From NCBI GenBank assembly GCA_021815785.1, contig JAKAZS010000006.1, positions 1-57,498 on the forward strand: DNA of 57,498 nucleotides, given 5' to 3'. Below are positions 1-57,498 of this stretch, one piece after another; positions within the stretch are counted from its first letter, which is position 1; the number at the start of each line of letters is the position of its first letter. Source of the stretch: a bacterium (GTDB taxonomy: Bacteria; Cyanobacteriota; Vampirovibrionia; Obscuribacterales; JAKAZS01). A program made the position numbers and the translations under genes. The notes beneath the pieces are model-generated. The model worked only from the letters and a program-made list of their open reading frames with translations. It searched no databases and was not told where the DNA came from.

Positions 1-2207
1 TCAGTTGTAAGCTCTTGAACTGGTTCAAGCTCTTGGGCTAAAGTCATTTCAGTTGCAGGCTCTTGAACTGGTTCGAGCTCTTGGGCTAAAATTGGTTCAG
101 AAAATAAATCGGCTGATAGAGTTGGATTCTCTTCTAGAGGTGTACTGTCTTCTTCAATAGATACGTTAGACAGTTCAGCTGATAGTTCGGGTTTTTGAAT
201 GTTTATTTCGTTAAGGCTTTCATTATTATCAGCTGTTTTTGACATTATGTCTTCGACATTCTTGTTAGATAATATAGTTGAATTATAATTTTGTGGTTCG
301 ACATCTACGGTTTTCAATCGGATAAAAGTTGCTGAACTTTTTAATTTTGCCATTTGTTTTCGAGCTTCAATAAAAGTATTATAGTTATCATCCTGGATTA
401 CTTCTATTGATTTATTAGCGGGTTTGTTGTTTTTTGTTTTAGAACTTGAACTGATTACCAAATCATCTGTAATAAGTTGTTTTACCATGTTTTCGATATC
501 GTTGGGATTGATAATGTCATCAATGTTGTTGTACACAACTTTATTAGACCTAGTTTCAGATGTATTTATATCTGCAGCTGTTTCTTTTGATATAGGTTCA
601 GGTATTTCATTTTCTAAACTGACTTCTACATTATTGTTAATCTCTAAGTCCTTATCTTTAAAGTTTCCGATAGCTAACGTTAATTGGTTATCGGGATTTT
701 CAATAGTTACTTCAATATTATTGCTTTCAATTGTTTGATTGGAATTTTCAATTGAATAAATATTTGGAGTATTAGTTGTAATCCCATAATCGGTATCATT
801 TTCTAAAGTAACTTCAACATTAGGATTTTGGGATTCAGTACTAATTGCCTCAATGTTATTGTCCAAGGTATCAATTTCGGAACTTGATTTATAATCTGTG
901 ATATTATTTAAATTATTATCAATTTCATTGTTTGAGTCAATGTTATTGTCCAAGGTATCAATTTCATTATTTGAATCATTGTCCATATCTTCACTAACAA
1001 TTTCTGGCACAGATACTGAGTTGTTTTTTTCATTGGTGGTGTTGATAAGATCAATAGAATTTAAAAGAGAATCTAAATCTTGAATATTATATGTCGGTTT
1101 TAATGGTGTATTTATTACAGTAGAATTATTATCTAACTTCTCTGCTTTATCAGCTTTTTTAGTCAGAGATTCTCTGACCAAAGAATCTCTGATAGGATTA
1201 GATTTATTTTCTGAACTCGGCTTAGGAGTATTCTTGTTTAGTGGTTTTACCGCTGGGTTTTCGGTGACAGGTATTTTACTGTTGTTTTTATTAGGGAATT
1301 TAAGCTTTTTGGTACTTCTCTCAATGGATTTAGCTTTTTCTGACGGCTCAGGAATTTTAGTGTTATTAGTATTAAGGGTTGTATTACTTTGAGTGTTAGC
1401 ATCAATTGCATGAAGAACATCGTCAATTTTAATTTGCGTATAACTGTCTGAAGGAGAGGCAGTTTTTGGGGATTCTGGTGGTTTGGGTGTAGTTTTATCG
1501 ATTCGATCTAAAATTGAAAATAGATTTTCTTCCCGGAAAATTGATTCATCGGTAAATTCGATTTTTTCACTACTTGGCTTATTTGACTTTAGGTGTTTTT
1601 TTATGGGATTTTTTGTGTCGGTTTCAGAATTTACTAAATCAGTGTTGCTTTTATCATTTCTGGATGTGGTATCTTTACTGATTGGTGCTGTTAAATTCTC
1701 TTGACCAGTTTTATCAGCTTGGCTGTCAGCTATTGAGGTTAAATTTTGTTTAGAAGTTTTTGTCTGGCTATGATGGCTGCGCAATACTTCATCAGCTTTG
1801 TTTAATTCTAAGGATAATTCAGTAACGGGAATATTAATTTTAAAACATATTTTATAATTAACAGCTATACCAATAAGCAGAATTGCTTGTTGAACAATAT
1901 TAAATTCGATTAAATTAACCGGTAAAAGTAAAATAATACTTTTACTAATATAAAAAAATGCCATATTTAGCAAAGCTATTATGAATATAGAAAATACGGA
2001 AAATTTAATTATATTAATTTTAGCCGTTTGGAAGAAGAGAAATGTTGGCAATATTATTGAGAATGCAAGGTATACCCCAAGTAAAACAAAAATATTCACT
2101 TTGAATATTAAATTTGGGGTAAATTTTGTAATAAAAACTGTTGTTGACAACCAAATTAAAACAACCAATATTTGTGGCCATTTAATTTCTAATGATAATC
2201 GTTGCAT
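1..2207 (-). CDS. Membrane protein with long disordered Asn/Ser/Glu-rich tail (C-terminus beyond left edge)
   Basis: I do not recognise a family. The frame is open from an ATG at 2207 to the left edge, giving 735 residues with no stop, so the 3' end is missing. About residues 12-33, 36-60, 68-90 and 92-115 are hydrophobic and look like four membrane helices. The rest is polar, repetitive and probably disordered and cytosolic. Visible short repeats are NLFSILDRID (228-237), IDDVLHAID (261-269) and LDSLLNSID (378-386); EIDTLDNNI twice (about 415 and 444); the pattern N-x-EV-x-x-EN three times (about 463, 497, 526); and a 16-residue repeat containing LAQELEPVQE at the left edge. The next gene upstream (2329-2985) has the same architecture and shares the NLFS motif, so the two are probably an operon and related. 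Function unknown; a membrane-anchored scaffold is only a guess. Confidence 0.8.
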   Translation of the reverse strand, partial: MQRLSLEIKWPQILVVLIWLSTTVFITKFTPNLIFKVNIFVLLGVYLAFSIILPTFLFFQTAKINIIKFSVFSIFIIALLNMAFFYISKSIILLLPVNLIEFNIVQQAILLIGIAVNYKICFKINIPVTELSLELNKADEVLRSHHSQTKTSKQNLTSIADSQADKTGQENLTAPISKDTTSRNDKSNTDLVNSETDTKNPIKKHLKSNKPSSEKIEFTDESIFREENLFSILDRIDKTTPKPPESPKTASPSDSYTQIKIDDVLHAIDANTQSNTTLNTNNTKIPEPSEKAKSIERSTKKLKFPNKNNSKIPVTENPAVKPLNKNTPKPSSENKSNPIRDSLVRESLTKKADKAEKLDNNSTVINTPLKPTYNIQDLDSLLNSIDLINTTNEKNNSVSVPEIVSEDMDNDSNNEIDTLDNNIDSNNEIDNNLNNITDYKSSSEIDTLDNNIEAISTESQNPNVEVTLENDTDYGITTNTPNIYSIENSNQTIESNNIEVTIENPDNQLTLAIGNFKDKDLEINNNVEVSLENEIPEPISKETAADINTSETRSNKVVYNNIDDIINPNDIENMVKQLITDDLVISSSSKTKNNKPANKSIEVIQDDNYNTFIEARKQMAKLKSSATFIRLKTVDVEPQNYNSTILSNKNVEDIMSKTADNNESLNEINIQKPELSAELSNVSIEEDSTPLEENPTLSADLFSEPILAQELEPVQEPATEMTLAQELEPVQELTT
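11..91. repeat. 48-base coding tandem repeat, two copies visible
   Basis: The block beginning gctcttgaactggttc at 11 recurs at 59, a period of 48 bases (16 codons). It is followed in both copies by the same segment ending near tcttgggctaaa. The repeats lie in frame inside the minus-strand membrane/disordered protein and encode LAQELEPVQE-type units. The array may continue past the left edge, so copy number cannot be judged here. Confidence 0.75.
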
Positions 2208-2328
2208 TTTTTTAATTGGGTTCCATTGCTATCTTAATTACTTATATTCCCAAATTAGTATTAGTTAATGCATATAAATAATTTTCTTGCTTAATTTTAT
2301 TAGGCATTTTAAGGTTGAAACTTAAATT

Positions 2329-2985
2329 TTAGTTGTTTTGATTCTCTTCATCAATTTCGTCTATTAAAGAAAATAAATTCTTTTTCTTAAATTTATTGGC
2401 TTCATCATCATAAATTTGTAACTGACCACCTTTAGATAATGATTTAATTTTTATTTGGGTATCTCTTAATTTTGAGATATTTTTGTTCACCTGGGTAATT
2501 TCCTGATTTGTTGAATCGATTTTATCCAAAGCCTTCAAATTAGATTTTGTACGTTTAATTGCAGAATCTTCTATGTCATGCAATGCCGTGACTGAAAAGC
2601 TGCGATAAATAAAGAAAAACCCGGCTAAAAAAATGGATGATATTTGCAGGTAATTAAATAAAAGGTATTTATTTTCGATTAATTGGGTTGAATTGGTAAG
2701 AATATTAGCCATAAATGCAAAGCCAAATATAAATGAAATTAAGTTTAAGCTGACTTTTATGATATTTTTTTGACCGGATCTTAAAAAGAGAATACTGGAT
2801 ATAAAATATGCAGTGGAAATGGTAATAACAATAAATTGGATAAGACTTATTTTTAGTAACAGAACATTAAAGAGTGAGGGTATTATTAGGCATAAACTTA
2901 TTACAAAAATAGATATAATAGCCAATTCAATATATTTGAACTGGTAATTTAAGACGTAATTTTGGCTGACTTTTGTATGATTCAT
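2329..2985 (-). CDS. Four-helix membrane protein with coiled-coil tail, unknown function
   Basis: This is a 218-residue protein of no family I recognise. About residues 17-40, 43-68, 77-98 and 106-128 are hydrophobic, consistent with four membrane helices. Residues about 135-185 are charged and heptad-like (TKSNLKALDKIDSTNQEITQ), consistent with a coiled coil. The last 20 residues carry NLFSLIDEID, nearly the same as NLFSILDRID in the next gene downstream, which also has four N-terminal helices. It lies 62 bases behind pheT and 121 bases ahead of the downstream partner, all on the same strand. A perfect palindrome at the pheT stop probably separates it from pheT transcription. Confidence 0.75.
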   Translation of the reverse strand: MNHTKVSQNYVLNYQFKYIELAIISIFVISLCLIIPSLFNVLLLKISLIQFIVITISTAYFISSILFLRSGQKNIIKVSLNLISFIFGFAFMANILTNSTQLIENKYLLFNYLQISSIFLAGFFFIYRSFSVTALHDIEDSAIKRTKSNLKALDKIDSTNQEITQVNKNISKLRDTQIKIKSLSKGGQLQIYDDEANKFKKKNLFSLIDEIDEENQNN

Positions 2986-3012
2986 AAATTTAATGTTAAC
3001 ATAATTTAATAA

Positions 3013-3050
3013 TAATTCGAAAAAATTTAATATTAAATTTTTTCGAATTA
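3013..3050. terminator. Perfect 38-base palindrome at the pheT stop, probable terminator
   Basis: Bases 3013-3031 are the exact reverse complement of 3032-3050. The arms begin taattcgaaaaaattt and the centre is AT-only, so the RNA would fold as a long hairpin ending in a U-rich 3' arm. It includes the pheT stop codon (3048-3050). It lacks the GC-rich core of a textbook intrinsic terminator, but position and symmetry make termination or 3'-end protection the simplest reading. A dyad-binding site for a protein is the alternative. Confidence 0.6.
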
Positions 3051-5504
3051 GCGAAATGTGACTTGGTAATTCTTACTGAGATTTAATTTTATCAAATCAA
3101 TTATACTGTCAATCTCAATTGCCGTAAGCGTTGTATTAGGATCTTGAAAGTTTAATCGATAGGTAAGACTAGTGGTGTTTTCATTAAGATGGTAGAGGCT
3201 AGTTAGTTCACAATTTATTAATTTAGAATCAGCATAATTTATAATGGCTGATTTTAAATCTTGCTGGAGTATATTTTTTAATACATCAATAGTTATGTCT
3301 CGAGAAACTACTGGCGTGACAGCAATAGATTTAAATTTTGCCTTGGCTTGGTATTGTTCGCATTTGTTTAGATCAAGTTCAAATATACAGGCACGATTTT
3401 TTAGGTTAAATTTATGATTTATTTGTGGGTGAAGTTCACCAATTATGCCAAGATCGGTCTTGATATCGGCGTTGTAAGCGAATTTAGCACTTCGACCTGG
3501 ATGTAATTGAGGATGATTAATTATTTCATAGGTAATAAGGTTAAGGTCCATACCAAGGTTGGTAAGGACGTTTTCGAGTATACCTTTAAGTCTAAAATAG
3601 GCGCAATAGTCTGTTTCTTTGGTATGAGCTAGCCAATTACTATTTTCATTATTGCCATAGATTAGAGCGCTTAGCATCCGTGTTTCTTGAACATTAGTCG
3701 TCTTAGGATTTAAGGATTGCGTAGAGCTATTATTGTTGTCTTTAATTGTATAAGTGAAGGCATTTTCAAAGATCCAGATATCTTTGTATTGGCGATCGAG
3801 ATTATATTTAAAAACTTCAATCAAACCGGGGATAAGACTTTCTCTTAAAACTTCGTGATCTCGTGAAATTGGATTTAAGACCCGAATACTATTTGCACTT
3901 ATATTTTTAGGAATTAAGGAACTTGTCCAGATTTCATTAAAGCCATAGCCAACAAGCACTGAATTAGCCAAGTTGCTGATATTGGTATTAGAAGGCAATG
4001 AATCAATAGAATCAGCTTTATTAATTGGAATGTTTTCATAGCCATATAACCTGGCAATTTCCTCAATTACATCAATTGGACTAGTTATATCTTTTAGCCG
4101 GTAATTAGGTGGTGTTACTACTAATTCATTATTATCAGTGCTGACAATTTTAAAGCCTAAGCGCATAAGTATATTACTAACTTGAACAATGGTTAAAGCT
4201 AGTCCTAAAGTACTATTGATTTTGATAAGGTTTACGGTAAGCTCCACTAAATCACTTTCACTATTGCCTTGGGCAAATACGCTTGAATATTTTAAATCAG
4301 GGTTTTGGGCTAAACCATAATTTAAAATTAGATAAATTGCTCGCTGTAAACTAATCAAATTATTAGCTTTAATGACGCCACGTTCAAATCTAAGTGAGCT
4401 ATCGCTGCTTAGTCCTAATTTACGACTGGAATGTCTAATAGTTTTAGCGTTGAAAGTTGCTGATTCAAGAACTATGGTATTAGTAGTATCACTAATTTCA
4501 CTATCTTTTCCGCCCATAATCCCAGCTATACCAAGTGGTATACTATCATTAGCAATAATCAAATTGGTTGAATCAAGTATCTTTTCACGATTATCAATCG
4601 CGGTTATTACTTCATTAGGTAAACCCTTGCGAACGATGAAATTATTATTTTGATTTAACTTATTATAATCGTAGGCATGCATTGGTTGACCCATTTCATG
4701 TAAGACATAATTGGTAATATCAACAATAAAATTAATACTTCTGACGCCAATAGATTCTAGTCTTCTTTGAATTTTTAACGGACTTGGTAGTGCTTTAAAA
4801 TTTTTAAGGGCAGCCAGTAAAAAATAGGGGCAGTCATCAAGGTTTTCGATAATGATATTTAATTTTAGAAAATTTTCACAATGCTGTTTAAATTCATCTA
4901 AATTTGTTTGTGGCTCAATTAAGGGAAAATCATAAATGGCGGCTATTTCCCTAGCCATACCAAAGTGTGACAAGGCATCTGGTCGATTAGATCTTGGTTC
5001 AATGTGTAAAATAAAATCTTGGTTTAAATAAAGTTTTTCAATTAAATTTTGGCCAGGGTAAAAATTGTCTAAAATATAGATACCATTGCTGTCATTGTTA
5101 TTTAGTCCTAGCTCAGCGGCCGAACATAGCATACCATCAGATGTTTGCCCGCGAATTTTTGATTTTTTTATGGGTAAAACTGAATTGTCGTGACGATTCA
5201 GGACAAGTGCTCCAGGTAAAGCTACTGGAACCACATTACCAACTTCGATATTCCAGGCACCACAGACAATATCACGAATTTCGGTATCAGATATTTGAAC
5301 TTTAGTTAGGCGAATTTTATCTGCATTTGGGTGGGGGTTGATTTCTAAGATTTTGCCAGCAATAATTGGTCCGACAATATTAGCTCCATAAGTTGATACT
5401 TCTTCAACTTCAAAGGCATAATTGGTTAATTTGTCGGCTAAAGATTGAGGACTTATATTGGATAGATTAACAAAGTCATTAAGCCAAGAGTAAGAAAATT
5501 TCAT
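3048..5504 (-). CDS. pheT: Phenylalanine--tRNA ligase beta subunit
   Basis: PheT forms the alpha2-beta2 enzyme that charges tRNA-Phe in the cytosol; the beta chain gives tRNA binding and editing. The 818 residues match the usual length of about 800. The N-terminus MKFSYSWLNDFV is typical. An EMAP/OB-type tRNA-binding domain follows (about 40-150, with NPHPNADKIRLTKVQI), then the B3/B4 editing region (GIAGIMGGKDSEI near 325), the B5 domain, the catalytic-like core, and a C-terminal FDX-ACB anticodon-binding fold (SRDITIDV near 738). It follows pheS by 17 bases on the same strand, the usual pheST operon. Confidence 0.97.
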   Translation of the reverse strand: MKFSYSWLNDFVNLSNISPQSLADKLTNYAFEVEEVSTYGANIVGPIIAGKILEINPHPNADKIRLTKVQISDTEIRDIVCGAWNIEVGNVVPVALPGALVLNRHDNSVLPIKKSKIRGQTSDGMLCSAAELGLNNNDSNGIYILDNFYPGQNLIEKLYLNQDFILHIEPRSNRPDALSHFGMAREIAAIYDFPLIEPQTNLDEFKQHCENFLKLNIIIENLDDCPYFLLAALKNFKALPSPLKIQRRLESIGVRSINFIVDITNYVLHEMGQPMHAYDYNKLNQNNNFIVRKGLPNEVITAIDNREKILDSTNLIIANDSIPLGIAGIMGGKDSEISDTTNTIVLESATFNAKTIRHSSRKLGLSSDSSLRFERGVIKANNLISLQRAIYLILNYGLAQNPDLKYSSVFAQGNSESDLVELTVNLIKINSTLGLALTIVQVSNILMRLGFKIVSTDNNELVVTPPNYRLKDITSPIDVIEEIARLYGYENIPINKADSIDSLPSNTNISNLANSVLVGYGFNEIWTSSLIPKNISANSIRVLNPISRDHEVLRESLIPGLIEVFKYNLDRQYKDIWIFENAFTYTIKDNNNSSTQSLNPKTTNVQETRMLSALIYGNNENSNWLAHTKETDYCAYFRLKGILENVLTNLGMDLNLITYEIINHPQLHPGRSAKFAYNADIKTDLGIIGELHPQINHKFNLKNRACIFELDLNKCEQYQAKAKFKSIAVTPVVSRDITIDVLKNILQQDLKSAIINYADSKLINCELTSLYHLNENTTSLTYRLNFQDPNTTLTAIEIDSIIDLIKLNLSKNYQVTFR

Positions 5505-5521
5505 AATTAAATCCTGTATTG

Positions 5522-6568
5522 CTAAAACTGTTCAATAAATCTAATATCATTATTATAGAAATAACGGATATCATTAATTCCAAATTTTATCATAGCCAGC
5601 CTTTCAACTCCCATGCCGAAAGCAAAACCTTCATAGTTCTCATAATTAGGTCCAATATTTTTTAAAACATTAGGATGCACCATACCACAACCTAAGATTT
5701 CAAGCCAGCCTTTATAGCCACAAGTTTTGCACCCTTGGGTTTCACAAAAGGGGCATTCACAGTCAACTTCAGCACTTGGTTCGGTGAACGGGAAAAAATC
5801 TGGTCTAAATCTTGTTTTTAAATCACGTTCAAAAAACAAATTAATAAATTTTTGTAAAGTCCATTTTAATTGCCCAAAATTAACATTTTTATTGACATAT
5901 AAACCTTCGACTTGATGGAAAATTGGATATTTGCGAGCATTAATTTCTTCGTTGCGATAGACCCGACCAATAGAAATGATTTTTAAAGGCGGATTAGTTT
6001 TTTCCATAGCTCTAATTTGAACTGTCGATGTTTGGCTTCGAAGTAAAACATGGGGTGCTACATTAGTATAAAATGTATCCTGTTCATCACGAGCTGGATG
6101 GTCAAAGTCAATATTTAAGGCATCAAAATTATAATAGTTAGTTTCAATTTCAGGACCAAAAACCTGATTAAATCCCATGCCCTGAAAAATATTGCCAATT
6201 CTTTGACAAATTAAGCTTAATGGATGATAATGACCAGATTTACGATTTAAGCCTGGCAAAGTAATGTCAATAGATTCGGTCTCAATTTGTTTGGTGATTT
6301 CTAATTCAGATAAGGATTGCTGATAATTTTCATAAGACTGGTTTAAAGTTTCTTTAATTGTATTAGCCAATTCGCCAATGGATTTTTTCTGTTCAATGGA
6401 GTCTATTTTGCCTAAAAGTTTCAAAAGGTCATTAAATTTACTTTTGCGGCCTAAATATTCTTGTTTCCAGATTTCAAGGAGGTCGATTTTATTAATATCG
6501 GTTAATTTTGTTAAAGCTTCGTTTTTAATATTGTTTAACTCAATTTCAAAATTTTCATTAAAAACCAT
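5522..6568 (-). CDS. pheS: Phenylalanine--tRNA ligase alpha subunit
   Basis: PheS is the catalytic class II synthetase subunit that makes phenylalanyl-adenylate and transfers Phe to tRNA. The 348-residue length is normal. An N-terminal coiled coil (about 1-90) precedes the class II core; motif 2 is seen around RVYRNEEINARKYPIFHQVEG and motif 3 around GFAFGMGVERLAMIKFGI near the C-terminus. A cysteine-rich insert (CPFCETQGCKTC, about residue 275) sits before GWLEILGCGMVHP, as in PheS proteins that carry a small zinc-binding knuckle. It is first in the pheST operon, divergent from the NUDIX gene. Confidence 0.97.
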   Translation of the reverse strand: MVFNENFEIELNNIKNEALTKLTDINKIDLLEIWKQEYLGRKSKFNDLLKLLGKIDSIEQKKSIGELANTIKETLNQSYENYQQSLSELEITKQIETESIDITLPGLNRKSGHYHPLSLICQRIGNIFQGMGFNQVFGPEIETNYYNFDALNIDFDHPARDEQDTFYTNVAPHVLLRSQTSTVQIRAMEKTNPPLKIISIGRVYRNEEINARKYPIFHQVEGLYVNKNVNFGQLKWTLQKFINLFFERDLKTRFRPDFFPFTEPSAEVDCECPFCETQGCKTCGYKGWLEILGCGMVHPNVLKNIGPNYENYEGFAFGMGVERLAMIKFGINDIRYFYNNDIRFIEQF

Positions 6569-6632
6569 GTTAATTTCCTTATATTTGATACTTAATCATA
6601 ATAATAACTAGACTATATTGAAATAATTCAAT

Positions 6633-6693
6633 ATTATTAATACTTATTTATGAATTATTAATTAGCTAAATATGAGTTTTAAGTATTAATATT
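6633..6693. promoter_or_regulatory. Inverted repeat between divergent pheS and NUDIX genes
   Basis: The arm at 6633-6646 (ending attaatactta) matches the reverse complement of 6680-6693 (taagtattaatatt) at 13 of 14 positions, with a 33-base spacer. It lies in the 170-base shared promoter region of pheST and the NUDIX gene. The arms are all A/T, so chance similarity in this AT-rich DNA is a real possibility. Confidence 0.3.
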
Positions 6694-6738
6694 AAAAATT
6701 GTTAATTAATCTTTTGTCTTATTAAGGTTTCAAGACGG

Positions 6739-7230
6739 ATGGGCAAATTGTACAAGTATAAAAATTATCCTCAAAATAAACCCAAAAATCGGATTCCGAC
6801 TATACGGGTTTCAGTTGTCATTATTAACGAAAAACAGGAAATTCTGTTGGTTTTACATAAAAAACCCAGTTGTTCTTACTGGGTGTTGCCGGGTGGCCGT
6901 TTAGAATATGGCGAAACCTTAACACAGTGTGCAATTCGTGAAATTAAAGAAGAAACTAATCTGGAAATTATGGTGGAGCGATTTATTTTTCTTTCTGAAG
7001 CTATTGCCCCAAATAAATCAAGACATATTGTTAATTTTTATGTTAAGGCCAGGGTTATTGGTGGGACGATGCAATTAGGCGACGATCCAGTTCTTGAAGC
7101 TGTGGATTATGTTTCTATTCATGAGTTGGATAAAATTACGCTTTTCCCCCCAGTACATCATGCAATTTTACGGGCAGCTTCGAATAAATTAATTGAAGGT
7201 ATTGAATATTTAGGTAATTTATGGGTTTAG
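6739..7230 (+). CDS. NUDIX hydrolase
   Basis: NUDIX enzymes hydrolyse nucleoside diphosphates linked to another group. The complete Nudix box is visible: G53, E59, then REIKEE at 67-72 and hydrophobic residues after it. The strand before it (VSVVIINEKQEILLVLHKK) and YWVLPGGRLEYGE are typical of the fold. At 163 residues it is a single-domain member, and the substrate cannot be told from sequence. It is transcribed away from pheST, and a 41-codon gene with a strong ribosome-binding site follows 22 bases later, so the two are probably co-transcribed. Confidence 0.92.
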   Translation: MGKLYKYKNYPQNKPKNRIPTIRVSVVIINEKQEILLVLHKKPSCSYWVLPGGRLEYGETLTQCAIREIKEETNLEIMVERFIFLSEAIAPNKSRHIVNFYVKARVIGGTMQLGDDPVLEAVDYVSIHELDKITLFPPVHHAILRAASNKLIEGIEYLGNLWV

Positions 7231-7252
7231 AATATATTAAAAGGAGAAAATT

Positions 7253-7378
7253 ATGACATTTCAAGTTGGCGAAAAAAGAGCGCGTAAAGTTGCTAAACGC
7301 AAGGCCAAAACAGTTAAACTAACAAAGCTCAATAATATTAAAAAGACAACTAAACCGTTAGTTAAAACGTCAAGCTAA
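7253..7378 (+). CDS. Small highly basic protein (41 residues)
   Basis: An ATG at 7253 follows a strong ribosome-binding site (aaggaga, 7240-7246) and opens a 41-codon frame to TAA at 7376. The product begins MTFQVGEKRARKVAKRKAKT and is rich in Lys, Arg, Thr and Val with almost no acidic residues, so it is strongly positive. That composition suggests a nucleic-acid or ribosome contact, but no family is recognised. It lies directly behind the NUDIX gene and is followed by a hairpin with a T-run, so it ends this short operon. Confidence 0.65.
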   Translation: MTFQVGEKRARKVAKRKAKTVKLTKLNNIKKTTKPLVKTSS

Positions 7379-7397
7379 ATTTAAGTAGTCAAGAAGT

Positions 7398-7424
7398 CAG
7401 GTTAAAAATTAATGCCTGTTTTTC
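7398..7424 (+). terminator. Probable intrinsic terminator of the NUDIX operon
   Basis: A CAGG/CCTG stem continues into a TTAA/TTAA stem with a 2-base bulge and an AAA loop, followed by TTTTT (7419-7423). It lies 20 bases after the small basic gene and before the convergent gene at 7465. Confidence 0.55.
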
Positions 7425-7464
7425 TGAGTAATTTTATAGCCAAGTAACAGGATTTCGATAGTTT

Positions 7465-7905
7465 TTATTTGTTAACTAGTAAATATGTTTTAAGCTCACT
7501 ATGTTTGTCACCTAATGTGCTTTTAATAAAAATTGGTAGCATTCCTGGTTTGCAATTACTGTTGACCGTAAAGGTAAAACTGGCTTTACCATCCTTATTG
7601 GTTTTAACCGTATTGGCTGACGACATTTTTAAGGCTTTATTTTCTTCAAGTATAATTGTCGATTCACTATCAGATTTTACGCTGATAGTCCCTGAGCCAC
7701 CTGGTTTAACTGGTGCTGTAATATCTAATAAAACTACCGGTATTTCCATACCGGTTTTGCTTAAAGTATTATGTTCAAAAGCTGGTATCTTTAATTCTTC
7801 GACGGCCGTATCAGATTTAATTTTTTTAGTATCAGCCAATGTTGAAGTAATTAACTGGGGACTTAAGATTAAAGTTAAAATAATTAATTTGTTTAAGTTT
7901 TTCAT
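7465..7905 (-). CDS. Secreted small beta-sandwich (Ig-like) protein
   Basis: The 146-residue product begins with a Lys-containing start and a hydrophobic stretch (about 6-24, LIILTLILSPQLITSTLA), a good signal peptide with cleavage near LADTKK. The mature part is rich in beta-forming segments. TAPVKPGGSGTISVKSDS followed by TVKTNKDGKASFTFTV resembles bacterial Ig-like (Big) domains, in which a KTNKDGKASF-type loop is common. There is a single Cys in the mature part (CKPGML). It sits 46 bases behind cysS on the same strand. The role is unknown; an envelope or extracellular protein is the likely location. Confidence 0.75.
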   Translation of the reverse strand: MKNLNKLIILTLILSPQLITSTLADTKKIKSDTAVEELKIPAFEHNTLSKTGMEIPVVLLDITAPVKPGGSGTISVKSDSESTIILEENKALKMSSANTVKTNKDGKASFTFTVNSNCKPGMLPIFIKSTLGDKHSELKTYLLVNK

Positions 7906-7951
7906 CCTGTAACATCCTTATTATATAAATTATCAAAATTTGTGAAAACAC

Positions 7952-9430
7952 TTACTTTATTTTCCAAGTTGTCTTTGCTGAATCCATCACCTCAATGCCA
8001 AATGATAAAAGCTTATCACGAATATAATCGGATTGTTTAAAATCCTTATTACTTCTGCTTAAATTCCTTAATTCAATTATTAGATTAACCAAGTCAAGGG
8101 CTGTTGATGGTGGTACTTTTTGGCTTTCATCAACGAGCGTAAAGCCTAAGACTTGAGCATAAATTTTAAGTAGAATGGCTAAATTTTGTTTGGTTTTTAA
8201 ATCTGGGCTAGTTTGGATTTGATCACTTAAATTAAACAGTTTAGATATAGCAATAGCAGTATTAAAATCATTATTCATGGCTTCTTCAAACTCTAATTGA
8301 AAATTTTGGCCAAAATCGGTGGGAATATTTAAAGTATTTAAGAATTCTTGGATTTGTGATTTAGTCGGTAGAAATTTATTATAGTTAGGCTCATTAATTT
8401 TTGGTTTAAGAAAATCTGGCCAGGTTATACCTGGATCTATAGCCTGGATACTATTAACCAGTCGATTAATCGCTAGTTTAGCTGCACTAAGGCCAGACGG
8501 GGAAAAGTCTACGGGATGGCGATAGTTATTTTGTAAAACAAATAAACGAATTGTATCACTAGAGTATGAGCCTAGTAATTCATTGATTGTGGTAAAATTA
8601 CCCAACGATTTAGACATTTTTTGAGATTTTACGTTTACAAAATTATTATGAATCCAGAATCTAGCTAACTGTTTATGATGCAAGCATTCAGATTGGGCAA
8701 TTTCGTTTTCGTGGTGGGGAAAAATCAGATCCTCGCCACCACCATGAATATCAATTGTTTCGCCTAAGACATGTTTGATCATGGTTGAGCATTCAATATT
8801 CCATCCCGGTCGCCCCAGTCCCCAAGGGCTTGGCCATACGGTTTCATGAATATCACAAACTTTCCATAAGGCAAAATCAATTGGACTACGTTTGTATTTG
8901 CTTAATTCGTCTTGAGATCGAACCTGTTCACGAGCACCAGTCAATAATTCATTGATATTTTTTTTAGCTAATTTGCCATATTCTTTAAAAGTCTGGCAAC
9001 TAAAATAAACATCTCCAGTTGAACTTACATAAGCATGATTTGTCGCAATTAATTCTTCAATAAATGCGATCATTTGCGCTAGATAATCAGTAGCTTTAGG
9101 TTCTAAGTCAGGGCTGACTGTATTAAGGGCTTGCATTTCCTTACTAAAGGCATTGGCATAATAACGGGAAATCTGTTCACTGGTTAACTTTAATTCCATG
9201 GCTTTTTGGACAATTTTGCCATCAATATCGGTAATATTTCTTGTGTAATTTACGTTATAGCCAAGATAACGTAAATAGCGCACTATGATATCAAACACTA
9301 ATCCCATTCTGGCGTGGCCTAAATGACTTAAATCGTAGACAGTTGGACCACAAACATACATTAAAACCGTATTATTGTTTAACGGTTTAAATTCCTCTTT
9401 TGAATTCGTAAGCGTATTATAAATTTGCAT
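7952..9430 (-). CDS. cysS: Cysteine--tRNA ligase
   Basis: CysS attaches cysteine to tRNA-Cys. The class I signatures are present: the HIGH-type motif HLGH at residues 36-39 and KMSKS near residue 270. Cys27 in CGPTVYD and the later CSTMIKH and GGGEDLIFPHHENE segments are the zinc-site and active-site elements of CysRS. The 492-residue length is normal, and an anticodon-binding helical domain plus a short C-terminal tail follow. It lies 43 bases behind gltX on the same strand, a common bacterial pairing. Confidence 0.97.
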   Translation of the reverse strand: MQIYNTLTNSKEEFKPLNNNTVLMYVCGPTVYDLSHLGHARMGLVFDIIVRYLRYLGYNVNYTRNITDIDGKIVQKAMELKLTSEQISRYYANAFSKEMQALNTVSPDLEPKATDYLAQMIAFIEELIATNHAYVSSTGDVYFSCQTFKEYGKLAKKNINELLTGAREQVRSQDELSKYKRSPIDFALWKVCDIHETVWPSPWGLGRPGWNIECSTMIKHVLGETIDIHGGGEDLIFPHHENEIAQSECLHHKQLARFWIHNNFVNVKSQKMSKSLGNFTTINELLGSYSSDTIRLFVLQNNYRHPVDFSPSGLSAAKLAINRLVNSIQAIDPGITWPDFLKPKINEPNYNKFLPTKSQIQEFLNTLNIPTDFGQNFQLEFEEAMNNDFNTAIAISKLFNLSDQIQTSPDLKTKQNLAILLKIYAQVLGFTLVDESQKVPPSTALDLVNLIIELRNLSRSNKDFKQSDYIRDKLLSFGIEVMDSAKTTWKIK

Positions 9431-9473
9431 TATATATCGATAGCCTAAATAAATTTTAAGTTAATATAGCATA

Positions 9474-10943
9474 TTAACTTTTAGTTTGTAAGTTTAAGGC
9501 TAAGGCATTCTTAATACGAGTTTGTACTTGTTGGGTCTTTAAAATTGTAAAAATTCTTGACAAATCAGGACCATGAAGTCTAGCTGTAAGTGCGATGCGA
9601 ATTGGCATATATAACTCTTTGCCTTTTTTGAAGCCATTAGTTACGCCAATGCTGTCGATTAAAGCTTTGGTCTCTTTAGCATCAAGATTTTTAAAACTGG
9701 CCATATTGTTTAAGATTAAATTGAGTATTTTTGACGCTGAATCCTGGTTAAGTATTTCCATAAATTCAAGCTTTTCATAATCAAGTGGTTTGGGTTCAAA
9801 AAAGCTTAAAGCTTGAGTTATTTCACTTAAATTATTTAAACCATCTTTAACCAGGGTGAGCATTTCATGAATTTCATTTGAATCATAACTATTTAAATCA
9901 AGTAAATCTAAATAAGGCATAGCTTTTACTTTAAAGGTTTCATTATCTAATTGTCTTAAATAATGATTATTAAACCAGTTTAATTTGGTTAAATCAAAAA
10001 TGGCTGGGCTTTTACTGACTTTATTTAAGTCAAAATCATTAATAGCTTCGGTTTGTGAAAAAATTTCTTGGCCATTACTTGGCGTCCAACTCATTTGTGC
10101 TAGGTAATTAAACAACGCTTCAGGCAAATAGCCAGTTGATGCATATTTACTGATATGCACAAATTCACCATGTTTACGTTTAGACAATTTTTGTTTTTCG
10201 GCATCAAAGATTAATGCTGAATGAGCAAATTCCGGGTAAGTTTTACCAAGGGCTTCATAAATTAAGATTTGTTTGGCGGTGTTATGAATATGATCTTCGC
10301 CACGAATAACGTGGGTAATGGCCATGTCAATATCATCAACAACTACGGCAAAATTGTAGACGGCCATACCGCTAGATTTAATTAATATAGGGTCGCCACC
10401 TAGGTCGAGCGAATTTATCGCTATTGTTCCTTTGATTAAATCATCCCAAGTTATAACTCTAGGTTCATCAACAATTAAGCGAATACAGGGAATACGTCCA
10501 GCTGCTTCATAGGCTTTGGCTTCTTTTTCGGAAACACAACGGCCTCGGTTATCGTAACGACTAGCTTTACCGGATTTGAGTTGTTCTTCCTTGAGTATGG
10601 TTAATTCTTCCGGTGTGGCATAGCAGAAGTAAGCCTTTTTCTGAGCCACTAATTCATTGGCTAATCTTCGATAATGTTCTTCTTTTTGGGTCTGGCAGTA
10701 GGGTCCATAAGACCCACCTATATCTGGACCTTCATCCCAGCTAAGATTTAACCATTTGAGATGGTTAATGATGTCATGGGTATAAGCTTCTTGAGATCGT
10801 TCTTCATCGGTATCTTCTAATCGTAAAACAAATTTACCGTTATTATGTTTAGCGTATAAATAATTATAAAGCGCTGTACGAGCTGTGCCTAAATGGAGAC
10901 TTCCAGTTGGGCTTGGTGCTATGCGAACTCTAACTTGGGGCAT
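9474..10943 (-). CDS. gltX: Glutamate--tRNA ligase
   Basis: GltX charges tRNA-Glu; glutamyl-tRNA is also the precursor of tetrapyrroles if the C5 pathway is used, which would link it to the corrin genes downstream. The class I HIGH-type motif is HLGTA (residues 17-21) and the KMSKS-type motif is KLSKR near 253. The catalytic-domain landmarks VRIAPSPTGSLHLGTARTAL and HVIRGEDHIHNT are clear. The 489-residue length is normal. The gene is discriminating or non-discriminating; sequence reading alone does not decide. It is first in a run with cysS. Confidence 0.96.
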   Translation of the reverse strand: MPQVRVRIAPSPTGSLHLGTARTALYNYLYAKHNNGKFVLRLEDTDEERSQEAYTHDIINHLKWLNLSWDEGPDIGGSYGPYCQTQKEEHYRRLANELVAQKKAYFCYATPEELTILKEEQLKSGKASRYDNRGRCVSEKEAKAYEAAGRIPCIRLIVDEPRVITWDDLIKGTIAINSLDLGGDPILIKSSGMAVYNFAVVVDDIDMAITHVIRGEDHIHNTAKQILIYEALGKTYPEFAHSALIFDAEKQKLSKRKHGEFVHISKYASTGYLPEALFNYLAQMSWTPSNGQEIFSQTEAINDFDLNKVSKSPAIFDLTKLNWFNNHYLRQLDNETFKVKAMPYLDLLDLNSYDSNEIHEMLTLVKDGLNNLSEITQALSFFEPKPLDYEKLEFMEILNQDSASKILNLILNNMASFKNLDAKETKALIDSIGVTNGFKKGKELYMPIRIALTARLHGPDLSRIFTILKTQQVQTRIKNALALNLQTKS

Positions 10944-11201
10944 GATTATTTAACTCAATAAATTAAAGGTTCTACTAATCTAATTTAATCAATAAATATA
11001 GTTAAGCTTAAAATTATTAATTAAAACCTAAGAGTTTTCCTTAATCTTTATTTTAAACCGGTTAAATTTAGGTAAACTAAAAATATTCAAAGAAGAACTA
11101 ACCATAATTCTCGGATTAGGTTTAGTATATAACTATTAAAACAATCAGTTATTAATAAAGTTAGAGTGGGCGGTAATTTAAATTGACTGAAATTTCTTGG
11201 C

Positions 11202-12008
11202 TTAATTAATAACCATACAGTCAACCATTGCCACTCCATTAGATAACATATTTAGCTGTTTAGCGGCGGCTTTCGATAAATCGATAACTCGACCACCCAC
11301 AAACGGACCACGATCATTAACTTCAACAACACAAGAATCACCGGTTTTGCGGTTGACTACCAGTAGTTTTGTCCCAAATGGTAGTGATGGGTGTGCTGCC
11401 GTTAGTTTCTTTCCGGAAAAGATCTCGCCATTAGAAGTTTTACGACCTTCAAATTTACCACCATACCAAGAAGCTGCTCCAGCAAAACAATTACTGATTT
11501 TGCCAAGGGTTAAACTGGCATCTTTCGAGGCTGTGGTCATGAAATTTAGTAAGGCTTGAGGTAATTGATTGGCTCCTAAGGCTAACCTTAAAGCGTTAAC
11601 AATTTGAAAACTTTGGTTAATTGATTGGTTTTTATCAGTTTCAGCTAATGCGCAAGCGTCAAATTTAAAAATGGTTTGATTGCCTATTCTAATTGATGCT
11701 GCAGAAGTATCTTTACCGGGCAGTAAACTTTCAGCATTGCCTTTTAATTCATGGATAACATTTGCAAGTCTAGTGGCCATAGCTTCAACTTTATCCTGGG
11801 CTTCAGGGTTACTATTAGTTTTAACGGTATAAACAACTTTATCGTTAACTAAAATTGAAGAAAATTCTTCACCATTATTTTCCCAGACATTGGTTACAAC
11901 TGTTGCTTCATTGGCAGGTAAAGCAGTTGTGGCCATACAAGGTAATGAATTTAAGGTGTTTAAAAGTATTAATGCGCTTAATAACTGTATTTTGATATTA
12001 TTAAACAT
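11202..12008 (-). CDS. rlpA: RlpA-like septal ring/DPBB protein, secreted
   Basis: RlpA-family proteins are envelope proteins with a double-psi beta-barrel that, where studied, cleave peptidoglycan glycan strands lacking stem peptides. The N-terminus (MFNNIKIQLLSALILLNTL) is a signal peptide, and a Cys at about 24 could be the lipidation site, although the lipobox SLPC is poor. The C-terminal 90 residues carry the signature: ASWYGGKFEGRKTSNGE, LTAAHPSLPFGTKL and NDRGPFVGGRVIDLSKAAA. The middle 140 residues are not recognised and look helical. It is a single gene flanked by gaps of 258 and 670 bases. Confidence 0.9.
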   Translation of the reverse strand: MFNNIKIQLLSALILLNTLNSLPCMATTALPANEATVVTNVWENNGEEFSSILVNDKVVYTVKTNSNPEAQDKVEAMATRLANVIHELKGNAESLLPGKDTSAASIRIGNQTIFKFDACALAETDKNQSINQSFQIVNALRLALGANQLPQALLNFMTTASKDASLTLGKISNCFAGAASWYGGKFEGRKTSNGEIFSGKKLTAAHPSLPFGTKLLVVNRKTGDSCVVEVNDRGPFVGGRVIDLSKAAAKQLNMLSNGVAMVDCMVIN

Positions 12009-12678
12009 TATAATTGGCCTCTTTTCTATTACTTATCGGATTTTTATTAACTAACTGGTTAATTGATTAACTCGTTTGGTGCTTGGGATAAGCATCTGGT
12101 TAAGTTAGCAAAGAAAAAATATATTGTCAAATTTTAAATCCATTCTGAAAAGTCTTGCAGATTAAGCAATTTGCGATTTTTAGCATAATTTTATATTTTT
12201 CTGGACAACGGGGTAATCAATCAATAAAAAATAACCTTACGCTAAAATTACAAGTATATACAGGGTTTTGCCAATTGGTTTTAAAGAGGTGCGTGCTTGA
12301 CAAGCGTTGTCAGTAGGAGTTGGGTTAAAATCTGTAAAGTTTAAATTAAAAAAAATTCAGATTAGTCTAAATTGAATACAATAATCAGCTCAATTGCTAA
12401 TTGATAAAGGTTTGTGGCTGTTGAAAACTTTGCTTAAGTATTAAGGAGTTTGTAATTTATGTTTACAATGACTAGTCAGATAAATGATTTTTTTATTGAT
12501 TTATAGTTGGTGGATTTGATTTGTGAAAATTTAAAGTAATGTTTAAAGCAATTTTATGATAATGAATAATTTTAGAAGTTGTCAATGTATAGGTGAAGTT
12601 GGTATATTGAAAAGTTAACCGTAATAAGATTTACCATATATAATTGATGGGTTAATAGTTAATTAGGTTAATTTTGTA
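12009..12678. other. 670-base gap between rlpA-like and carbonic anhydrase genes
   Basis: No convincing gene is seen. The stretch must hold the promoters of the two divergent neighbours. A small perfect hairpin (gacaa-gcg-ttgtc, near 12298) and a somewhat less AT-rich block (about 12285-12335) stand out and could mark a small RNA. A 15-codon frame with a good ribosome-binding site lies at 12459-12506. No tRNA, riboswitch core or tmRNA is recognisable. Confidence 0.5.
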
Positions 12679-13368
12679 ATGCATAAAATTATTTCTGGTT
12701 TAGTAGAATTTAAAAGTAGTCATCAAGAATCATTTATTCAGGATTTTCCCGACTTAGTTAGTGGCCAAAATCCAATGGCTTTACTAATTGTTTGTTGTGA
12801 CAGCAGAATTATGCCGACAATTTCGACGCGAATAGGTCCAGGGGATTTATTTGTTTTAAGAAATATTGGCAATTTGATACCACCATATGATTTTATTAAT
12901 CAGGGTAATGCTTTTAAGCATAGTTCAGTTGTAGCGGCTTTAGAATTTGCTTTATTATATTTAAATGTTCCTAATATAATTATTTGTGGACATTCTGAAT
13001 GTGGAGCCATGAAATATTTGCTCGATAATAAAGAAGTACCTGATACCCCATTTCTTCATAATTGGATAAGTGAAGCCAAAGGCGTTTACAATGAATTTAT
13101 CGAATCGGGAACGGATAAAAATAATATTAATGCCCATAATGTATTATCGAGGTTAAATGTTATCCATCAGTTAGATAATCTTCAGTCTTTTCCGATAGTA
13201 AAAGAACGCTTAAATAAAGGTACTTTACAAATTAATGGTTGGTGGTTGGATATTTCAAATTATAATGTATTTCACTATATGAAAGATACTGGTGAATTTT
13301 TAGAAATCAATGAGACGTCAGCGCCTGAAATTATTAAACGGTTATATTCATTCGATTCAGTTATTTAA
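12679..13368 (+). CDS. Beta-class carbonic anhydrase
   Basis: The enzyme interconverts CO2 and bicarbonate in the cytosol. The zinc ligands of the beta class are all present: Cys40 in CCDSR, His105 and Cys108 in HSECGAM, with the Asp41-Arg43 dyad. The 229-residue length and the conserved segments FVLRNIGNLIPP and SSVVAALEFALLYL fit. It stands alone: a long gap lies upstream and a strong hairpin directly overlaps its stop codon. It may supply bicarbonate to biotin-dependent carboxylases, but no such gene is in the window. Confidence 0.95.
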   Translation: MHKIISGLVEFKSSHQESFIQDFPDLVSGQNPMALLIVCCDSRIMPTISTRIGPGDLFVLRNIGNLIPPYDFINQGNAFKHSSVVAALEFALLYLNVPNIIICGHSECGAMKYLLDNKEVPDTPFLHNWISEAKGVYNEFIESGTDKNNINAHNVLSRLNVIHQLDNLQSFPIVKERLNKGTLQINGWWLDISNYNVFHYMKDTGEFLEINETSAPEIIKRLYSFDSVI

Positions 13369-13397
13369 ATGATTTGATTTTATTAAAACAAATCATT
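13368..13397 (+). terminator. Hairpin at the end of the carbonic anhydrase gene
   Basis: AATGATTTG (13368-13376) pairs perfectly with CAAATCATT (13389-13397). The stem continues as TTTT/AAAA around an ATT loop after one bulged A. There is no long T-run after it, so it may act as a 3' stabiliser rather than a full intrinsic terminator. Confidence 0.5.
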
Positions 13398-13596
13398 ATT
13401 TGAGTTGTTAACTTGAATTGGCAGTAAATATTGTGTAAATTTGACTTTAGTATTACAAGATGGTGGATCGATCACGCGTTATCAATCATAATTGGTTGTA
13501 AGTATTGTGTAGAGCAAGTTTGGGCGAATTGGCAATGAATTGAGCTGTTTTATTATTTTAGGGCAGATAAGAGCTATAGGTAAAGATTTAGATTAT

Positions 13597-14508
13597 TTAT
13601 TGGTTATTGGTTTCATAAGCTCTAGCATTTTTACTTACTTTTGATATTGGTTTATGGTCTAAACTTACTTCATTTTCCTGAGCTAAAGGTGGAACATTGT
13701 TTTTAGTTTCATTCTTAACAACTGGTGCTGGCTTATTCGATAATTTTTTTATATAGGTATCTAAATCAGGGTCATGAGATATAATCCAAAGCCTGGTAAA
13801 TTCTTTATATGATGTTTCACCAATTAAACTGGTTAATTCATTTTTAAAATTTTCTGTAAAACCATTTTTTTCAGCATTGGTTAGGAGATCTTTAACTTGT
13901 TTAGTTATAAAATCTTGTCTTTTAGTGATTTTTTTATTGTAATAGGCTCGATAGGCTATGTATAAACCAAACGTACCTAACGTCAAACCTCCAGATATTA
14001 TTGCTAAGGTAGAGGGTATTGAACTATCCACAGGCTGGTTTAAGGTGTTAATGCCGACAATCGCTGATGACATACTGACACCACTAATGCCTAATATGCC
14101 ACCAAGCATGGCGGTGCTACCATAACCAGCCTTTTTGTAATATTTGGCCAGTAATTCATCATTTTGGAGGGCTTTAGATAAAACTAAATTGCCAACCAGG
14201 CTATCTACTTCATTACTTTTGTTTTTAAGATTGGTCTCACCAGGTTTTTTACCAATGGTACACATGCCAATCATTGATGGATCAGCTGCTGTGCAACCAC
14301 AAATAGGGCAAGCAATCACATCTTCTTTGGTATAGCAGTCACAAGAATTGGTGTCAATTTTAGTGATACTACTATCCTTAACTATATCTTGTTTAATAAT
14401 TGAATTAGTATTAGAGCTGGTTAAAGCTAAAATTGGCAATTGGCTGAAACCTAAGTTAATTAGCATGACCGTACATAGGTATATTGATTTGAATATTGTT
14501 TTAGGCAT
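13597..14508 (-). CDS. Secreted/membrane protein with N-terminal cysteine cluster, unknown function
   Basis: This is a 303-residue protein that I do not recognise. Residues about 8-30 form a signal peptide ending near ILALTSS. A cysteine cluster follows: Cys56, 58, 67, 70, 72 and 83, arranged CDCY...CPICGC...C, suggestive of a metal site or disulfides. Two hydrophobic segments (about 134-158 and 166-187) are probably membrane helices, with a YRAYYNKKITKRQ positive boundary after the second. A soluble helical part of about 115 residues ends in a polar tail. If the signal peptide is cleaved, the Cys cluster would lie outside the membrane. No neighbour hints at a role. Confidence 0.75.
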   Translation of the reverse strand: MPKTIFKSIYLCTVMLINLGFSQLPILALTSSNTNSIIKQDIVKDSSITKIDTNSCDCYTKEDVIACPICGCTAADPSMIGMCTIGKKPGETNLKNKSNEVDSLVGNLVLSKALQNDELLAKYYKKAGYGSTAMLGGILGISGVSMSSAIVGINTLNQPVDSSIPSTLAIISGGLTLGTFGLYIAYRAYYNKKITKRQDFITKQVKDLLTNAEKNGFTENFKNELTSLIGETSYKEFTRLWIISHDPDLDTYIKKLSNKPAPVVKNETKNNVPPLAQENEVSLDHKPISKVSKNARAYETNNQ

Positions 14509-14790
14509 TTAAATTGATTTCCTGTAAAGCTAACTAGTATTTTAGTACTTAGTTAGAGATTAAGAAATTCACTTTAACTAATATTAAGATAAGACATCAT
14601 TAATTAAAATGTCATACATTATTAGATAGCTAGCCTATTTATACTAAAAGTGTATTAAATTCCATTAATATATTAGATAGTATAATGATTCTATATTAAT
14701 AATTCATTTGCGTTTACTTGAAAGACGCCTAAGACAACTATTAAATTGAAAATACTAATAGCATCATTCAAGAATGACACTAACAATAAA

Positions 14791-15069
14791 TTATTTTTTT
14801 TTGCCCTTAGGTTTTTCACTAGCTAAAATTACACTTAGGCTTGGATACTTAACTTGCAAAAGGTTAAAACTAATTTGGCCAATTAAGGAAATAAAGTTTA
14901 TTAAGGTTTGGAATATAAAAAGGGTAATTTTACTAATAAAATCTAAGCCTGCTTTTAACGTCATAGATGGATTGCCACCACACATTACAGTCATAATTCC
15001 CAATATTAACGTAATTAAAATTATTGGGCTAATAATATTTTGTAAGAAAAAGGCCGTTAATAAATTCAT
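14791..15069 (-). CDS. Small membrane protein (92 residues), unknown function
   Basis: An ATG at 15069, with GAGG 11 bases upstream, opens 92 codons. Most of the product is hydrophobic: about 5-30 (FFLQNIISPIILITLILGIM) and 40-72 look like membrane segments, with a CGGNPSM loop between them and a basic tail (KPKGKKK). The overlapping plus-strand frame has no ribosome-binding site and a poorer membrane pattern, so I chose this strand. It might be a holin-like or small accessory protein, but no family can be named. Confidence 0.55.
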   Translation of the reverse strand: MNLLTAFFLQNIISPIILITLILGIMTVMCGGNPSMTLKAGLDFISKITLFIFQTLINFISLIGQISFNLLQVKYPSLSVILASEKPKGKKK

Positions 15070-15232
15070 TTTTAGGTTAACCTCATTAATAAATTTTTAT
15101 AAATTTTAAAGATGATTTTTTTAGGGAAAGCAAATATTTGGTTATATAGACAAGAGAATTATTCGTTTTGTTCCAGAATACTAATAAAACAATTTTATAT
15201 TTTGCCAAATTTTAATAAACTGTTTTTGGTAA

Positions 15233-15988
15233 TTAAGTTAAACTAGGTAAATTGCTAGCTTTACCTAAAATAAAATGAAGTCCAATTATGATATTAAAGC
15301 TAAAGGTTAAAATACCTAAAACAATATAAATATAATTTAGCTTTTTAGAGTTTATAAAAGCGGTTTTACTAATAATGGCAATTAATGTATTGGATATTAA
15401 AAGACCAGTTACAAAAGCAAAAAGCATAATTATGGCTAAATTATTTTCTTTAATTCCACCTATACTAGTTATAATTAAAATCTGTGAACCAGTTTCAGCC
15501 CCTAAACCGTGTAATATGCCAATAAAAAAACTGGCCTGCAATCCATATTTGATAATATTTGCCGGTTTTTTAGCTTTTATGTTGAATAGTTTAAAATAAA
15601 GCCAATTGTGAATTTTTTCCCAATACTTTAAGATAATCATCCATCGACTTTGTAGTTTAAAAGTTCCTTTATGCTTAAAATTTTGAATCATTGATAATAA
15701 GACAATAAGTCCTAAAGCAATCAAGGTAAAACCAACCACCCGCTCCATAATTGGATCAATCCATTGCGGTAAAATAAGGGTGAAATACAAAGCACCTAGA
15801 CCAAGACTAGCTACAATAAAAGCATGTCCTAGAGCATACATTGAAGCAAAAAGTAAAGGTTTAAAATTTGCTGAATTATTATTGGTTGTGCTCGTAATGT
15901 CTGTTATGGCTGCAATATGGTCTAGGTCTAGACCATGACGAAAGCCTAAGATAAGAGCATTTGATAAAAGTAAAATTGGATAATTCAT
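15233..15988 (-). CDS. NiCoT/UreH-type nickel-cobalt permease
   Basis: This is a 251-residue integral membrane protein with about seven hydrophobic segments. The signature is the helix-II motif RHGLDLDHIAAITD (residues 17-30), matching the metal-binding H-x4-DH element of the NiCoT family. A second conserved segment is FFIGILHGLGAETGSQI. It starts 6 bases after cbiP ends on the same strand, so the two are co-transcribed. That context argues for cobalt uptake to feed corrin synthesis rather than nickel for urease or hydrogenase, though metal choice is inferred from context only. Confidence 0.9.
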   Translation of the reverse strand: MNYPILLLSNALILGFRHGLDLDHIAAITDITSTTNNNSANFKPLLFASMYALGHAFIVASLGLGALYFTLILPQWIDPIMERVVGFTLIALGLIVLLSMIQNFKHKGTFKLQSRWMIILKYWEKIHNWLYFKLFNIKAKKPANIIKYGLQASFFIGILHGLGAETGSQILIITSIGGIKENNLAIIMLFAFVTGLLISNTLIAIISKTAFINSKKLNYIYIVLGILTFSFNIIIGLHFILGKASNLPSLT

Positions 15989-15994
15989 ATTTTT

Positions 15995-17506
15995 TTAAAC
16001 AGTTATTTTTTTATTTGGATTAAATGGAAATGACGGTTTGTTTAAATTAAGAATGTTCATTACTTCCACCATGTTTAAAGTGTTTGCTACATTGGTGGCA
16101 ATTTTGTTGATTTCATTTTGAGTATTTGAATTATAATCAAAATGTGATAAGTCCTTTAATCCTGCCCATTGCAGAATTGCTTGACGACTAGAGTTCTCAT
16201 CAAAAAGCCCATGTAAATAGGTAGCTAAAATTAGATTGTCATTGGATATAGCTCCATCATTTTGGTCTTTGGAGATTATGGCTGGATTAACTAACGCATT
16301 GCCGGTAGAAACTCCCATGTGAATTTCATAACCACGCACATAGGCTTGATTCCAAGTGAGGTAGCCTTCTACTAGCTTTAATTGTTTGTTTTTAGTTATG
16401 GTTGTTTCTAAATCTAATAAGCCAAGACCTCGAGAACTTCCGGTATCCCCCTCGATACCTAAGGGATCATGAATGGCTTTACCTAATATTTGCAAGCCAC
16501 CACAAATACCAATAAGCTTTCCGCCATAACGCAAATGACGAAATATTTCTGTATCCCAAGAATTTTGAATAACGAATTTTAGAGATTCGCGAACATTTTT
16601 ACTACCTGGTATAATTATCAAATCGCTTTTGGGGAAAACTTCAGCTGATTTAGCATAAGATACTTCAAGGTTAGGATCAAGAAATAACGGTTCAAAATCA
16701 GTTTCATTACTAATATATGGTGTTTTTAAAATAGTAACTTTAAATTTATTAAGTTCACCGGTTAAATTATTAGGCAATTCATGTGATAAGCTATCTTCAG
16801 CTTGTAATTGTAAATTGTTAATATATGGTATTATACCTATTAAAGGAATATTGGTTTGTTGATATAGGTAATCTATTCCGGTATTTAATAATTGTTTATC
16901 ACCACGGAATTTATTAATAATAAATCCCTTCACTAATTCTTTCTCGTTTTCAGTTAATAAAGCCCACGTACCATATAAGTGAGCAAAAACACCACCACGT
17001 TCAATATCAGATACTATTATTACAGGGCAGTTAACTTGTTTAGCAAAGCCCATATTAGCTAAATCATTTTGGGCTAGATTAATTTCAGCTGGACTACCAG
17101 CTCCTTCAACGATAATTACGTCATATTTTTTTGCTAAATTGTAAAATGATTCTAAAACATAAGGGAATAATTTGGCTTTTAAATTATGGTAAGAGCTAGC
17201 ATCAATCATTGATTCATACACTTTGCCTTGAACAATTACTTGCGATCCAGTATCACTTGATGGCTTTAAAAGCACTGGATTCATATCACTGTGTGGCTCT
17301 AAACCACAGGCCATTGCTTGTAAGGCCTGTGCCCTGCCTATTTCTTTGCCATCAGACGTGACTGCACTATTTAATGACATATTTTGAGGCTTAAAAGGTG
17401 CTACGTTAAGACCAAAATTAACTAAAGTTTTGCATAAACCTGTAACAATAGCACTTTTACCGGCGTTAGATGTAGTGCCTTGAATCATTAAAACTTTAGC
17501 TTTCAT
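15995..17506 (-). CDS. cbiP: Cobyric acid synthase (CbiP/CobQ)
   Basis: CbiP amidates side chains b, d, e and g of adenosylcobyrinate a,c-diamide using glutamine and ATP, giving adenosylcobyric acid. The 503 residues show the N-terminal P-loop-like dethiobiotin-synthetase fold (MIQGTTSNAGKSAIVTGLCK), EGAGSPAEINL, and the C-terminal class I glutamine amidotransferase with the nucleophile in GICGGLQILG and the end motif TYLHGLFD. It is divergent from the main cobalamin run, 299 bases from cbiB, and is followed by the NiCoT permease. Confidence 0.96.
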   Translation of the reverse strand: MKAKVLMIQGTTSNAGKSAIVTGLCKTLVNFGLNVAPFKPQNMSLNSAVTSDGKEIGRAQALQAMACGLEPHSDMNPVLLKPSSDTGSQVIVQGKVYESMIDASSYHNLKAKLFPYVLESFYNLAKKYDVIIVEGAGSPAEINLAQNDLANMGFAKQVNCPVIIVSDIERGGVFAHLYGTWALLTENEKELVKGFIINKFRGDKQLLNTGIDYLYQQTNIPLIGIIPYINNLQLQAEDSLSHELPNNLTGELNKFKVTILKTPYISNETDFEPLFLDPNLEVSYAKSAEVFPKSDLIIIPGSKNVRESLKFVIQNSWDTEIFRHLRYGGKLIGICGGLQILGKAIHDPLGIEGDTGSSRGLGLLDLETTITKNKQLKLVEGYLTWNQAYVRGYEIHMGVSTGNALVNPAIISKDQNDGAISNDNLILATYLHGLFDENSSRQAILQWAGLKDLSHFDYNSNTQNEINKIATNVANTLNMVEVMNILNLNKPSFPFNPNKKITV

Positions 17507-17805
17507 AAATGTTAAGTCTGTTTGTTAAATACATTTTAATACTATAACATTATAAATTTTGTCCAATCAAAATGTTACATATTGACTTCTGTATAAAGGA
17601 TATGAAAAGTTTATTAATCAATAGTAACTAGCATTAAAAGTATCCTGGTATTTAATCGGTTTTAAGAAACTTAATATTACTTAAAAACCAAATTTTTATT
17701 TGCTTAACTTTGCTAAATTTAATTTGCCAAAAACATGCTTTATATGGTTAATATGAATACATATGTAATTTAAATTTTTTTTTGAGTAGATGCATTGAGT
17801 TTAAG
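17507..17805. promoter_or_regulatory. Divergent control region of the cobalamin locus
   Basis: The 299 bases between cbiP (minus) and cbiB (plus) must hold the promoters of both transcripts. I searched by eye for a B12-box riboswitch and found nothing resembling its conserved core. One feature stands out: GGTTTTAAG (17658-17666) pairs with CTTAAAAACC (17680-17689), with one extra A, across a 13-base loop, and is followed by an A/T-rich aattttta. It could be an operator dyad or an attenuator-like hairpin. Confidence 0.45.
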
Positions 17806-18717
17806 ATGAAAATTGTTTTAATATGTGTTTTGGCTTTTATCTTGGATTGGATATTAGGCGAATGGCAATACTTTCATCCTCTAGTAGGTTTTGGAACCAT
17901 TGCTAATAATCTTGAAAAAGTCATTAATCAAGGTAAATTTTTAAAAATTAAAGGTTTAATAGCGGTGTTGATTTTAGTTTTACCTCTACCATTATTTATA
18001 AGTTTTAAATTACCTGATAATTTATTTGGCCAATGTATAAGTGTTTTATGTCTTTATTTGGCTGTAGGAGCTAAAAGTTTAAAAGAGCATAGTTTAACTG
18101 TGGCTACGGCTCTTGAGCAAAAAAACTTAAATTCAGCGCGTCAAAACTTAAGTTTAATTGTTAGTCGTGATACTACAAATTTAAATGAGCATTCAATAGT
18201 TAAAGCAACTATTGAATCTGTTTTAGAAAATGGCAATGATGCGATTTTTGCACCATTATTTTGGTTCGTTCTGGCTGGACCAGCTGGCGCTATATTATTT
18301 CGCATAGTTAATACGCTTGATGCAATGTGGGGATATAAAAATATAAAATTTTTTGATTTTGGCTGGGCGGCAGCCAAAGCTGACGATCTGATGAACCTGA
18401 TTCCAGCGCGCTTAACCGCTTTTAGTTATTGTGTTTTAGGTGATTTTAAACAGGGAATTATATGTTGGCTCACTCAAGGTAATAAATGGTATTCACCTAA
18501 CGCCGGACCAGTTATGGCTAGTGGTGCGGGAGCCTTAAATTTAGCCTTAGGCGGTAATGCTGTTTATGATGGCGTCGTAAAAGTTAGACCTAAGCTTGGT
18601 GCTGGTCGAGAGCCAATTCTTAATGATATTTATTTGGCTATCAGTTTAATTGATAAAACAATTTATTTATGGCTATTGGTAATTTTAATATTTAATCTAC
18701 TGGTGAATTTATGTTAA
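17806..18717 (+). CDS. cbiB: Adenosylcobinamide-phosphate synthase (CbiB)
   Basis: CbiB is the membrane enzyme that joins aminopropanol (phosphate) to adenosylcobyric acid. The product (303 residues from the ATG at 17806) has the family landmarks ILDWILGEWQYFHPLVGFG at the N-terminus, SRDTTNLNEHSIVKATIES, NDAIFAPLFWF and GAGREP near the C-terminus, and several membrane helices. A TTG eight codons earlier (17782) is possible, but the ATG puts the conserved hydrophobic N-terminus in the usual place. It overlaps the next gene by 7 bases and begins the 15-gene cobalamin run. Confidence 0.93.
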   Translation: MKIVLICVLAFILDWILGEWQYFHPLVGFGTIANNLEKVINQGKFLKIKGLIAVLILVLPLPLFISFKLPDNLFGQCISVLCLYLAVGAKSLKEHSLTVATALEQKNLNSARQNLSLIVSRDTTNLNEHSIVKATIESVLENGNDAIFAPLFWFVLAGPAGAILFRIVNTLDAMWGYKNIKFFDFGWAAAKADDLMNLIPARLTAFSYCVLGDFKQGIICWLTQGNKWYSPNAGPVMASGAGALNLALGGNAVYDGVVKVRPKLGAGREPILNDIYLAISLIDKTIYLWLLVILIFNLLVNLC

Positions 18718-19697
18718 ATCATGGCGGCGCTATCAGCAAAGTTGCCTTAAATTACAATATTCCTGTTAGTGAGTGGCTAGATTTATCTACGGGAATCAAT
18801 TTAAATGGTTATGTTGTAAATGATATTCCTGCTAGAGCGTGGCTTAAATTACCAGATTGTGATAATGAACTTATTCAAGCCGCTAAATTGTATTATAATA
18901 CTGAATTTTTATTAAGTTGTAATGGTTCACAATCGGTTATTCAGTTATTACCACGTTTAAGAAATGTATCTAAGGTTGGCCTTGTTTTTCCTAGTTATAA
19001 TGAACACGAGTATGCTTGGTCTAAATATAATCATCAAATTAATCATATTGATCCGGATAATATATTACAGGCCGCTTATGATAATGATGTAGTAATAATT
19101 TGTAATCCTAATAATCCAAGTGGCCGATTTTATGAAGTTGAAGAACTTTTAGAATGCCACAGTATCTTAATGACCAAAAAAGGTTGGCTAATTGTTGATG
19201 AGGCTTTTATTGATACTGATAAAGCTTATAGTTTAACTAGTTTAGCAGATAAACAGGGCTTAATCGTCCTAAGGTCGATTGGTAAATTTTTTGGCTTAGC
19301 TGGAGCTAGAGTAGGTTTTGTTGTTGCTGAACCTACATTTTTAGAACTTATTCAAAATGAATTAGGCCCATGGTGCGTGGCTGGGCCTTCTCAATATATT
19401 GTTACTAAAGCATTACTGGATACAAGATGGCAAAGTGAAAATATTTTAGACTTACAACAACGTAGCCAGCGTTTAAGAAAAATACTTCTATTAAATAATT
19501 TAAGTATAGCCGGTAGTACCAATTATTTTCATTGGATTATTAATGATAAGGCTTATTTAATTCAAAATATGTTAGCTAAACAAGCCATTTGGATTAGACA
19601 TTTTGATAACCCGTTAAGTGTTCGCATAGGTATTCCAGCCTTAGAAAGTGATTGGGAAAAGTTACAATTGGCTTTAAAAAAAATTAATACTGTTTAA
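18711..19697 (+). CDS. cobD: L-threonine-O-3-phosphate decarboxylase (CobD type), PLP-dependent
   Basis: The enzyme makes aminopropanol phosphate, the linker that CbiB attaches. It is a fold-type I aminotransferase-like protein of 328 residues. The start LNHGGAISKVA, NPNNPSGRFY, VDEAFID and the PLP lysine (Lys192) in RSIGKFFGLAGARVGF are all present. Its frame overlaps the end of cbiB, so the substrate-making and substrate-using steps are translationally coupled. Histidinol-phosphate aminotransferase is the related alternative; the N-terminal HGG motif and operon context favour CobD. Confidence 0.92.
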   Translation: MLNHGGAISKVALNYNIPVSEWLDLSTGINLNGYVVNDIPARAWLKLPDCDNELIQAAKLYYNTEFLLSCNGSQSVIQLLPRLRNVSKVGLVFPSYNEHEYAWSKYNHQINHIDPDNILQAAYDNDVVIICNPNNPSGRFYEVEELLECHSILMTKKGWLIVDEAFIDTDKAYSLTSLADKQGLIVLRSIGKFFGLAGARVGFVVAEPTFLELIQNELGPWCVAGPSQYIVTKALLDTRWQSENILDLQQRSQRLRKILLLNNLSIAGSTNYFHWIINDKAYLIQNMLAKQAIWIRHFDNPLSVRIGIPALESDWEKLQLALKKINTV

Positions 19698-19841
19698 ATT
19701 ACCTTTAAGAATGGTTTGTTTCATTTCAAGAATATAATAAGTTTTATTTAATTGAGTAATAAACTGACTATTTTTAAATTATTATTTAGGATAGTTTAAA
19801 TTCACGTTCTGAAGCTTTTGAAATCGAACCAAATCACAGTT

Positions 19842-22800
19842 ATGACCCAAAATAACGCTAATAATATTGTCTTATTAAGTCATAGTGACACAGATTTAAT
19901 TACTTTGGCTAAAGTCATTGAATTACTGCCTAATAATTTCCCCGAAATTCAAGGCTTTAACTTACAGTCATTTCATGAAGATATAACCAAATTGGGTGCT
20001 ATATTAACAAAAGCTAATCTTATTATCGTTCGCTTGCTTGGCAACCTGGAGTCAATCAATAATTTTAAAATATTATTAGAAGATTTAAAAGATAAAGGTA
20101 AACACTTAATTGTTTTAAGTGGCTGCCTAGAATTTAACCCCGAATTTAATTATTTAAACCACAATGATTATTCTATAGTCGAATCGGTTAATAGTTATTT
20201 TCAAGCAGGTGGCTTCAATAATATGATTCAGTTATTTAAGTTTTTAAGTGATAAATTGTTTGGCTCTGAATATGGTTATCTTGAAGCAGAAAGTATTCCG
20301 ATGCACGGCTTTTATTATCCGCAATATAGTGGTAACGACTTTGATTTTGATGCCTTTAGAAAAATAAAAAGATATAAAGCCTCAGTCTTAATTGTTTTTT
20401 ATCGAGCTCATTATGTTAGTGGTAATGTTGATTTTATAAATCAACTGGTAGACAAGTTGAATAAGATTGGGTTAGATGCTTTGCCAGTATTTACTGCATC
20501 TTTAAGTGTTGTTGATAATGATTTTAAGATTCCGCTAGCACTTAAATTTTTAGGAGAAAATCCTGATAATAAAGTTGATATTATAATTAATACTACATCA
20601 TTTTCAGTTGCTAAATTGGGAGCTAATAGTCTTGATGCTCAGTCGGATAATTATCAAAGTCTATTTAATATACCTGTTTTGCAAGCTATTATAAGCTCTA
20701 TGGATATTAAAGAGTGGCAAAATTCAGCACGCGGGTTAAATCCTTTAGATACGGCTATGAATATTGTAATACCAGAATTTGATGGAAGAATCATAACTAA
20801 ACCGATTGCCTGTAAGGAAAAACAACAGCATATTAATTTGGAATTTTCGCTCCATAAAGCTATTGATGATAGAATTGATGCGGTTTGTAAACTGGCAAAA
20901 AAATATTGTAATTTAAAGCATAAAGATAATACTAATAAAAAAATTGCCTTTATCTTTACTAACTCAAGTGCTAAAGCCGCACAAATTGGTAATGCCGTTG
21001 GTCTTGACTCGGCTGCTTCATTAATAAATATTCTTAAAGCTATGGGAAAGACTAATTATAATGTAGGGCAATTTCCTCATACTGGTACTCAAATGTTGCA
21101 ACAATTGATTGAAGCCGGATCTTATGATACCGAAATATTAACTCAAGAACAATACAGTAAGGCTTTAGGTAGTGTCAGTTTAGATTTGTATCAGTCCTGG
21201 TTTAATGAATTACCCATAAAATTACAAAATGATATGATTGAACAATGGGGTTTGCCCCCTGGAATGGCTTATCATTACAAGGACAGCTTAATGGTAGCGG
21301 GACTTATTTTTGGTAATATGGCAATTTTATTACAGCCGCCAAGAGGTTACGGCATGGATCAAGATGCTATTTATCATAAACCCGATTTGCCACCAACGCA
21401 TCACTATTTGGCTGTTTATCGTTGGCTTAAAGAAATATTTCAGGCTGATGCTATAATTCACGTGGGCAAACATGGAACACTTGAATGGTTGCCGGGTAAA
21501 GGTGTTGGTTTGTCAAATAATTGTTTCCCTGATGCTGTTTTAGCTGATTTACCATTGTTCTACCCTTTTATAATTAACGATCCTGGCGAAGGCTGTCAGG
21601 CTAAACGACGCAGTCATGCAGCTATTGTTAATCATATGATGCCGGCTATGACTACGGCTGATACTTATGGTAGTATGGCAGAATTGGTTCAATTAATTGA
21701 TGAATACTATCAGTTGGAATTACTAGATCCATCTAAGTTACCAGCACTTCAACAACAAATTTATGATCTTATTCAACAAGCTAATTTAGAATATGATTTA
21801 GAAGTCTTATTAGCCGCTGAATTAAATGAATTAAATGAATTAAATGAATTAAATGAATTAAATGAATTAAATGAATTATATCAGGAGCCAGTAATAAGGA
21901 CTAATTTAGAGCCTAAATTAACTGATACTAATATTAAAAGTCAATTAGAAAAATTAAACAGTGTTAAATTTTCACATTTAATACAAGAAATTGATGGCTA
22001 TTTATGTGAATTGGGTCTAGCTCAAATACGTAGTGGCTTGCATACATTAGGTGTTGCTCCATGTGGCAATGACTTAGTCGATACCTTATATTCCTTAACC
22101 CGACTGCCAAATATTGATATTCCTAGTTTGCAAGCTATACTGGCTCAATATTTCAATTTTGACTTAAATGAATTACTAACCCAAAAAGGCAATAAAATTA
22201 CGAATCGAAGTAATCACGTGACTACCTTAGCTGGTAAAAATATCGTTACTTATAGTGATGCGCTTGAAGCAATTGATAAATTAGGTCATGATTTAATCTA
22301 TGAGTTAATGCTTAATAATTTTACGCTTAATAGCATTAATCTTTGTATTAATAAAATATTACCTACAGCTGATGACGAAAACAAATTGATTATTAGTGAA
22401 ATACACTCAATTTTTGAATACATTTGTCTTAATATTTATCCTAATATTTTAAATTGTAGTTTGGAAATTGATAATTTACTAAAAGGCTTAAATGGTCAAT
22501 TTATTCCACCTGGACCTAGTGGTGCTCCTACCCGAGGGATGGTTCATATTTTACCCACGGGACGAAATTTTTATTCAGTTGACCCAAACACATTGCCGTC
22601 CATGTCTAGTTGGCAAACAGGTCAATTCATGGCAGATAAAGTTATTCAACGTTATTACACTGATACTGGAGAATATCCTAAAACAATTAGTATTAGTATT
22701 TGGGGTACAAGCGTAATGCGCACCCATGGTGATGACATTGCTCAGGTCTTAGCTTTAATGGGCGTTCGGCCAGTATGGCAGAAAGAAAATCGGCGTTTGA

Positions 22801-23771
22801 CTAGTTTAGAAGTAATTCCTTTAGCTGAACTTAAACGCCCACGTATTGACGTGACTACTAGAATTAGTGGCTTTTTTCGAGATGCTTTTGGTAATTTAAT
22901 TTCTTTATTAGCTAACGCCGTAAATATTGTCATTGAACAGGATGAACCCTTAAACTTAAATTATATTAGAGCTAACTATCTTGAGGACTTAAGTAGTTAT
23001 ATTGCCATGGGTATGCCTGAAATTCAAGCTAAGGCTAAAGCAAAATATCGAATTTTTGGTTCTAAGCCAGGTAGTTATGGTGCGGGTATTTTACCATTGA
23101 TCCAAGAAAAAAACTGGCAAAATTGTGATGATTTTGCCAGAGTCTATATTAACTGGGGTGGGTATGCTTATAGTCATGAGGACTTTGGGCAAGAGGCTTT
23201 TGATGTTTATAGTTTAAGATTAAAAAATACCCAAATAGCTCTTCATAATCAAGATAATCGTGAACATGATATTTTTGATAGTGATGACTATTTTCAGTAT
23301 CATGGTGGTATGATTGCTACTATTAAAAGTTTAAGCGGAAAGACCCCGATGAGTTATTTTGGTGACAGTCAAAATCCTCAAAATGTAAAAGTTAATGATT
23401 TAAAACAAGAAGTTAATAAAGTTTTTCGTACTCGGGTTATTAATCCTAAGTGGCTTGATAGCATTCTCAGACATGGATATCGTGGTGGCGTTGAACTTAA
23501 TGCAACGGTTGATTATTTGTTTGGCTATGATGCTACCGCTAACGTTTTAGAAGACTGGATGTATGAAGCAGTTGCCCAAAACTATGTTCAAGCTAAAGAA
23601 ATTCAAGAATTCTTTCAGGCCAATAACCCGTGGGCTCTTATGGCTATATCGCAAAGACTACTTGAAGCAATTGCTCGAGGAATGTGGGTTAATCCTAGTC
23701 AAGAAACCGTCGAGGAGTTAAAACAAATTTATTTACACACAGAAGACCAATTAGAGGCTAATAATAAATGA
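19842..23771 (+). CDS. cobN: CobN-type cobaltochelatase large subunit
   Basis: CobN is the large porphyrin/corrin-binding chelatase subunit, homologous to ChlH/BchH. The protein has about 1309 residues, in the family range. Landmarks are VGLDSAASLINILKAMG, HVGKHGTLEWLPGKGVGLS, NDPGEGCQAKRRSHA, PPGPSGAPTRGM, SIWGTSVMRTHGDDIAQ and HGYRGGVELNATVDYLFGYDAT. I use the ATG at 19842; a TTG at 19818 would add eight residues, and neither has a strong ribosome-binding site. An in-frame ELN repeat sits near residue 660. The 3' end overlaps the fused AAA-VWA chelatase gene by 4 bases, so the two probably form the enzyme together. CobN and ChlH cannot be separated by motif alone, but the corrin context decides. 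Confidence 0.94.
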   Translation: MTQNNANNIVLLSHSDTDLITLAKVIELLPNNFPEIQGFNLQSFHEDITKLGAILTKANLIIVRLLGNLESINNFKILLEDLKDKGKHLIVLSGCLEFNPEFNYLNHNDYSIVESVNSYFQAGGFNNMIQLFKFLSDKLFGSEYGYLEAESIPMHGFYYPQYSGNDFDFDAFRKIKRYKASVLIVFYRAHYVSGNVDFINQLVDKLNKIGLDALPVFTASLSVVDNDFKIPLALKFLGENPDNKVDIIINTTSFSVAKLGANSLDAQSDNYQSLFNIPVLQAIISSMDIKEWQNSARGLNPLDTAMNIVIPEFDGRIITKPIACKEKQQHINLEFSLHKAIDDRIDAVCKLAKKYCNLKHKDNTNKKIAFIFTNSSAKAAQIGNAVGLDSAASLINILKAMGKTNYNVGQFPHTGTQMLQQLIEAGSYDTEILTQEQYSKALGSVSLDLYQSWFNELPIKLQNDMIEQWGLPPGMAYHYKDSLMVAGLIFGNMAILLQPPRGYGMDQDAIYHKPDLPPTHHYLAVYRWLKEIFQADAIIHVGKHGTLEWLPGKGVGLSNNCFPDAVLADLPLFYPFIINDPGEGCQAKRRSHAAIVNHMMPAMTTADTYGSMAELVQLIDEYYQLELLDPSKLPALQQQIYDLIQQANLEYDLEVLLAAELNELNELNELNELNELNELYQEPVIRTNLEPKLTDTNIKSQLEKLNSVKFSHLIQEIDGYLCELGLAQIRSGLHTLGVAPCGNDLVDTLYSLTRLPNIDIPSLQAILAQYFNFDLNELLTQKGNKITNRSNHVTTLAGKNIVTYSDALEAIDKLGHDLIYELMLNNFTLNSINLCINKILPTADDENKLIISEIHSIFEYICLNIYPNILNCSLEIDNLLKGLNGQFIPPGPSGAPTRGMVHILPTGRNFYSVDPNTLPSMSSWQTGQFMADKVIQRYYTDTGEYPKTISISIWGTSVMRTHGDDIAQVLALMGVRPVWQKENRRLTSLEVIPLAELKRPRIDVTTRISGFFRDAFGNLISLLANAVNIVIEQDEPLNLNYIRANYLEDLSSYIAMGMPEIQAKAKAKYRIFGSKPGSYGAGILPLIQEKNWQNCDDFARVYINWGGYAYSHEDFGQEAFDVYSLRLKNTQIALHNQDNREHDIFDSDDYFQYHGGMIATIKSLSGKTPMSYFGDSQNPQNVKVNDLKQEVNKVFRTRVINPKWLDSILRHGYRGGVELNATVDYLFGYDATANVLEDWMYEAVAQNYVQAKEIQEFFQANNPWALMAISQRLLEAIARGMWVNPSQETVEELKQIYLHTEDQLEANNK
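21819..21878 (+). repeat. In-frame 9-base tandem repeat inside cobN (six perfect copies)
   Basis: The unit gaattaaat is repeated six times without change from 21819 to 21872, followed by a partial copy (gaatta) to 21878. It encodes Glu-Leu-Asn six times and then Glu-Leu-Tyr. The unit is a multiple of three, so slippage changes the loop length without shifting the frame. It lies in a poorly conserved insertion between the TYGSMAELVQLIDEYYQ region and the HLIQEIDGYL region. Confidence 0.95.
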
Positions 23772-25714
23772 ATAAAATATACCCATTTTCAGCAATTGTC
23801 GGTCAGGATCAGTTAAAACAAGCGTTATTGCTTTGTGCTATTAATCCGGCTATTGGTGGCGTATTAATTATAGGTGATAAAGGTACGGCCAAAAGTACGG
23901 CTGCTAGAGCTTTAGCTAATTTATTACCGTTAATTAAGGCTAATCCTAACTGTGCCTACAATTGTGAACCTGATAATTTTGCTGCTGAATGTCATATTTG
24001 TCATGATAATCTTGATTTTAACCTCATTTCTAGTCCTTTTATTAATTTGCCTATTGGCGCTACTGAAGATAAAATAATTGGTACAATTGACCTTGAAAGA
24101 ACAATTAAAGAAGGAAAACGCGTTTTTCAACCTGGTTTACTAGCCAATGCCAATCGCGGAGTTTTGTATGTTGATGAGGTTAATTTACTGCCAGATAATT
24201 TAGTTGATATCCTTTTAGATGTAGCTGCTATGGGTGTTAATCTTGTGGCTAGAGATGGTATTATAATAAAACATCAATCTAAATTTACACTGATTGGTAC
24301 CATGAATCCTGAAGAAGGTAATTTAAGACCGCAGTTATTAGATAGATTTGGTCTTATGGTTGAAGTTCAGGCTTCAATTGACCCTGAAATTAGAACTGAA
24401 ATAATTAAACGTAGATTAAAATACGAAAGCTGTCCTGATAATTTCTTTGATATTTGGCACGTTACCGAGCTAGAATTAAAAGAACAGATTCTAAGAGCTA
24501 TAAATATTTTGCCCAATGTACAGTTATCCGATAATTTACTGTCATTTATTAGTCTGATTTGCTGTAAATTAGGCATTAAAAGTTTAAGGGCTGATATTAC
24601 TATTTCTAAGGCTAGTAAAACTTTGGCTGCTTTAGATAATCGATTAAAGGTAAATATTGATGATATTCATATAGCAAGTAAGCTTGTGCTTCCACATCGA
24701 AAACGCATTGGTCTCAATGATTCACAGGGCCTAGATAATGAATTGTTAAATGATTTAATTAATGAAGCTAAAGGGCAATCATCAACTAACAAGATTGAAT
24801 CAACAAAATCGCAATTGGATAATTCGCCTGTTAACACCGAAAATTTATCCGATAATAAATCAAATATATCTATTCGAGCAAGTGATAATGATCAAAGTAC
24901 TCATATACCATCAATTGTAAATACTGATTTGAGATTTAATTTAAACAGTAAAAATAATTTAGCTTTAAGCGGGAGTACTAGTAAAGTTAATAATCATAGG
25001 CGCGGTCATTTTATCAAAGCTATTCCAGATGAAAACCCTATTAAATTAGCTGTTAATGAGACCATTAATCATAGTTTATTAAGACATGGAAATAAACTTG
25101 AGGTCGAAAAGCAGGACTTTCACCGTCAGGAATTAATGAATAAACAGGCCAATTTAATTATATTTATTGTTGATGCATCAGGTTCAATGTCGGCTTTAAA
25201 GCGAATGGAAGTAGTAAAAGGGGCCGTACTATCACTTTTAACTGACGCCTATCAAAGAAGAGATAAAGTTGCTGTGGTAAGTTTTAAGGGTAATGATGCT
25301 AAACTAATTTTACGTCCAACCAAGTCAATAGATTTAGCAAAAAACCAGTTGACTGTTTTAGAAACTGGTGGGACTACACCTTTGGCCGCAGCGATTAATT
25401 TTGGCGTTAAACAAGCCATTTATTCTTTAAAGGAAAATTTAGATCCACTTATTATTTTTCTGACTGATGGCAAAGCCAATGTTAATTTTAATCCTAATAT
25501 TTCCCTTGAAGCTGATCTGGCTCAAGAAGCTTTAAAATTTAGTTCTTTAAATTTAAGATCCATAGTTATTGATACTGAAGATGGACCCGTTTGTTTTAAT
25601 AAAAGTGTTAGCTTGGCGAAGTTATTAAAGTCACAATATCTTAAATTAGATAAACTTACCAGTGAAAGTTTAACTTTGGCTATTAATAATTATTGTTTGC
25701 AAAGTGATTTTTGA
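23768..25714 (+). CDS. Fused ChlI-ChlD-type chelatase motor subunit (AAA+ and VWA)
   Basis: This 648-residue protein joins an AAA+ ATPase resembling ChlI/BchI to a ChlD-like von Willebrand A domain. Walker A is GDKGTAKST (36-44), Walker B is VLYVDEVNLL (near 135), and the conserved GTMNPEEGNLRPQLLDRFGL follows. A low-complexity linker (about 335-440) separates the halves. The MIDAS motif DASGSMS is near 469, with GGTTPLAAAI later. Four cysteines between Walker A and Walker B (about 58-77) are notable. It starts within the cobN stop (4-base overlap). It is the ATP-driven partner of CobN, in place of CobS-CobT. Confidence 0.94.
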   Translation: MNKIYPFSAIVGQDQLKQALLLCAINPAIGGVLIIGDKGTAKSTAARALANLLPLIKANPNCAYNCEPDNFAAECHICHDNLDFNLISSPFINLPIGATEDKIIGTIDLERTIKEGKRVFQPGLLANANRGVLYVDEVNLLPDNLVDILLDVAAMGVNLVARDGIIIKHQSKFTLIGTMNPEEGNLRPQLLDRFGLMVEVQASIDPEIRTEIIKRRLKYESCPDNFFDIWHVTELELKEQILRAINILPNVQLSDNLLSFISLICCKLGIKSLRADITISKASKTLAALDNRLKVNIDDIHIASKLVLPHRKRIGLNDSQGLDNELLNDLINEAKGQSSTNKIESTKSQLDNSPVNTENLSDNKSNISIRASDNDQSTHIPSIVNTDLRFNLNSKNNLALSGSTSKVNNHRRGHFIKAIPDENPIKLAVNETINHSLLRHGNKLEVEKQDFHRQELMNKQANLIIFIVDASGSMSALKRMEVVKGAVLSLLTDAYQRRDKVAVVSFKGNDAKLILRPTKSIDLAKNQLTVLETGGTTPLAAAINFGVKQAIYSLKENLDPLIIFLTDGKANVNFNPNISLEADLAQEALKFSSLNLRSIVIDTEDGPVCFNKSVSLAKLLKSQYLKLDKLTSESLTLAINNYCLQSDF

Positions 25715-25728
25715 GTGTTGGTATTAAA

Positions 25729-26562
25729 ATGGATAATTTCCCGCAAAATTTACAAGAACATGATTCTAGCTCTAACCAAGGAATTGTTTATTTAATTGGT
25801 GCTGGACCTGGTGACGTAGAACTTTTGACATTGCAAGCGGTAAGAATTTTGAAACTTGTAGATTTAATTTTAATTGATAGTTTGGTTAATCCAGAAGTTC
25901 TGCAATTTGCTAGACCCGATGCTCAAATAATCAATGTTGGTAAAGGCTGTGGTAAAAAATCAACACCTCAACCTGTTATTAATGATCTAATGGTAAATAA
26001 TGCTAGGCTGGGAAAAAAAATTGCCCGCTTAAAAGGCGGTGATCCCTTTATTTTTGGTCGAGGTGGTGAAGAACTTGAATATTTGCATAATAATGCTATT
26101 AAGACGCAGATTATTAGCGGGATTACATCAGGCAGTAATGTTCCGGCTTGTTTGGGTATACCGTTAACGCATCGTGATTATGCTCAATCGGTTATTTTCA
26201 TTACTGGCAGCTCCAAGAATCATACTGTTAATGTGGTTTGGAAAGATATCGCCAAACCTGACAACACTATTGTTATATTTATGGGTTTATTTAAAATTAA
26301 AGAAATTGTAACCAGTATAATTGAAGCCGGAATGCCTGCTTTAATTCCAGCTGCGGCTATTGAAAATGGTAGCCGGAAATATCAAAGGCAGATATTGGAC
26401 TGTCTTAAGGATTTACCTGAATTAGTTAATAAAGCTCAATTTATAAGCCCAACTTTAATTGTTATCGGTAAGGTTGTTACTTTATCGCCATTGTGGAAGA
26501 CTGAAAATTCATCATCTACCTCTTCTCCTTTAATTAATTCTCAAAGTGTGGTACAGTTATGA
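25729..26562 (+). CDS. cobA: Uroporphyrinogen-III C-methyltransferase (SUMT)
   Basis: CobA adds two methyl groups (C2 and C7) to uroporphyrinogen III to give precorrin-2, the entry to corrin and siroheme. The 277 residues show the tetrapyrrole methylase pattern: VYLIGAGPGDVELLTLQAVRIL at the start, RLKGGDPFIFGRGGEE (SAM/substrate loop), and SGITSGSNVPACLGIPLTHR. I start at the ATG at 25729; the TTG at 25711 would overlap the previous stop by 4 bases and add six residues ahead of a variable, polar N-terminus. It lacks the CysG dehydrogenase/chelatase half. Confidence 0.95.
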   Translation: MDNFPQNLQEHDSSSNQGIVYLIGAGPGDVELLTLQAVRILKLVDLILIDSLVNPEVLQFARPDAQIINVGKGCGKKSTPQPVINDLMVNNARLGKKIARLKGGDPFIFGRGGEELEYLHNNAIKTQIISGITSGSNVPACLGIPLTHRDYAQSVIFITGSSKNHTVNVVWKDIAKPDNTIVIFMGLFKIKEIVTSIIEAGMPALIPAAAIENGSRKYQRQILDCLKDLPELVNKAQFISPTLIVIGKVVTLSPLWKTENSSSTSSPLINSQSVVQL

Positions 26563-27230
26563 TTTATTGTGTTGGTGTTGGTCCTGGTGATAAAAAACAT
26601 ATAACTAATTATGCAGTTGAATTAATTAGCAATGCTGATGTAGTTGTTGGGTTTGAGTACGTCTTAAAAATAATTGAAACTTATCTTAAATCCAACACTA
26701 AAACCTATGTTTTAACTTATAAAATTCAGGTTAGTAAACTTGAAGAAATTGCCAGGCTCCATCACCAGGGTCTAACAGTGATTGTTGTTTTTATGGGCGA
26801 TATTCATTTTAGTGGCTTTCAATTGCTCGAACGAGTTGAATTAGCATGTGGACATAATGTTGAAACGGTTCCGGGAATTTCTTCAAGCCAAATCTTAGCA
26901 TCTAGAGCCAGAGTTTGTTTTGACGAAACTAGTTTTATCACCTTTCATCGACGTGGCAATATTGAACCTTTTAAAAAGCATTTAATTAGTATTTTGAATG
27001 ATAATCGCAATGCTATAATTATACCTAGACCATTTGATTTCATGCCTAAAGATATTGCGTGTTTTTTGTTGGATAATGGTATTGATACCACTCATCAAGT
27101 CGAGGTGTGGGAAAATTTAACCCAAGCTGAAAGCTGTTGGACTGGTTTTCTTAAGGATTTAAATCAAGATTTTAGTGATATAAGTATTATGTTAATTCGT
27201 TGTTTAGTACCAATTGTCAGTCAACTATAA
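26559..27230 (+). CDS. cbiE: Precorrin-6Y / cobalt-precorrin-7 C5-methyltransferase (CbiE), no CbiT domain
   Basis: CbiE methylates C5 of the macrocycle. The 223-residue product is one tetrapyrrole-methylase domain: IYCVGVGPGDKKHITNYAVELI, ADVVVGFEYVL, VVFMGDIHFSG, VPGISSSQILASR. It ends right after this domain. The decarboxylating methyltransferase half (CbiT), which is fused to CbiE in CobL proteins or encoded next to it, is absent here and in the rest of the locus. It overlaps cobA by 4 bases. Confidence 0.93.
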   Translation: MIYCVGVGPGDKKHITNYAVELISNADVVVGFEYVLKIIETYLKSNTKTYVLTYKIQVSKLEEIARLHHQGLTVIVVFMGDIHFSGFQLLERVELACGHNVETVPGISSSQILASRARVCFDETSFITFHRRGNIEPFKKHLISILNDNRNAIIIPRPFDFMPKDIACFLLDNGIDTTHQVEVWENLTQAESCWTGFLKDLNQDFSDISIMLIRCLVPIVSQL

Positions 27231-27234
27231 AATA

Positions 27235-28767
27235 ATGCAACAAGATTTAACTACTATAATTATAATGGGTCATGGGACTAAAGATATTGCAGGTATTAAG
27301 CAATTTGAGAATTTGGTAGACATTATAACACAGTTGTTGCCTGATAAAATAATTAAAAAGGCTTATCTAGAATTTCAATCACCCACTTTGAAAGAAGCGG
27401 TTTTAGAAAGCCTGAAAAATGGTAGTCGAAATATTATAGTGCAGCCTGCGCTGCTTATTAATGCCATGCATTCAAAAATTGATATTCCCAAGGAAATAAT
27501 ATTTTTGCGCCAAAAATATCCTAATGTCAATATTAGTTATGGAACTGCCTTAGGAATTCATTATGTAATTCTAAAGCTGTGTCGACAATTACTAATTGAG
27601 GCTATGGCCAGTTCAAACCATCAGATAAAGGCAAGTCAAACTTGTTTAGTCTTAGTTGGTCGAGGAACAACTGATCCCGATTCTAATTCTGAAATTTATA
27701 AATTGGCTCGATTGTTAGAAGAAGGTATGCATTTTCAAAGTTCGATTATTTGTTATTCCGGAACGGCTAAACCTTCTGTATTAGAGGGTCTTAAGCGCGC
27801 GATTAAACAAAACAATAAATATATTATCGTTTTTCCTTTTATGTTATTTGATGGTGTACTAGTTAAAAGAATTTATGATGCTTGTGATTTTATAGCTATG
27901 GCAAATCCTGATGTGCAATTGATTAAAGCGGCCTATTTGAATGCTAGTATTGAGCTGGCTTCAATTTTGATAGAAAGAGCTAATGAGGCAATTAATGGTA
28001 CAGCATTAATGAATTGTAGCTTATGTAAATATAATGTGCCATTAATTGGCTTTGAAAGTCAAAGTAATTCCAAGCAATCTAAACTTGTTATAAATGATTT
28101 TGAACCTTATGTAATGAATGATATAGAACGTAAAAGTTTTGAAATTATTAGTACTTCCTTTGATTGGTCGAAAGTTAATAAAGAAAATCTAGCTGTTGCG
28201 CAAAGATTAGTACATACTAGTGGTGATTATAATAATATTCAAGATTTATTCATTTCTGATGGTGCCGTAGAAATTGGTATTAGAAATTTATTGCGTTGCA
28301 AACAGATTGTAACCGATGTAACGATGGTTCAAAGTGGTATAAAAAAAGATTTACTAGCTAAATTAAAAATCAATGTATGGTGCGGTGTACATGATGAAGA
28401 AAGCTATATCATGTCTAAAGCTTTTAATATTACTCGGTCAGCAGCTGCTATGCGTAGGGCTTTTGATTTGTTTGGCAATAACATTATTTTAGCTATTGGG
28501 GATGCACCAACAGCTTTGTTTGAATGTTTAAGATTAATTAAGAATAATCACTGGCGTCCACAATTAATCATTGCTTTACCAGTCGGTTTTGTTGGCACTG
28601 TTGAATCTAAAAGTGAGTTGATAAATTGTCTGCAAATTCCCCGCATTACCAATTCTGGTCATAAAGGTGGATCGCCTTGGGCTGCTAGTGTTATAAATGT
28701 ATTGTTAATAGAAGGTATTAACTATGTCGCCCAAAGTAAAATTTTAAGTACTGAGGTTGTTAAATAA
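27235..28767 (+). CDS. cbiX/cbiC: Sirohydrochlorin cobaltochelatase fused to precorrin-8X methylmutase (CbiX-CbiC)
   Basis: The 510-residue product has two enzymes. Residues about 1-255 are a two-repeat CbiX chelatase, which inserts cobalt into sirohydrochlorin: IMGHGTKDIAG carries the catalytic His in repeat one, and LVGRGTTDPDSNSEIYKLA begins repeat two, where Arg replaces His as in long CbiX proteins. A Cys-containing linker (MNCSLCKYNVP) follows. Residues about 300-505 are CbiC, which moves the C11 methyl group to C12: RLVHTSGD with the catalytic His, MVQSGI, GDAPTALFE, NSGHKGGSPWAAS. I start at the ATG at 27235, 4 bases after cbiE. Confidence 0.94.
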   Translation: MQQDLTTIIIMGHGTKDIAGIKQFENLVDIITQLLPDKIIKKAYLEFQSPTLKEAVLESLKNGSRNIIVQPALLINAMHSKIDIPKEIIFLRQKYPNVNISYGTALGIHYVILKLCRQLLIEAMASSNHQIKASQTCLVLVGRGTTDPDSNSEIYKLARLLEEGMHFQSSIICYSGTAKPSVLEGLKRAIKQNNKYIIVFPFMLFDGVLVKRIYDACDFIAMANPDVQLIKAAYLNASIELASILIERANEAINGTALMNCSLCKYNVPLIGFESQSNSKQSKLVINDFEPYVMNDIERKSFEIISTSFDWSKVNKENLAVAQRLVHTSGDYNNIQDLFISDGAVEIGIRNLLRCKQIVTDVTMVQSGIKKDLLAKLKINVWCGVHDEESYIMSKAFNITRSAAAMRRAFDLFGNNIILAIGDAPTALFECLRLIKNNHWRPQLIIALPVGFVGTVESKSELINCLQIPRITNSGHKGGSPWAASVINVLLIEGINYVAQSKILSTEVVK

Positions 28768-28770
28768 TCG

Positions 28771-29901
28771 ATGAAACAATTTGACTTGAGTGAATTAGCC
28801 TTAAATGGATTAAGACGTGGGTTTACCACGGGTAGTTGTGCTACGGCTGCTGTCAAAGCTGCTGTGATTTATTATTACCATAATATTGCATTAAGTACTG
28901 TAGACATAACTTTGCCGGATTACGTACATTTTTTAACTATAGGTATTGACAAGGTGTTGAAACTGTCAGAAGATAATACTATTGAAGCTCAGGTTGTAAA
29001 ATATGCTGGTGATGATCCAGATCAAACTGATGGGGCCAGTATTTCGGCTATTATTAAGCCTAATAATAGTGGTTTCAATAAGTTTTTTGCCGGATCCGGC
29101 GTAGGGACAGTAACAGCACCTGGGATTAATTTACCAATCGGTGAGCCAGCTATTAATCCGATTCCCCGTTTAATGATTAATAATGCCATAAATGAAGTCT
29201 TGGAAGGAGCTATTAATCCTGGTTTTGACCTTACTATTGGCTGTGTAAATGGAGAAACTATTGCCCGAAAAACCTTTAATCTGAAATTAGGAATTGTAGG
29301 TGGTATTTCTATTTTAGGCACTACTGGTATTGTTGAGCCAATGTCACTTGAAGCTTATAAAGCCTCTATTGAGGTTTATTTAAAAGTTGCTTTGGCTAGT
29401 GCATTAGATAGTTGTAGCAATAATACTGTGGCTATTTTACCCGGAAATATTGGTATTAATTATGCTAAGAATATTTTAAAATTGAATCCTAAGCAAATTG
29501 TCCACATCTCAAATTTTATCGGTTTTTCACTAGATAGTATTGAAAGAAATTTAAATAATACTACTTTAGAAAATCTTTATTTATTAGGTCATCCAGGCAA
29601 AATTGCTAAGATTCTTAATAATAATTTTGATACTCATTCGGCTAAAAGCCCTATGGCTATGTCTAACCTGTCGCAAATGGCCAGTAGTGTTTTTAGTGAC
29701 TTAAATATAAGCCAACAAATTAAAGCTTGTCCAACTGTTGAAGCTGTTTGTACTTTGTTAAAAGATTATCCTAAGGCTAGTCTTTTTTGGCAATATATAG
29801 AAAATCAAATTGTTAAAAAACTACAAATTAAACGAGTAAATAATTTTAAAGTTAAGTTGTTTGATTTAAAGGGAAATATTTTAGGAGACCAAAATGAATA
29901 A
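28771..29901 (+). CDS. cbiD: Cobalt-precorrin-5B C1-methyltransferase (CbiD)
   Basis: CbiD methylates C1 in the oxygen-independent pathway and is a marker of that route. The 376 residues begin with the signature LRRGFTTGSCATAAVKAA. DDPDQTDGASI, GSGVGTVTAPGINLPIGEPAINP and LGTTGIVEPMSLEAYKASI are the other conserved blocks. It starts 3 bases after cbiX-cbiC and overlaps cbiL by 8 bases. Confidence 0.96.
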   Translation: MKQFDLSELALNGLRRGFTTGSCATAAVKAAVIYYYHNIALSTVDITLPDYVHFLTIGIDKVLKLSEDNTIEAQVVKYAGDDPDQTDGASISAIIKPNNSGFNKFFAGSGVGTVTAPGINLPIGEPAINPIPRLMINNAINEVLEGAINPGFDLTIGCVNGETIARKTFNLKLGIVGGISILGTTGIVEPMSLEAYKASIEVYLKVALASALDSCSNNTVAILPGNIGINYAKNILKLNPKQIVHISNFIGFSLDSIERNLNNTTLENLYLLGHPGKIAKILNNNFDTHSAKSPMAMSNLSQMASSVFSDLNISQQIKACPTVEAVCTLLKDYPKASLFWQYIENQIVKKLQIKRVNNFKVKLFDLKGNILGDQNE

Positions 29902-30628
29902 ACGCAGTTTTTTTTATGGCATTGGTGTTGGGCCAGGCGGATCTGGTTTGATACCTTATGCCGCTTATGAGGCTTTACAAGACGCTGATATTATTTTAAC
30001 ACCCAAAGGCAAAGAGGCCAATATATCTATTGCAAAATTATGTTTAAAGGGGCTGGCAATCCCTGAAACAAAGTTTCAAAACATTATATATAATATGGAT
30101 ACAGAACCCGACTCGCTTAAGGCTCATTATGAAGCTATGGCTCAAAATATATTAAATGAGTTAAATCAAAATAAAATTGTTGCTTATTTAACCTTAGGTG
30201 ATTCGCTTACTTATTCTACCTATAGCTATACTTTACAATCTTTATTAAAATTATGTCCTGATCTTCCATTTAAAACTTTTCCAGGTATAACTAGTTATAG
30301 TGCTATTGCTTCTTCTTTTAATTTCCCGTTAGGACAAGGTAAGGAACGTTTGCTTATTTTACCCTGCCCTGAGGATAGTCTTAGTCTTAAAGCGGATATT
30401 GAATCACATGATTTAGTAATATTAATGAAAATTGGCTATCGCTTGCCTATGGTAATTGAATTGTTAAAAATAATGAATATTGATAAGCATTGTGTTTTTG
30501 CCAGCCGATTAGGTTTACCTGGAGAATTTACCTGTAACGATGTTTCTAAAATTGATCAAAATGAAAAACTGGATTATTTTAGTACAATGTTAATTCGAAA
30601 AAATAAGCCTGATTTCATTGAGGATTAA
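29894..30628 (+). CDS. cbiL: Cobalt-precorrin-2 C20-methyltransferase (CbiL)
   Basis: CbiL adds the C20 methyl group that is later lost when the ring contracts. The 244-residue tetrapyrrole methylase starts FYGIGVGPGGSGLIPYAAYEAL and has a YLTLGDSLTYSTYSYTLQSL block, which is characteristic of the CbiL/CobI subgroup, and FPGITSYSAIASSFNFPLGQG. The overlap with cbiD and the 3-base gap to cbiF show a continuous transcript. Confidence 0.94.
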   Translation: MNKRSFFYGIGVGPGGSGLIPYAAYEALQDADIILTPKGKEANISIAKLCLKGLAIPETKFQNIIYNMDTEPDSLKAHYEAMAQNILNELNQNKIVAYLTLGDSLTYSTYSYTLQSLLKLCPDLPFKTFPGITSYSAIASSFNFPLGQGKERLLILPCPEDSLSLKADIESHDLVILMKIGYRLPMVIELLKIMNIDKHCVFASRLGLPGEFTCNDVSKIDQNEKLDYFSTMLIRKNKPDFIED

Positions 30629-30631
30629 TTT

Positions 30632-31405
30632 ATGCGTGTTTATTTTATTGGAGCTGGTCCTGGAGCTGCCGACCTAATTACATTAAGAGGAGCAAGAATT
30701 TTAAATAATACTTTAATGGTTCTGTATGCTGGATCATTAGTTCCACCTGATATTTTAATTCATTGCCATAATAATGCCCAATTAATAAATACAGCATCAT
30801 TATCTTTACCGCAGCAACTTGAATATTTTAAACAGGCCAAAGCCGAAAATATTGATGTAGCTAGGCTTCATTCTGGTGACCCGGCTATATATGGAGCCAT
30901 AAGTGAACAGATAAAGCAATTACAGGAATTTAACATTGATTTTGAAATTATTCCTGGGGTTTCTTCTTTTACAGCCGCAGCTGCCAGTATTAATTGTGAA
31001 TTAACCAAGCCCAACGTTAGTCAAAGTATTATATTGACCAGAATTTCAGGTAGAGCTTCAAAAATAAAAGAAAGTGAATCTTTAGAAAATTTGGCTAAGC
31101 ATCAAGCAACCATGTGCATATTTTTATCGGGCTCCCAATTACCAATTATTATTACAACTTTACTTAAAAGTTATGCCAGCGATACACCAATTGCTCTAGT
31201 CTATAAAGTCAGTACTAATGAAGAAAAAAAACATATTTCTACATTAGAGAATATTCTTAGTGAAATTAATATTGCTGACTGGGTTTTAACTACAATGCTT
31301 CTGGTTGGTGATGTTTTAAGGTCTGACCTTAATTTTGCATCGTGTCTTTACAGTATTAATTATAGTCATAAGTATCGTAATGCTAAAGGTAGAAGCCATG
31401 AATGA
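30632..31405 (+). CDS. cbiF: Cobalt-precorrin-4 C11-methyltransferase (CbiF)
   Basis: CbiF methylates C11. The 257 residues show RVYFIGAGPGAADLITLRGARIL, MVLYAGSLVPPDIL, RLHSGDPAIYGAISEQI and IPGVSSFTAAAASINCELT, the blocks of the CbiF/CobM group. The adjacent CbiG is its functional partner, opening the delta-lactone made during ring contraction. It overlaps cbiG by 8 bases. Confidence 0.95.
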   Translation: MRVYFIGAGPGAADLITLRGARILNNTLMVLYAGSLVPPDILIHCHNNAQLINTASLSLPQQLEYFKQAKAENIDVARLHSGDPAIYGAISEQIKQLQEFNIDFEIIPGVSSFTAAAASINCELTKPNVSQSIILTRISGRASKIKESESLENLAKHQATMCIFLSGSQLPIIITTLLKSYASDTPIALVYKVSTNEEKKHISTLENILSEINIADWVLTTMLLVGDVLRSDLNFASCLYSINYSHKYRNAKGRSHE

Positions 31406-32171
31406 CATAGGAATTTTCCCGGTACGTAAGCATGGTTTAAATATTGCTAAATTAATAAAGGCACAGTTAAACTCAACCATATATGAACCTTGGTTAGATA
31501 GCGTTAGCCTTAAAAGTCAATTTGCTAAACTTTATTTTACTCATAAACAGTGGGTTTTTATTGGTGCAAACGCTATAGCCTTACGATTTCTTAATGGTAT
31601 TATTAGCCATAAAAAAATCGATCCTGCTGTAGTAGTGGTAGATGAAGCTGCCAGGTATTCGATTAGTTTACTCTCCGGGCACGAAGGTGGAGCTAATAAT
31701 TTGGCTTATACTGTGGCAAATATTATAAATGCTTTACCGGTTATAACTACTGCCTCAGAGACCCTCAAACCTCTAGTTATTGGTATTGGTTGTCGCAAGG
31801 GCGTTAGTGTTAATACTATTGAACAAGCTTGCCTAAAGGCTTATCCTGGTTTGAACTTTAATGAAGTAAGGTTAGTGACAACTATTGATATAAAACGCAA
31901 TGAATTAGGGTTGCAAGATTTCTGTGTTAAGCATAATTTAAATTTACTGATATTTTCACAACTAGCTATTGCTAACCGACAATGGTATAAAACCAAGTCG
32001 CAATTTGTTAAAAAAATCACAGGATCCTATAGTGTCTGTGAACCATGTGCTTTAATGGCTGGCAATCAAAGTCAGTTAATAGTTTCTAAATCAGTCTATA
32101 ACGGTGTGGCTATTGCCATCGCCAAAGATCTAAATTTACCAGATTCTAATTTTTTTAAGGAAGAGTTATGA
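31398..32171 (+). CDS. cbiG: Cobalt-precorrin-5A hydrolase (CbiG), middle domain missing
   Basis: CbiG opens the ring lactone of cobalt-precorrin-5A and releases acetaldehyde in the anaerobic route. The product has 257 residues from the ATG at 31398; usual family members have about 330-350. The N-terminal domain (VDEAARYSISLLSGHEGGANNLA) runs through PVITTASETL. The C-terminal CobE-like domain (VIGIGCRKGVS) then begins within four residues, so the middle domain is cleanly absent with no frameshift. A TTG at 31335 would extend the frame 21 codons into cbiF; I reject it because the extension is an ordinary shadow of cbiF. Confidence 0.92.
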   Translation: MNDIGIFPVRKHGLNIAKLIKAQLNSTIYEPWLDSVSLKSQFAKLYFTHKQWVFIGANAIALRFLNGIISHKKIDPAVVVVDEAARYSISLLSGHEGGANNLAYTVANIINALPVITTASETLKPLVIGIGCRKGVSVNTIEQACLKAYPGLNFNEVRLVTTIDIKRNELGLQDFCVKHNLNLLIFSQLAIANRQWYKTKSQFVKKITGSYSVCEPCALMAGNQSQLIVSKSVYNGVAIAIAKDLNLPDSNFFKEEL

Positions 32172-33700
32172 GTGGAGTCTTATATTTAATTTCAGTTGGT
32201 CCAGGTAATATTAACCAAATGACGTTAGCTTCTATTGAAGCTTTAAATAAATCGAATGTGGTTATAGGTTATGGTCTATATTTTAAATGGATCAAACCAC
32301 TTTTAGTTAATCAAGAAATTATTGACTTACCTTTAACTCAAGAAAAACAAAGAGCTGAACTGGCGATTACCAGAGTTAGATCTGGTGAATCTGTGGCCGT
32401 TATATCTAGTGGTGATATTGGTATTTATGGTATGGCCAGTTTGATATTTGAAACCATGGCTGATACAGACGATTTTATTGTTAAAGTTTTACCTGGTGTA
32501 AGTGCTGCAAATGCTACAGCTTCGTTGTTAGGAGCGCCATTGGCGCACGACTTTGCTTGTTTAAGTTTATCAGATCTGCTTTGCCCTTGGCAGTGGATAG
32601 AAGATCGAGCCAGAAACTTAGCTAAATGTGATATGGTTATTGCTTTATATAATGTGCAAAGTAAAACAAGAATTAATGGTATTTATAAAATATTAAATTT
32701 ATTACTTGAATTTAAGCCTAGTGATACTATTTGCGGTATTGTATCTAACGCCTATCGCGAGAATCAAAGTATAATTAAATGTAGTTTAATTGAATTATTA
32801 GACAAAACTTTTGATATGTATACAACAATAATTATTGGCAATAAATTTACAACGCAAAAACAAAGTTTTATATACACACCTAGGGGTTATAATGATTTTA
32901 AAGTTAATACCACTAAGAATATTCCTAAAAATTCAATTTGGTTGTTTGCTGGTACTAGTGATGGTAATGAATTGGCCAATAAATTGGCTGATTTAAATTA
33001 TTCAGTCATAATTTCAACGGCAACATCATATGGAATGGCTAATGCTAAAATTAACTGTCCTAATTCAATTGTTATAAACAGTTTATTAACTCCTCATGAC
33101 CGTTTTAACTATATAAAGGATAGTGCTAAATATATTATTGATGCCACTCATCCTTTTGCCGTAAATATATCTAAACAACTCATGGATATTAGTCATAATC
33201 TTAAGATTCCTTATTTAAGATACGAAAGGCCAGTAGTTACTAATTATAAGAAGTCTCTATTGGTGGATTCCTGTCAGGAGGCTATGGCTATGGCTAAAAA
33301 TTTTGGAAAAAATATTTTTTTGGCTATAGGAATTAAAAATTTAGAAATTTTTCTAAAAGATCAAGATGTTAATCATAAAAATTTGTTTTTACGTTGTTTG
33401 CCTTTTAGTGGTTCAATTGATAAAGCCTTAAATCTTGGCATTTTACCAGAAAATATAATTGCCATGCAAGGGCCATATAGTTCTTCGTTTAATAAGGTTT
33501 TATGGGAAAACTGGAAAATTAATTGTGTAATAACCAAAGAATCTGGTCTTGAAGGTGGTTTATCTGAAAAAATTGAAGCTTGTGAAAATTTAAATATACC
33601 GCTTATCGTAATTAAACGACCTGATGTAGCTTATATAAATAAATATAATTCTTTGGCTGATATTGTTTCAGCCATCAATAAACTGGAGGTAATATCATGA
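32168..33700 (+). CDS. cbiH/cbiJ: Precorrin-3B C17-methyltransferase fused to precorrin-6A reductase (CbiH-CbiJ)
   Basis: The 510-residue product has two parts. Residues 1 to about 245 are the ring-contracting CbiH/CobJ methyltransferase (LYLISVGPGNINQMTLASIEAL, SSGDIGIYGMASL, LPGVSAANATASLLGAPLAHDF). Residues about 255-510 are a CbiJ/CobK reductase (WLFAGTSDGNELANKLADL for the nucleotide fold, DATHPFAVNIS, YLRYERP). The fusion joins non-consecutive steps. It overlaps cbiG by 4 bases and cobW by 4. Confidence 0.94.
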   Translation: MSGVLYLISVGPGNINQMTLASIEALNKSNVVIGYGLYFKWIKPLLVNQEIIDLPLTQEKQRAELAITRVRSGESVAVISSGDIGIYGMASLIFETMADTDDFIVKVLPGVSAANATASLLGAPLAHDFACLSLSDLLCPWQWIEDRARNLAKCDMVIALYNVQSKTRINGIYKILNLLLEFKPSDTICGIVSNAYRENQSIIKCSLIELLDKTFDMYTTIIIGNKFTTQKQSFIYTPRGYNDFKVNTTKNIPKNSIWLFAGTSDGNELANKLADLNYSVIISTATSYGMANAKINCPNSIVINSLLTPHDRFNYIKDSAKYIIDATHPFAVNISKQLMDISHNLKIPYLRYERPVVTNYKKSLLVDSCQEAMAMAKNFGKNIFLAIGIKNLEIFLKDQDVNHKNLFLRCLPFSGSIDKALNLGILPENIIAMQGPYSSSFNKVLWENWKINCVITKESGLEGGLSEKIEACENLNIPLIVIKRPDVAYINKYNSLADIVSAINKLEVIS

Positions 33701-34749
33701 GTATAAAAATTCCTATAACAATTTTTACGGGAATTTTAGGTTCGGGCAAAACTACGATTATTTCAAATTTGTCCTTACAAAATACTGATTTTAAAATTGC
33801 TTTAATTGTTAATGAATATGGTGTTACAAGTATTGATAGTATTATTTTTAAGAAATTAAACAATAATAATCTTATAATTCATGAAATAAACAATGGATTA
33901 ATTGCTTATGCTGGTAGTGACAATTTTGAAAATATTTTAAAATCAATTATTACTGATAAATACAAAATAGATCATGTCATAATTGAAACGTCAGGTTTAG
34001 CTGTGCCGTCAGCTATTTGGAGTGTACTGGAAAATAACAATTATTTTGATACTTTTTTTATTGATGCAACTATTGCCGTGATTGATACCCCTTTATTATT
34101 AAAGGGGTATTATGATACTAATCAGGTTGTTTCAGAAATATTTTTGCAACAGCTTATTAATTCCGATATTGCTGTATTAAATAAAGTTGATAATTTAACT
34201 AAATTTGATTTGACATTGGCTGAACAATTAATTCGAAAAAAAGCTAATAATTTAAGGTTTATTGAGTTGGCTTATCATGGAAATCTAGATTTAGAGTTAG
34301 CTTTAGGCCTTAACTTGCATACTGTTATTAATTCCAATATTAGCAATTACGCTGTTAAAACTATACCAAATAATTTGAATGGACATCGTCATTCTAATCT
34401 TGAACCTCATGACCACGGTTTGTTAACACATGAGCACATTCATGAACACGATCCTGCCTGGTTGTCATTTATGCTTACAAGTTATGAAAAACAAAATTTT
34501 GAAATTGTGGAATCGGCACTTCATAAAGTAATTTGTCAACAAAATATTTTTAGAGTTAAAGGTTATATCATTACTAAAGAAGCAACAATTTATGAATTTC
34601 AATCAGTACCTAATAAAGTTTATTCTTTGCCAATAGATAATTTGTCATTATCGATTGAACAAAGCCAACTTGTTTTTATTGGACGTGATATTGACCGGCA
34701 TCATATTGAGCATCAGTTATCTGATTTAACTAGTACATCATGGAGTTAA
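33697..34749 (+). CDS. cobW: CobW-family metal-handling GTPase, CXCC motif missing
   Basis: CobW/COG0523 GTPases are metallochaperones or metal-insertion proteins; in this locus cobalt delivery is the likely role. The 350 residues have the P-loop GILGSGKT (12-19), IETSGLAVP and the guanine-specificity motif NKVD. The conserved metal site ELxNGCxCC is here EINNGLIAYAG (63-73), with no cysteine at all. A His-rich stretch (about 229-252, HRHSN...HDHG...HEHIHEHD) is kept and may bind metal instead. It overlaps cbiH-cbiJ by 4 bases and precedes cobO by 6. Confidence 0.92.
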   Translation: MSIKIPITIFTGILGSGKTTIISNLSLQNTDFKIALIVNEYGVTSIDSIIFKKLNNNNLIIHEINNGLIAYAGSDNFENILKSIITDKYKIDHVIIETSGLAVPSAIWSVLENNNYFDTFFIDATIAVIDTPLLLKGYYDTNQVVSEIFLQQLINSDIAVLNKVDNLTKFDLTLAEQLIRKKANNLRFIELAYHGNLDLELALGLNLHTVINSNISNYAVKTIPNNLNGHRHSNLEPHDHGLLTHEHIHEHDPAWLSFMLTSYEKQNFEIVESALHKVICQQNIFRVKGYIITKEATIYEFQSVPNKVYSLPIDNLSLSIEQSQLVFIGRDIDRHHIEHQLSDLTSTSWS

Positions 34750-34755
34750 TAAATA

Positions 34756-35355
34756 ATGGATGATGAAAATATTTATTTAAATAAAGCAAAAATACACAAA
34801 GAAGTTTTTGAAAGTAAAAAGGCCAAGGCCATTAAAGAAAAAGGTTTAATTATAGTTTATACAGGATCTGGTAAAGGTAAGACTACAGCAGCTCTAGGTA
34901 TGGCTGTTAGAATTTTAGGGCATAATATGAATTTAGGTGTTATCCAATTTATTAAAGGTGCTTTAAATACTGCTGAAAGAAATTTTTTTTTGAACTATAA
35001 AAATTGTGTATTTAAATCTATGGGTGACGGCTATACTTGGAACACACAAAATCGAAATCAAGATATTGTTTCAGCAAATCGAGCCTGGACTTTAGCTCAG
35101 GGAATGATAACTAGTAATACTTTTGATATGATAATTTTAGATGAATTAAATATTATCCTTAAGCATAAATATCTAGATGAAGCAGAAATTATAAATTTTT
35201 TAATTAATAAGCCAGCCCATTTACATATTGTTATTACTGGTCGTAATGCTTCAACTGAATTAATTAAGATAGCTGATTTGGTCAGTGAAGTTAAATGTAT
35301 TAAACATCCTTATCAGGAGCAAGGAATTAAAGCTCAACGTGGGATTGAGTTTTAA
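34756..35355 (+). CDS. cobO: Corrinoid adenosyltransferase (CobO/BtuR type)
   Basis: CobO transfers the 5'-deoxyadenosyl group of ATP to reduced cobalt of the corrinoid. The 199 residues contain the P-loop YTGSGKGKTTAALGMAVRILG preceded by a basic helical N-terminus. GVIQFIKGALNTAE, GDGYTWNTQNR, DMIILDELN and HIVITGRNAS are the family blocks. It shares one base with the start of cbiA. Confidence 0.96.
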   Translation: MDDENIYLNKAKIHKEVFESKKAKAIKEKGLIIVYTGSGKGKTTAALGMAVRILGHNMNLGVIQFIKGALNTAERNFFLNYKNCVFKSMGDGYTWNTQNRNQDIVSANRAWTLAQGMITSNTFDMIILDELNIILKHKYLDEAEIINFLINKPAHLHIVITGRNASTELIKIADLVSEVKCIKHPYQEQGIKAQRGIEF

Positions 35356-36641
35356 TGTCAAAGAAGGCTTTATCTTTGTTAATTAGTGGTATTGCTTCCA
35401 ATCAAGGCAAAACTACCATAACTGCTTGTCTTGCCTATAAATTGAGAAAATGCGGGTATAAAGTTCAGGTTTTTAAAATTGGTCCAGATTTTCTCGACCC
35501 TCAAATATTAGAATTTGCTTCAGGTAATCCGGTTAAACAACTAGACCTATGGATGGTTGGGCACAATAACTGTGTACGGCTTTTATACGAAGCTTATATT
35601 TCTATGGATTATATTTTAATTGAAGGTGTTATGGGGCTTTATGATGGCATACCTTCTACAGCGGATTTAGCCATAGCTTTTAATATACCGGTAATAGCCA
35701 TTATTGATGCCAGTTCCATGGCGCAAAGTTTTGCAGCTTTGGCTTATGGTTTAGTTAACTATAATAATAAAATTAATTTATGTGGTGTCTTGGCTAATAG
35801 AATAGCCAGTGACCATCATTTAAATTTAATTCATAATAGTGATTTTAAAGGGGTTAAATTTTTAGGTGGTATTGAAGAAAATTCTAAAATTGCCATAAAT
35901 TCAAGGCATCTTGGTCTTTGCCAGGCGAAGGAAATACCTGATTTAATTTCCAAGCTTGAATCAGGTATTGAGCTTATCGACAAATGTAAGTTAATTAATT
36001 GTTTTGAGCCTATTGAATTTGCTAAAGTCAAGCCGATAAAATCTTTTTCAAGAAGTTTAAAAAATAAAAAAATTGGCATTGCCAAAGACTTGGCATTTTC
36101 CTTTTTATATTCGCAAAATATTAACGTTTTAGAAAAATTAGGGGCTAAAATTGTATTTTTTTCAGTATTAAATGATAAAAAAATACCTGATATTGATTCT
36201 TTGTATTTACCCGGTGGGTACCCTGAATTACACTTAAAAGCGCTTGAAGAAAATATAAGTATGCAAGCTTCGATAATTATGCATTATCAATCAAATAAAA
36301 AAATATACGCAGAATGTGGTGGTATGCTCTATTTAATGGAAAGCTTAACCGACACAAAGGGGAATAGCGCTAAACTAACTAGTATTATTCCTGGACAAGC
36401 TGTTATGCAAAGTAAAATTAGCAGTTTAGGGTATCAAGAATTAGCAACATCATTTGGCAATATCCGTGGCCATACATTTCATTATTCTAATAGTAAGATT
36501 AATTTATATCCATTGGCTGTAGCCAAATACCCTAATAAAAATATTGACGGTGAAGCTATATATAAAATTAATTCTTTAACAGCTACTTATTGTCATTTCT
36601 ATTTTGATTCTAATATTGATTTTGTGGCAAGTTTATTTTAA
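35355..36641 (+). CDS. cbiA: Cobyrinic acid a,c-diamide synthase (CbiA/CobB)
   Basis: CbiA amidates side chains a and c with glutamine and ATP. The 428 residues show the N-terminal P-loop ISGIASNQGKTTITACLAYKL, FKIGPDFLDPQ, EGVMGLYDG and the C-terminal class I amidotransferase with LPGGYPEL and the nucleophile in YAECGGMLYLMESL. Its size and GPDFLDP separate it from CbiP. It is last in the run; the 146-base gap to the convergent mqnC shows no clear terminator hairpin. Confidence 0.96.
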   Translation: MSKKALSLLISGIASNQGKTTITACLAYKLRKCGYKVQVFKIGPDFLDPQILEFASGNPVKQLDLWMVGHNNCVRLLYEAYISMDYILIEGVMGLYDGIPSTADLAIAFNIPVIAIIDASSMAQSFAALAYGLVNYNNKINLCGVLANRIASDHHLNLIHNSDFKGVKFLGGIEENSKIAINSRHLGLCQAKEIPDLISKLESGIELIDKCKLINCFEPIEFAKVKPIKSFSRSLKNKKIGIAKDLAFSFLYSQNINVLEKLGAKIVFFSVLNDKKIPDIDSLYLPGGYPELHLKALEENISMQASIIMHYQSNKKIYAECGGMLYLMESLTDTKGNSAKLTSIIPGQAVMQSKISSLGYQELATSFGNIRGHTFHYSNSKINLYPLAVAKYPNKNIDGEAIYKINSLTATYCHFYFDSNIDFVASLF

Positions 36642-36787
36642 GCAAAACGTATATGGTTGACTTGTTTTAACTTTCGTAAATGACTGTAGCTATTTAATGA
36701 TTGTTAAGCTAATTAGATTTATTTTGATTTTAACCTAAATTGTCCTGGCAAAAACTTGAAAAATATAAAAATTAATAATTAAACTGG

Positions 36788-37885
36788 TTAAACTGTCTTT
36801 TTCGACAATGGTTGTAATTCCAGCAAATTATACTGCGTATCACGTTGAGCCGCGTTGTGACCAGTTTGGTGAATACAGTGAATCATTTCAGCTAAGCTGA
36901 CATCACAAGATGTTCCAGCTGCTGATACGACATTTTCTTCCATCATTGTGCCACCAAAATCATTAGCCCCAAAGCCAAAAGCAATTTGGCCTAAGCTTGA
37001 TCCTTGGGTAACCCAGGAGGACTGAATATTTTTAATATTATCCAGCACAATTCGGGCCACTGATACCAGTCGTAGGTAGTCAACTGCCGAAGCTTGATTA
37101 TGAACAATTTTGGCTAATGGAGTATTGCCTCTTTGAAAGCTCCATGCGATAAAAGCCGTAAAACCTGGATAACTATCCTGTAAATCTCTTATGGCCATTA
37201 GATGTTCAATTTGATCATAAGCTGTATCAACAGAACCAAACATCATGGTTGCAGTTGTTTTAATATTTAATTTATGAGCTTCTTGCATAACCTCAAGCCA
37301 GCGACGAGCCGGAATTTTAAGGGGGCTGATTTTTTTCTTGACGCTTTCGGTAAGAATTTCAGCTCCACCACCAGGTATTGAAGATAAACCAGCTTTGACG
37401 AGGCGTTGTAACACTTCGATTAAGGATAAATTGCTGATTCGGGTAATATGGTCAATTTCGGATGGCGAAAAGCCGTGAATAGTTAGGTTGGGAAAATCAT
37501 GACGGATAGAACTGAGTAAATCCTCATAGTATTCAATACCAAGATCCTTATTATGACCTCCTTGAAGCAGTAATTGAGTTCCCCCAAAATCAACCAGTTC
37601 TTGGATTTTTTGGTGGATAACTTTATAAGGTAACACGTATCCGTCTAGCGAGCCAGGAGCAACATAAAAAGCGCAAAAAGTACAATAAGCATCACAGATA
37701 TTAGTATAATTAACGTTGCGATCAATTACATAGGTAATGGGGGAGCTATCTGGATGAAAGCGTTTGCGAATTTCATTAGCCGTATAACCTAAATCAAGTA
37801 AATTGGCTTGATTTAGTAAAGCTAAACTTTCTTCAAAATTAAGGCGATTGCCTTTAAGGGCTTTTTTAAGAATTTCTTGGGTCAT
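36788..37885 (-). CDS. mqnC: Cyclic dehypoxanthinyl futalosine synthase (MqnC), radical SAM
   Basis: MqnC cyclises dehypoxanthine futalosine in the futalosine route to menaquinone. The 365 residues carry the radical SAM cluster CDAYCTFC (Cys64, 68, 71). GGTQLLLQGGHNKDLGIEYYED, IPGGGAEILTESVKKKI, TTATMMFGSVDT and FTAFIAWSFQRGNTPLA separate it from MqnE and from CofG/CofH. No other mqn gene is in the window. It is a single gene, convergent with the cobalamin run. Confidence 0.94.
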   Translation of the reverse strand: MTQEILKKALKGNRLNFEESLALLNQANLLDLGYTANEIRKRFHPDSSPITYVIDRNVNYTNICDAYCTFCAFYVAPGSLDGYVLPYKVIHQKIQELVDFGGTQLLLQGGHNKDLGIEYYEDLLSSIRHDFPNLTIHGFSPSEIDHITRISNLSLIEVLQRLVKAGLSSIPGGGAEILTESVKKKISPLKIPARRWLEVMQEAHKLNIKTTATMMFGSVDTAYDQIEHLMAIRDLQDSYPGFTAFIAWSFQRGNTPLAKIVHNQASAVDYLRLVSVARIVLDNIKNIQSSWVTQGSSLGQIAFGFGANDFGGTMMEENVVSAAGTSCDVSLAEMIHCIHQTGHNAAQRDTQYNLLELQPLSKKTV

Positions 37886-38223
37886 TTTTACCTGCTGTTT
37901 TACACCTAAAATTTTATACCTGTAAAAAATTATGTATTACTTTATTTTAGTTAAAATAAATAATGTAAGTATGCCAATAATACATAAATATTGGTAACTA
38001 AGTTTAATAAATTGGCTAATTTTCAACATTTATTAATGATTATATGAGTTATATTGGATAATTTAGGGTAAGTAGAAATTACCGGATTGTTTTAATTGTT
38101 AATGAATTTAATGAAAGTAACTTAAATTCTTTTATTAATTTGGCTAAGGCAATTTTGACTTTGATAAGTTACAATTAAATTGGCAGTTTTTTATGTTCGT
38201 TTTCGAGGTTATGTAAGTTTAAT
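37886..38223. other. 338-base divergent intergenic region (mqnC / DnaJ-like)
   Basis: No gene is seen. The region must supply promoters for mqnC (minus) and the DnaJ-like gene (plus). Small dyads are present: TTTACA/TGTAAA close to the mqnC start, CCAATA (37974-37979) with TATTGG (37989-37994), and GGTAA/TTACC near 38070. I see no CIRCE-type heat-shock operator. Confidence 0.5.
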
Positions 38224-39162
38224 ATGGTTGCCTATAAAGACTATTATAAAATTTTAGGTGTTTCCAAGCAGGCTACCGATAAAGAGATTAAGGCTGCTTA
38301 CCGCAAATTAGCTAGGCTTAATCACCCGGATACAAATAAAGGGCATAAAGGGGCAGAAGAAAAGTTTAAAGAAATTAATGAAGCTTATGAAGTCTTAAAA
38401 GATCCAGAAAAACGACAAAAATATGATGCTTTAGGGCCAAATTGGCAGCAATATGGTGGTTTTGGCAATGCGCAAAATCAAAATATGAATTTTGATTTTA
38501 ATTCATTTCAGGGTTTTGGCGGCAGCGGTTCTTCAAATTTTTCTGATTTTTTTGAAATGTTATTTGGACAGAATTTTGGCACTGGTGCTAAAACTGCTGG
38601 TGGCCGCAAATCAGGATTTGAGGATATGTTAAATCCGCGCAGTATGGACCGTGAAACAGATATTGAGCTTAGTATTGAAGAAATGTTAACGGGTACTACC
38701 CGAATAATCCAAAAAAATGAACCTAATGGCCAAGTTAAAACTTTACAAGTAAAAATACCCCCTAATGTTCGCTTAGGGTCTAAAATTAGAGTTGCTGGTG
38801 AAGGTGCCAAGTCTAATGTAAATAATCAGACTGGCGATATCTATTTAAAAGTTAAACTAAAGCCTCATCCACATTTTACTATTGATGGTGATAATCTTTT
38901 GACCGATATTACTCTGTCTCCAGCTTTAGCTACCATTGGTGGACTGGTTAAGGTTAAAACCATTGATGGTGAAGTCACCATTAAAGTTCCACCTGGGTCT
39001 CAACATGGTCAGATGTTAAGGATTAAAGAAAAAGGATTACCTCAAGGCAAGGATAAACCTAGGGGTGACCATTTGGCTAAAATTAAAATTGTTATTCCGA
39101 AAAATTTAAATGATCAACAAAAGGAACTTTACAACCAGATTTTAAATTTAGAAAAGCATTAG
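38224..39162 (+). CDS. DnaJ-class co-chaperone without zinc finger (CbpA type)
   Basis: J-domain proteins stimulate the DnaK ATPase and hand over substrates. The 312 residues start with a J domain (KDYYKILGVSKQATDKEIKAAY; HPD at 34-36). A Gly/Phe/Asn-rich linker (about 75-130, with FGGSGSSNFSDFFEMLFG) leads directly to the two beta-barrel substrate-binding domains (TDIELSIEEMLTGTTR, GDIYLKVKLKPHPHFTIDGDNL, GLPQGKDKPRGDH). There is no CxxCxGxG zinc finger, so this is a class B protein like CbpA and not canonical DnaJ. It ends 4 bases from the convergent zinc-ribbon gene. Confidence 0.93.
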   Translation: MVAYKDYYKILGVSKQATDKEIKAAYRKLARLNHPDTNKGHKGAEEKFKEINEAYEVLKDPEKRQKYDALGPNWQQYGGFGNAQNQNMNFDFNSFQGFGGSGSSNFSDFFEMLFGQNFGTGAKTAGGRKSGFEDMLNPRSMDRETDIELSIEEMLTGTTRIIQKNEPNGQVKTLQVKIPPNVRLGSKIRVAGEGAKSNVNNQTGDIYLKVKLKPHPHFTIDGDNLLTDITLSPALATIGGLVKVKTIDGEVTIKVPPGSQHGQMLRIKEKGLPQGKDKPRGDHLAKIKIVIPKNLNDQQKELYNQILNLEKH

Positions 39163-39166
39163 TGAT

Positions 39167-39685
39167 TTAACTACTTTTAGTTTCATTGGTTTTATTACTT
39201 TCGCTACCGTCACTAGCTGATTTTTCTTCAGGGCAATCAGGTGAACAATTTTCTTCGTTATTTACTTTTGCACCACAAACAGGACAAAAGCTTTTATCCG
39301 TACTGATTTCACTCTGACAGGAATGACATTTAGACCCTGGTGTAGTATGATATCCAGCTTTAGCTTGCGCTTTTTGGCGTGCTGAGGCATTGGGATCGTA
39401 TTGAGCTTTTAGGCTAGATAATTCGTCATTGAGTAGGCCAATTTCATCATCTAGTTTATTGATGTCTTTAACTTTAATCATAACTTCGTCTTCACTAATT
39501 TTATCATTTTTATTTAATTTAGCAAAAACCATTCGTCCGATTTCTATATATATGGTTGTTCTTTTACGCTCTAAATCTTTAATTTGATTAGTAATTGTAA
39601 AAGATTGCAGCATTTCCTGAGAACGGTTTTTAACCTGATTAACTTCTTTAGTTATGCCTTGAAAAATTTCTTCAATTAACGCCAT
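39167..39685 (-). CDS. Coiled-coil zinc-ribbon protein, unknown role
   Basis: The product has 172 residues from the ATG at 39685, which has agaggaga 9 bases upstream. An in-frame start at 39736 would run into the diguanylate cyclase gene and has no such site. The first 95 residues look helical and coiled-coil (FQGITKEVNQVKNRSQ; LDDEIGLLNDELSSLKAQYD). A zinc ribbon follows (CHSCQ...FCPVCG, about 124-142), then an acidic polar tail with two more Cys. The gene follows the diguanylate cyclase by 16 bases, so they are co-transcribed. No catalytic function is visible. Confidence 0.8.
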   Translation of the reverse strand: MALIEEIFQGITKEVNQVKNRSQEMLQSFTITNQIKDLERKRTTIYIEIGRMVFAKLNKNDKISEDEVMIKVKDINKLDDEIGLLNDELSSLKAQYDPNASARQKAQAKAGYHTTPGSKCHSCQSEISTDKSFCPVCGAKVNNEENCSPDCPEEKSASDGSESNKTNETKSS

Positions 39686-39701
39686 GATTTCTTTTCTCCT
39701 C

Positions 39702-41264
39702 TTATTCTGATTTGGTAATTTGATTATTATTGGCAATTATAACTTTATTGCGACCGGTTTTTTTTGCTTCGTATAAAGCCTCATCAGCTTTGTTAAATAA
39801 ACTGTCGCTGTCACTAGCATGAATAGGGTAACTAGCAACACCCAGGCTTGCTGAAATTACTCCCGGACCTTCAATTTGTATTTCATTTATCAGTATCCGA
39901 ATTCTTTGAGCTATTTGGGCAGCCATTTCGGTATCGGTATTGGGTAAAAGCACGCAAAATTCTTCGCCACCATAACGGGCACAAAAATCATTAGTGCGAG
40001 AATTAGTCTTTAAAACTGAACCAATTCCTTTAATCGCTTCATCACCAACTTTATGACCATAAGTATCATTAATTTTTTTAAGAAAATCTAAATCAATAAT
40101 TATTAATGTTAGTGTTTCCTGGTAACGTTTGGCTCTTTCAAATTCTTTGGCTAACGATTCATTAAAACTACGACGGTTGTAAATTCCCGTTAAACCATCA
40201 GTAACAGCTTGTTGTTTAATAACATTACGCAAATAGGCGTTAGTTAAGGTTACCCCTAAAATCCCCGATAGTGTAGTAAGCCTGGTCATTTGTTCAATGG
40301 TCCAGTTATGCAAGGGATTTTTAAATTTAAAGATTAATACGCCTTGAGTAGCATCACCGGATATGATAGGGATAACCAGGCTACCGATTAAATCTAAATT
40401 ATTTAAAAAGGCATTTTCAAAATTTTGTAGACCATTAATATTATAAAATTCTTGAGGTGATTTTAAATTGAGAAAAATGTTAATAAGGCTTTTGCCTTCT
40501 GGCAAATTTAAGTGATTGATTAAGGAATTTTTGCTTTCAGCTTTATATTCATACAAAGAGTTCTGGTTCTGGTCATTTTCATTATTTAAAATTAAGATAC
40601 AGGTATCTAAACCATATTCTGTCCCAATTAAATTAACTATTGCTAACGCTACATCATTAATTTCTTCATAGTTGGCAACTTTACTGCTGATTGAGTAAAT
40701 AATTTTATCATGATGAGCTCGTTCAATTTTCAGTCTTTCGTCAAGCTCTAACTGCGTAATTAAATTCCGAGTGTCTTCAATTTGTTGTAAGTTTTGATTC
40801 TCTAAATCTTCATATCTAGTTCTATATCTGATTGTATCTTGTTTAAGTTCATTGAATTCGATAACGTTAGCAAAGGCATTTGTTAAAGGATATTCCAGAA
40901 TAATATCTTTTAATTGATTTAGGGTAAGGTTATTTAATTTATTTAAAATTAAAGTGGCTAAAATAATTTCATTTCTTTTTAAGGTAATCCAATATGATTG
41001 ATCATTAAGCAAACACATTTCTTGGTTTTCAAATTGATTAAGTAATTCATTTAGTTGCTTACTATTTTGAAAATGTTGGGCTTCACCAAAATTGATAATT
41101 TCGGAAAATTCTTCAATATCAGCATCATAAAAACAAATCTGGAGATAAATCAATGAATTATCAATAGTTTTGAAAAAATTCCATAAATTATCACAAAATT
41201 TAGGGATTTCCAGATTGGTTAAAAGTATTGATTTATAATTATTAAGATTTGAAATTGTCTTCAT
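39702..41264 (-). CDS. GAF-domain diguanylate cyclase (GGDEF)
   Basis: The enzyme makes the second messenger c-di-GMP from two GTP. The 520 residues show an unrecognised N-terminal sensor region (about 1-140), a coiled coil (about 145-190), a GAF domain (about 195-345) and a GGDEF domain (about 355-515). The active site is RYGGEEF (GGEEF near 430-434), an active variant. The product-inhibition site RxxD is kept (RTND, ending five residues before GGEEF). No membrane segment is seen, so it should be cytosolic. It leads a two-gene unit with the zinc-ribbon protein. Confidence 0.93.
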   Translation of the reverse strand: MKTISNLNNYKSILLTNLEIPKFCDNLWNFFKTIDNSLIYLQICFYDADIEEFSEIINFGEAQHFQNSKQLNELLNQFENQEMCLLNDQSYWITLKRNEIILATLILNKLNNLTLNQLKDIILEYPLTNAFANVIEFNELKQDTIRYRTRYEDLENQNLQQIEDTRNLITQLELDERLKIERAHHDKIIYSISSKVANYEEINDVALAIVNLIGTEYGLDTCILILNNENDQNQNSLYEYKAESKNSLINHLNLPEGKSLINIFLNLKSPQEFYNINGLQNFENAFLNNLDLIGSLVIPIISGDATQGVLIFKFKNPLHNWTIEQMTRLTTLSGILGVTLTNAYLRNVIKQQAVTDGLTGIYNRRSFNESLAKEFERAKRYQETLTLIIIDLDFLKKINDTYGHKVGDEAIKGIGSVLKTNSRTNDFCARYGGEEFCVLLPNTDTEMAAQIAQRIRILINEIQIEGPGVISASLGVASYPIHASDSDSLFNKADEALYEAKKTGRNKVIIANNNQITKSE

Positions 41265-41507
41265 GATAAGTTATGGTTTTAATCCGAATAAATTTTAAAA
41301 ATAAGTTTCAAAATTGTATTATTGGGTAAAAGATTTTATATTTAAACGATATTACTTGAGCCGTAAAATTTTTAATAAATATAATTTTTTCAATAAGATA
41401 CTAATTTTATTCCCTTATAAAACGAGTTTTAATCATTTCATTAAAACAATCAGGTGAAAAATGCTATTGTCTGTGATGAATACTATGATACAGGTATTTG
41501 ACCATTG

Positions 41508-42014
41508 TCAAGAAATTTGACTTTGAGCAATTAATTCGTTGTTAAAAGTAATTAAACTACCTCGATTAATATAAAATTTCATGCCAATTGCATCACCTAA
41601 ATAAAAGCCATCAATAAAATTAGTTAAATCTAGATAAGCTTCGACTAAAAATGTTGCTTGTTTTGCGTCAATAATTTTGATATTTAATTCAAAACTTGGT
41701 TCAAATGGTTCAAAACTGAATTGGGAAATATTTTCCTGGATTAAATTAGTTATATTATCACTAAGCAATTGTATTTCATCAGTTGGTTTACGACACAAGA
41801 CAATGGTACCAAAATTGGTGATTTCAATTTTGTTGCCATTAGCTGTTGTTGTTAATGAATGGTTAGTATTAACCTGGCTTTTAATATTTAAACTAGACCA
41901 CAACGTATTAAAACTTAAATTTACATGTTGCCATATTTCTGTATTGTTTTGTTCAATATTATTAAAATCAATGGTAAAAAACACTTGATCATTTAAACCA
42001 CGAAGATTTGCCAT
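41508..42014 (-). CDS. Conserved-looking hypothetical protein coupled to mnmE
   Basis: The product has 168 residues, soluble, mixed alpha/beta, with no signal peptide, membrane helix or known motif. Its ATG comes one base after the mnmE stop (TAA-a-ATG), so it is translated by coupling with MnmE. The composition is acidic and Asn/Ile/Phe-rich, with a single Cys (VLCRKP). The C-terminal half has alternating hydrophobic strands (FELNIKIIDAKQATFLVEAYLDL). I cannot assign a function. Confidence 0.75.
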   Translation of the reverse strand: MANLRGLNDQVFFTIDFNNIEQNNTEIWQHVNLSFNTLWSSLNIKSQVNTNHSLTTTANGNKIEITNFGTIVLCRKPTDEIQLLSDNITNLIQENISQFSFEPFEPSFELNIKIIDAKQATFLVEAYLDLTNFIDGFYLGDAIGMKFYINRGSLITFNNELIAQSQIS

Positions 42015-42015
42015 T

Positions 42016-43425
42016 TTATTTACCTACACAAAAATTAGCAAATACATTGTTGATAATTTCTTGGGAAACTTCAATTCCACATACTTGTGACAGGCTGTTT
42101 ATAGCTTCTTTTAAATCCGTTGAAATGCAGTCTAACGGTAAATCGTTGGCAATGGCATCGATGGCATTAAGAATTGAGTCGCTGGCATTTCTGCATAAAC
42201 TTGCCTGCCGCTGGTTCAGGCTACCACCACATTCTTCAAGATCACTAAAATGATTAATCCAGGTTTCTAAACTATTAATTAAATTATCAATTCCTTGACC
42301 AGTTTTAGCAGAGATATTAATTTGTCCTTGGCATAAGTGATTATTGATTATTTCAGCATTAAGGAGTGGTCGGTCTAACAAAATGTTTGCATTAAAATCG
42401 ATTAGATCGGTTTTATTATTTAAGATAAAATATGGTTTTTGGCTTAATTTTTCAGTTAAAGATGGCTCTATTGATGAATTGACTGTTATATCTTGCATAA
42501 GTAAGATAAGGTCAGCCTGGTTAACTGCCTCTATTGAGCGATTGATACCAATTTTTTCAACCTCGTCGCTGGTGTTACGAATACCAGCGGTGTCAATTAA
42601 AATTACCGGAATTCCCTTTAAATCAAGCGGTTCTTCAATAAAATCTCGAGTGGTGCCAGCCTGTGGTGTTACTATAGCGCGTTCAAAATTCAGGAGCTGA
42701 TTTAATAAACTTGATTTGCCGACATTAGGATTGCCAACTATGGCTATTTTAACACCTTGTCTTAAGAAAATTCCGGTTGTAGCTGTTTTAGCTAATTTGG
42801 TTAATTCGATTTTTAGCTTGGTTAAATCATTACCTAAATTACTGGTATCAAGTTCTTCGACTTCATCAGGAAAATCAATACGGGCAACAATATTAGTTAA
42901 ATGATTAATTAATGCCTGTCTTAATTTTTTAATTTTATTGCCCAAATGTCCTTTTAAAATACTAAGCGAAGCAATACCTGATTTTACTGTTTTGGCTTGA
43001 ATTAAGTCTAGTACAGCTTCGGCCTGGATTAGATCTAATTTTCCATTTAAAAAAGCCTGTTTGGTAAATTCACCTTTTTGCGCTAGGCGGGCTCCGTTAT
43101 CCAATAAAAGTTGTAAAATATTATTACTTATAACGATTGAACCATGACAGTTGATTTCAACAAGATCTAAGCCTGTATAAGAATTTGGCGATTTATAGGT
43201 AATTACTACAACTTCATCAACAATATTGTCGTTTTGGTCAATAATATAACCATGGCTAGCCTGGCGCGGCTCAAAATTAACCGACTGGATATTACTCTGG
43301 GCTCGAAAAATTGATTGAACAATCGCCCAGGCGTTTGGTCCCGAAATTCTTACGATTGCAATAGCACCAGTTCCAGGGGCTGTCGAGATTGCGGCAATAT
43401 CATCACCAAGGTTTTCTGGTATCAT
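42016..43425 (-). CDS. mnmE: tRNA modification GTPase MnmE (TrmE)
   Basis: MnmE with MnmG installs the aminomethyl/carboxymethylaminomethyl group on U34 of certain tRNAs, using methylene-tetrahydrofolate. The 469 residues have the N-terminal folate-binding domain (DDIAAISTAPGTGAIAIVRISGP), a helical domain, the inserted G domain with GNPNVGKSS (about 231), DTAGI (about 277) and NKTD (about 338), and the C-terminal catalytic tail CVGK. The gene is followed by a coupled unknown gene. mnmG is not in the window. Confidence 0.97.
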   Translation of the reverse strand: MIPENLGDDIAAISTAPGTGAIAIVRISGPNAWAIVQSIFRAQSNIQSVNFEPRQASHGYIIDQNDNIVDEVVVITYKSPNSYTGLDLVEINCHGSIVISNNILQLLLDNGARLAQKGEFTKQAFLNGKLDLIQAEAVLDLIQAKTVKSGIASLSILKGHLGNKIKKLRQALINHLTNIVARIDFPDEVEELDTSNLGNDLTKLKIELTKLAKTATTGIFLRQGVKIAIVGNPNVGKSSLLNQLLNFERAIVTPQAGTTRDFIEEPLDLKGIPVILIDTAGIRNTSDEVEKIGINRSIEAVNQADLILLMQDITVNSSIEPSLTEKLSQKPYFILNNKTDLIDFNANILLDRPLLNAEIINNHLCQGQINISAKTGQGIDNLINSLETWINHFSDLEECGGSLNQRQASLCRNASDSILNAIDAIANDLPLDCISTDLKEAINSLSQVCGIEVSQEIINNVFANFCVGK

Positions 43426-43584
43426 AAATTTTTCATCGAGTTTTTGCTTACTGTCTAGATTGCGGCAATTATAGCATAAGCGATTAGGGGCATTTGGATT
43501 AAAAAAATAACAAATTTGATTTATTATTAAGGATTTAATTAGTTCGAGTAATAGTTAAACTAATGGTGGTAATGTTGCTCTAAA

Positions 43585-44544
43585 TTAATTGTTATCTCTT
43601 AAAGCTTTAATTTCTTTAGTCAGTCTTGGTACGATTTCAAATACATCACCAACAACACTATAAGTTGCATGTTTAAAGATTGGAGCATCCGGATCTTTAT
43701 TAATGGCCACAATTACTTTAGACGATGACATGCCAGCTAAATGCTGAATAGCTCCAGAAATTCCACAAGCAATATAAAGTTGTGGACTAACGGTTTTGCC
43801 GGTTTGGCCAACCTGAAACTGGTGGCTAATCCAGCCGGCGTCAACAACGGCTCGTGAGGCTCCTAAAGCTGCACCTAAGACATCGCATAAATCCTGCAAC
43901 ATGGCAAAATTTTCGGCAGCTTTTAAACCACGACCACCGGATACAATAATTGGTGCTTCACTTAATTCCATTTGCGTGTTACCGGTTGTAATAGTTTCAA
44001 TGACTTGAGAACGTGGTTCATTATATTTAATATTAAGATTTTCAATAGTATTTTGATAAATTTGTCCCGTTAATTCTTGACTAAAGACATTTGGTCTAAG
44101 CGTTAAAAAATTAAGTGAACCAGTTAATTCATATATGGCATTAGCTTTTGCTGAATAAACCGGTTTGGTTACTTCAAGTGAATTAGATAGTATGTTAAGC
44201 TCAACAACGTCAGTTACGGCAACAGCATTAAAGGCTGTTGCTACATAAGGGATTAAGTCTTTACTTAAGGAAGTGTTGGCCGCTAGAACTAAATTGGCAC
44301 TGCTTAATTTAATAACTTCACTAAGAGCCATTGCAAAGGTATCGGTAGCGTAGTTAACAATGGTGTCAGCTAAATAGATTTTATTGATTTTAAATTTAGC
44401 TAAATGTGTGGTTAATTCGTTTAAGTTATGACCAATTAATAAAGCAGTTACATTGGCATTTTGCTTAATTGCATACGATAATGCTTCCAGACTGGCTTTA
44501 CGAATCTGATTGTTTCTAACTTCAATTAAAACTAAAATATTCAA
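43585..44544 (-). CDS. etfA: Electron-transfer flavoprotein alpha subunit
   Basis: EtfA binds the FAD of the ETF heterodimer, which carries electrons from acyl-CoA and other dehydrogenases. The 319 residues have the N-terminal alpha/beta domain and a C-terminal FAD domain with VSGGRGLKAAENFAMLQDL, GASRAVVDAGWISHQFQVGQTGKTVSPQLYIACGISGAIQHLAGM and the terminal VGDVFEIVPRLTKEI. It follows etfB by 21 bases. No ETF-quinone oxidoreductase or acyl-CoA dehydrogenase is near. Confidence 0.97.
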   Translation of the reverse strand: MNILVLIEVRNNQIRKASLEALSYAIKQNANVTALLIGHNLNELTTHLAKFKINKIYLADTIVNYATDTFAMALSEVIKLSSANLVLAANTSLSKDLIPYVATAFNAVAVTDVVELNILSNSLEVTKPVYSAKANAIYELTGSLNFLTLRPNVFSQELTGQIYQNTIENLNIKYNEPRSQVIETITTGNTQMELSEAPIIVSGGRGLKAAENFAMLQDLCDVLGAALGASRAVVDAGWISHQFQVGQTGKTVSPQLYIACGISGAIQHLAGMSSSKVIVAINKDPDAPIFKHATYSVVGDVFEIVPRLTKEIKALRDNN

Positions 44545-44565
44545 TTTTTTCTTAGCCTCCTATAC

Positions 44566-45354
44566 TTATAGTACTTTTGCTTCTTGTCTTAATAAATCGA
44601 CTAATGCTTTAACCTGTTGATCGGGATCGCCTTCAATATTTTTACTACTAGTTTTATTTTGGGGTAAGCATAAGGCTTTTAGTTTAACTAAAGAATTGGT
44701 CTTACTAACCTCTTCAGCTACGTTTAGGCTAGTTAAATCAAGGGTTTTAATTTCTTTTTTGCGTGCGGCCATAACGCCTTTAATTGATGGATAACGCGGT
44801 TCATTTAAACCTTTTTGAGCACTAAATACCGCTGGTAGTTTGCCACTAACTATTTCATGAGACCCTTCAATTTCTCGTTCAGCTAAAAAGGTATTATTTT
44901 CTTTTAGCGTCAATTTAACAATAAAAGTTGCTTGGGTTATATTTAAAAGTTGGGCTAAAATGGCCGGAACTTGTGAATGGTCGGTTCCTACACCTTGTTG
45001 ACCGCATAGGATTATGTCGTAGGAATCGAGACTTAGCGATTTGGCTAAAATTTTGCCAGTGGTTAAAGGACTAAAATCTAAAGGCTTGTCAACATTGATG
45101 TGAATGGCTTCATCAACACCACGAGCTAGACTATCCCGTAAAACATCTTTAGCTTCATTTGACCCCATACTAATAGCCGTTACTGTGGTGCCACTATTAG
45201 CTTCTTTGATTTTTAAAGCTTCTTCGATAGCAAATTCATCATAAGGACTGGTTATGAATTTAACCTGATTCGTTTCAATATTAGTTTTGTCTGAATTTAA
45301 GACGATTTTTGTTTCCGTATCAGGAACAGCCTTGACACAAACAGCAATTTTCAA
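44566..45354 (-). CDS. etfB: Electron-transfer flavoprotein beta subunit
   Basis: EtfB pairs with EtfA and binds AMP or a second flavin. The product has 262 residues from a TTG at 45354 (LKIAVCVKAVPDTETKI), placed 6 bases after GGAGG. An ATG at 45402 lies further upstream in the same frame but has no such site and would add 16 residues before the conserved N-terminus. Conserved blocks are SPYDEFAIEEALKIKE, LCGQQGVGTDHSQVPAILAQLL and the signature around LPAVFSAQKGLNEPRYPSIKGVMAARKK. Confidence 0.96.
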   Translation of the reverse strand: MKIAVCVKAVPDTETKIVLNSDKTNIETNQVKFITSPYDEFAIEEALKIKEANSGTTVTAISMGSNEAKDVLRDSLARGVDEAIHINVDKPLDFSPLTTGKILAKSLSLDSYDIILCGQQGVGTDHSQVPAILAQLLNITQATFIVKLTLKENNTFLAEREIEGSHEIVSGKLPAVFSAQKGLNEPRYPSIKGVMAARKKEIKTLDLTSLNVAEEVSKTNSLVKLKALCLPQNKTSSKNIEGDPDQQVKALVDLLRQEAKVL

Positions 45355-45467
45355 GGGATTACCTCCGTTTAAAATATAATAGACATATATTTTTAAGTAC
45401 AAATAACTATTTAATTATAATAGTTTGCTCACGAATTTAGTTTAATCTATATAAAATATTTGCCTTT

Positions 45468-46205
45468 TTAAAGATTTTCTTTACTATTCTCTTCACTAAA
45501 CTCCATAATGCCATTAGCGAGGTTATAGCATTTTTCTTTTTCGCACCAGGCAATTTTATTGACCAGTTCTTCGGGATCGTCTACAACTTGCAGTAAACTT
45601 AATTCACTTTCTTCAATAAAACCGCGCTGGACTAGTGATACTTTAATCCATTCAATCATTGGCTGCCAAAAAGTCGAATCAACCAGAAATAAAGGAAAAC
45701 GTTTAATTTTCTTGGTTTGTATGAGGGTAACGGCCTCAAATAATTCATCAAGAGTGCCAAACCCACCGGGTAATATGACAAAGGCCACGGCATATTTGAT
45801 GAAAATTAATTTGCGAATAAAAAAATACCGAAAATCCTGGGATATATTTTGATAATTATTAGCATCAGTTTCACGTGGCAAAATAATATTTAAGCCCACG
45901 GAAAGACCATTAGATTCATAAGCACCACGGTTGCCCGCTTCCATAACGCCTGGGCCACCACCGGTTATCACTGCAAAACCTCGAGCAGCTAATTTGGCAG
46001 CTATTTCTCGAGCCAGGGTATATTCTTTATCACCTTCTTTACATCGAGCGGTACCAAAAATTGAGACAGCCGGTCCAACTTTTGACAACATGTCAAAGCC
46101 TTCAACTAATTCAGCCATAATGCGAAAAACACGCCAGGTATCTTTGGCAGTCATTTCTTCAAGGACAAAATTGTTATTATTGGAATTAGGATTATGATGG
46201 TTCAT
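45468..46205 (-). CDS. LOG-family protein (nucleotide 5'-monophosphate phosphoribohydrolase type)
   Basis: LOG proteins cleave the N-glycosidic bond of nucleoside 5'-monophosphates, including cytokinin ribotides, and were once mislabelled lysine decarboxylases. The 245 residues carry both signatures: GGGPGVMEAGNRGAYES and PGGFGTLDELFE. The N-terminal 40 residues and the FFIRK insertion are typical of the longer bacterial subgroup. It starts 2 bases behind holA. The physiological substrate cannot be told here. Confidence 0.9.
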   Translation of the reverse strand: MNHHNPNSNNNNFVLEEMTAKDTWRVFRIMAELVEGFDMLSKVGPAVSIFGTARCKEGDKEYTLAREIAAKLAARGFAVITGGGPGVMEAGNRGAYESNGLSVGLNIILPRETDANNYQNISQDFRYFFIRKLIFIKYAVAFVILPGGFGTLDELFEAVTLIQTKKIKRFPLFLVDSTFWQPMIEWIKVSLVQRGFIEESELSLLQVVDDPEELVNKIAWCEKEKCYNLANGIMEFSEENSKENL

Positions 46206-46207
46206 GT

Positions 46208-47245
46208 CTATTTAGCACACTCAAGAAAAAATAATTCGATTGCCTGTTTATCCAGCAATTGACCAGATTTAATTTTATTTTCGTAAATTATGAGTTTTTC
46301 TTGACAATTAATTAAAAATTCAAGTTTAACTTGGATTAAGCGCTTTAAGTCTTTTTCAATTACGAATGGATTACTTTCTAAATCTTTAGCAATTTTTGTG
46401 CTTAAGTCTTTTAAGGGCAATTCCCGTTTAATAATTCCTGGGCGCATCGGTAATTTACTATTATAATATTCCTCTAATACCTTTAATTTAATCCATTTGG
46501 ATATCATGGTTTGAAAAAATGCAATAATTTGCAATATTGGCGTATTCGCTTGCAGATTATGTAAAATAGTAAAAACTGTAAGCGTTTGCTTGGCTAAAAA
46601 ATTTTCGGCTAAGGCAAAGATGTCGGACTGAAAATCAATTTCCGATTTTAAATAAGCTAAAGAAATATGTTTATTTGGTAGTAAATTAGTCGCTAATTTA
46701 TTTATTTCTTGATGGATTAGCCACATATTACCATTCGTCATGTCCAATAAATAGTTTATAGCTTTGTCATCGATACTACAATGGGCTAATCTAGCTTCAT
46801 TCTGGCAGAATTCAAGTAATTTAGGGTTAAAACTATCCCGATAATATTTAATACTTTCATATTCATAAATTTGACAATGTTCTTTAAATAATTTGGTTAA
46901 TTTTAAACCATTGTCAAGTTTATAATAACTTACGAGAATTATTTGTAAGTAAGCAGATTGGTTTTTTAAAATAAATTCAATTTCCTTTAAGGCAAGATCG
47001 CTCATTTTTGTATTTTCTTTACTTTTGGCTTTGGTAAACCAGTTACAATTGTTAAATACTAGGAGTCGATTGCCTAGGCCTAAAGGTAAGGACTGAGTAT
47101 TTTCAATAAAATCTTTTACGTTAGTTTCCGCAAAATAAAGATAATTAAGGCTGGATACATTATTATTAAGAAGGGTTGCCTTTAAATCAGTAACTTTCTT
47201 TTTGATCAGATACGATTCATCGCCACCAATTAAACTAATTGTCAT
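46208..47245 (-). CDS. holA: DNA polymerase III delta subunit (HolA)
   Basis: HolA opens the sliding clamp within the clamp-loader complex. The 345 residues begin MTISLIGGDESYLIKKKVTDLKATL, matching the usual N-terminus, with an AAA+-like but degenerate nucleotide site. SLPLGLGNRLLVFNNCNWF, MTNGNMWLIHQEINKLA and the C-terminal collar helix region (LEYYNSKLP...LLDKQAIELFFLEC) fit the family. It is the first gene of a unit with the LOG-family gene, with GAGG just before the start codon. Confidence 0.88.
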   Translation of the reverse strand: MTISLIGGDESYLIKKKVTDLKATLLNNNVSSLNYLYFAETNVKDFIENTQSLPLGLGNRLLVFNNCNWFTKAKSKENTKMSDLALKEIEFILKNQSAYLQIILVSYYKLDNGLKLTKLFKEHCQIYEYESIKYYRDSFNPKLLEFCQNEARLAHCSIDDKAINYLLDMTNGNMWLIHQEINKLATNLLPNKHISLAYLKSEIDFQSDIFALAENFLAKQTLTVFTILHNLQANTPILQIIAFFQTMISKWIKLKVLEEYYNSKLPMRPGIIKRELPLKDLSTKIAKDLESNPFVIEKDLKRLIQVKLEFLINCQEKLIIYENKIKSGQLLDKQAIELFFLECAK

Positions 47246-47256
47246 TATTCCTCAAT

Positions 47257-47306
47257 AAATAATCGGTAAATCTACTTACTAGTATACCTTGATTAACCGA
47301 TTATTT
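47257..47306. promoter_or_regulatory. 11-base inverted repeat ahead of holA
   Basis: Bases 47257-47267 (aaataatcggt) are the exact reverse complement of 47296-47306, with a 28-base spacer. Read on the minus strand, the spacer contains TATACT, a possible -10 box, and the second arm ends 11 bases before the holA ATG. It could be an operator across a promoter or a leader hairpin that affects the holA ribosome-binding site. Confidence 0.4.
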
Positions 47307-47474
47307 TTGATGTAAACCTTGCCGTAAGAGATCAATTAAAGGTTTTTAGGGTATTCACCATTAATGCTGGCTTTGATTTCTAGATAGATAAAAAAACTGT
47401 CCGTTAAAGAGTTGCAAAAATGTTGCTTTTTTAAGTTAGAATTATAAAGGTGTTTATGATTAAACCAGTGTCTC

Positions 47475-47945
47475 TTGAAATCTTCGCAATATCGCATTAA
47501 TAAAACCTTTGCTCGCAGTCGTTTCATTCATTGGGTGCGGATATTTGGCTTGACCTGTTTGTTTATTATTAATATCAATCTTTTATATAATGACTATTGG
47601 CGAATTATTGTTCATCATATGGCAATTTCCTTAAATTCGGAATTTATTAAATATGCGATGTTGATTTTTTTGGATATTGGTTATTTTTGGCCAATGAGTC
47701 TAGAAGTTGACAAATTAGAACTAGCTGATGATAAATTTAAGGTTAAAACGATATTTTTAACCAAAACTTATAGTTTTAAAGATATTGTTTATTGGAAAAA
47801 TCCAACAAAATTAAGTTTTGGTATTTTAAAAACACAAGATAATTTTATTTATTTGCTCAATAAGAAAGATTTAAAACCATTTGATAAAATTGAAAGTTAT
47901 ATTATTGCAAATTTAAATATTATTAAAAATCAAAATTTGACTTAA
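47475..47945 (+). CDS. Membrane protein with PH-like C-terminal domain, unknown function
   Basis: The product has 156 residues from a TTG start. A basic N-terminus (RINKTFARSRFIHWVRIFG) leads to two hydrophobic segments (about 22-42 and 58-78). The last 75 residues (LEVDKLELADDKFKVKTIFLTKTYSFKDI) have the alternating pattern of a bacterial PH-like domain. The gene lies 29 bases ahead of the B12-binding protein gene on the same strand. The TTG start is uncertain because no strong ribosome-binding site is present. Confidence 0.65.
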   Translation: MKSSQYRINKTFARSRFIHWVRIFGLTCLFIININLLYNDYWRIIVHHMAISLNSEFIKYAMLIFLDIGYFWPMSLEVDKLELADDKFKVKTIFLTKTYSFKDIVYWKNPTKLSFGILKTQDNFIYLLNKKDLKPFDKIESYIIANLNIIKNQNLT

Positions 47946-47974
47946 ATTTTGCTAAATTTATTTATAATAATGGT

Positions 47975-48373
47975 ATGAAACAAAAAATCAGAGTATTAAT
48001 CGGTAAACCTGGATTAGACGGACATGATCGAGGTGCTAAAGTAGTGGCTCGTGCTTTACGTGACGCTGGTATGGAAGTTATTTACAGTGGTTTACATCGC
48101 AGCCCCGAAGAAATTGTTGAAACAGCCATTCAAGAAGATGTTAACGCAATTGGCTTAAGTGTTCTGTCTGGAGCGCATATGACATTATTACCCCAAGTGG
48201 TTAATTTATTAAAAGAACGTGATGCTACTGATATTGTGGTTTTTGGTGGTGGAGTTATCCCCGAAGAGGACCGCCTGGAACTAATTAAACAAGGTGTAAA
48301 AGATATTTTTGTGCCTGGTGGTGGAACCCAAAAAACGATTCAATTTCTTAAAGACTTATTTAGTAAAGATTAA
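47975..48373 (+). CDS. B12-binding subunit of methylmalonyl-CoA mutase type
   Basis: The 132 residues are a single B12-binding domain. It has the base-off DxHxxG motif in GKPGLDGHDRGAKVVARALRDAGMEV (His17 as lower cobalt ligand), LSVLSGAHM and FGGGVIPEEDRLELIKQG...VPGGGT. This matches the C-terminal domain of the mutase large chain when encoded separately, as in split methylmalonyl-CoA or ethylmalonyl/isobutyryl-type mutases. The catalytic (TIM-barrel) subunit is not in the window. It shows that the organism uses the cobalamin made by the locus at 16-37 kb. Confidence 0.9.
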   Translation: MKQKIRVLIGKPGLDGHDRGAKVVARALRDAGMEVIYSGLHRSPEEIVETAIQEDVNAIGLSVLSGAHMTLLPQVVNLLKERDATDIVVFGGGVIPEEDRLELIKQGVKDIFVPGGGTQKTIQFLKDLFSKD

Positions 48374-48520
48374 TTTTTGTTAATCACTGTCTAAGATATG
48401 TTTATTTTGGGTAAATAATAAATATAGCAATTAACTTTATTAAGATTAAATATAATTAATTTTTTATCTCTTGTAAACCGTGCTATAATTTTTACATAGT
48501 AATTCTAAAGGGTTAAATAA

Positions 48521-48748
48521 ATGAGTTTTGAACGTTTTAACATTAAACCAGAAATCAAGGAAGCTAATAAACCAAAACCGTTTGAAAAAGCACTTTTTGA
48601 AGTTTTTTCACGGGTTACCTCATCACAAGTTGAAGCCCTTGTTGACTCGTTTAAAGAAGCTAAACGTAGTGATGCCTTAGACGCTAATCGATATTGTTTA
48701 GCCAGAATGAATGACCCTGAAATGGAAAAAGCATACGCAAACGTATAA
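48521..48748 (+). CDS. Small helical protein, candidate antitoxin
   Basis: The product has 75 residues, charged and probably all-helical (KPFEKALFEVFSRVTSSQVEALVDSFKEAKR). It contains no MazE/AbrB, RHH or Phd motif that I can recognise. It lies 82 bases before a MazF/PemK-type toxin gene on the same strand, where an antitoxin is normally found. The gap is longer than the usual overlap, so a link with the toxin is an inference. A ribosome-binding sequence (aaaggg) sits 9 bases before the ATG. Confidence 0.6.
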   Translation: MSFERFNIKPEIKEANKPKPFEKALFEVFSRVTSSQVEALVDSFKEAKRSDALDANRYCLARMNDPEMEKAYANV

Positions 48749-48830
48749 TTTAAGTTTTATTTTCAAGGAAATTTTCTAAATATACTGATAAAATAAAAGT
48801 ATATTTGGTTACTATTTTGCTAAGGCCTTA

Positions 48831-49283
48831 ATGTCTACCCCAAAACTAGATAATTGCAAAAAAGGTGATGTAATTTTAGTGTCATTCCCTTTTACAACTG
48901 ATGATGGTCAGGTTCAGACCAAGCGACGTCCGGCAGTTATTATATCTAATGATTATAACAATTCACGGTTGGATGATGTTTTGTTAGTTCCCTTGACTAG
49001 TAATATGAGTAGAGCCAACCGTGAACCCACCCAAGTCTTTGTGTCCATGAATTCTCCCGAAGGGCAAACAGCTGGATTGAGGTTAGACAGTGTGATTGAC
49101 TGTACGGTTATTGCTACTATACCTAAAACTCTTTTGGTCAGTAAAATTGGTTCATTTTCTCAAGAAATTATGGAAAAAGTTGATGTTTGTTTGATGATTG
49201 CCATGGCGATAGGTAGACCCGTTAATCAGGATGATACCAATACTCAGTTGGAAATAGATATTCATCAAAAAGATTCAGCTTAA
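48831..49283 (+). CDS. PemK/MazF-type toxin-family protein
   Basis: MazF/PemK proteins are mostly mRNA-cutting endoribonucleases. The 150-residue product has the family N-terminus KKGDVILVSFPFTTDDGQVQTKRRPAVIISND, DVLLVPLTS, the strand TAGLRLDSVIDCTVIATIPKTLL, and SKIGSFSQEIMEKVDVCL. The N-terminal Arg-Arg-Pro-Ala motif is intact. The C-terminal 25 residues are polar and extra. The family also holds non-toxic members, so activity is not proved. Confidence 0.85.
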   Translation: MSTPKLDNCKKGDVILVSFPFTTDDGQVQTKRRPAVIISNDYNNSRLDDVLLVPLTSNMSRANREPTQVFVSMNSPEGQTAGLRLDSVIDCTVIATIPKTLLVSKIGSFSQEIMEKVDVCLMIAMAIGRPVNQDDTNTQLEIDIHQKDSA

Positions 49284-49361
49284 CAGTACGATATTTGTTG
49301 CTAAATTTAGTCTTGATGATTGCGTATGTGATATTTATGTAAACTCATAATTTTAACTCAA

Positions 49362-50507
49362 TCAAATTACGTTATCTTCAATTGTAATAGCACTAACATA
49401 TTCAATATGCTTTTTGAATTTTTGTAAGTAGTAATTTATGATTGGGTTTTTATGTTGAAAATAAATATAGCTAGGGATTAAATGACAGCCTAACTTATAT
49501 TTGGTTTCTTCAAGCGAGGCACCTAAATATAATTGCGTTAAATTATGGGCTAAACAAATTTTGATTTTTTCAATAAACGCACGAAAATATAAATTGTATT
49601 TCCGTCCTACTTCCTTATCAAAAGCAATATATTTTTGAACTAAAACATTTTTATTGGTAACAATAAGATCAAAGCCGATAAGTCTACTATCCAGGTAAAA
49701 TAATACATATTGAGCGCCAGAAACTGTTTTACAAATATTGTCAAAATAGGCCTGATTGTGTTTGCCGAATGATAATTCGGCTGATTCCACCTGAATGTTA
49801 TATAAACTATATATAGTGTCAAGATCATTTGTTTTAGGTGAATTAGTTATCATAACTTCAATTGGGCTGGATTTTTTTATACTGTGATTTAAATATCGTT
49901 TCATCTCATGAGATATTGACTTTAAATACTCATCCAAAGTTTTAAAATTAATGTCCAGGACGCAAAATGGTAATGAATTAGCACAAATATAATTATTGGT
50001 TATGGATTTAGGTAATTGCTTTTTGGTGATTGCGGTAAAATCTTTAAAGGCAATTACATCAAGTTTTAAGTTTTTTTGAAGGCTTTTAAGGGTTTTGATT
50101 ATTTCATCCCACAAACTTGTGTAATCAGCATTTTCAATGTTTAAATTTTTATCTAAACCAATCTCGCCATACTCACCTTCAACAAAGCCAATGCCCAGAA
50201 CTTTTACTTGAAACCACTGCGGAAAATGTTTATTAAGATGAATGGCAAAATCTTTAATTTTGCCATTCATCTCTGGTATTACAGTAGTAAGTAATGAATA
50301 TTTGGTAATAAATAAGGGCAAAATTACTGCTGGTTTATTACGTGATTTTATAACCAAGCTTTTAAACTCAACTGGATTAGTGCCAGAATCTTGCATTAAG
50401 TTTATCATTGACGTTGAATCTGGATGGTCAATAAAAAATTCAGTCCAAATACTATCGTCAACAGATTTTAGTTTGTTTTGTAATTCAATGGTTAGGCTAT
50501 CGAGCAT
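49362..50507 (-). CDS. FemAB/BioF2-like GNAT-fold acyltransferase, putative
   Basis: The product has 381 residues without signal peptide or membrane segments. The C-terminal half resembles the GNAT fold shared by FemAB-type aminoacyltransferases and BioF2-like proteins: ISHEMKRYLNHSIKKSS (a basic substrate-side segment), YLDSRLIGFDLIV and LTQLYLGASLEETKYKLG. The N-terminal half is not recognised. Its start lies within the end of the upstream alpha/beta hydrolase gene (16-base overlap), so the two are coupled. The acceptor could be a peptidoglycan precursor or polysaccharide; the sequence does not decide. Confidence 0.7.
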   Translation of the reverse strand: MLDSLTIELQNKLKSVDDSIWTEFFIDHPDSTSMINLMQDSGTNPVEFKSLVIKSRNKPAVILPLFITKYSLLTTVIPEMNGKIKDFAIHLNKHFPQWFQVKVLGIGFVEGEYGEIGLDKNLNIENADYTSLWDEIIKTLKSLQKNLKLDVIAFKDFTAITKKQLPKSITNNYICANSLPFCVLDINFKTLDEYLKSISHEMKRYLNHSIKKSSPIEVMITNSPKTNDLDTIYSLYNIQVESAELSFGKHNQAYFDNICKTVSGAQYVLFYLDSRLIGFDLIVTNKNVLVQKYIAFDKEVGRKYNLYFRAFIEKIKICLAHNLTQLYLGASLEETKYKLGCHLIPSYIYFQHKNPIINYYLQKFKKHIEYVSAITIEDNVI

Positions 50508-51358
50508 GCCAGGTTAGATTCATCATATTCAATACTATTATCATTATAAATAGTACTATTATTTATGATAAAATTGCTAATTGAATTTGTAACATCTTTT
50601 TTACGAAGATCTAAAGTGAGCACATGATCACAGTTGTCGAGCATTAATAATTGTTTATCTTTACTGGATATCATATTATAAATTTGAATTGCATTATCTA
50701 TTGATGTAAGACTATCTTCGAGGCTATGAATAATAACCGCTGGGCAAGTAACCATCGGCGCATGCTTTTTCACTATTCTGGCTAAATGATTAAGTTGGCG
50801 TAAGGATGCTACATAAGTTCTAAATAAACCAAATTCATTAGAATTACTGTTTTTAGCATTTTCAATGGATTTAGTGATAATTTTTTGCAGTCTTTGATCT
50901 TTTAAGCCGTAGGGTGGATCTTCTGTCCAATAAAAATATTTACCCAGGAAAGGAATAAAGTCGGCTAATGGCATTAAGCGATGAAGGAATGGGACATTGC
51001 CGCCATCATATTTTAAAGTTGGTGACATTAAGATGATTCCGGAAACATTTTTATATTTGTGGGCAATCATTAAAGCTAATAAAGCTCCCATTGATAATCC
51101 GCCAATATAAATTTCCGCACATTGCTTGGCTAACTCCTCATATGCTTGACAAGCACCATCGAACCAATCTTGCCAATTAGTATTCAATAAATCCTGGTGC
51201 GATCCACCGTGGCCTGGCAGCATTGGTGCTTTGACGGTAAAGCCTAATTGGGTTAAATGTTTGACTTCGGGTTTCATTTCACAAGGACTACCCGTTAATC
51301 CATGGATTAGCAATACACCGATTCGAGAATTGTCATAATTGTTTTTGATTAATTGCAT
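50492..51358 (-). CDS. Alpha/beta hydrolase (carboxylesterase, Est30-like)
   Basis: The 288 residues form a classic alpha/beta hydrolase. LLIHGLTGSPCEMKP gives the oxyanion region, and Ser89 in GGLSMGALLAL is the nucleophile. The acid is in IHSLEDSLTSIDN and the catalytic His in DNCDHVLTLD near the C-terminus. GHGGSHQDLLNTNWQDW is typical of thermophilic-type carboxylesterases and monoacylglycerol lipases. Its end overlaps the FemAB-like gene; the last 30 residues (Asn/Ser/Tyr-rich) are a loose tail. Confidence 0.9.
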   Translation of the reverse strand: MQLIKNNYDNSRIGVLLIHGLTGSPCEMKPEVKHLTQLGFTVKAPMLPGHGGSHQDLLNTNWQDWFDGACQAYEELAKQCAEIYIGGLSMGALLALMIAHKYKNVSGIILMSPTLKYDGGNVPFLHRLMPLADFIPFLGKYFYWTEDPPYGLKDQRLQKIITKSIENAKNSNSNEFGLFRTYVASLRQLNHLARIVKKHAPMVTCPAVIIHSLEDSLTSIDNAIQIYNMISSKDKQLLMLDNCDHVLTLDLRKKDVTNSISNFIINNSTIYNDNSIEYDESNLACSIA

Positions 51359-51547
51359 ATAAACCTGAGGAAATACTAAAAAAATAATAGTTTTATAATA
51401 AAGATTAATGCTTACGTATTACTTACTAGAAAGTTAAGCTGTGTAAATATTTAAAATTAAGCATTGCTAATATTGATGTAAATTAGAATATTAAATTAGC
51501 GCAAGAATTCAGTTAATAGGTAATTAAATAATATAATATATAAATAT

Positions 51548-52216
51548 ATGCGTATATTACTAGTAGAAGATGATGAAATTCTTTCCGATGGAATTTCTAA
51601 AGCCTTAAAACAAAATGGCTATGCGGTTGACCAGGTCGCTAATGGTTATGATGCTGATTGTGCGTTACGAGCCGATAACTTTGACTTGTTAATTCTCGAT
51701 CTAGGATTACCTTCTATGGATGGTATTGAAGTCCTTAAAAATTTACGTTCGCGTATGTCTAATTTACCGGTTTTAATAGTTACCGCCCGCGATACGCTTG
51801 ACGACAGGGTTATTGGTTTAGATTATGGTGCTGATGATTATTTGACTAAGCCCTTTGACTTACCGGAGTTAGAAGCTAGGGTTCGAGCCTTGCTACGACG
51901 TGGCCTTAGTAAAGGAACAGTTGAATTGGTATTTGGTTCTTTAAAATATGATACAGTTACGAAACGTGTAACTGTTGAAGATAAATTTTTGGAATTATCG
52001 GCTAAAGAAATTAGTATGTTGGAAATATTTTTACAACGATCTGGTGCTGTGGTAAGTAAGGAACAACTTTTGGAACATATGTATAGCTGGGACGAAGAAG
52101 TTAGTCAGAATGCCATTGAAGTTAATATGCATCGTTTGCGTAAAAAACTTGAACCTTGTGGAATTTTTATTCGCACCATACGTGGTCTTGGGTATTTATT
52201 GGATAATAGCAATTGA
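51548..52216 (+). CDS. OmpR/PhoB-type response regulator
   Basis: The 222 residues consist of a receiver domain (acidic pocket EDDE; phosphoacceptor Asp51 in ILDLGLPSMDG; Lys in LTKPFDLPE) and a winged-helix DNA-binding domain (SQNAIEVNMHRLRKKLEP, IRTIRGLGYLL). The arrangement resembles the QseB/TctD group. A TATAAT-like stretch lies about 10-25 bases before the ATG. It overlaps the sensor kinase by 4 bases. Targets are unknown. Confidence 0.95.
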   Translation: MRILLVEDDEILSDGISKALKQNGYAVDQVANGYDADCALRADNFDLLILDLGLPSMDGIEVLKNLRSRMSNLPVLIVTARDTLDDRVIGLDYGADDYLTKPFDLPELEARVRALLRRGLSKGTVELVFGSLKYDTVTKRVTVEDKFLELSAKEISMLEIFLQRSGAVVSKEQLLEHMYSWDEEVSQNAIEVNMHRLRKKLEPCGIFIRTIRGLGYLLDNSN

Positions 52217-53661
52217 AACCATTTAAAAATTCCATTAAAACGCATTTGCTTATTTGGCTATCAGTGCCAATGCTAATTTTATGGATGGTGCAGAGCTTTT
52301 TAACTTATAGTTTAGCCATGAATTTGGCTACAGGTGCTTTTGATAAAGGTCTGTTGGACTCGGTTTTTTCAATTTACAGCTGTATTAATTTTAAAAATGG
52401 CCAAATTAGTGCTGATATTCCACCAGTTGCTTTGGCTATTCTTAAAGAAAATATTAAAGATAAGGTTTATTACCGGGTTTCTGATGAAAATGGTAATTTT
52501 ATTGCTGGTGATGTTTTAATACCACAACCAAAAATTAGGCGTAAAAAATACTTAGGTATTAAATCAGCTAATTTTTCATCTGGAAATATTAATGGTACCC
52601 AAGCTCGTATTGCCCAAGTAGCCTTTGCTATTCCTGAAAATCCTAAGGCTTTTATGTTTATTCAAGTAGCCGAAACTTTACAAAGTCGTAACCAGGTAGC
52701 TGATGAAATTATTATTAGTATTGTTCTGCCCCAATTTATTATGCTGGTTTTATTTCTGTTAATTGTACGTTTTGGTGTGGATAGAGGTTTAGCGCCATTA
52801 GAAACTGTACGTAATGCTGTAGCCCAAAGAACTCCATTTGATTTAAGTCCCATTCAGGAACGTGGTGCTCCCAATGAAGTCAGACCTTTGGTTAAAGCTA
52901 TTAATAATTTACTGCAGCAGTTAAATAATGATATTCAGGCGCAAAAGCGTTTTGTTGCTAATGCTGCTCATCAGTTAAGAACTCCGGTAGCTGGTCTTAT
53001 GACTCAGGCTGAATTAGCCTTACGTATTGATAATCGTCAGGATTTACAGCATAATTTAGAACAGATTAAAATTAGTGCAAGTCGCGCTAGTCGCTTAATT
53101 AATCAATTATTGTCATTAGCTAAGGCTGAACCAAGAGTTATAACTGAAGCTGAATTGCATGTTATTGATTTGAATTTAATTGCTAAAGATGTTTGTACTG
53201 AATTCGTTCAATTAGCCTTAAGCAGGCAAATTGATTTTGGTTTTGAAAATTGTGACGAAGCCGTTTTTATTCGTGCTAATAAACTGTCTATACATGAGTT
53301 GGCTGCAAATTTAGTTGAAAATGCGTTAATTTACACTCAAACTGGTGGTAAAGTTACGGTTAAAGTAAATATTGAAAAAAATAATAAAAAGCATGAAACT
53401 AATTCTGCTTTATTAATTATTGAAGACAATGGACCAGGTATTGTTTATGAAGAACGGGAAAAAGTTTTTGAAAGATTTTATCGTATCCTTGGTACTAAAT
53501 CTAGTGGTAGTGGTTTAGGCTTAGCTATAGTTAAGGAAATTGTTAAAACTTATAATGGTAAAATTTATCTTGAATCTAATAGTGATGGTATAGGTTTAAA
53601 TGCTGTGGTTAAATTTCCTTTAGCCAGTAGTCCTGATACTTTAATTAAGTCGAATGTTTAA
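52213..53661 (+). CDS. Membrane sensor histidine kinase (TctE/QseC type)
   Basis: The 482 residues have a TTG start inside the regulator's stop (TTGA). A first membrane helix (about 13-36) is followed by an extracytoplasmic sensor region of about 130 residues and a second helix (about 171-193). A HAMP-like linker leads to the HisKA box (FVANAAHQLRTPVAG, His near 253) and the ATPase domain: N box ANLVENALIYTQ, G1 IEDNGPGI, F box FERFYR, G2 GSGLGLAIV. The signal is unknown; TctE relatives sense tricarboxylates, which is only a family hint. Confidence 0.94.
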   Translation: MKPFKNSIKTHLLIWLSVPMLILWMVQSFLTYSLAMNLATGAFDKGLLDSVFSIYSCINFKNGQISADIPPVALAILKENIKDKVYYRVSDENGNFIAGDVLIPQPKIRRKKYLGIKSANFSSGNINGTQARIAQVAFAIPENPKAFMFIQVAETLQSRNQVADEIIISIVLPQFIMLVLFLLIVRFGVDRGLAPLETVRNAVAQRTPFDLSPIQERGAPNEVRPLVKAINNLLQQLNNDIQAQKRFVANAAHQLRTPVAGLMTQAELALRIDNRQDLQHNLEQIKISASRASRLINQLLSLAKAEPRVITEAELHVIDLNLIAKDVCTEFVQLALSRQIDFGFENCDEAVFIRANKLSIHELAANLVENALIYTQTGGKVTVKVNIEKNNKKHETNSALLIIEDNGPGIVYEEREKVFERFYRILGTKSSGSGLGLAIVKEIVKTYNGKIYLESNSDGIGLNAVVKFPLASSPDTLIKSNV

Positions 53662-53786
53662 TTATCCCATAAATTTTATGGACAAAAAATATATTTTTCT
53701 TATAAATTTATATTCTAATTCATATAATTTTTAAGGCTTATTAAGCTATTGCTAAAGCTTTGCTGTTTTAAATTGAAATTAGTTAT

Positions 53787-55130
53787 TTATTTTTTTAAAA
53801 ATTTTAAAGTTGGCGCACTTTTATTTTTTTTATCCTGCGAAAAGCCAAATATGGCAATTTCCAGATTGTTTCTAGCTTCAGCTAAACTAGGATTTAGCCT
53901 TAAGGCTAGACGCAATTCATTGATAGCTTGAAGTAAGTCATTTTGCTTATAGAGTAAAAACCCTAAATCATTACGAGCCTGGGCATTTAATGGCTCCAAA
54001 TTAACGGCCTGTTTTAATTCGTCAAGAGCTTCAGTTGCTTGTCCATTGGCTGCATAAGCCCTGCCTAGAACCATATGGCTTTGAGCAAGCATCGGATCAA
54101 GTAAAATTGCCTGTCGGGCTGTTCTAAGTGCCGACTGATTTTCATCGTTGGCTAATAAGGCTCGACTTAAGGCTATTTGAGCGATGGCTGAACCGTGATT
54201 GATTGATTCGGCTATACGAGCAGCTTTTAAAGCACCGTAATTGTCTTTGACTGTTAATAGTGCCTGGGATAGATAGGCTAGCGCACTTACTCTTGGACTA
54301 ATCGTAATGGAACGGCGGAATTCATTAATAGCTTGCGATAGATCACCAGCATTTAAATAAGATTTAGCCAGGTATTCGTGAATAATTGCCTGTTTGGGTT
54401 CCATGGCAATGGCTCGCTTAATTTCACTTATGGCTAATTCGTGTTCATTGGTTTCATCAAAAATTAAGCCCAAAATTAAATGTGGTAAATAATCCATACT
54501 CATTAAGGCAATAGCTCGTTTGGCTTCAAGGGAACTGCCCATAATATCTCCAGCCAGGTATTCATAAATACTTAAAATTACCCTTAATTTACCGTTATGA
54601 TTGTCATTGGAAATTTGGGCTTTTAAACTGGTAATTACCTGGCTAATCGCCAGATAATCTAAAAAATTATGTTCAGGATTAAGTAAATTATTTAATTTTT
54701 CTAAAAAGTCGCTATTGTGAATATCATTTTTAAGGTTTTGGCCAAATAATTCCTGGGGTGTAATAAAATAACCGTGTTTAAGATCGTTTTTCAAGTTTAA
54801 TGGTGTTATATTAGATGATTTAGAATTGTCAATTTCATTTAGGATTAAATTACTACTTTGGTTTTTAGGTAAGTTTAAATTATTAACTGGTTTATTTATT
54901 TGTATATAAGTTTTACTTGATTTAAATTGGTCACAATTTACCCAATTAATAATTTCACTATTGCTTGGATTACTAATTGCTTTTTGCATAATTAAATTAG
55001 TCTGATCTTTATTTTTAGTAGGAAGTTGAGCGCACTGGGCAACAGTAAAATTTGATTCTAAAGATTTTGTCTGTATATTTTGTAGATTAAAACCCATAAT
55101 TAAAATTATCAGGAAAAACCAAACCTTCAT
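53787..55130 (-). CDS. Secreted TPR-repeat protein
   Basis: The 447 residues begin with a signal peptide (MKVWFFLIILIMGFNLQ). A 130-residue polar, Asn/Ser-rich region follows. From about 175 to 430 there are roughly seven or eight tetratricopeptide repeats, clearest in the pattern AxxxLGxxLxxxGxxxxAxxxxxxAxxLxP (QSHMVLGRAYAANGQATEAL; ARNDLGFLLYKQNDLLQAIN). TPR arrays bind protein partners; no catalytic motif is present, and its partner is not shown by the neighbours. The C-terminus is basic. Confidence 0.9.
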   Translation of the reverse strand: MKVWFFLIILIMGFNLQNIQTKSLESNFTVAQCAQLPTKNKDQTNLIMQKAISNPSNSEIINWVNCDQFKSSKTYIQINKPVNNLNLPKNQSSNLILNEIDNSKSSNITPLNLKNDLKHGYFITPQELFGQNLKNDIHNSDFLEKLNNLLNPEHNFLDYLAISQVITSLKAQISNDNHNGKLRVILSIYEYLAGDIMGSSLEAKRAIALMSMDYLPHLILGLIFDETNEHELAISEIKRAIAMEPKQAIIHEYLAKSYLNAGDLSQAINEFRRSITISPRVSALAYLSQALLTVKDNYGALKAARIAESINHGSAIAQIALSRALLANDENQSALRTARQAILLDPMLAQSHMVLGRAYAANGQATEALDELKQAVNLEPLNAQARNDLGFLLYKQNDLLQAINELRLALRLNPSLAEARNNLEIAIFGFSQDKKNKSAPTLKFLKK

Positions 55131-55356
55131 TTTTTAGTAAATTCTCCAAACCAAAAATTAATACTTTATCATTTTAAATCATCTAAGTTGATTTTTGGGG
55201 TTTTGTTTATTTAAGATATAAGGAAGTCTGCTGAAAAGTTTACATTATTTAGAGAATTAAACTGACAGGACTTAGCATTTAAAATTTATTTGATGATTTA
55301 TTACCAGACTTATCTAGAATCAAGAACTATGCTTAAAGGTAAAGTTGAGTATTGCT

Positions 55357-55405
55357 AAAAATATTAAAATGGCATTTAGGGGAAAAATGCCATTCTAATA
55401 TTTTT
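55357..55405. terminator. Long bidirectional hairpin terminator between TPR and S53 genes
   Basis: Bases 55357-55377 and 55385-55405 form a 21-base stem with a single mismatch and a 7-base loop. The core is ATGGCATTT/AAATGCCAT, and the outer arms are AAAAATATTA/TAATATTTTT, so both strands end in a T-run. It lies 13 bases behind the S53 peptidase stop and probably ends that transcript. Confidence 0.85.
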
Positions 55406-55418
55406 GACTTAACTTAAT

Positions 55419-57498
55419 TTATTTTTCTTGGTTATTTTCTAAATTAAGCATATTATTCATTGAACCAGCTAAGGCTCCACCAAATAAGGGGTTCACTGAG
55501 TAGCTTTGTGCTTTTAGGCCTAATTTATCGGCGGTGGTGAAATGTTCATCACCGACAAAGGTATTAGCATAGTTGACAAATCTAGTGCTTAAGCCAGACT
55601 TGGCGTTAGGATGATTTTTGACTAACCAGTTTAAGAATACATCATCTTTAACATCTCCTAAACCTGAAGCTAAATCATAGCCAGCTCCTGCGTTAAAGCC
55701 ACCCACGTCACCATTCATATCGTTGCCACCTTTGGTTATGTCACGAACTACGTTCGCGTTATCGGCATAGGCTTTATACAATAAGTCTTTAAAATCACCG
55801 GTTAATTCTGAGCCAGTTTGTTCTTTAAAGGCATTTTTAATACGCATCCATCGGGCACTATACATTGGTGCTTCAGCACTGGTTCCACCGATTGTAGCAT
55901 CTTGTCCATCAACTCTGACTTTAAATCCAGTTTGAGGATCGGCTACACCGCTTACATCTGGAACACCACGGGTGCCGGTTGGCTTGCCATTAACATCAAC
56001 AATGTTATCGGCTACACCTTTTTGGAAGTCAGGGGTTTTAAATAAACTACTAGGAGCTCCGCCACCAGCTCCACCTTGGGCGCCATCATTCCAAACTGAT
56101 TCACTGGAAACTTTACCACCTTTTAACACTAATCTAGATCCACCAGTACCGGTAATATAAGCTGAAGCGGCTGGATAATCAGCATGAGCCATGCTATCGC
56201 CAACACCATCTTCGGATCCATTATCACCACTAGCGGCAAATATATTAATTCCTTTTAACACAGCTTGTTTGGCTGCAGCTTCCATGGCTTGAACTGATGA
56301 TGGTGTCCAGTTAGATTCAGGACTACCCCAGCTAATACTTACCACATCCGGTTTGACTTTAGCTTCATTGGCTGCATAAAGTAAAACATCAGGCATTCCT
56401 TGGTCGTTATTGGGTGCAAAAACTACTTCTTGGGTAGCTTTTGGAGCCGCCATACCAATGTTTTGATAATCTAAGGCTACTTCACCATCAGCTCCATTAG
56501 GTCCATCACTGGTTATAGAAGCCCCATCAATCGCTTTTGAAGTAATGGTTGGAACTTTGCTTAAACCATTATCGGTAAAATAACTCATATCGCTTTTGTT
56601 GACAGCGCCACCTAATTCCATGATTATAGCTTTACGACCGGCGCCAAGGGTACTGGTATCAGGGGTTCCGGCGGCTTTAGCAACTTCATCCCCAGTGTAT
56701 CCACCAAATTCTCTTGGTTTAGGTGCTTGAGCATCATTTAATAAACGCATTTTCATTTGGGCTATGGGGTGTTGATCTAATCCGGTTACATTATCGACTA
56801 CGTTAGCTAAATCGTTAGGTAATTTAATATCACCAACTTGCGCTTGGAATAAATTACCAGTATCAGCATGTTTTACATCTACTAGTTTCATGTTAAAGGC
56901 TTTTTGCATTTCAGCAGCAGTACCATTAACTTTAACATAGCCGTCTTGAGCGTGACTGGTGTCAATACTTAAATTGTGCGATTTGGCGTAATCTCTAAAT
57001 TTAGCAATGTCAGCTGTTTTGACCGCATATAATTTACGATATTCAGCATCAGTTAAGGGTTTACGTTTGCCGGACATAATATCTTTAATTAAGGTTTCTT
57101 CATGGGCTGGTTTGGTGGTTTTTAAGAAAACGGTTGCTGATGTTGGTTGATCGTTTGGCGTATCACTAACTATATCACCTTTGAGGGTTTGTCTGGAACT
57201 TCCTTCAATGGCTTTTAAAGGATTGCTGTCCACTATTGAATTCTTACTAGCATCGGCTATAGCTTGAATGGCATCAGTTTGAACATTATCGCCAGCTTTT
57301 AAAAATGAACTTCTAACATCATGGAAGGCTAATTTAGAATTCATATCGATATTATTTTTCATAGCTACAGATGATTCACCATTTATGGCTCCATCAGCGA
57401 TCACTGACCCTAATTTCCATGATGATGCGCCGATGCCAAAACTAACGGCTGTAGAAGTGACCGATGTCCCAAAGTCGTTAGCAGCATTTTTTAATTCA
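55419..57498 (-). CDS. Sedolisin/kumamolisin-like serine-carboxyl peptidase (S53), start beyond right edge
   Basis: S53 enzymes are acid endopeptidases made as proenzymes. The frame is open from the right edge to TAA at 55419 (693 codons). A GTG at 57404 is in frame, but the reading frame continues 31 codons further to the edge, so the true start is probably outside. The N-terminal part (about 1-240) contains the pro-kumamolisin domain (KRKPLTDAEYRKLY; FNMKLVDVKH). Catalytic residues are visible: Glu and Asp in DGEVALDY, the oxyanion Asp in ASGDNGSEDG, and Ser in GGTSAEAPMY. The calcium-site end is ITKGGNDMNGD...GYDLASGLG. No signal peptide can be seen within the window. Confidence 0.92.
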   Translation of the reverse strand, partial: ELKNAANDFGTSVTSTAVSFGIGASSWKLGSVIADGAINGESSVAMKNNIDMNSKLAFHDVRSSFLKAGDNVQTDAIQAIADASKNSIVDSNPLKAIEGSSRQTLKGDIVSDTPNDQPTSATVFLKTTKPAHEETLIKDIMSGKRKPLTDAEYRKLYAVKTADIAKFRDYAKSHNLSIDTSHAQDGYVKVNGTAAEMQKAFNMKLVDVKHADTGNLFQAQVGDIKLPNDLANVVDNVTGLDQHPIAQMKMRLLNDAQAPKPREFGGYTGDEVAKAAGTPDTSTLGAGRKAIIMELGGAVNKSDMSYFTDNGLSKVPTITSKAIDGASITSDGPNGADGEVALDYQNIGMAAPKATQEVVFAPNNDQGMPDVLLYAANEAKVKPDVVSISWGSPESNWTPSSVQAMEAAAKQAVLKGINIFAASGDNGSEDGVGDSMAHADYPAASAYITGTGGSRLVLKGGKVSSESVWNDGAQGGAGGGAPSSLFKTPDFQKGVADNIVDVNGKPTGTRGVPDVSGVADPQTGFKVRVDGQDATIGGTSAEAPMYSARWMRIKNAFKEQTGSELTGDFKDLLYKAYADNANVVRDITKGGNDMNGDVGGFNAGAGYDLASGLGDVKDDVFLNWLVKNHPNAKSGLSTRFVNYANTFVGDEHFTTADKLGLKAQSYSVNPLFGGALAGSMNNMLNLENNQEK

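Follow-up and report, generated by a model that had tools for sequence, protein, structure and literature searches.

The best described relatives of the GTPase reported here are the classical CobW proteins (TIGR02475) of Rhodobacter capsulatus and Pseudomonas denitrificans, Co(II) chaperones that feed the cobaltochelatase CobNST under GTP control (PMC7895991, PMC10206600). With MgGTP bound, CobW holds Co(II) in a tetrahedral, thiol-rich site with an affinity of about 30 pM, which is more than 1000-fold weaker with GDP; CobNST alone competes poorly for cobalt, and the early route through CbiK is chaperone-free (PMC7895991, PMC7689651, PMC10206600). The CxCC motif, presumed to be the cobalt site of CobW, has been said to occur in every COG0523 protein (PMC2770081, PMC7895991). 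Two exceptions are known, neither described as a CobW of a B12 operon: Rv0106 of M. tuberculosis, in which both GTPase motifs and one cysteine are absent (PMC2770081), and CobW3 of Cupriavidus metallidurans, which has no GCxCC, a large C-terminal His region and no GTPase activity, and is linked to ZupT and zinc (PMC11340326).

Here we describe a CobW-like G3E GTPase without CxCC, termed CobWv, encoded in a B12 operon within a 57,498-nucleotide stretch of DNA (the window; Table 1). Judging by other members of its phylum, the window probably belongs to a cyanobacterial relative that does not photosynthesise. Its open reading frame is complete from ATG to TAA and uninterrupted, and the product matches the Pfam cobW domain (PF02492, 112 bits, above the cut-off) and CobW_C (PF07683, 35 bits against a cut-off of 22), the C-terminal domain of COG0523, while its score against the TIGR02475 CobW equivalog is 133 bits where the cut-off is 332. 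The COG0523 GTPase motifs (Walker A, Walker B, NKxD) are invariant or nearly so in the 69 variants compared below. The GTPase motifs of the window protein (GILGSGKTT, ETSG and NKVD) and its loop of eight histidines (His-rich stretch at residues 230-251) are intact, in line with the initial annotation. That annotation had also read residues 63-73 as EINNGLIAYAG in place of the family's ELxNGCxCC, and this held up both in the reading frame and in an alignment to E. coli YjiA, where L68, A70 and Y71 occupy the places of the three CxCC cysteines; the CxCC that COG0523 proteins carry between switch I and Walker B is absent. The sole cysteine left, C280, is distant in sequence from that site. No other COG0523 protein is present in the window's genome, which excludes a redundant copy beside a classical CobW; the remaining PF02492 matches there look, from reading the sequences, like HypB, MeaB/ArgK and a Der-type GTPase.

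Table 1. Features of cobWv and its surroundings, in positions of the window.
Feature	Position	Strand	Basis
cobWv, CobW-like G3E GTPase without CxCC, 350 aa	33697..34749	+	ORF and Pfam/TIGR profiles
P-loop region IFTGILGSGKTT (Walker A)	33721..33756	+	G12, G15, G17, K18, T19 and T20 invariant (69/69)
EINNGLIAYAG, at the position of ELxNGCxCC; Y71 in the place of the last cysteine	33883..33915	+	alignment
HVIIETSGLAVP (Walker B / G3)	33973..34008	+	sequence and variant alignment
LNKVDN (G4, guanine specificity)	34177..34194	+	sequence and variant alignment
His-rich loop GHRHSNLEPHDHGLLTHEHIHEHDPAWLSF, proposed metal site	34381..34470	+	seven histidines fixed in 68/69 variants
cobN, large cobaltochelatase subunit, proposed client	19818..23771	+	TIGR02257, 1207 bits; co-occurrence
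chlID-like cobaltochelatase AAA+/VWA subunit	23768..25714	+	TIGR02442, 677 bits, under its cut-off
cbiX-cbiC fusion, sirohydrochlorin chelatase (early cobalt insertion) and precorrin-8X methylmutase	27214..28767	+	Pfam CbiX, CbiC
cbiH/cobJ-cbiJ/cobK fusion, immediately 5' of cobWv, 4-base overlap	32168..33700	+	profile matches
cobO, corrinoid adenosyltransferase, immediately 3' of cobWv	34756..35355	+	profile matches
cbiA/cobB, a,c-diamide synthase	35355..36641	+	profile match
possible NicO-kind Ni/Co transporter, near operon, adjoins cobQ	15233..15988	-	PF03824, 21.4 bits (cut-off 27.7)

YjiA, also a COG0523 protein (PDB 1NIJ, 4IXM, 4IXN), is the top solved-structure match to CobWv in both sequence and fold. 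Its metal site (E37, C66 and C67, changed in 4IXN) corresponds to V38, A70 and Y71 of CobWv; the top PDB match was the YjiA mutant with C66 and C67 made alanine. The nickel G3E GTPases HypB and UreG, which have His-rich stretches, are likewise among the G3E fold matches. Their His stretches serve metal storage or delivery, and these proteins have no CobW_C domain, serve other clients and use a nucleotide-gated site with other ligands. With classical CobW, CobWv shares the G3E GTPase and CobW_C domains, a His-containing loop with H249 and D252, and a cobN-bearing B12 operon; it differs in having no CxCC, no second cysteine pair and seven fixed histidines, and in occurring in an operon of the CbiX/CbiD/CbiG type. 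It can be likened to CobW3, by description only, as a COG0523 protein with a His-rich region and no GCxCC (PMC11340326), but judged by sequence features and gene context it falls outside the CobW3 type, since its GTPase motifs are intact, its fixed loop lies inside the protein and its gene is part of a B12 operon.

For conservation analysis, we aligned 69 variants: the window protein, its sister-species ortholog, and 67 more from the window's order, the methanotroph order of Methylovulum, the Herbaspirillum family and Deinococcus plasmids. The initial annotation had proposed comparing the motif position in related CobW proteins; CxCC occurs in 0/69 variants and is present in more distant matches. 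Y71 is kept in all 69 and A70 in 68, and 25 of the 69 have no cysteine at all and also miss the second cysteine pair known from CobW (PMC7895991). Positions E97, T98, S99, N162 and K163 are unchanged throughout (69/69). Between the GTPase and C-terminal domains lies a fixed variant motif, HxHSGLxxHxHGLxTHxHxHExDPxW, in which H247 and W255 are found in 69/69 variants and H230, H232, H238, H240, H245, H249 and D252 each in 68/69, the lone exception to the His motif being a degenerate copy in the genome G041; the thiols of the site are all absent. An alignment dominated by classical CobW gives a different picture of the loop region, with only H249, H251 and D252 standing out. CobWv is a genuine, conserved version of CobW without the family-defining cysteine motif.

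The variant is also widespread. Beyond the sister species, eight more orthologs in the window's order lack CxCC, and other COG0523 proteins of that order carry it. A GTDB scan returned two further CxCC-less matches, in Methylovulum psychrotolerans and Herbaspirillum rhizosphaerae, with CxCC present in the remaining 78. Profile searches then detected CobWv in 27 of 301 methanotroph-order genomes and in 63 of the 394 from the Herbaspirillum family, and the 56 loci read from these searches all have G(L/F)IAY and no CxCC (56/56); complete variants scored about 440-545 bits, and the top non-variant seen scored 210. Plasmids of three Deinococcus species carry cobWv, annotated merely as 'GTP-binding protein'. 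Among 386 genomes of the window's phylum, there was no variant-level match apart from the window's own, and all 29 other loci read have CxCC (29/29), so a loss common in the phylum is rejected. A phage collection gave partial, weaker matches only, and a literature search covering few subscription journals found no paper describing the CobWv clade. In a tree built without the motif and loop columns, the 31 variants sampled form a single clade (31/31, support 100/100), which joins classical CobW (itself supported at 94/86) in a clade with support of 100/99, apart from other COG0523 proteins. A single change of state is enough to account for the tree sample, and the scattered occurrence of the variant suggests that its operon was passed on by horizontal transfer. 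Because the loss is fixed throughout a widespread clade that goes with a single type of B12 operon, it is old; the one-off oddity implied by the initial annotation was mistaken.

The order cobN-chlID-cobA-cbiE-cbiX/C-cbiD-cbiL-cbiF-cbiG-cbiH/J-cobWv-cobO-cbiA is repeated in the window's order; Herbaspirillum has the same order minus cobA, and Methylovulum also has no cobO at that place. In the methanotroph order and Herbaspirillum family, cbiH/J lies directly upstream of cobWv in 53 of 57 loci, the other four giving downstream matches only, and in Deinococcus deserti cobWv is followed by a NicO transporter, bluB and cobN. The cbiH-cbiJ and cbiX-cbiC fusions are kept with the operon in proteobacteria. 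Across positions 19818-28767, the operon encodes two chelatases: early-insertion CbiX, as part of a fusion with CbiC and near CbiD and CbiG, and late-type CobN-ChlID. An in-frame (NEL)x6 repeat in cobN (21825-21878) could be slippage-prone. Rfam detected no cobalamin riboswitch in the window, including the region 5' of the operon (17400-19900).

CobWv resembles CobW in having a His stretch and in being encoded in a gene cluster that includes cobN, and the presence of CobWv follows that of CobN. In the methanotroph order (301 genomes), 26 of the 27 CobWv genomes have CobN, and the remaining cobWv is cut by a contig end; in the window's order the two occur together in 10 genomes (10/11 CobWv genomes), with one of each alone. 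Fisher tests gave p = 7e-21 and 6e-9 for the two orders, values that overstate the association because shared ancestry and operon linkage are ignored; the co-occurrence may mirror linkage, both genes being in one operon. One genome, G469, lacks CobWv but encodes a CobN of the same high-scoring type, and beside its cobN lies a CxCC-bearing CobW (453 bits; L214, C104:10417-11457). None of the CobWv genomes in the methanotroph-order set has a CobW above the cut-off. It looks as if two forms of CobW replace each other in a single role.

We consider it somewhat probable that CobWv is a GTPase that acquires Co(II) and delivers it to the CobN-ChlID of its own operon, with histidines in place of the CxCC thiolates. 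As in classical CobW, Co(II) would be acquired by the GTPase, with ligands most likely drawn from the histidines of the fixed loop. On binding MgGTP this loop would order over the switch region, and on GTP hydrolysis it would let go of the metal, which would pass to the cobaltochelatase encoded alongside. The genomic record directly shows the sequence state and its conservation in several lineages, purifying selection, the place in the operon, the co-occurrence with CobN and the descent as sister of CobW; that CobWv binds Co(II), does so through histidines under the control of GTP and serves CobN is inferred. Seven histidines keep the same spacing in 68/69 variants, which makes a His-based site the best inference, and cobalt is probably handled through histidines; of the two options offered by the initial annotation, histidine-based metal handling is favoured over a changed function. 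The fuller proposal of a GTP-switched cobalt chaperone with a thiol-free acquisition site of His and carboxylate ligands, a second way to load CobN, is more tentative, with its chances close to evenly balanced. Several points count against the chaperone explanation as a whole. In relatives, His loops may serve to hand over or store metal and not to acquire it, the operon's CbiX could insert cobalt early and chaperone-free, and a His site is expected to be weaker than the 30 pM thiol site. AlphaFold models the G and C domains of the window protein with confidence and gives pLDDT below 50 at 211-253, with the loop of the Herbaspirillum protein likewise disordered at 219-277; only three variants were in these alignments.

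The best surviving rival, which we nonetheless regard as unlikely, makes CobWv a metal-free G-protein chaperone of the MeaB kind, in which GTP would gate the transfer of a corrinoid intermediate or the assembly of a chelatase/CobO complex, and the His loop would either bind a protein or supply an axial ligand for a cobalt corrinoid. All thiols defining the metal site are gone, the adenosyltransferase gene cobO comes next in the window's order, and MeaB is among the fold matches of CobWv. Yet seven fixed histidines are hard to account for without a metal, cobO is not beside cobWv in Methylovulum or Deinococcus, classical CobW takes the place of CobWv in G469, and phylogeny makes CobWv the sister of CobW, not MeaB-like. 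The window protein had no match to a MeaB profile at E 0.001, showing CobW-type domains instead, and its gene belongs to a B12 synthesis operon, where MeaB/MMAA proteins are linked to a B12-dependent mutase. Quite improbable, too, is a cobalt/nickel buffer, store or sensor with a His loop that would bind metals independently of GTP, a role proposed for CobW3. That protein, too, has no GCxCC and binds several metals via its His-rich region (PMC11340326), but it shows no GTPase activity and its C-terminal tail is disordered, whereas CobWv has every GTPase motif, an internal loop of fixed spacing and a B12 operon.

A Co(II) chaperone serving not CobN but CbiX, the chelatase for early insertion that is fused to CbiC, is very doubtful. 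The operons of Methylovulum, Herbaspirillum and the window's order do include the cbiX-cbiC fusion; against this reading, only 1 of 54 methanotroph-order genomes with CbiD and without CobN has CobWv, a contig-edge gene, and G039 of the window's order has CbiD but neither CobN nor CobWv. CobWv presence tracks CobN, not the early-insertion marker CbiD, and CbiK, the early chelatase that has been studied, works without a chaperone (PMC10206600).

Decay of cobWv, or a local sequencing or assembly error, is almost certainly wrong, for although one relative (G041) is plainly degenerate, independent genomes and 68 relatives are in the same state and dN/dS is low. The sister-species ortholog (G002, same genus, separate genome) is 94% identical and shares the loss; it has a cysteine at G67, yet still no CxCC. 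Between the two species, dN/dS is 0.0265/0.2266 = 0.12, comparable to the 0.05 to 0.24 of the adjoining B12 genes, which rejects decay. Sequencing error or frameshift is excluded because the frame is open and this separate genome and 67 further relatives also lack CxCC, and chance loss because CxCC is in none of the 69 variants but in all 78 more distant GTDB matches and 29 phylum-search loci. Neither the sequencing error nor the gene decay in relatives that the initial annotation had raised against its own reading was borne out. The G041 copy (L122:2170-3273) has lost about 30 aa from switch I to the CxCC region, has ETSE for ETSG, and has a new His-rich stretch near the C-terminus, its His motif being gone; that genome is 65% complete, with neither CobN nor CbiD detected.

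For the family, CxCC is unsafe as a recognition mark for its members, as used in the search of Haas et al., and if our reading is true, the published view of CxCC as universal in COG0523 no longer holds. A thiol-free site, if real, might prefer Co(II) to Zn(II) and be resistant to oxidation. With a constrained sister clade of CobW that lacks CxCC and shares the same chelatase, the basis of cobalt selectivity becomes directly testable by comparing thiol and thiol-free CobW.
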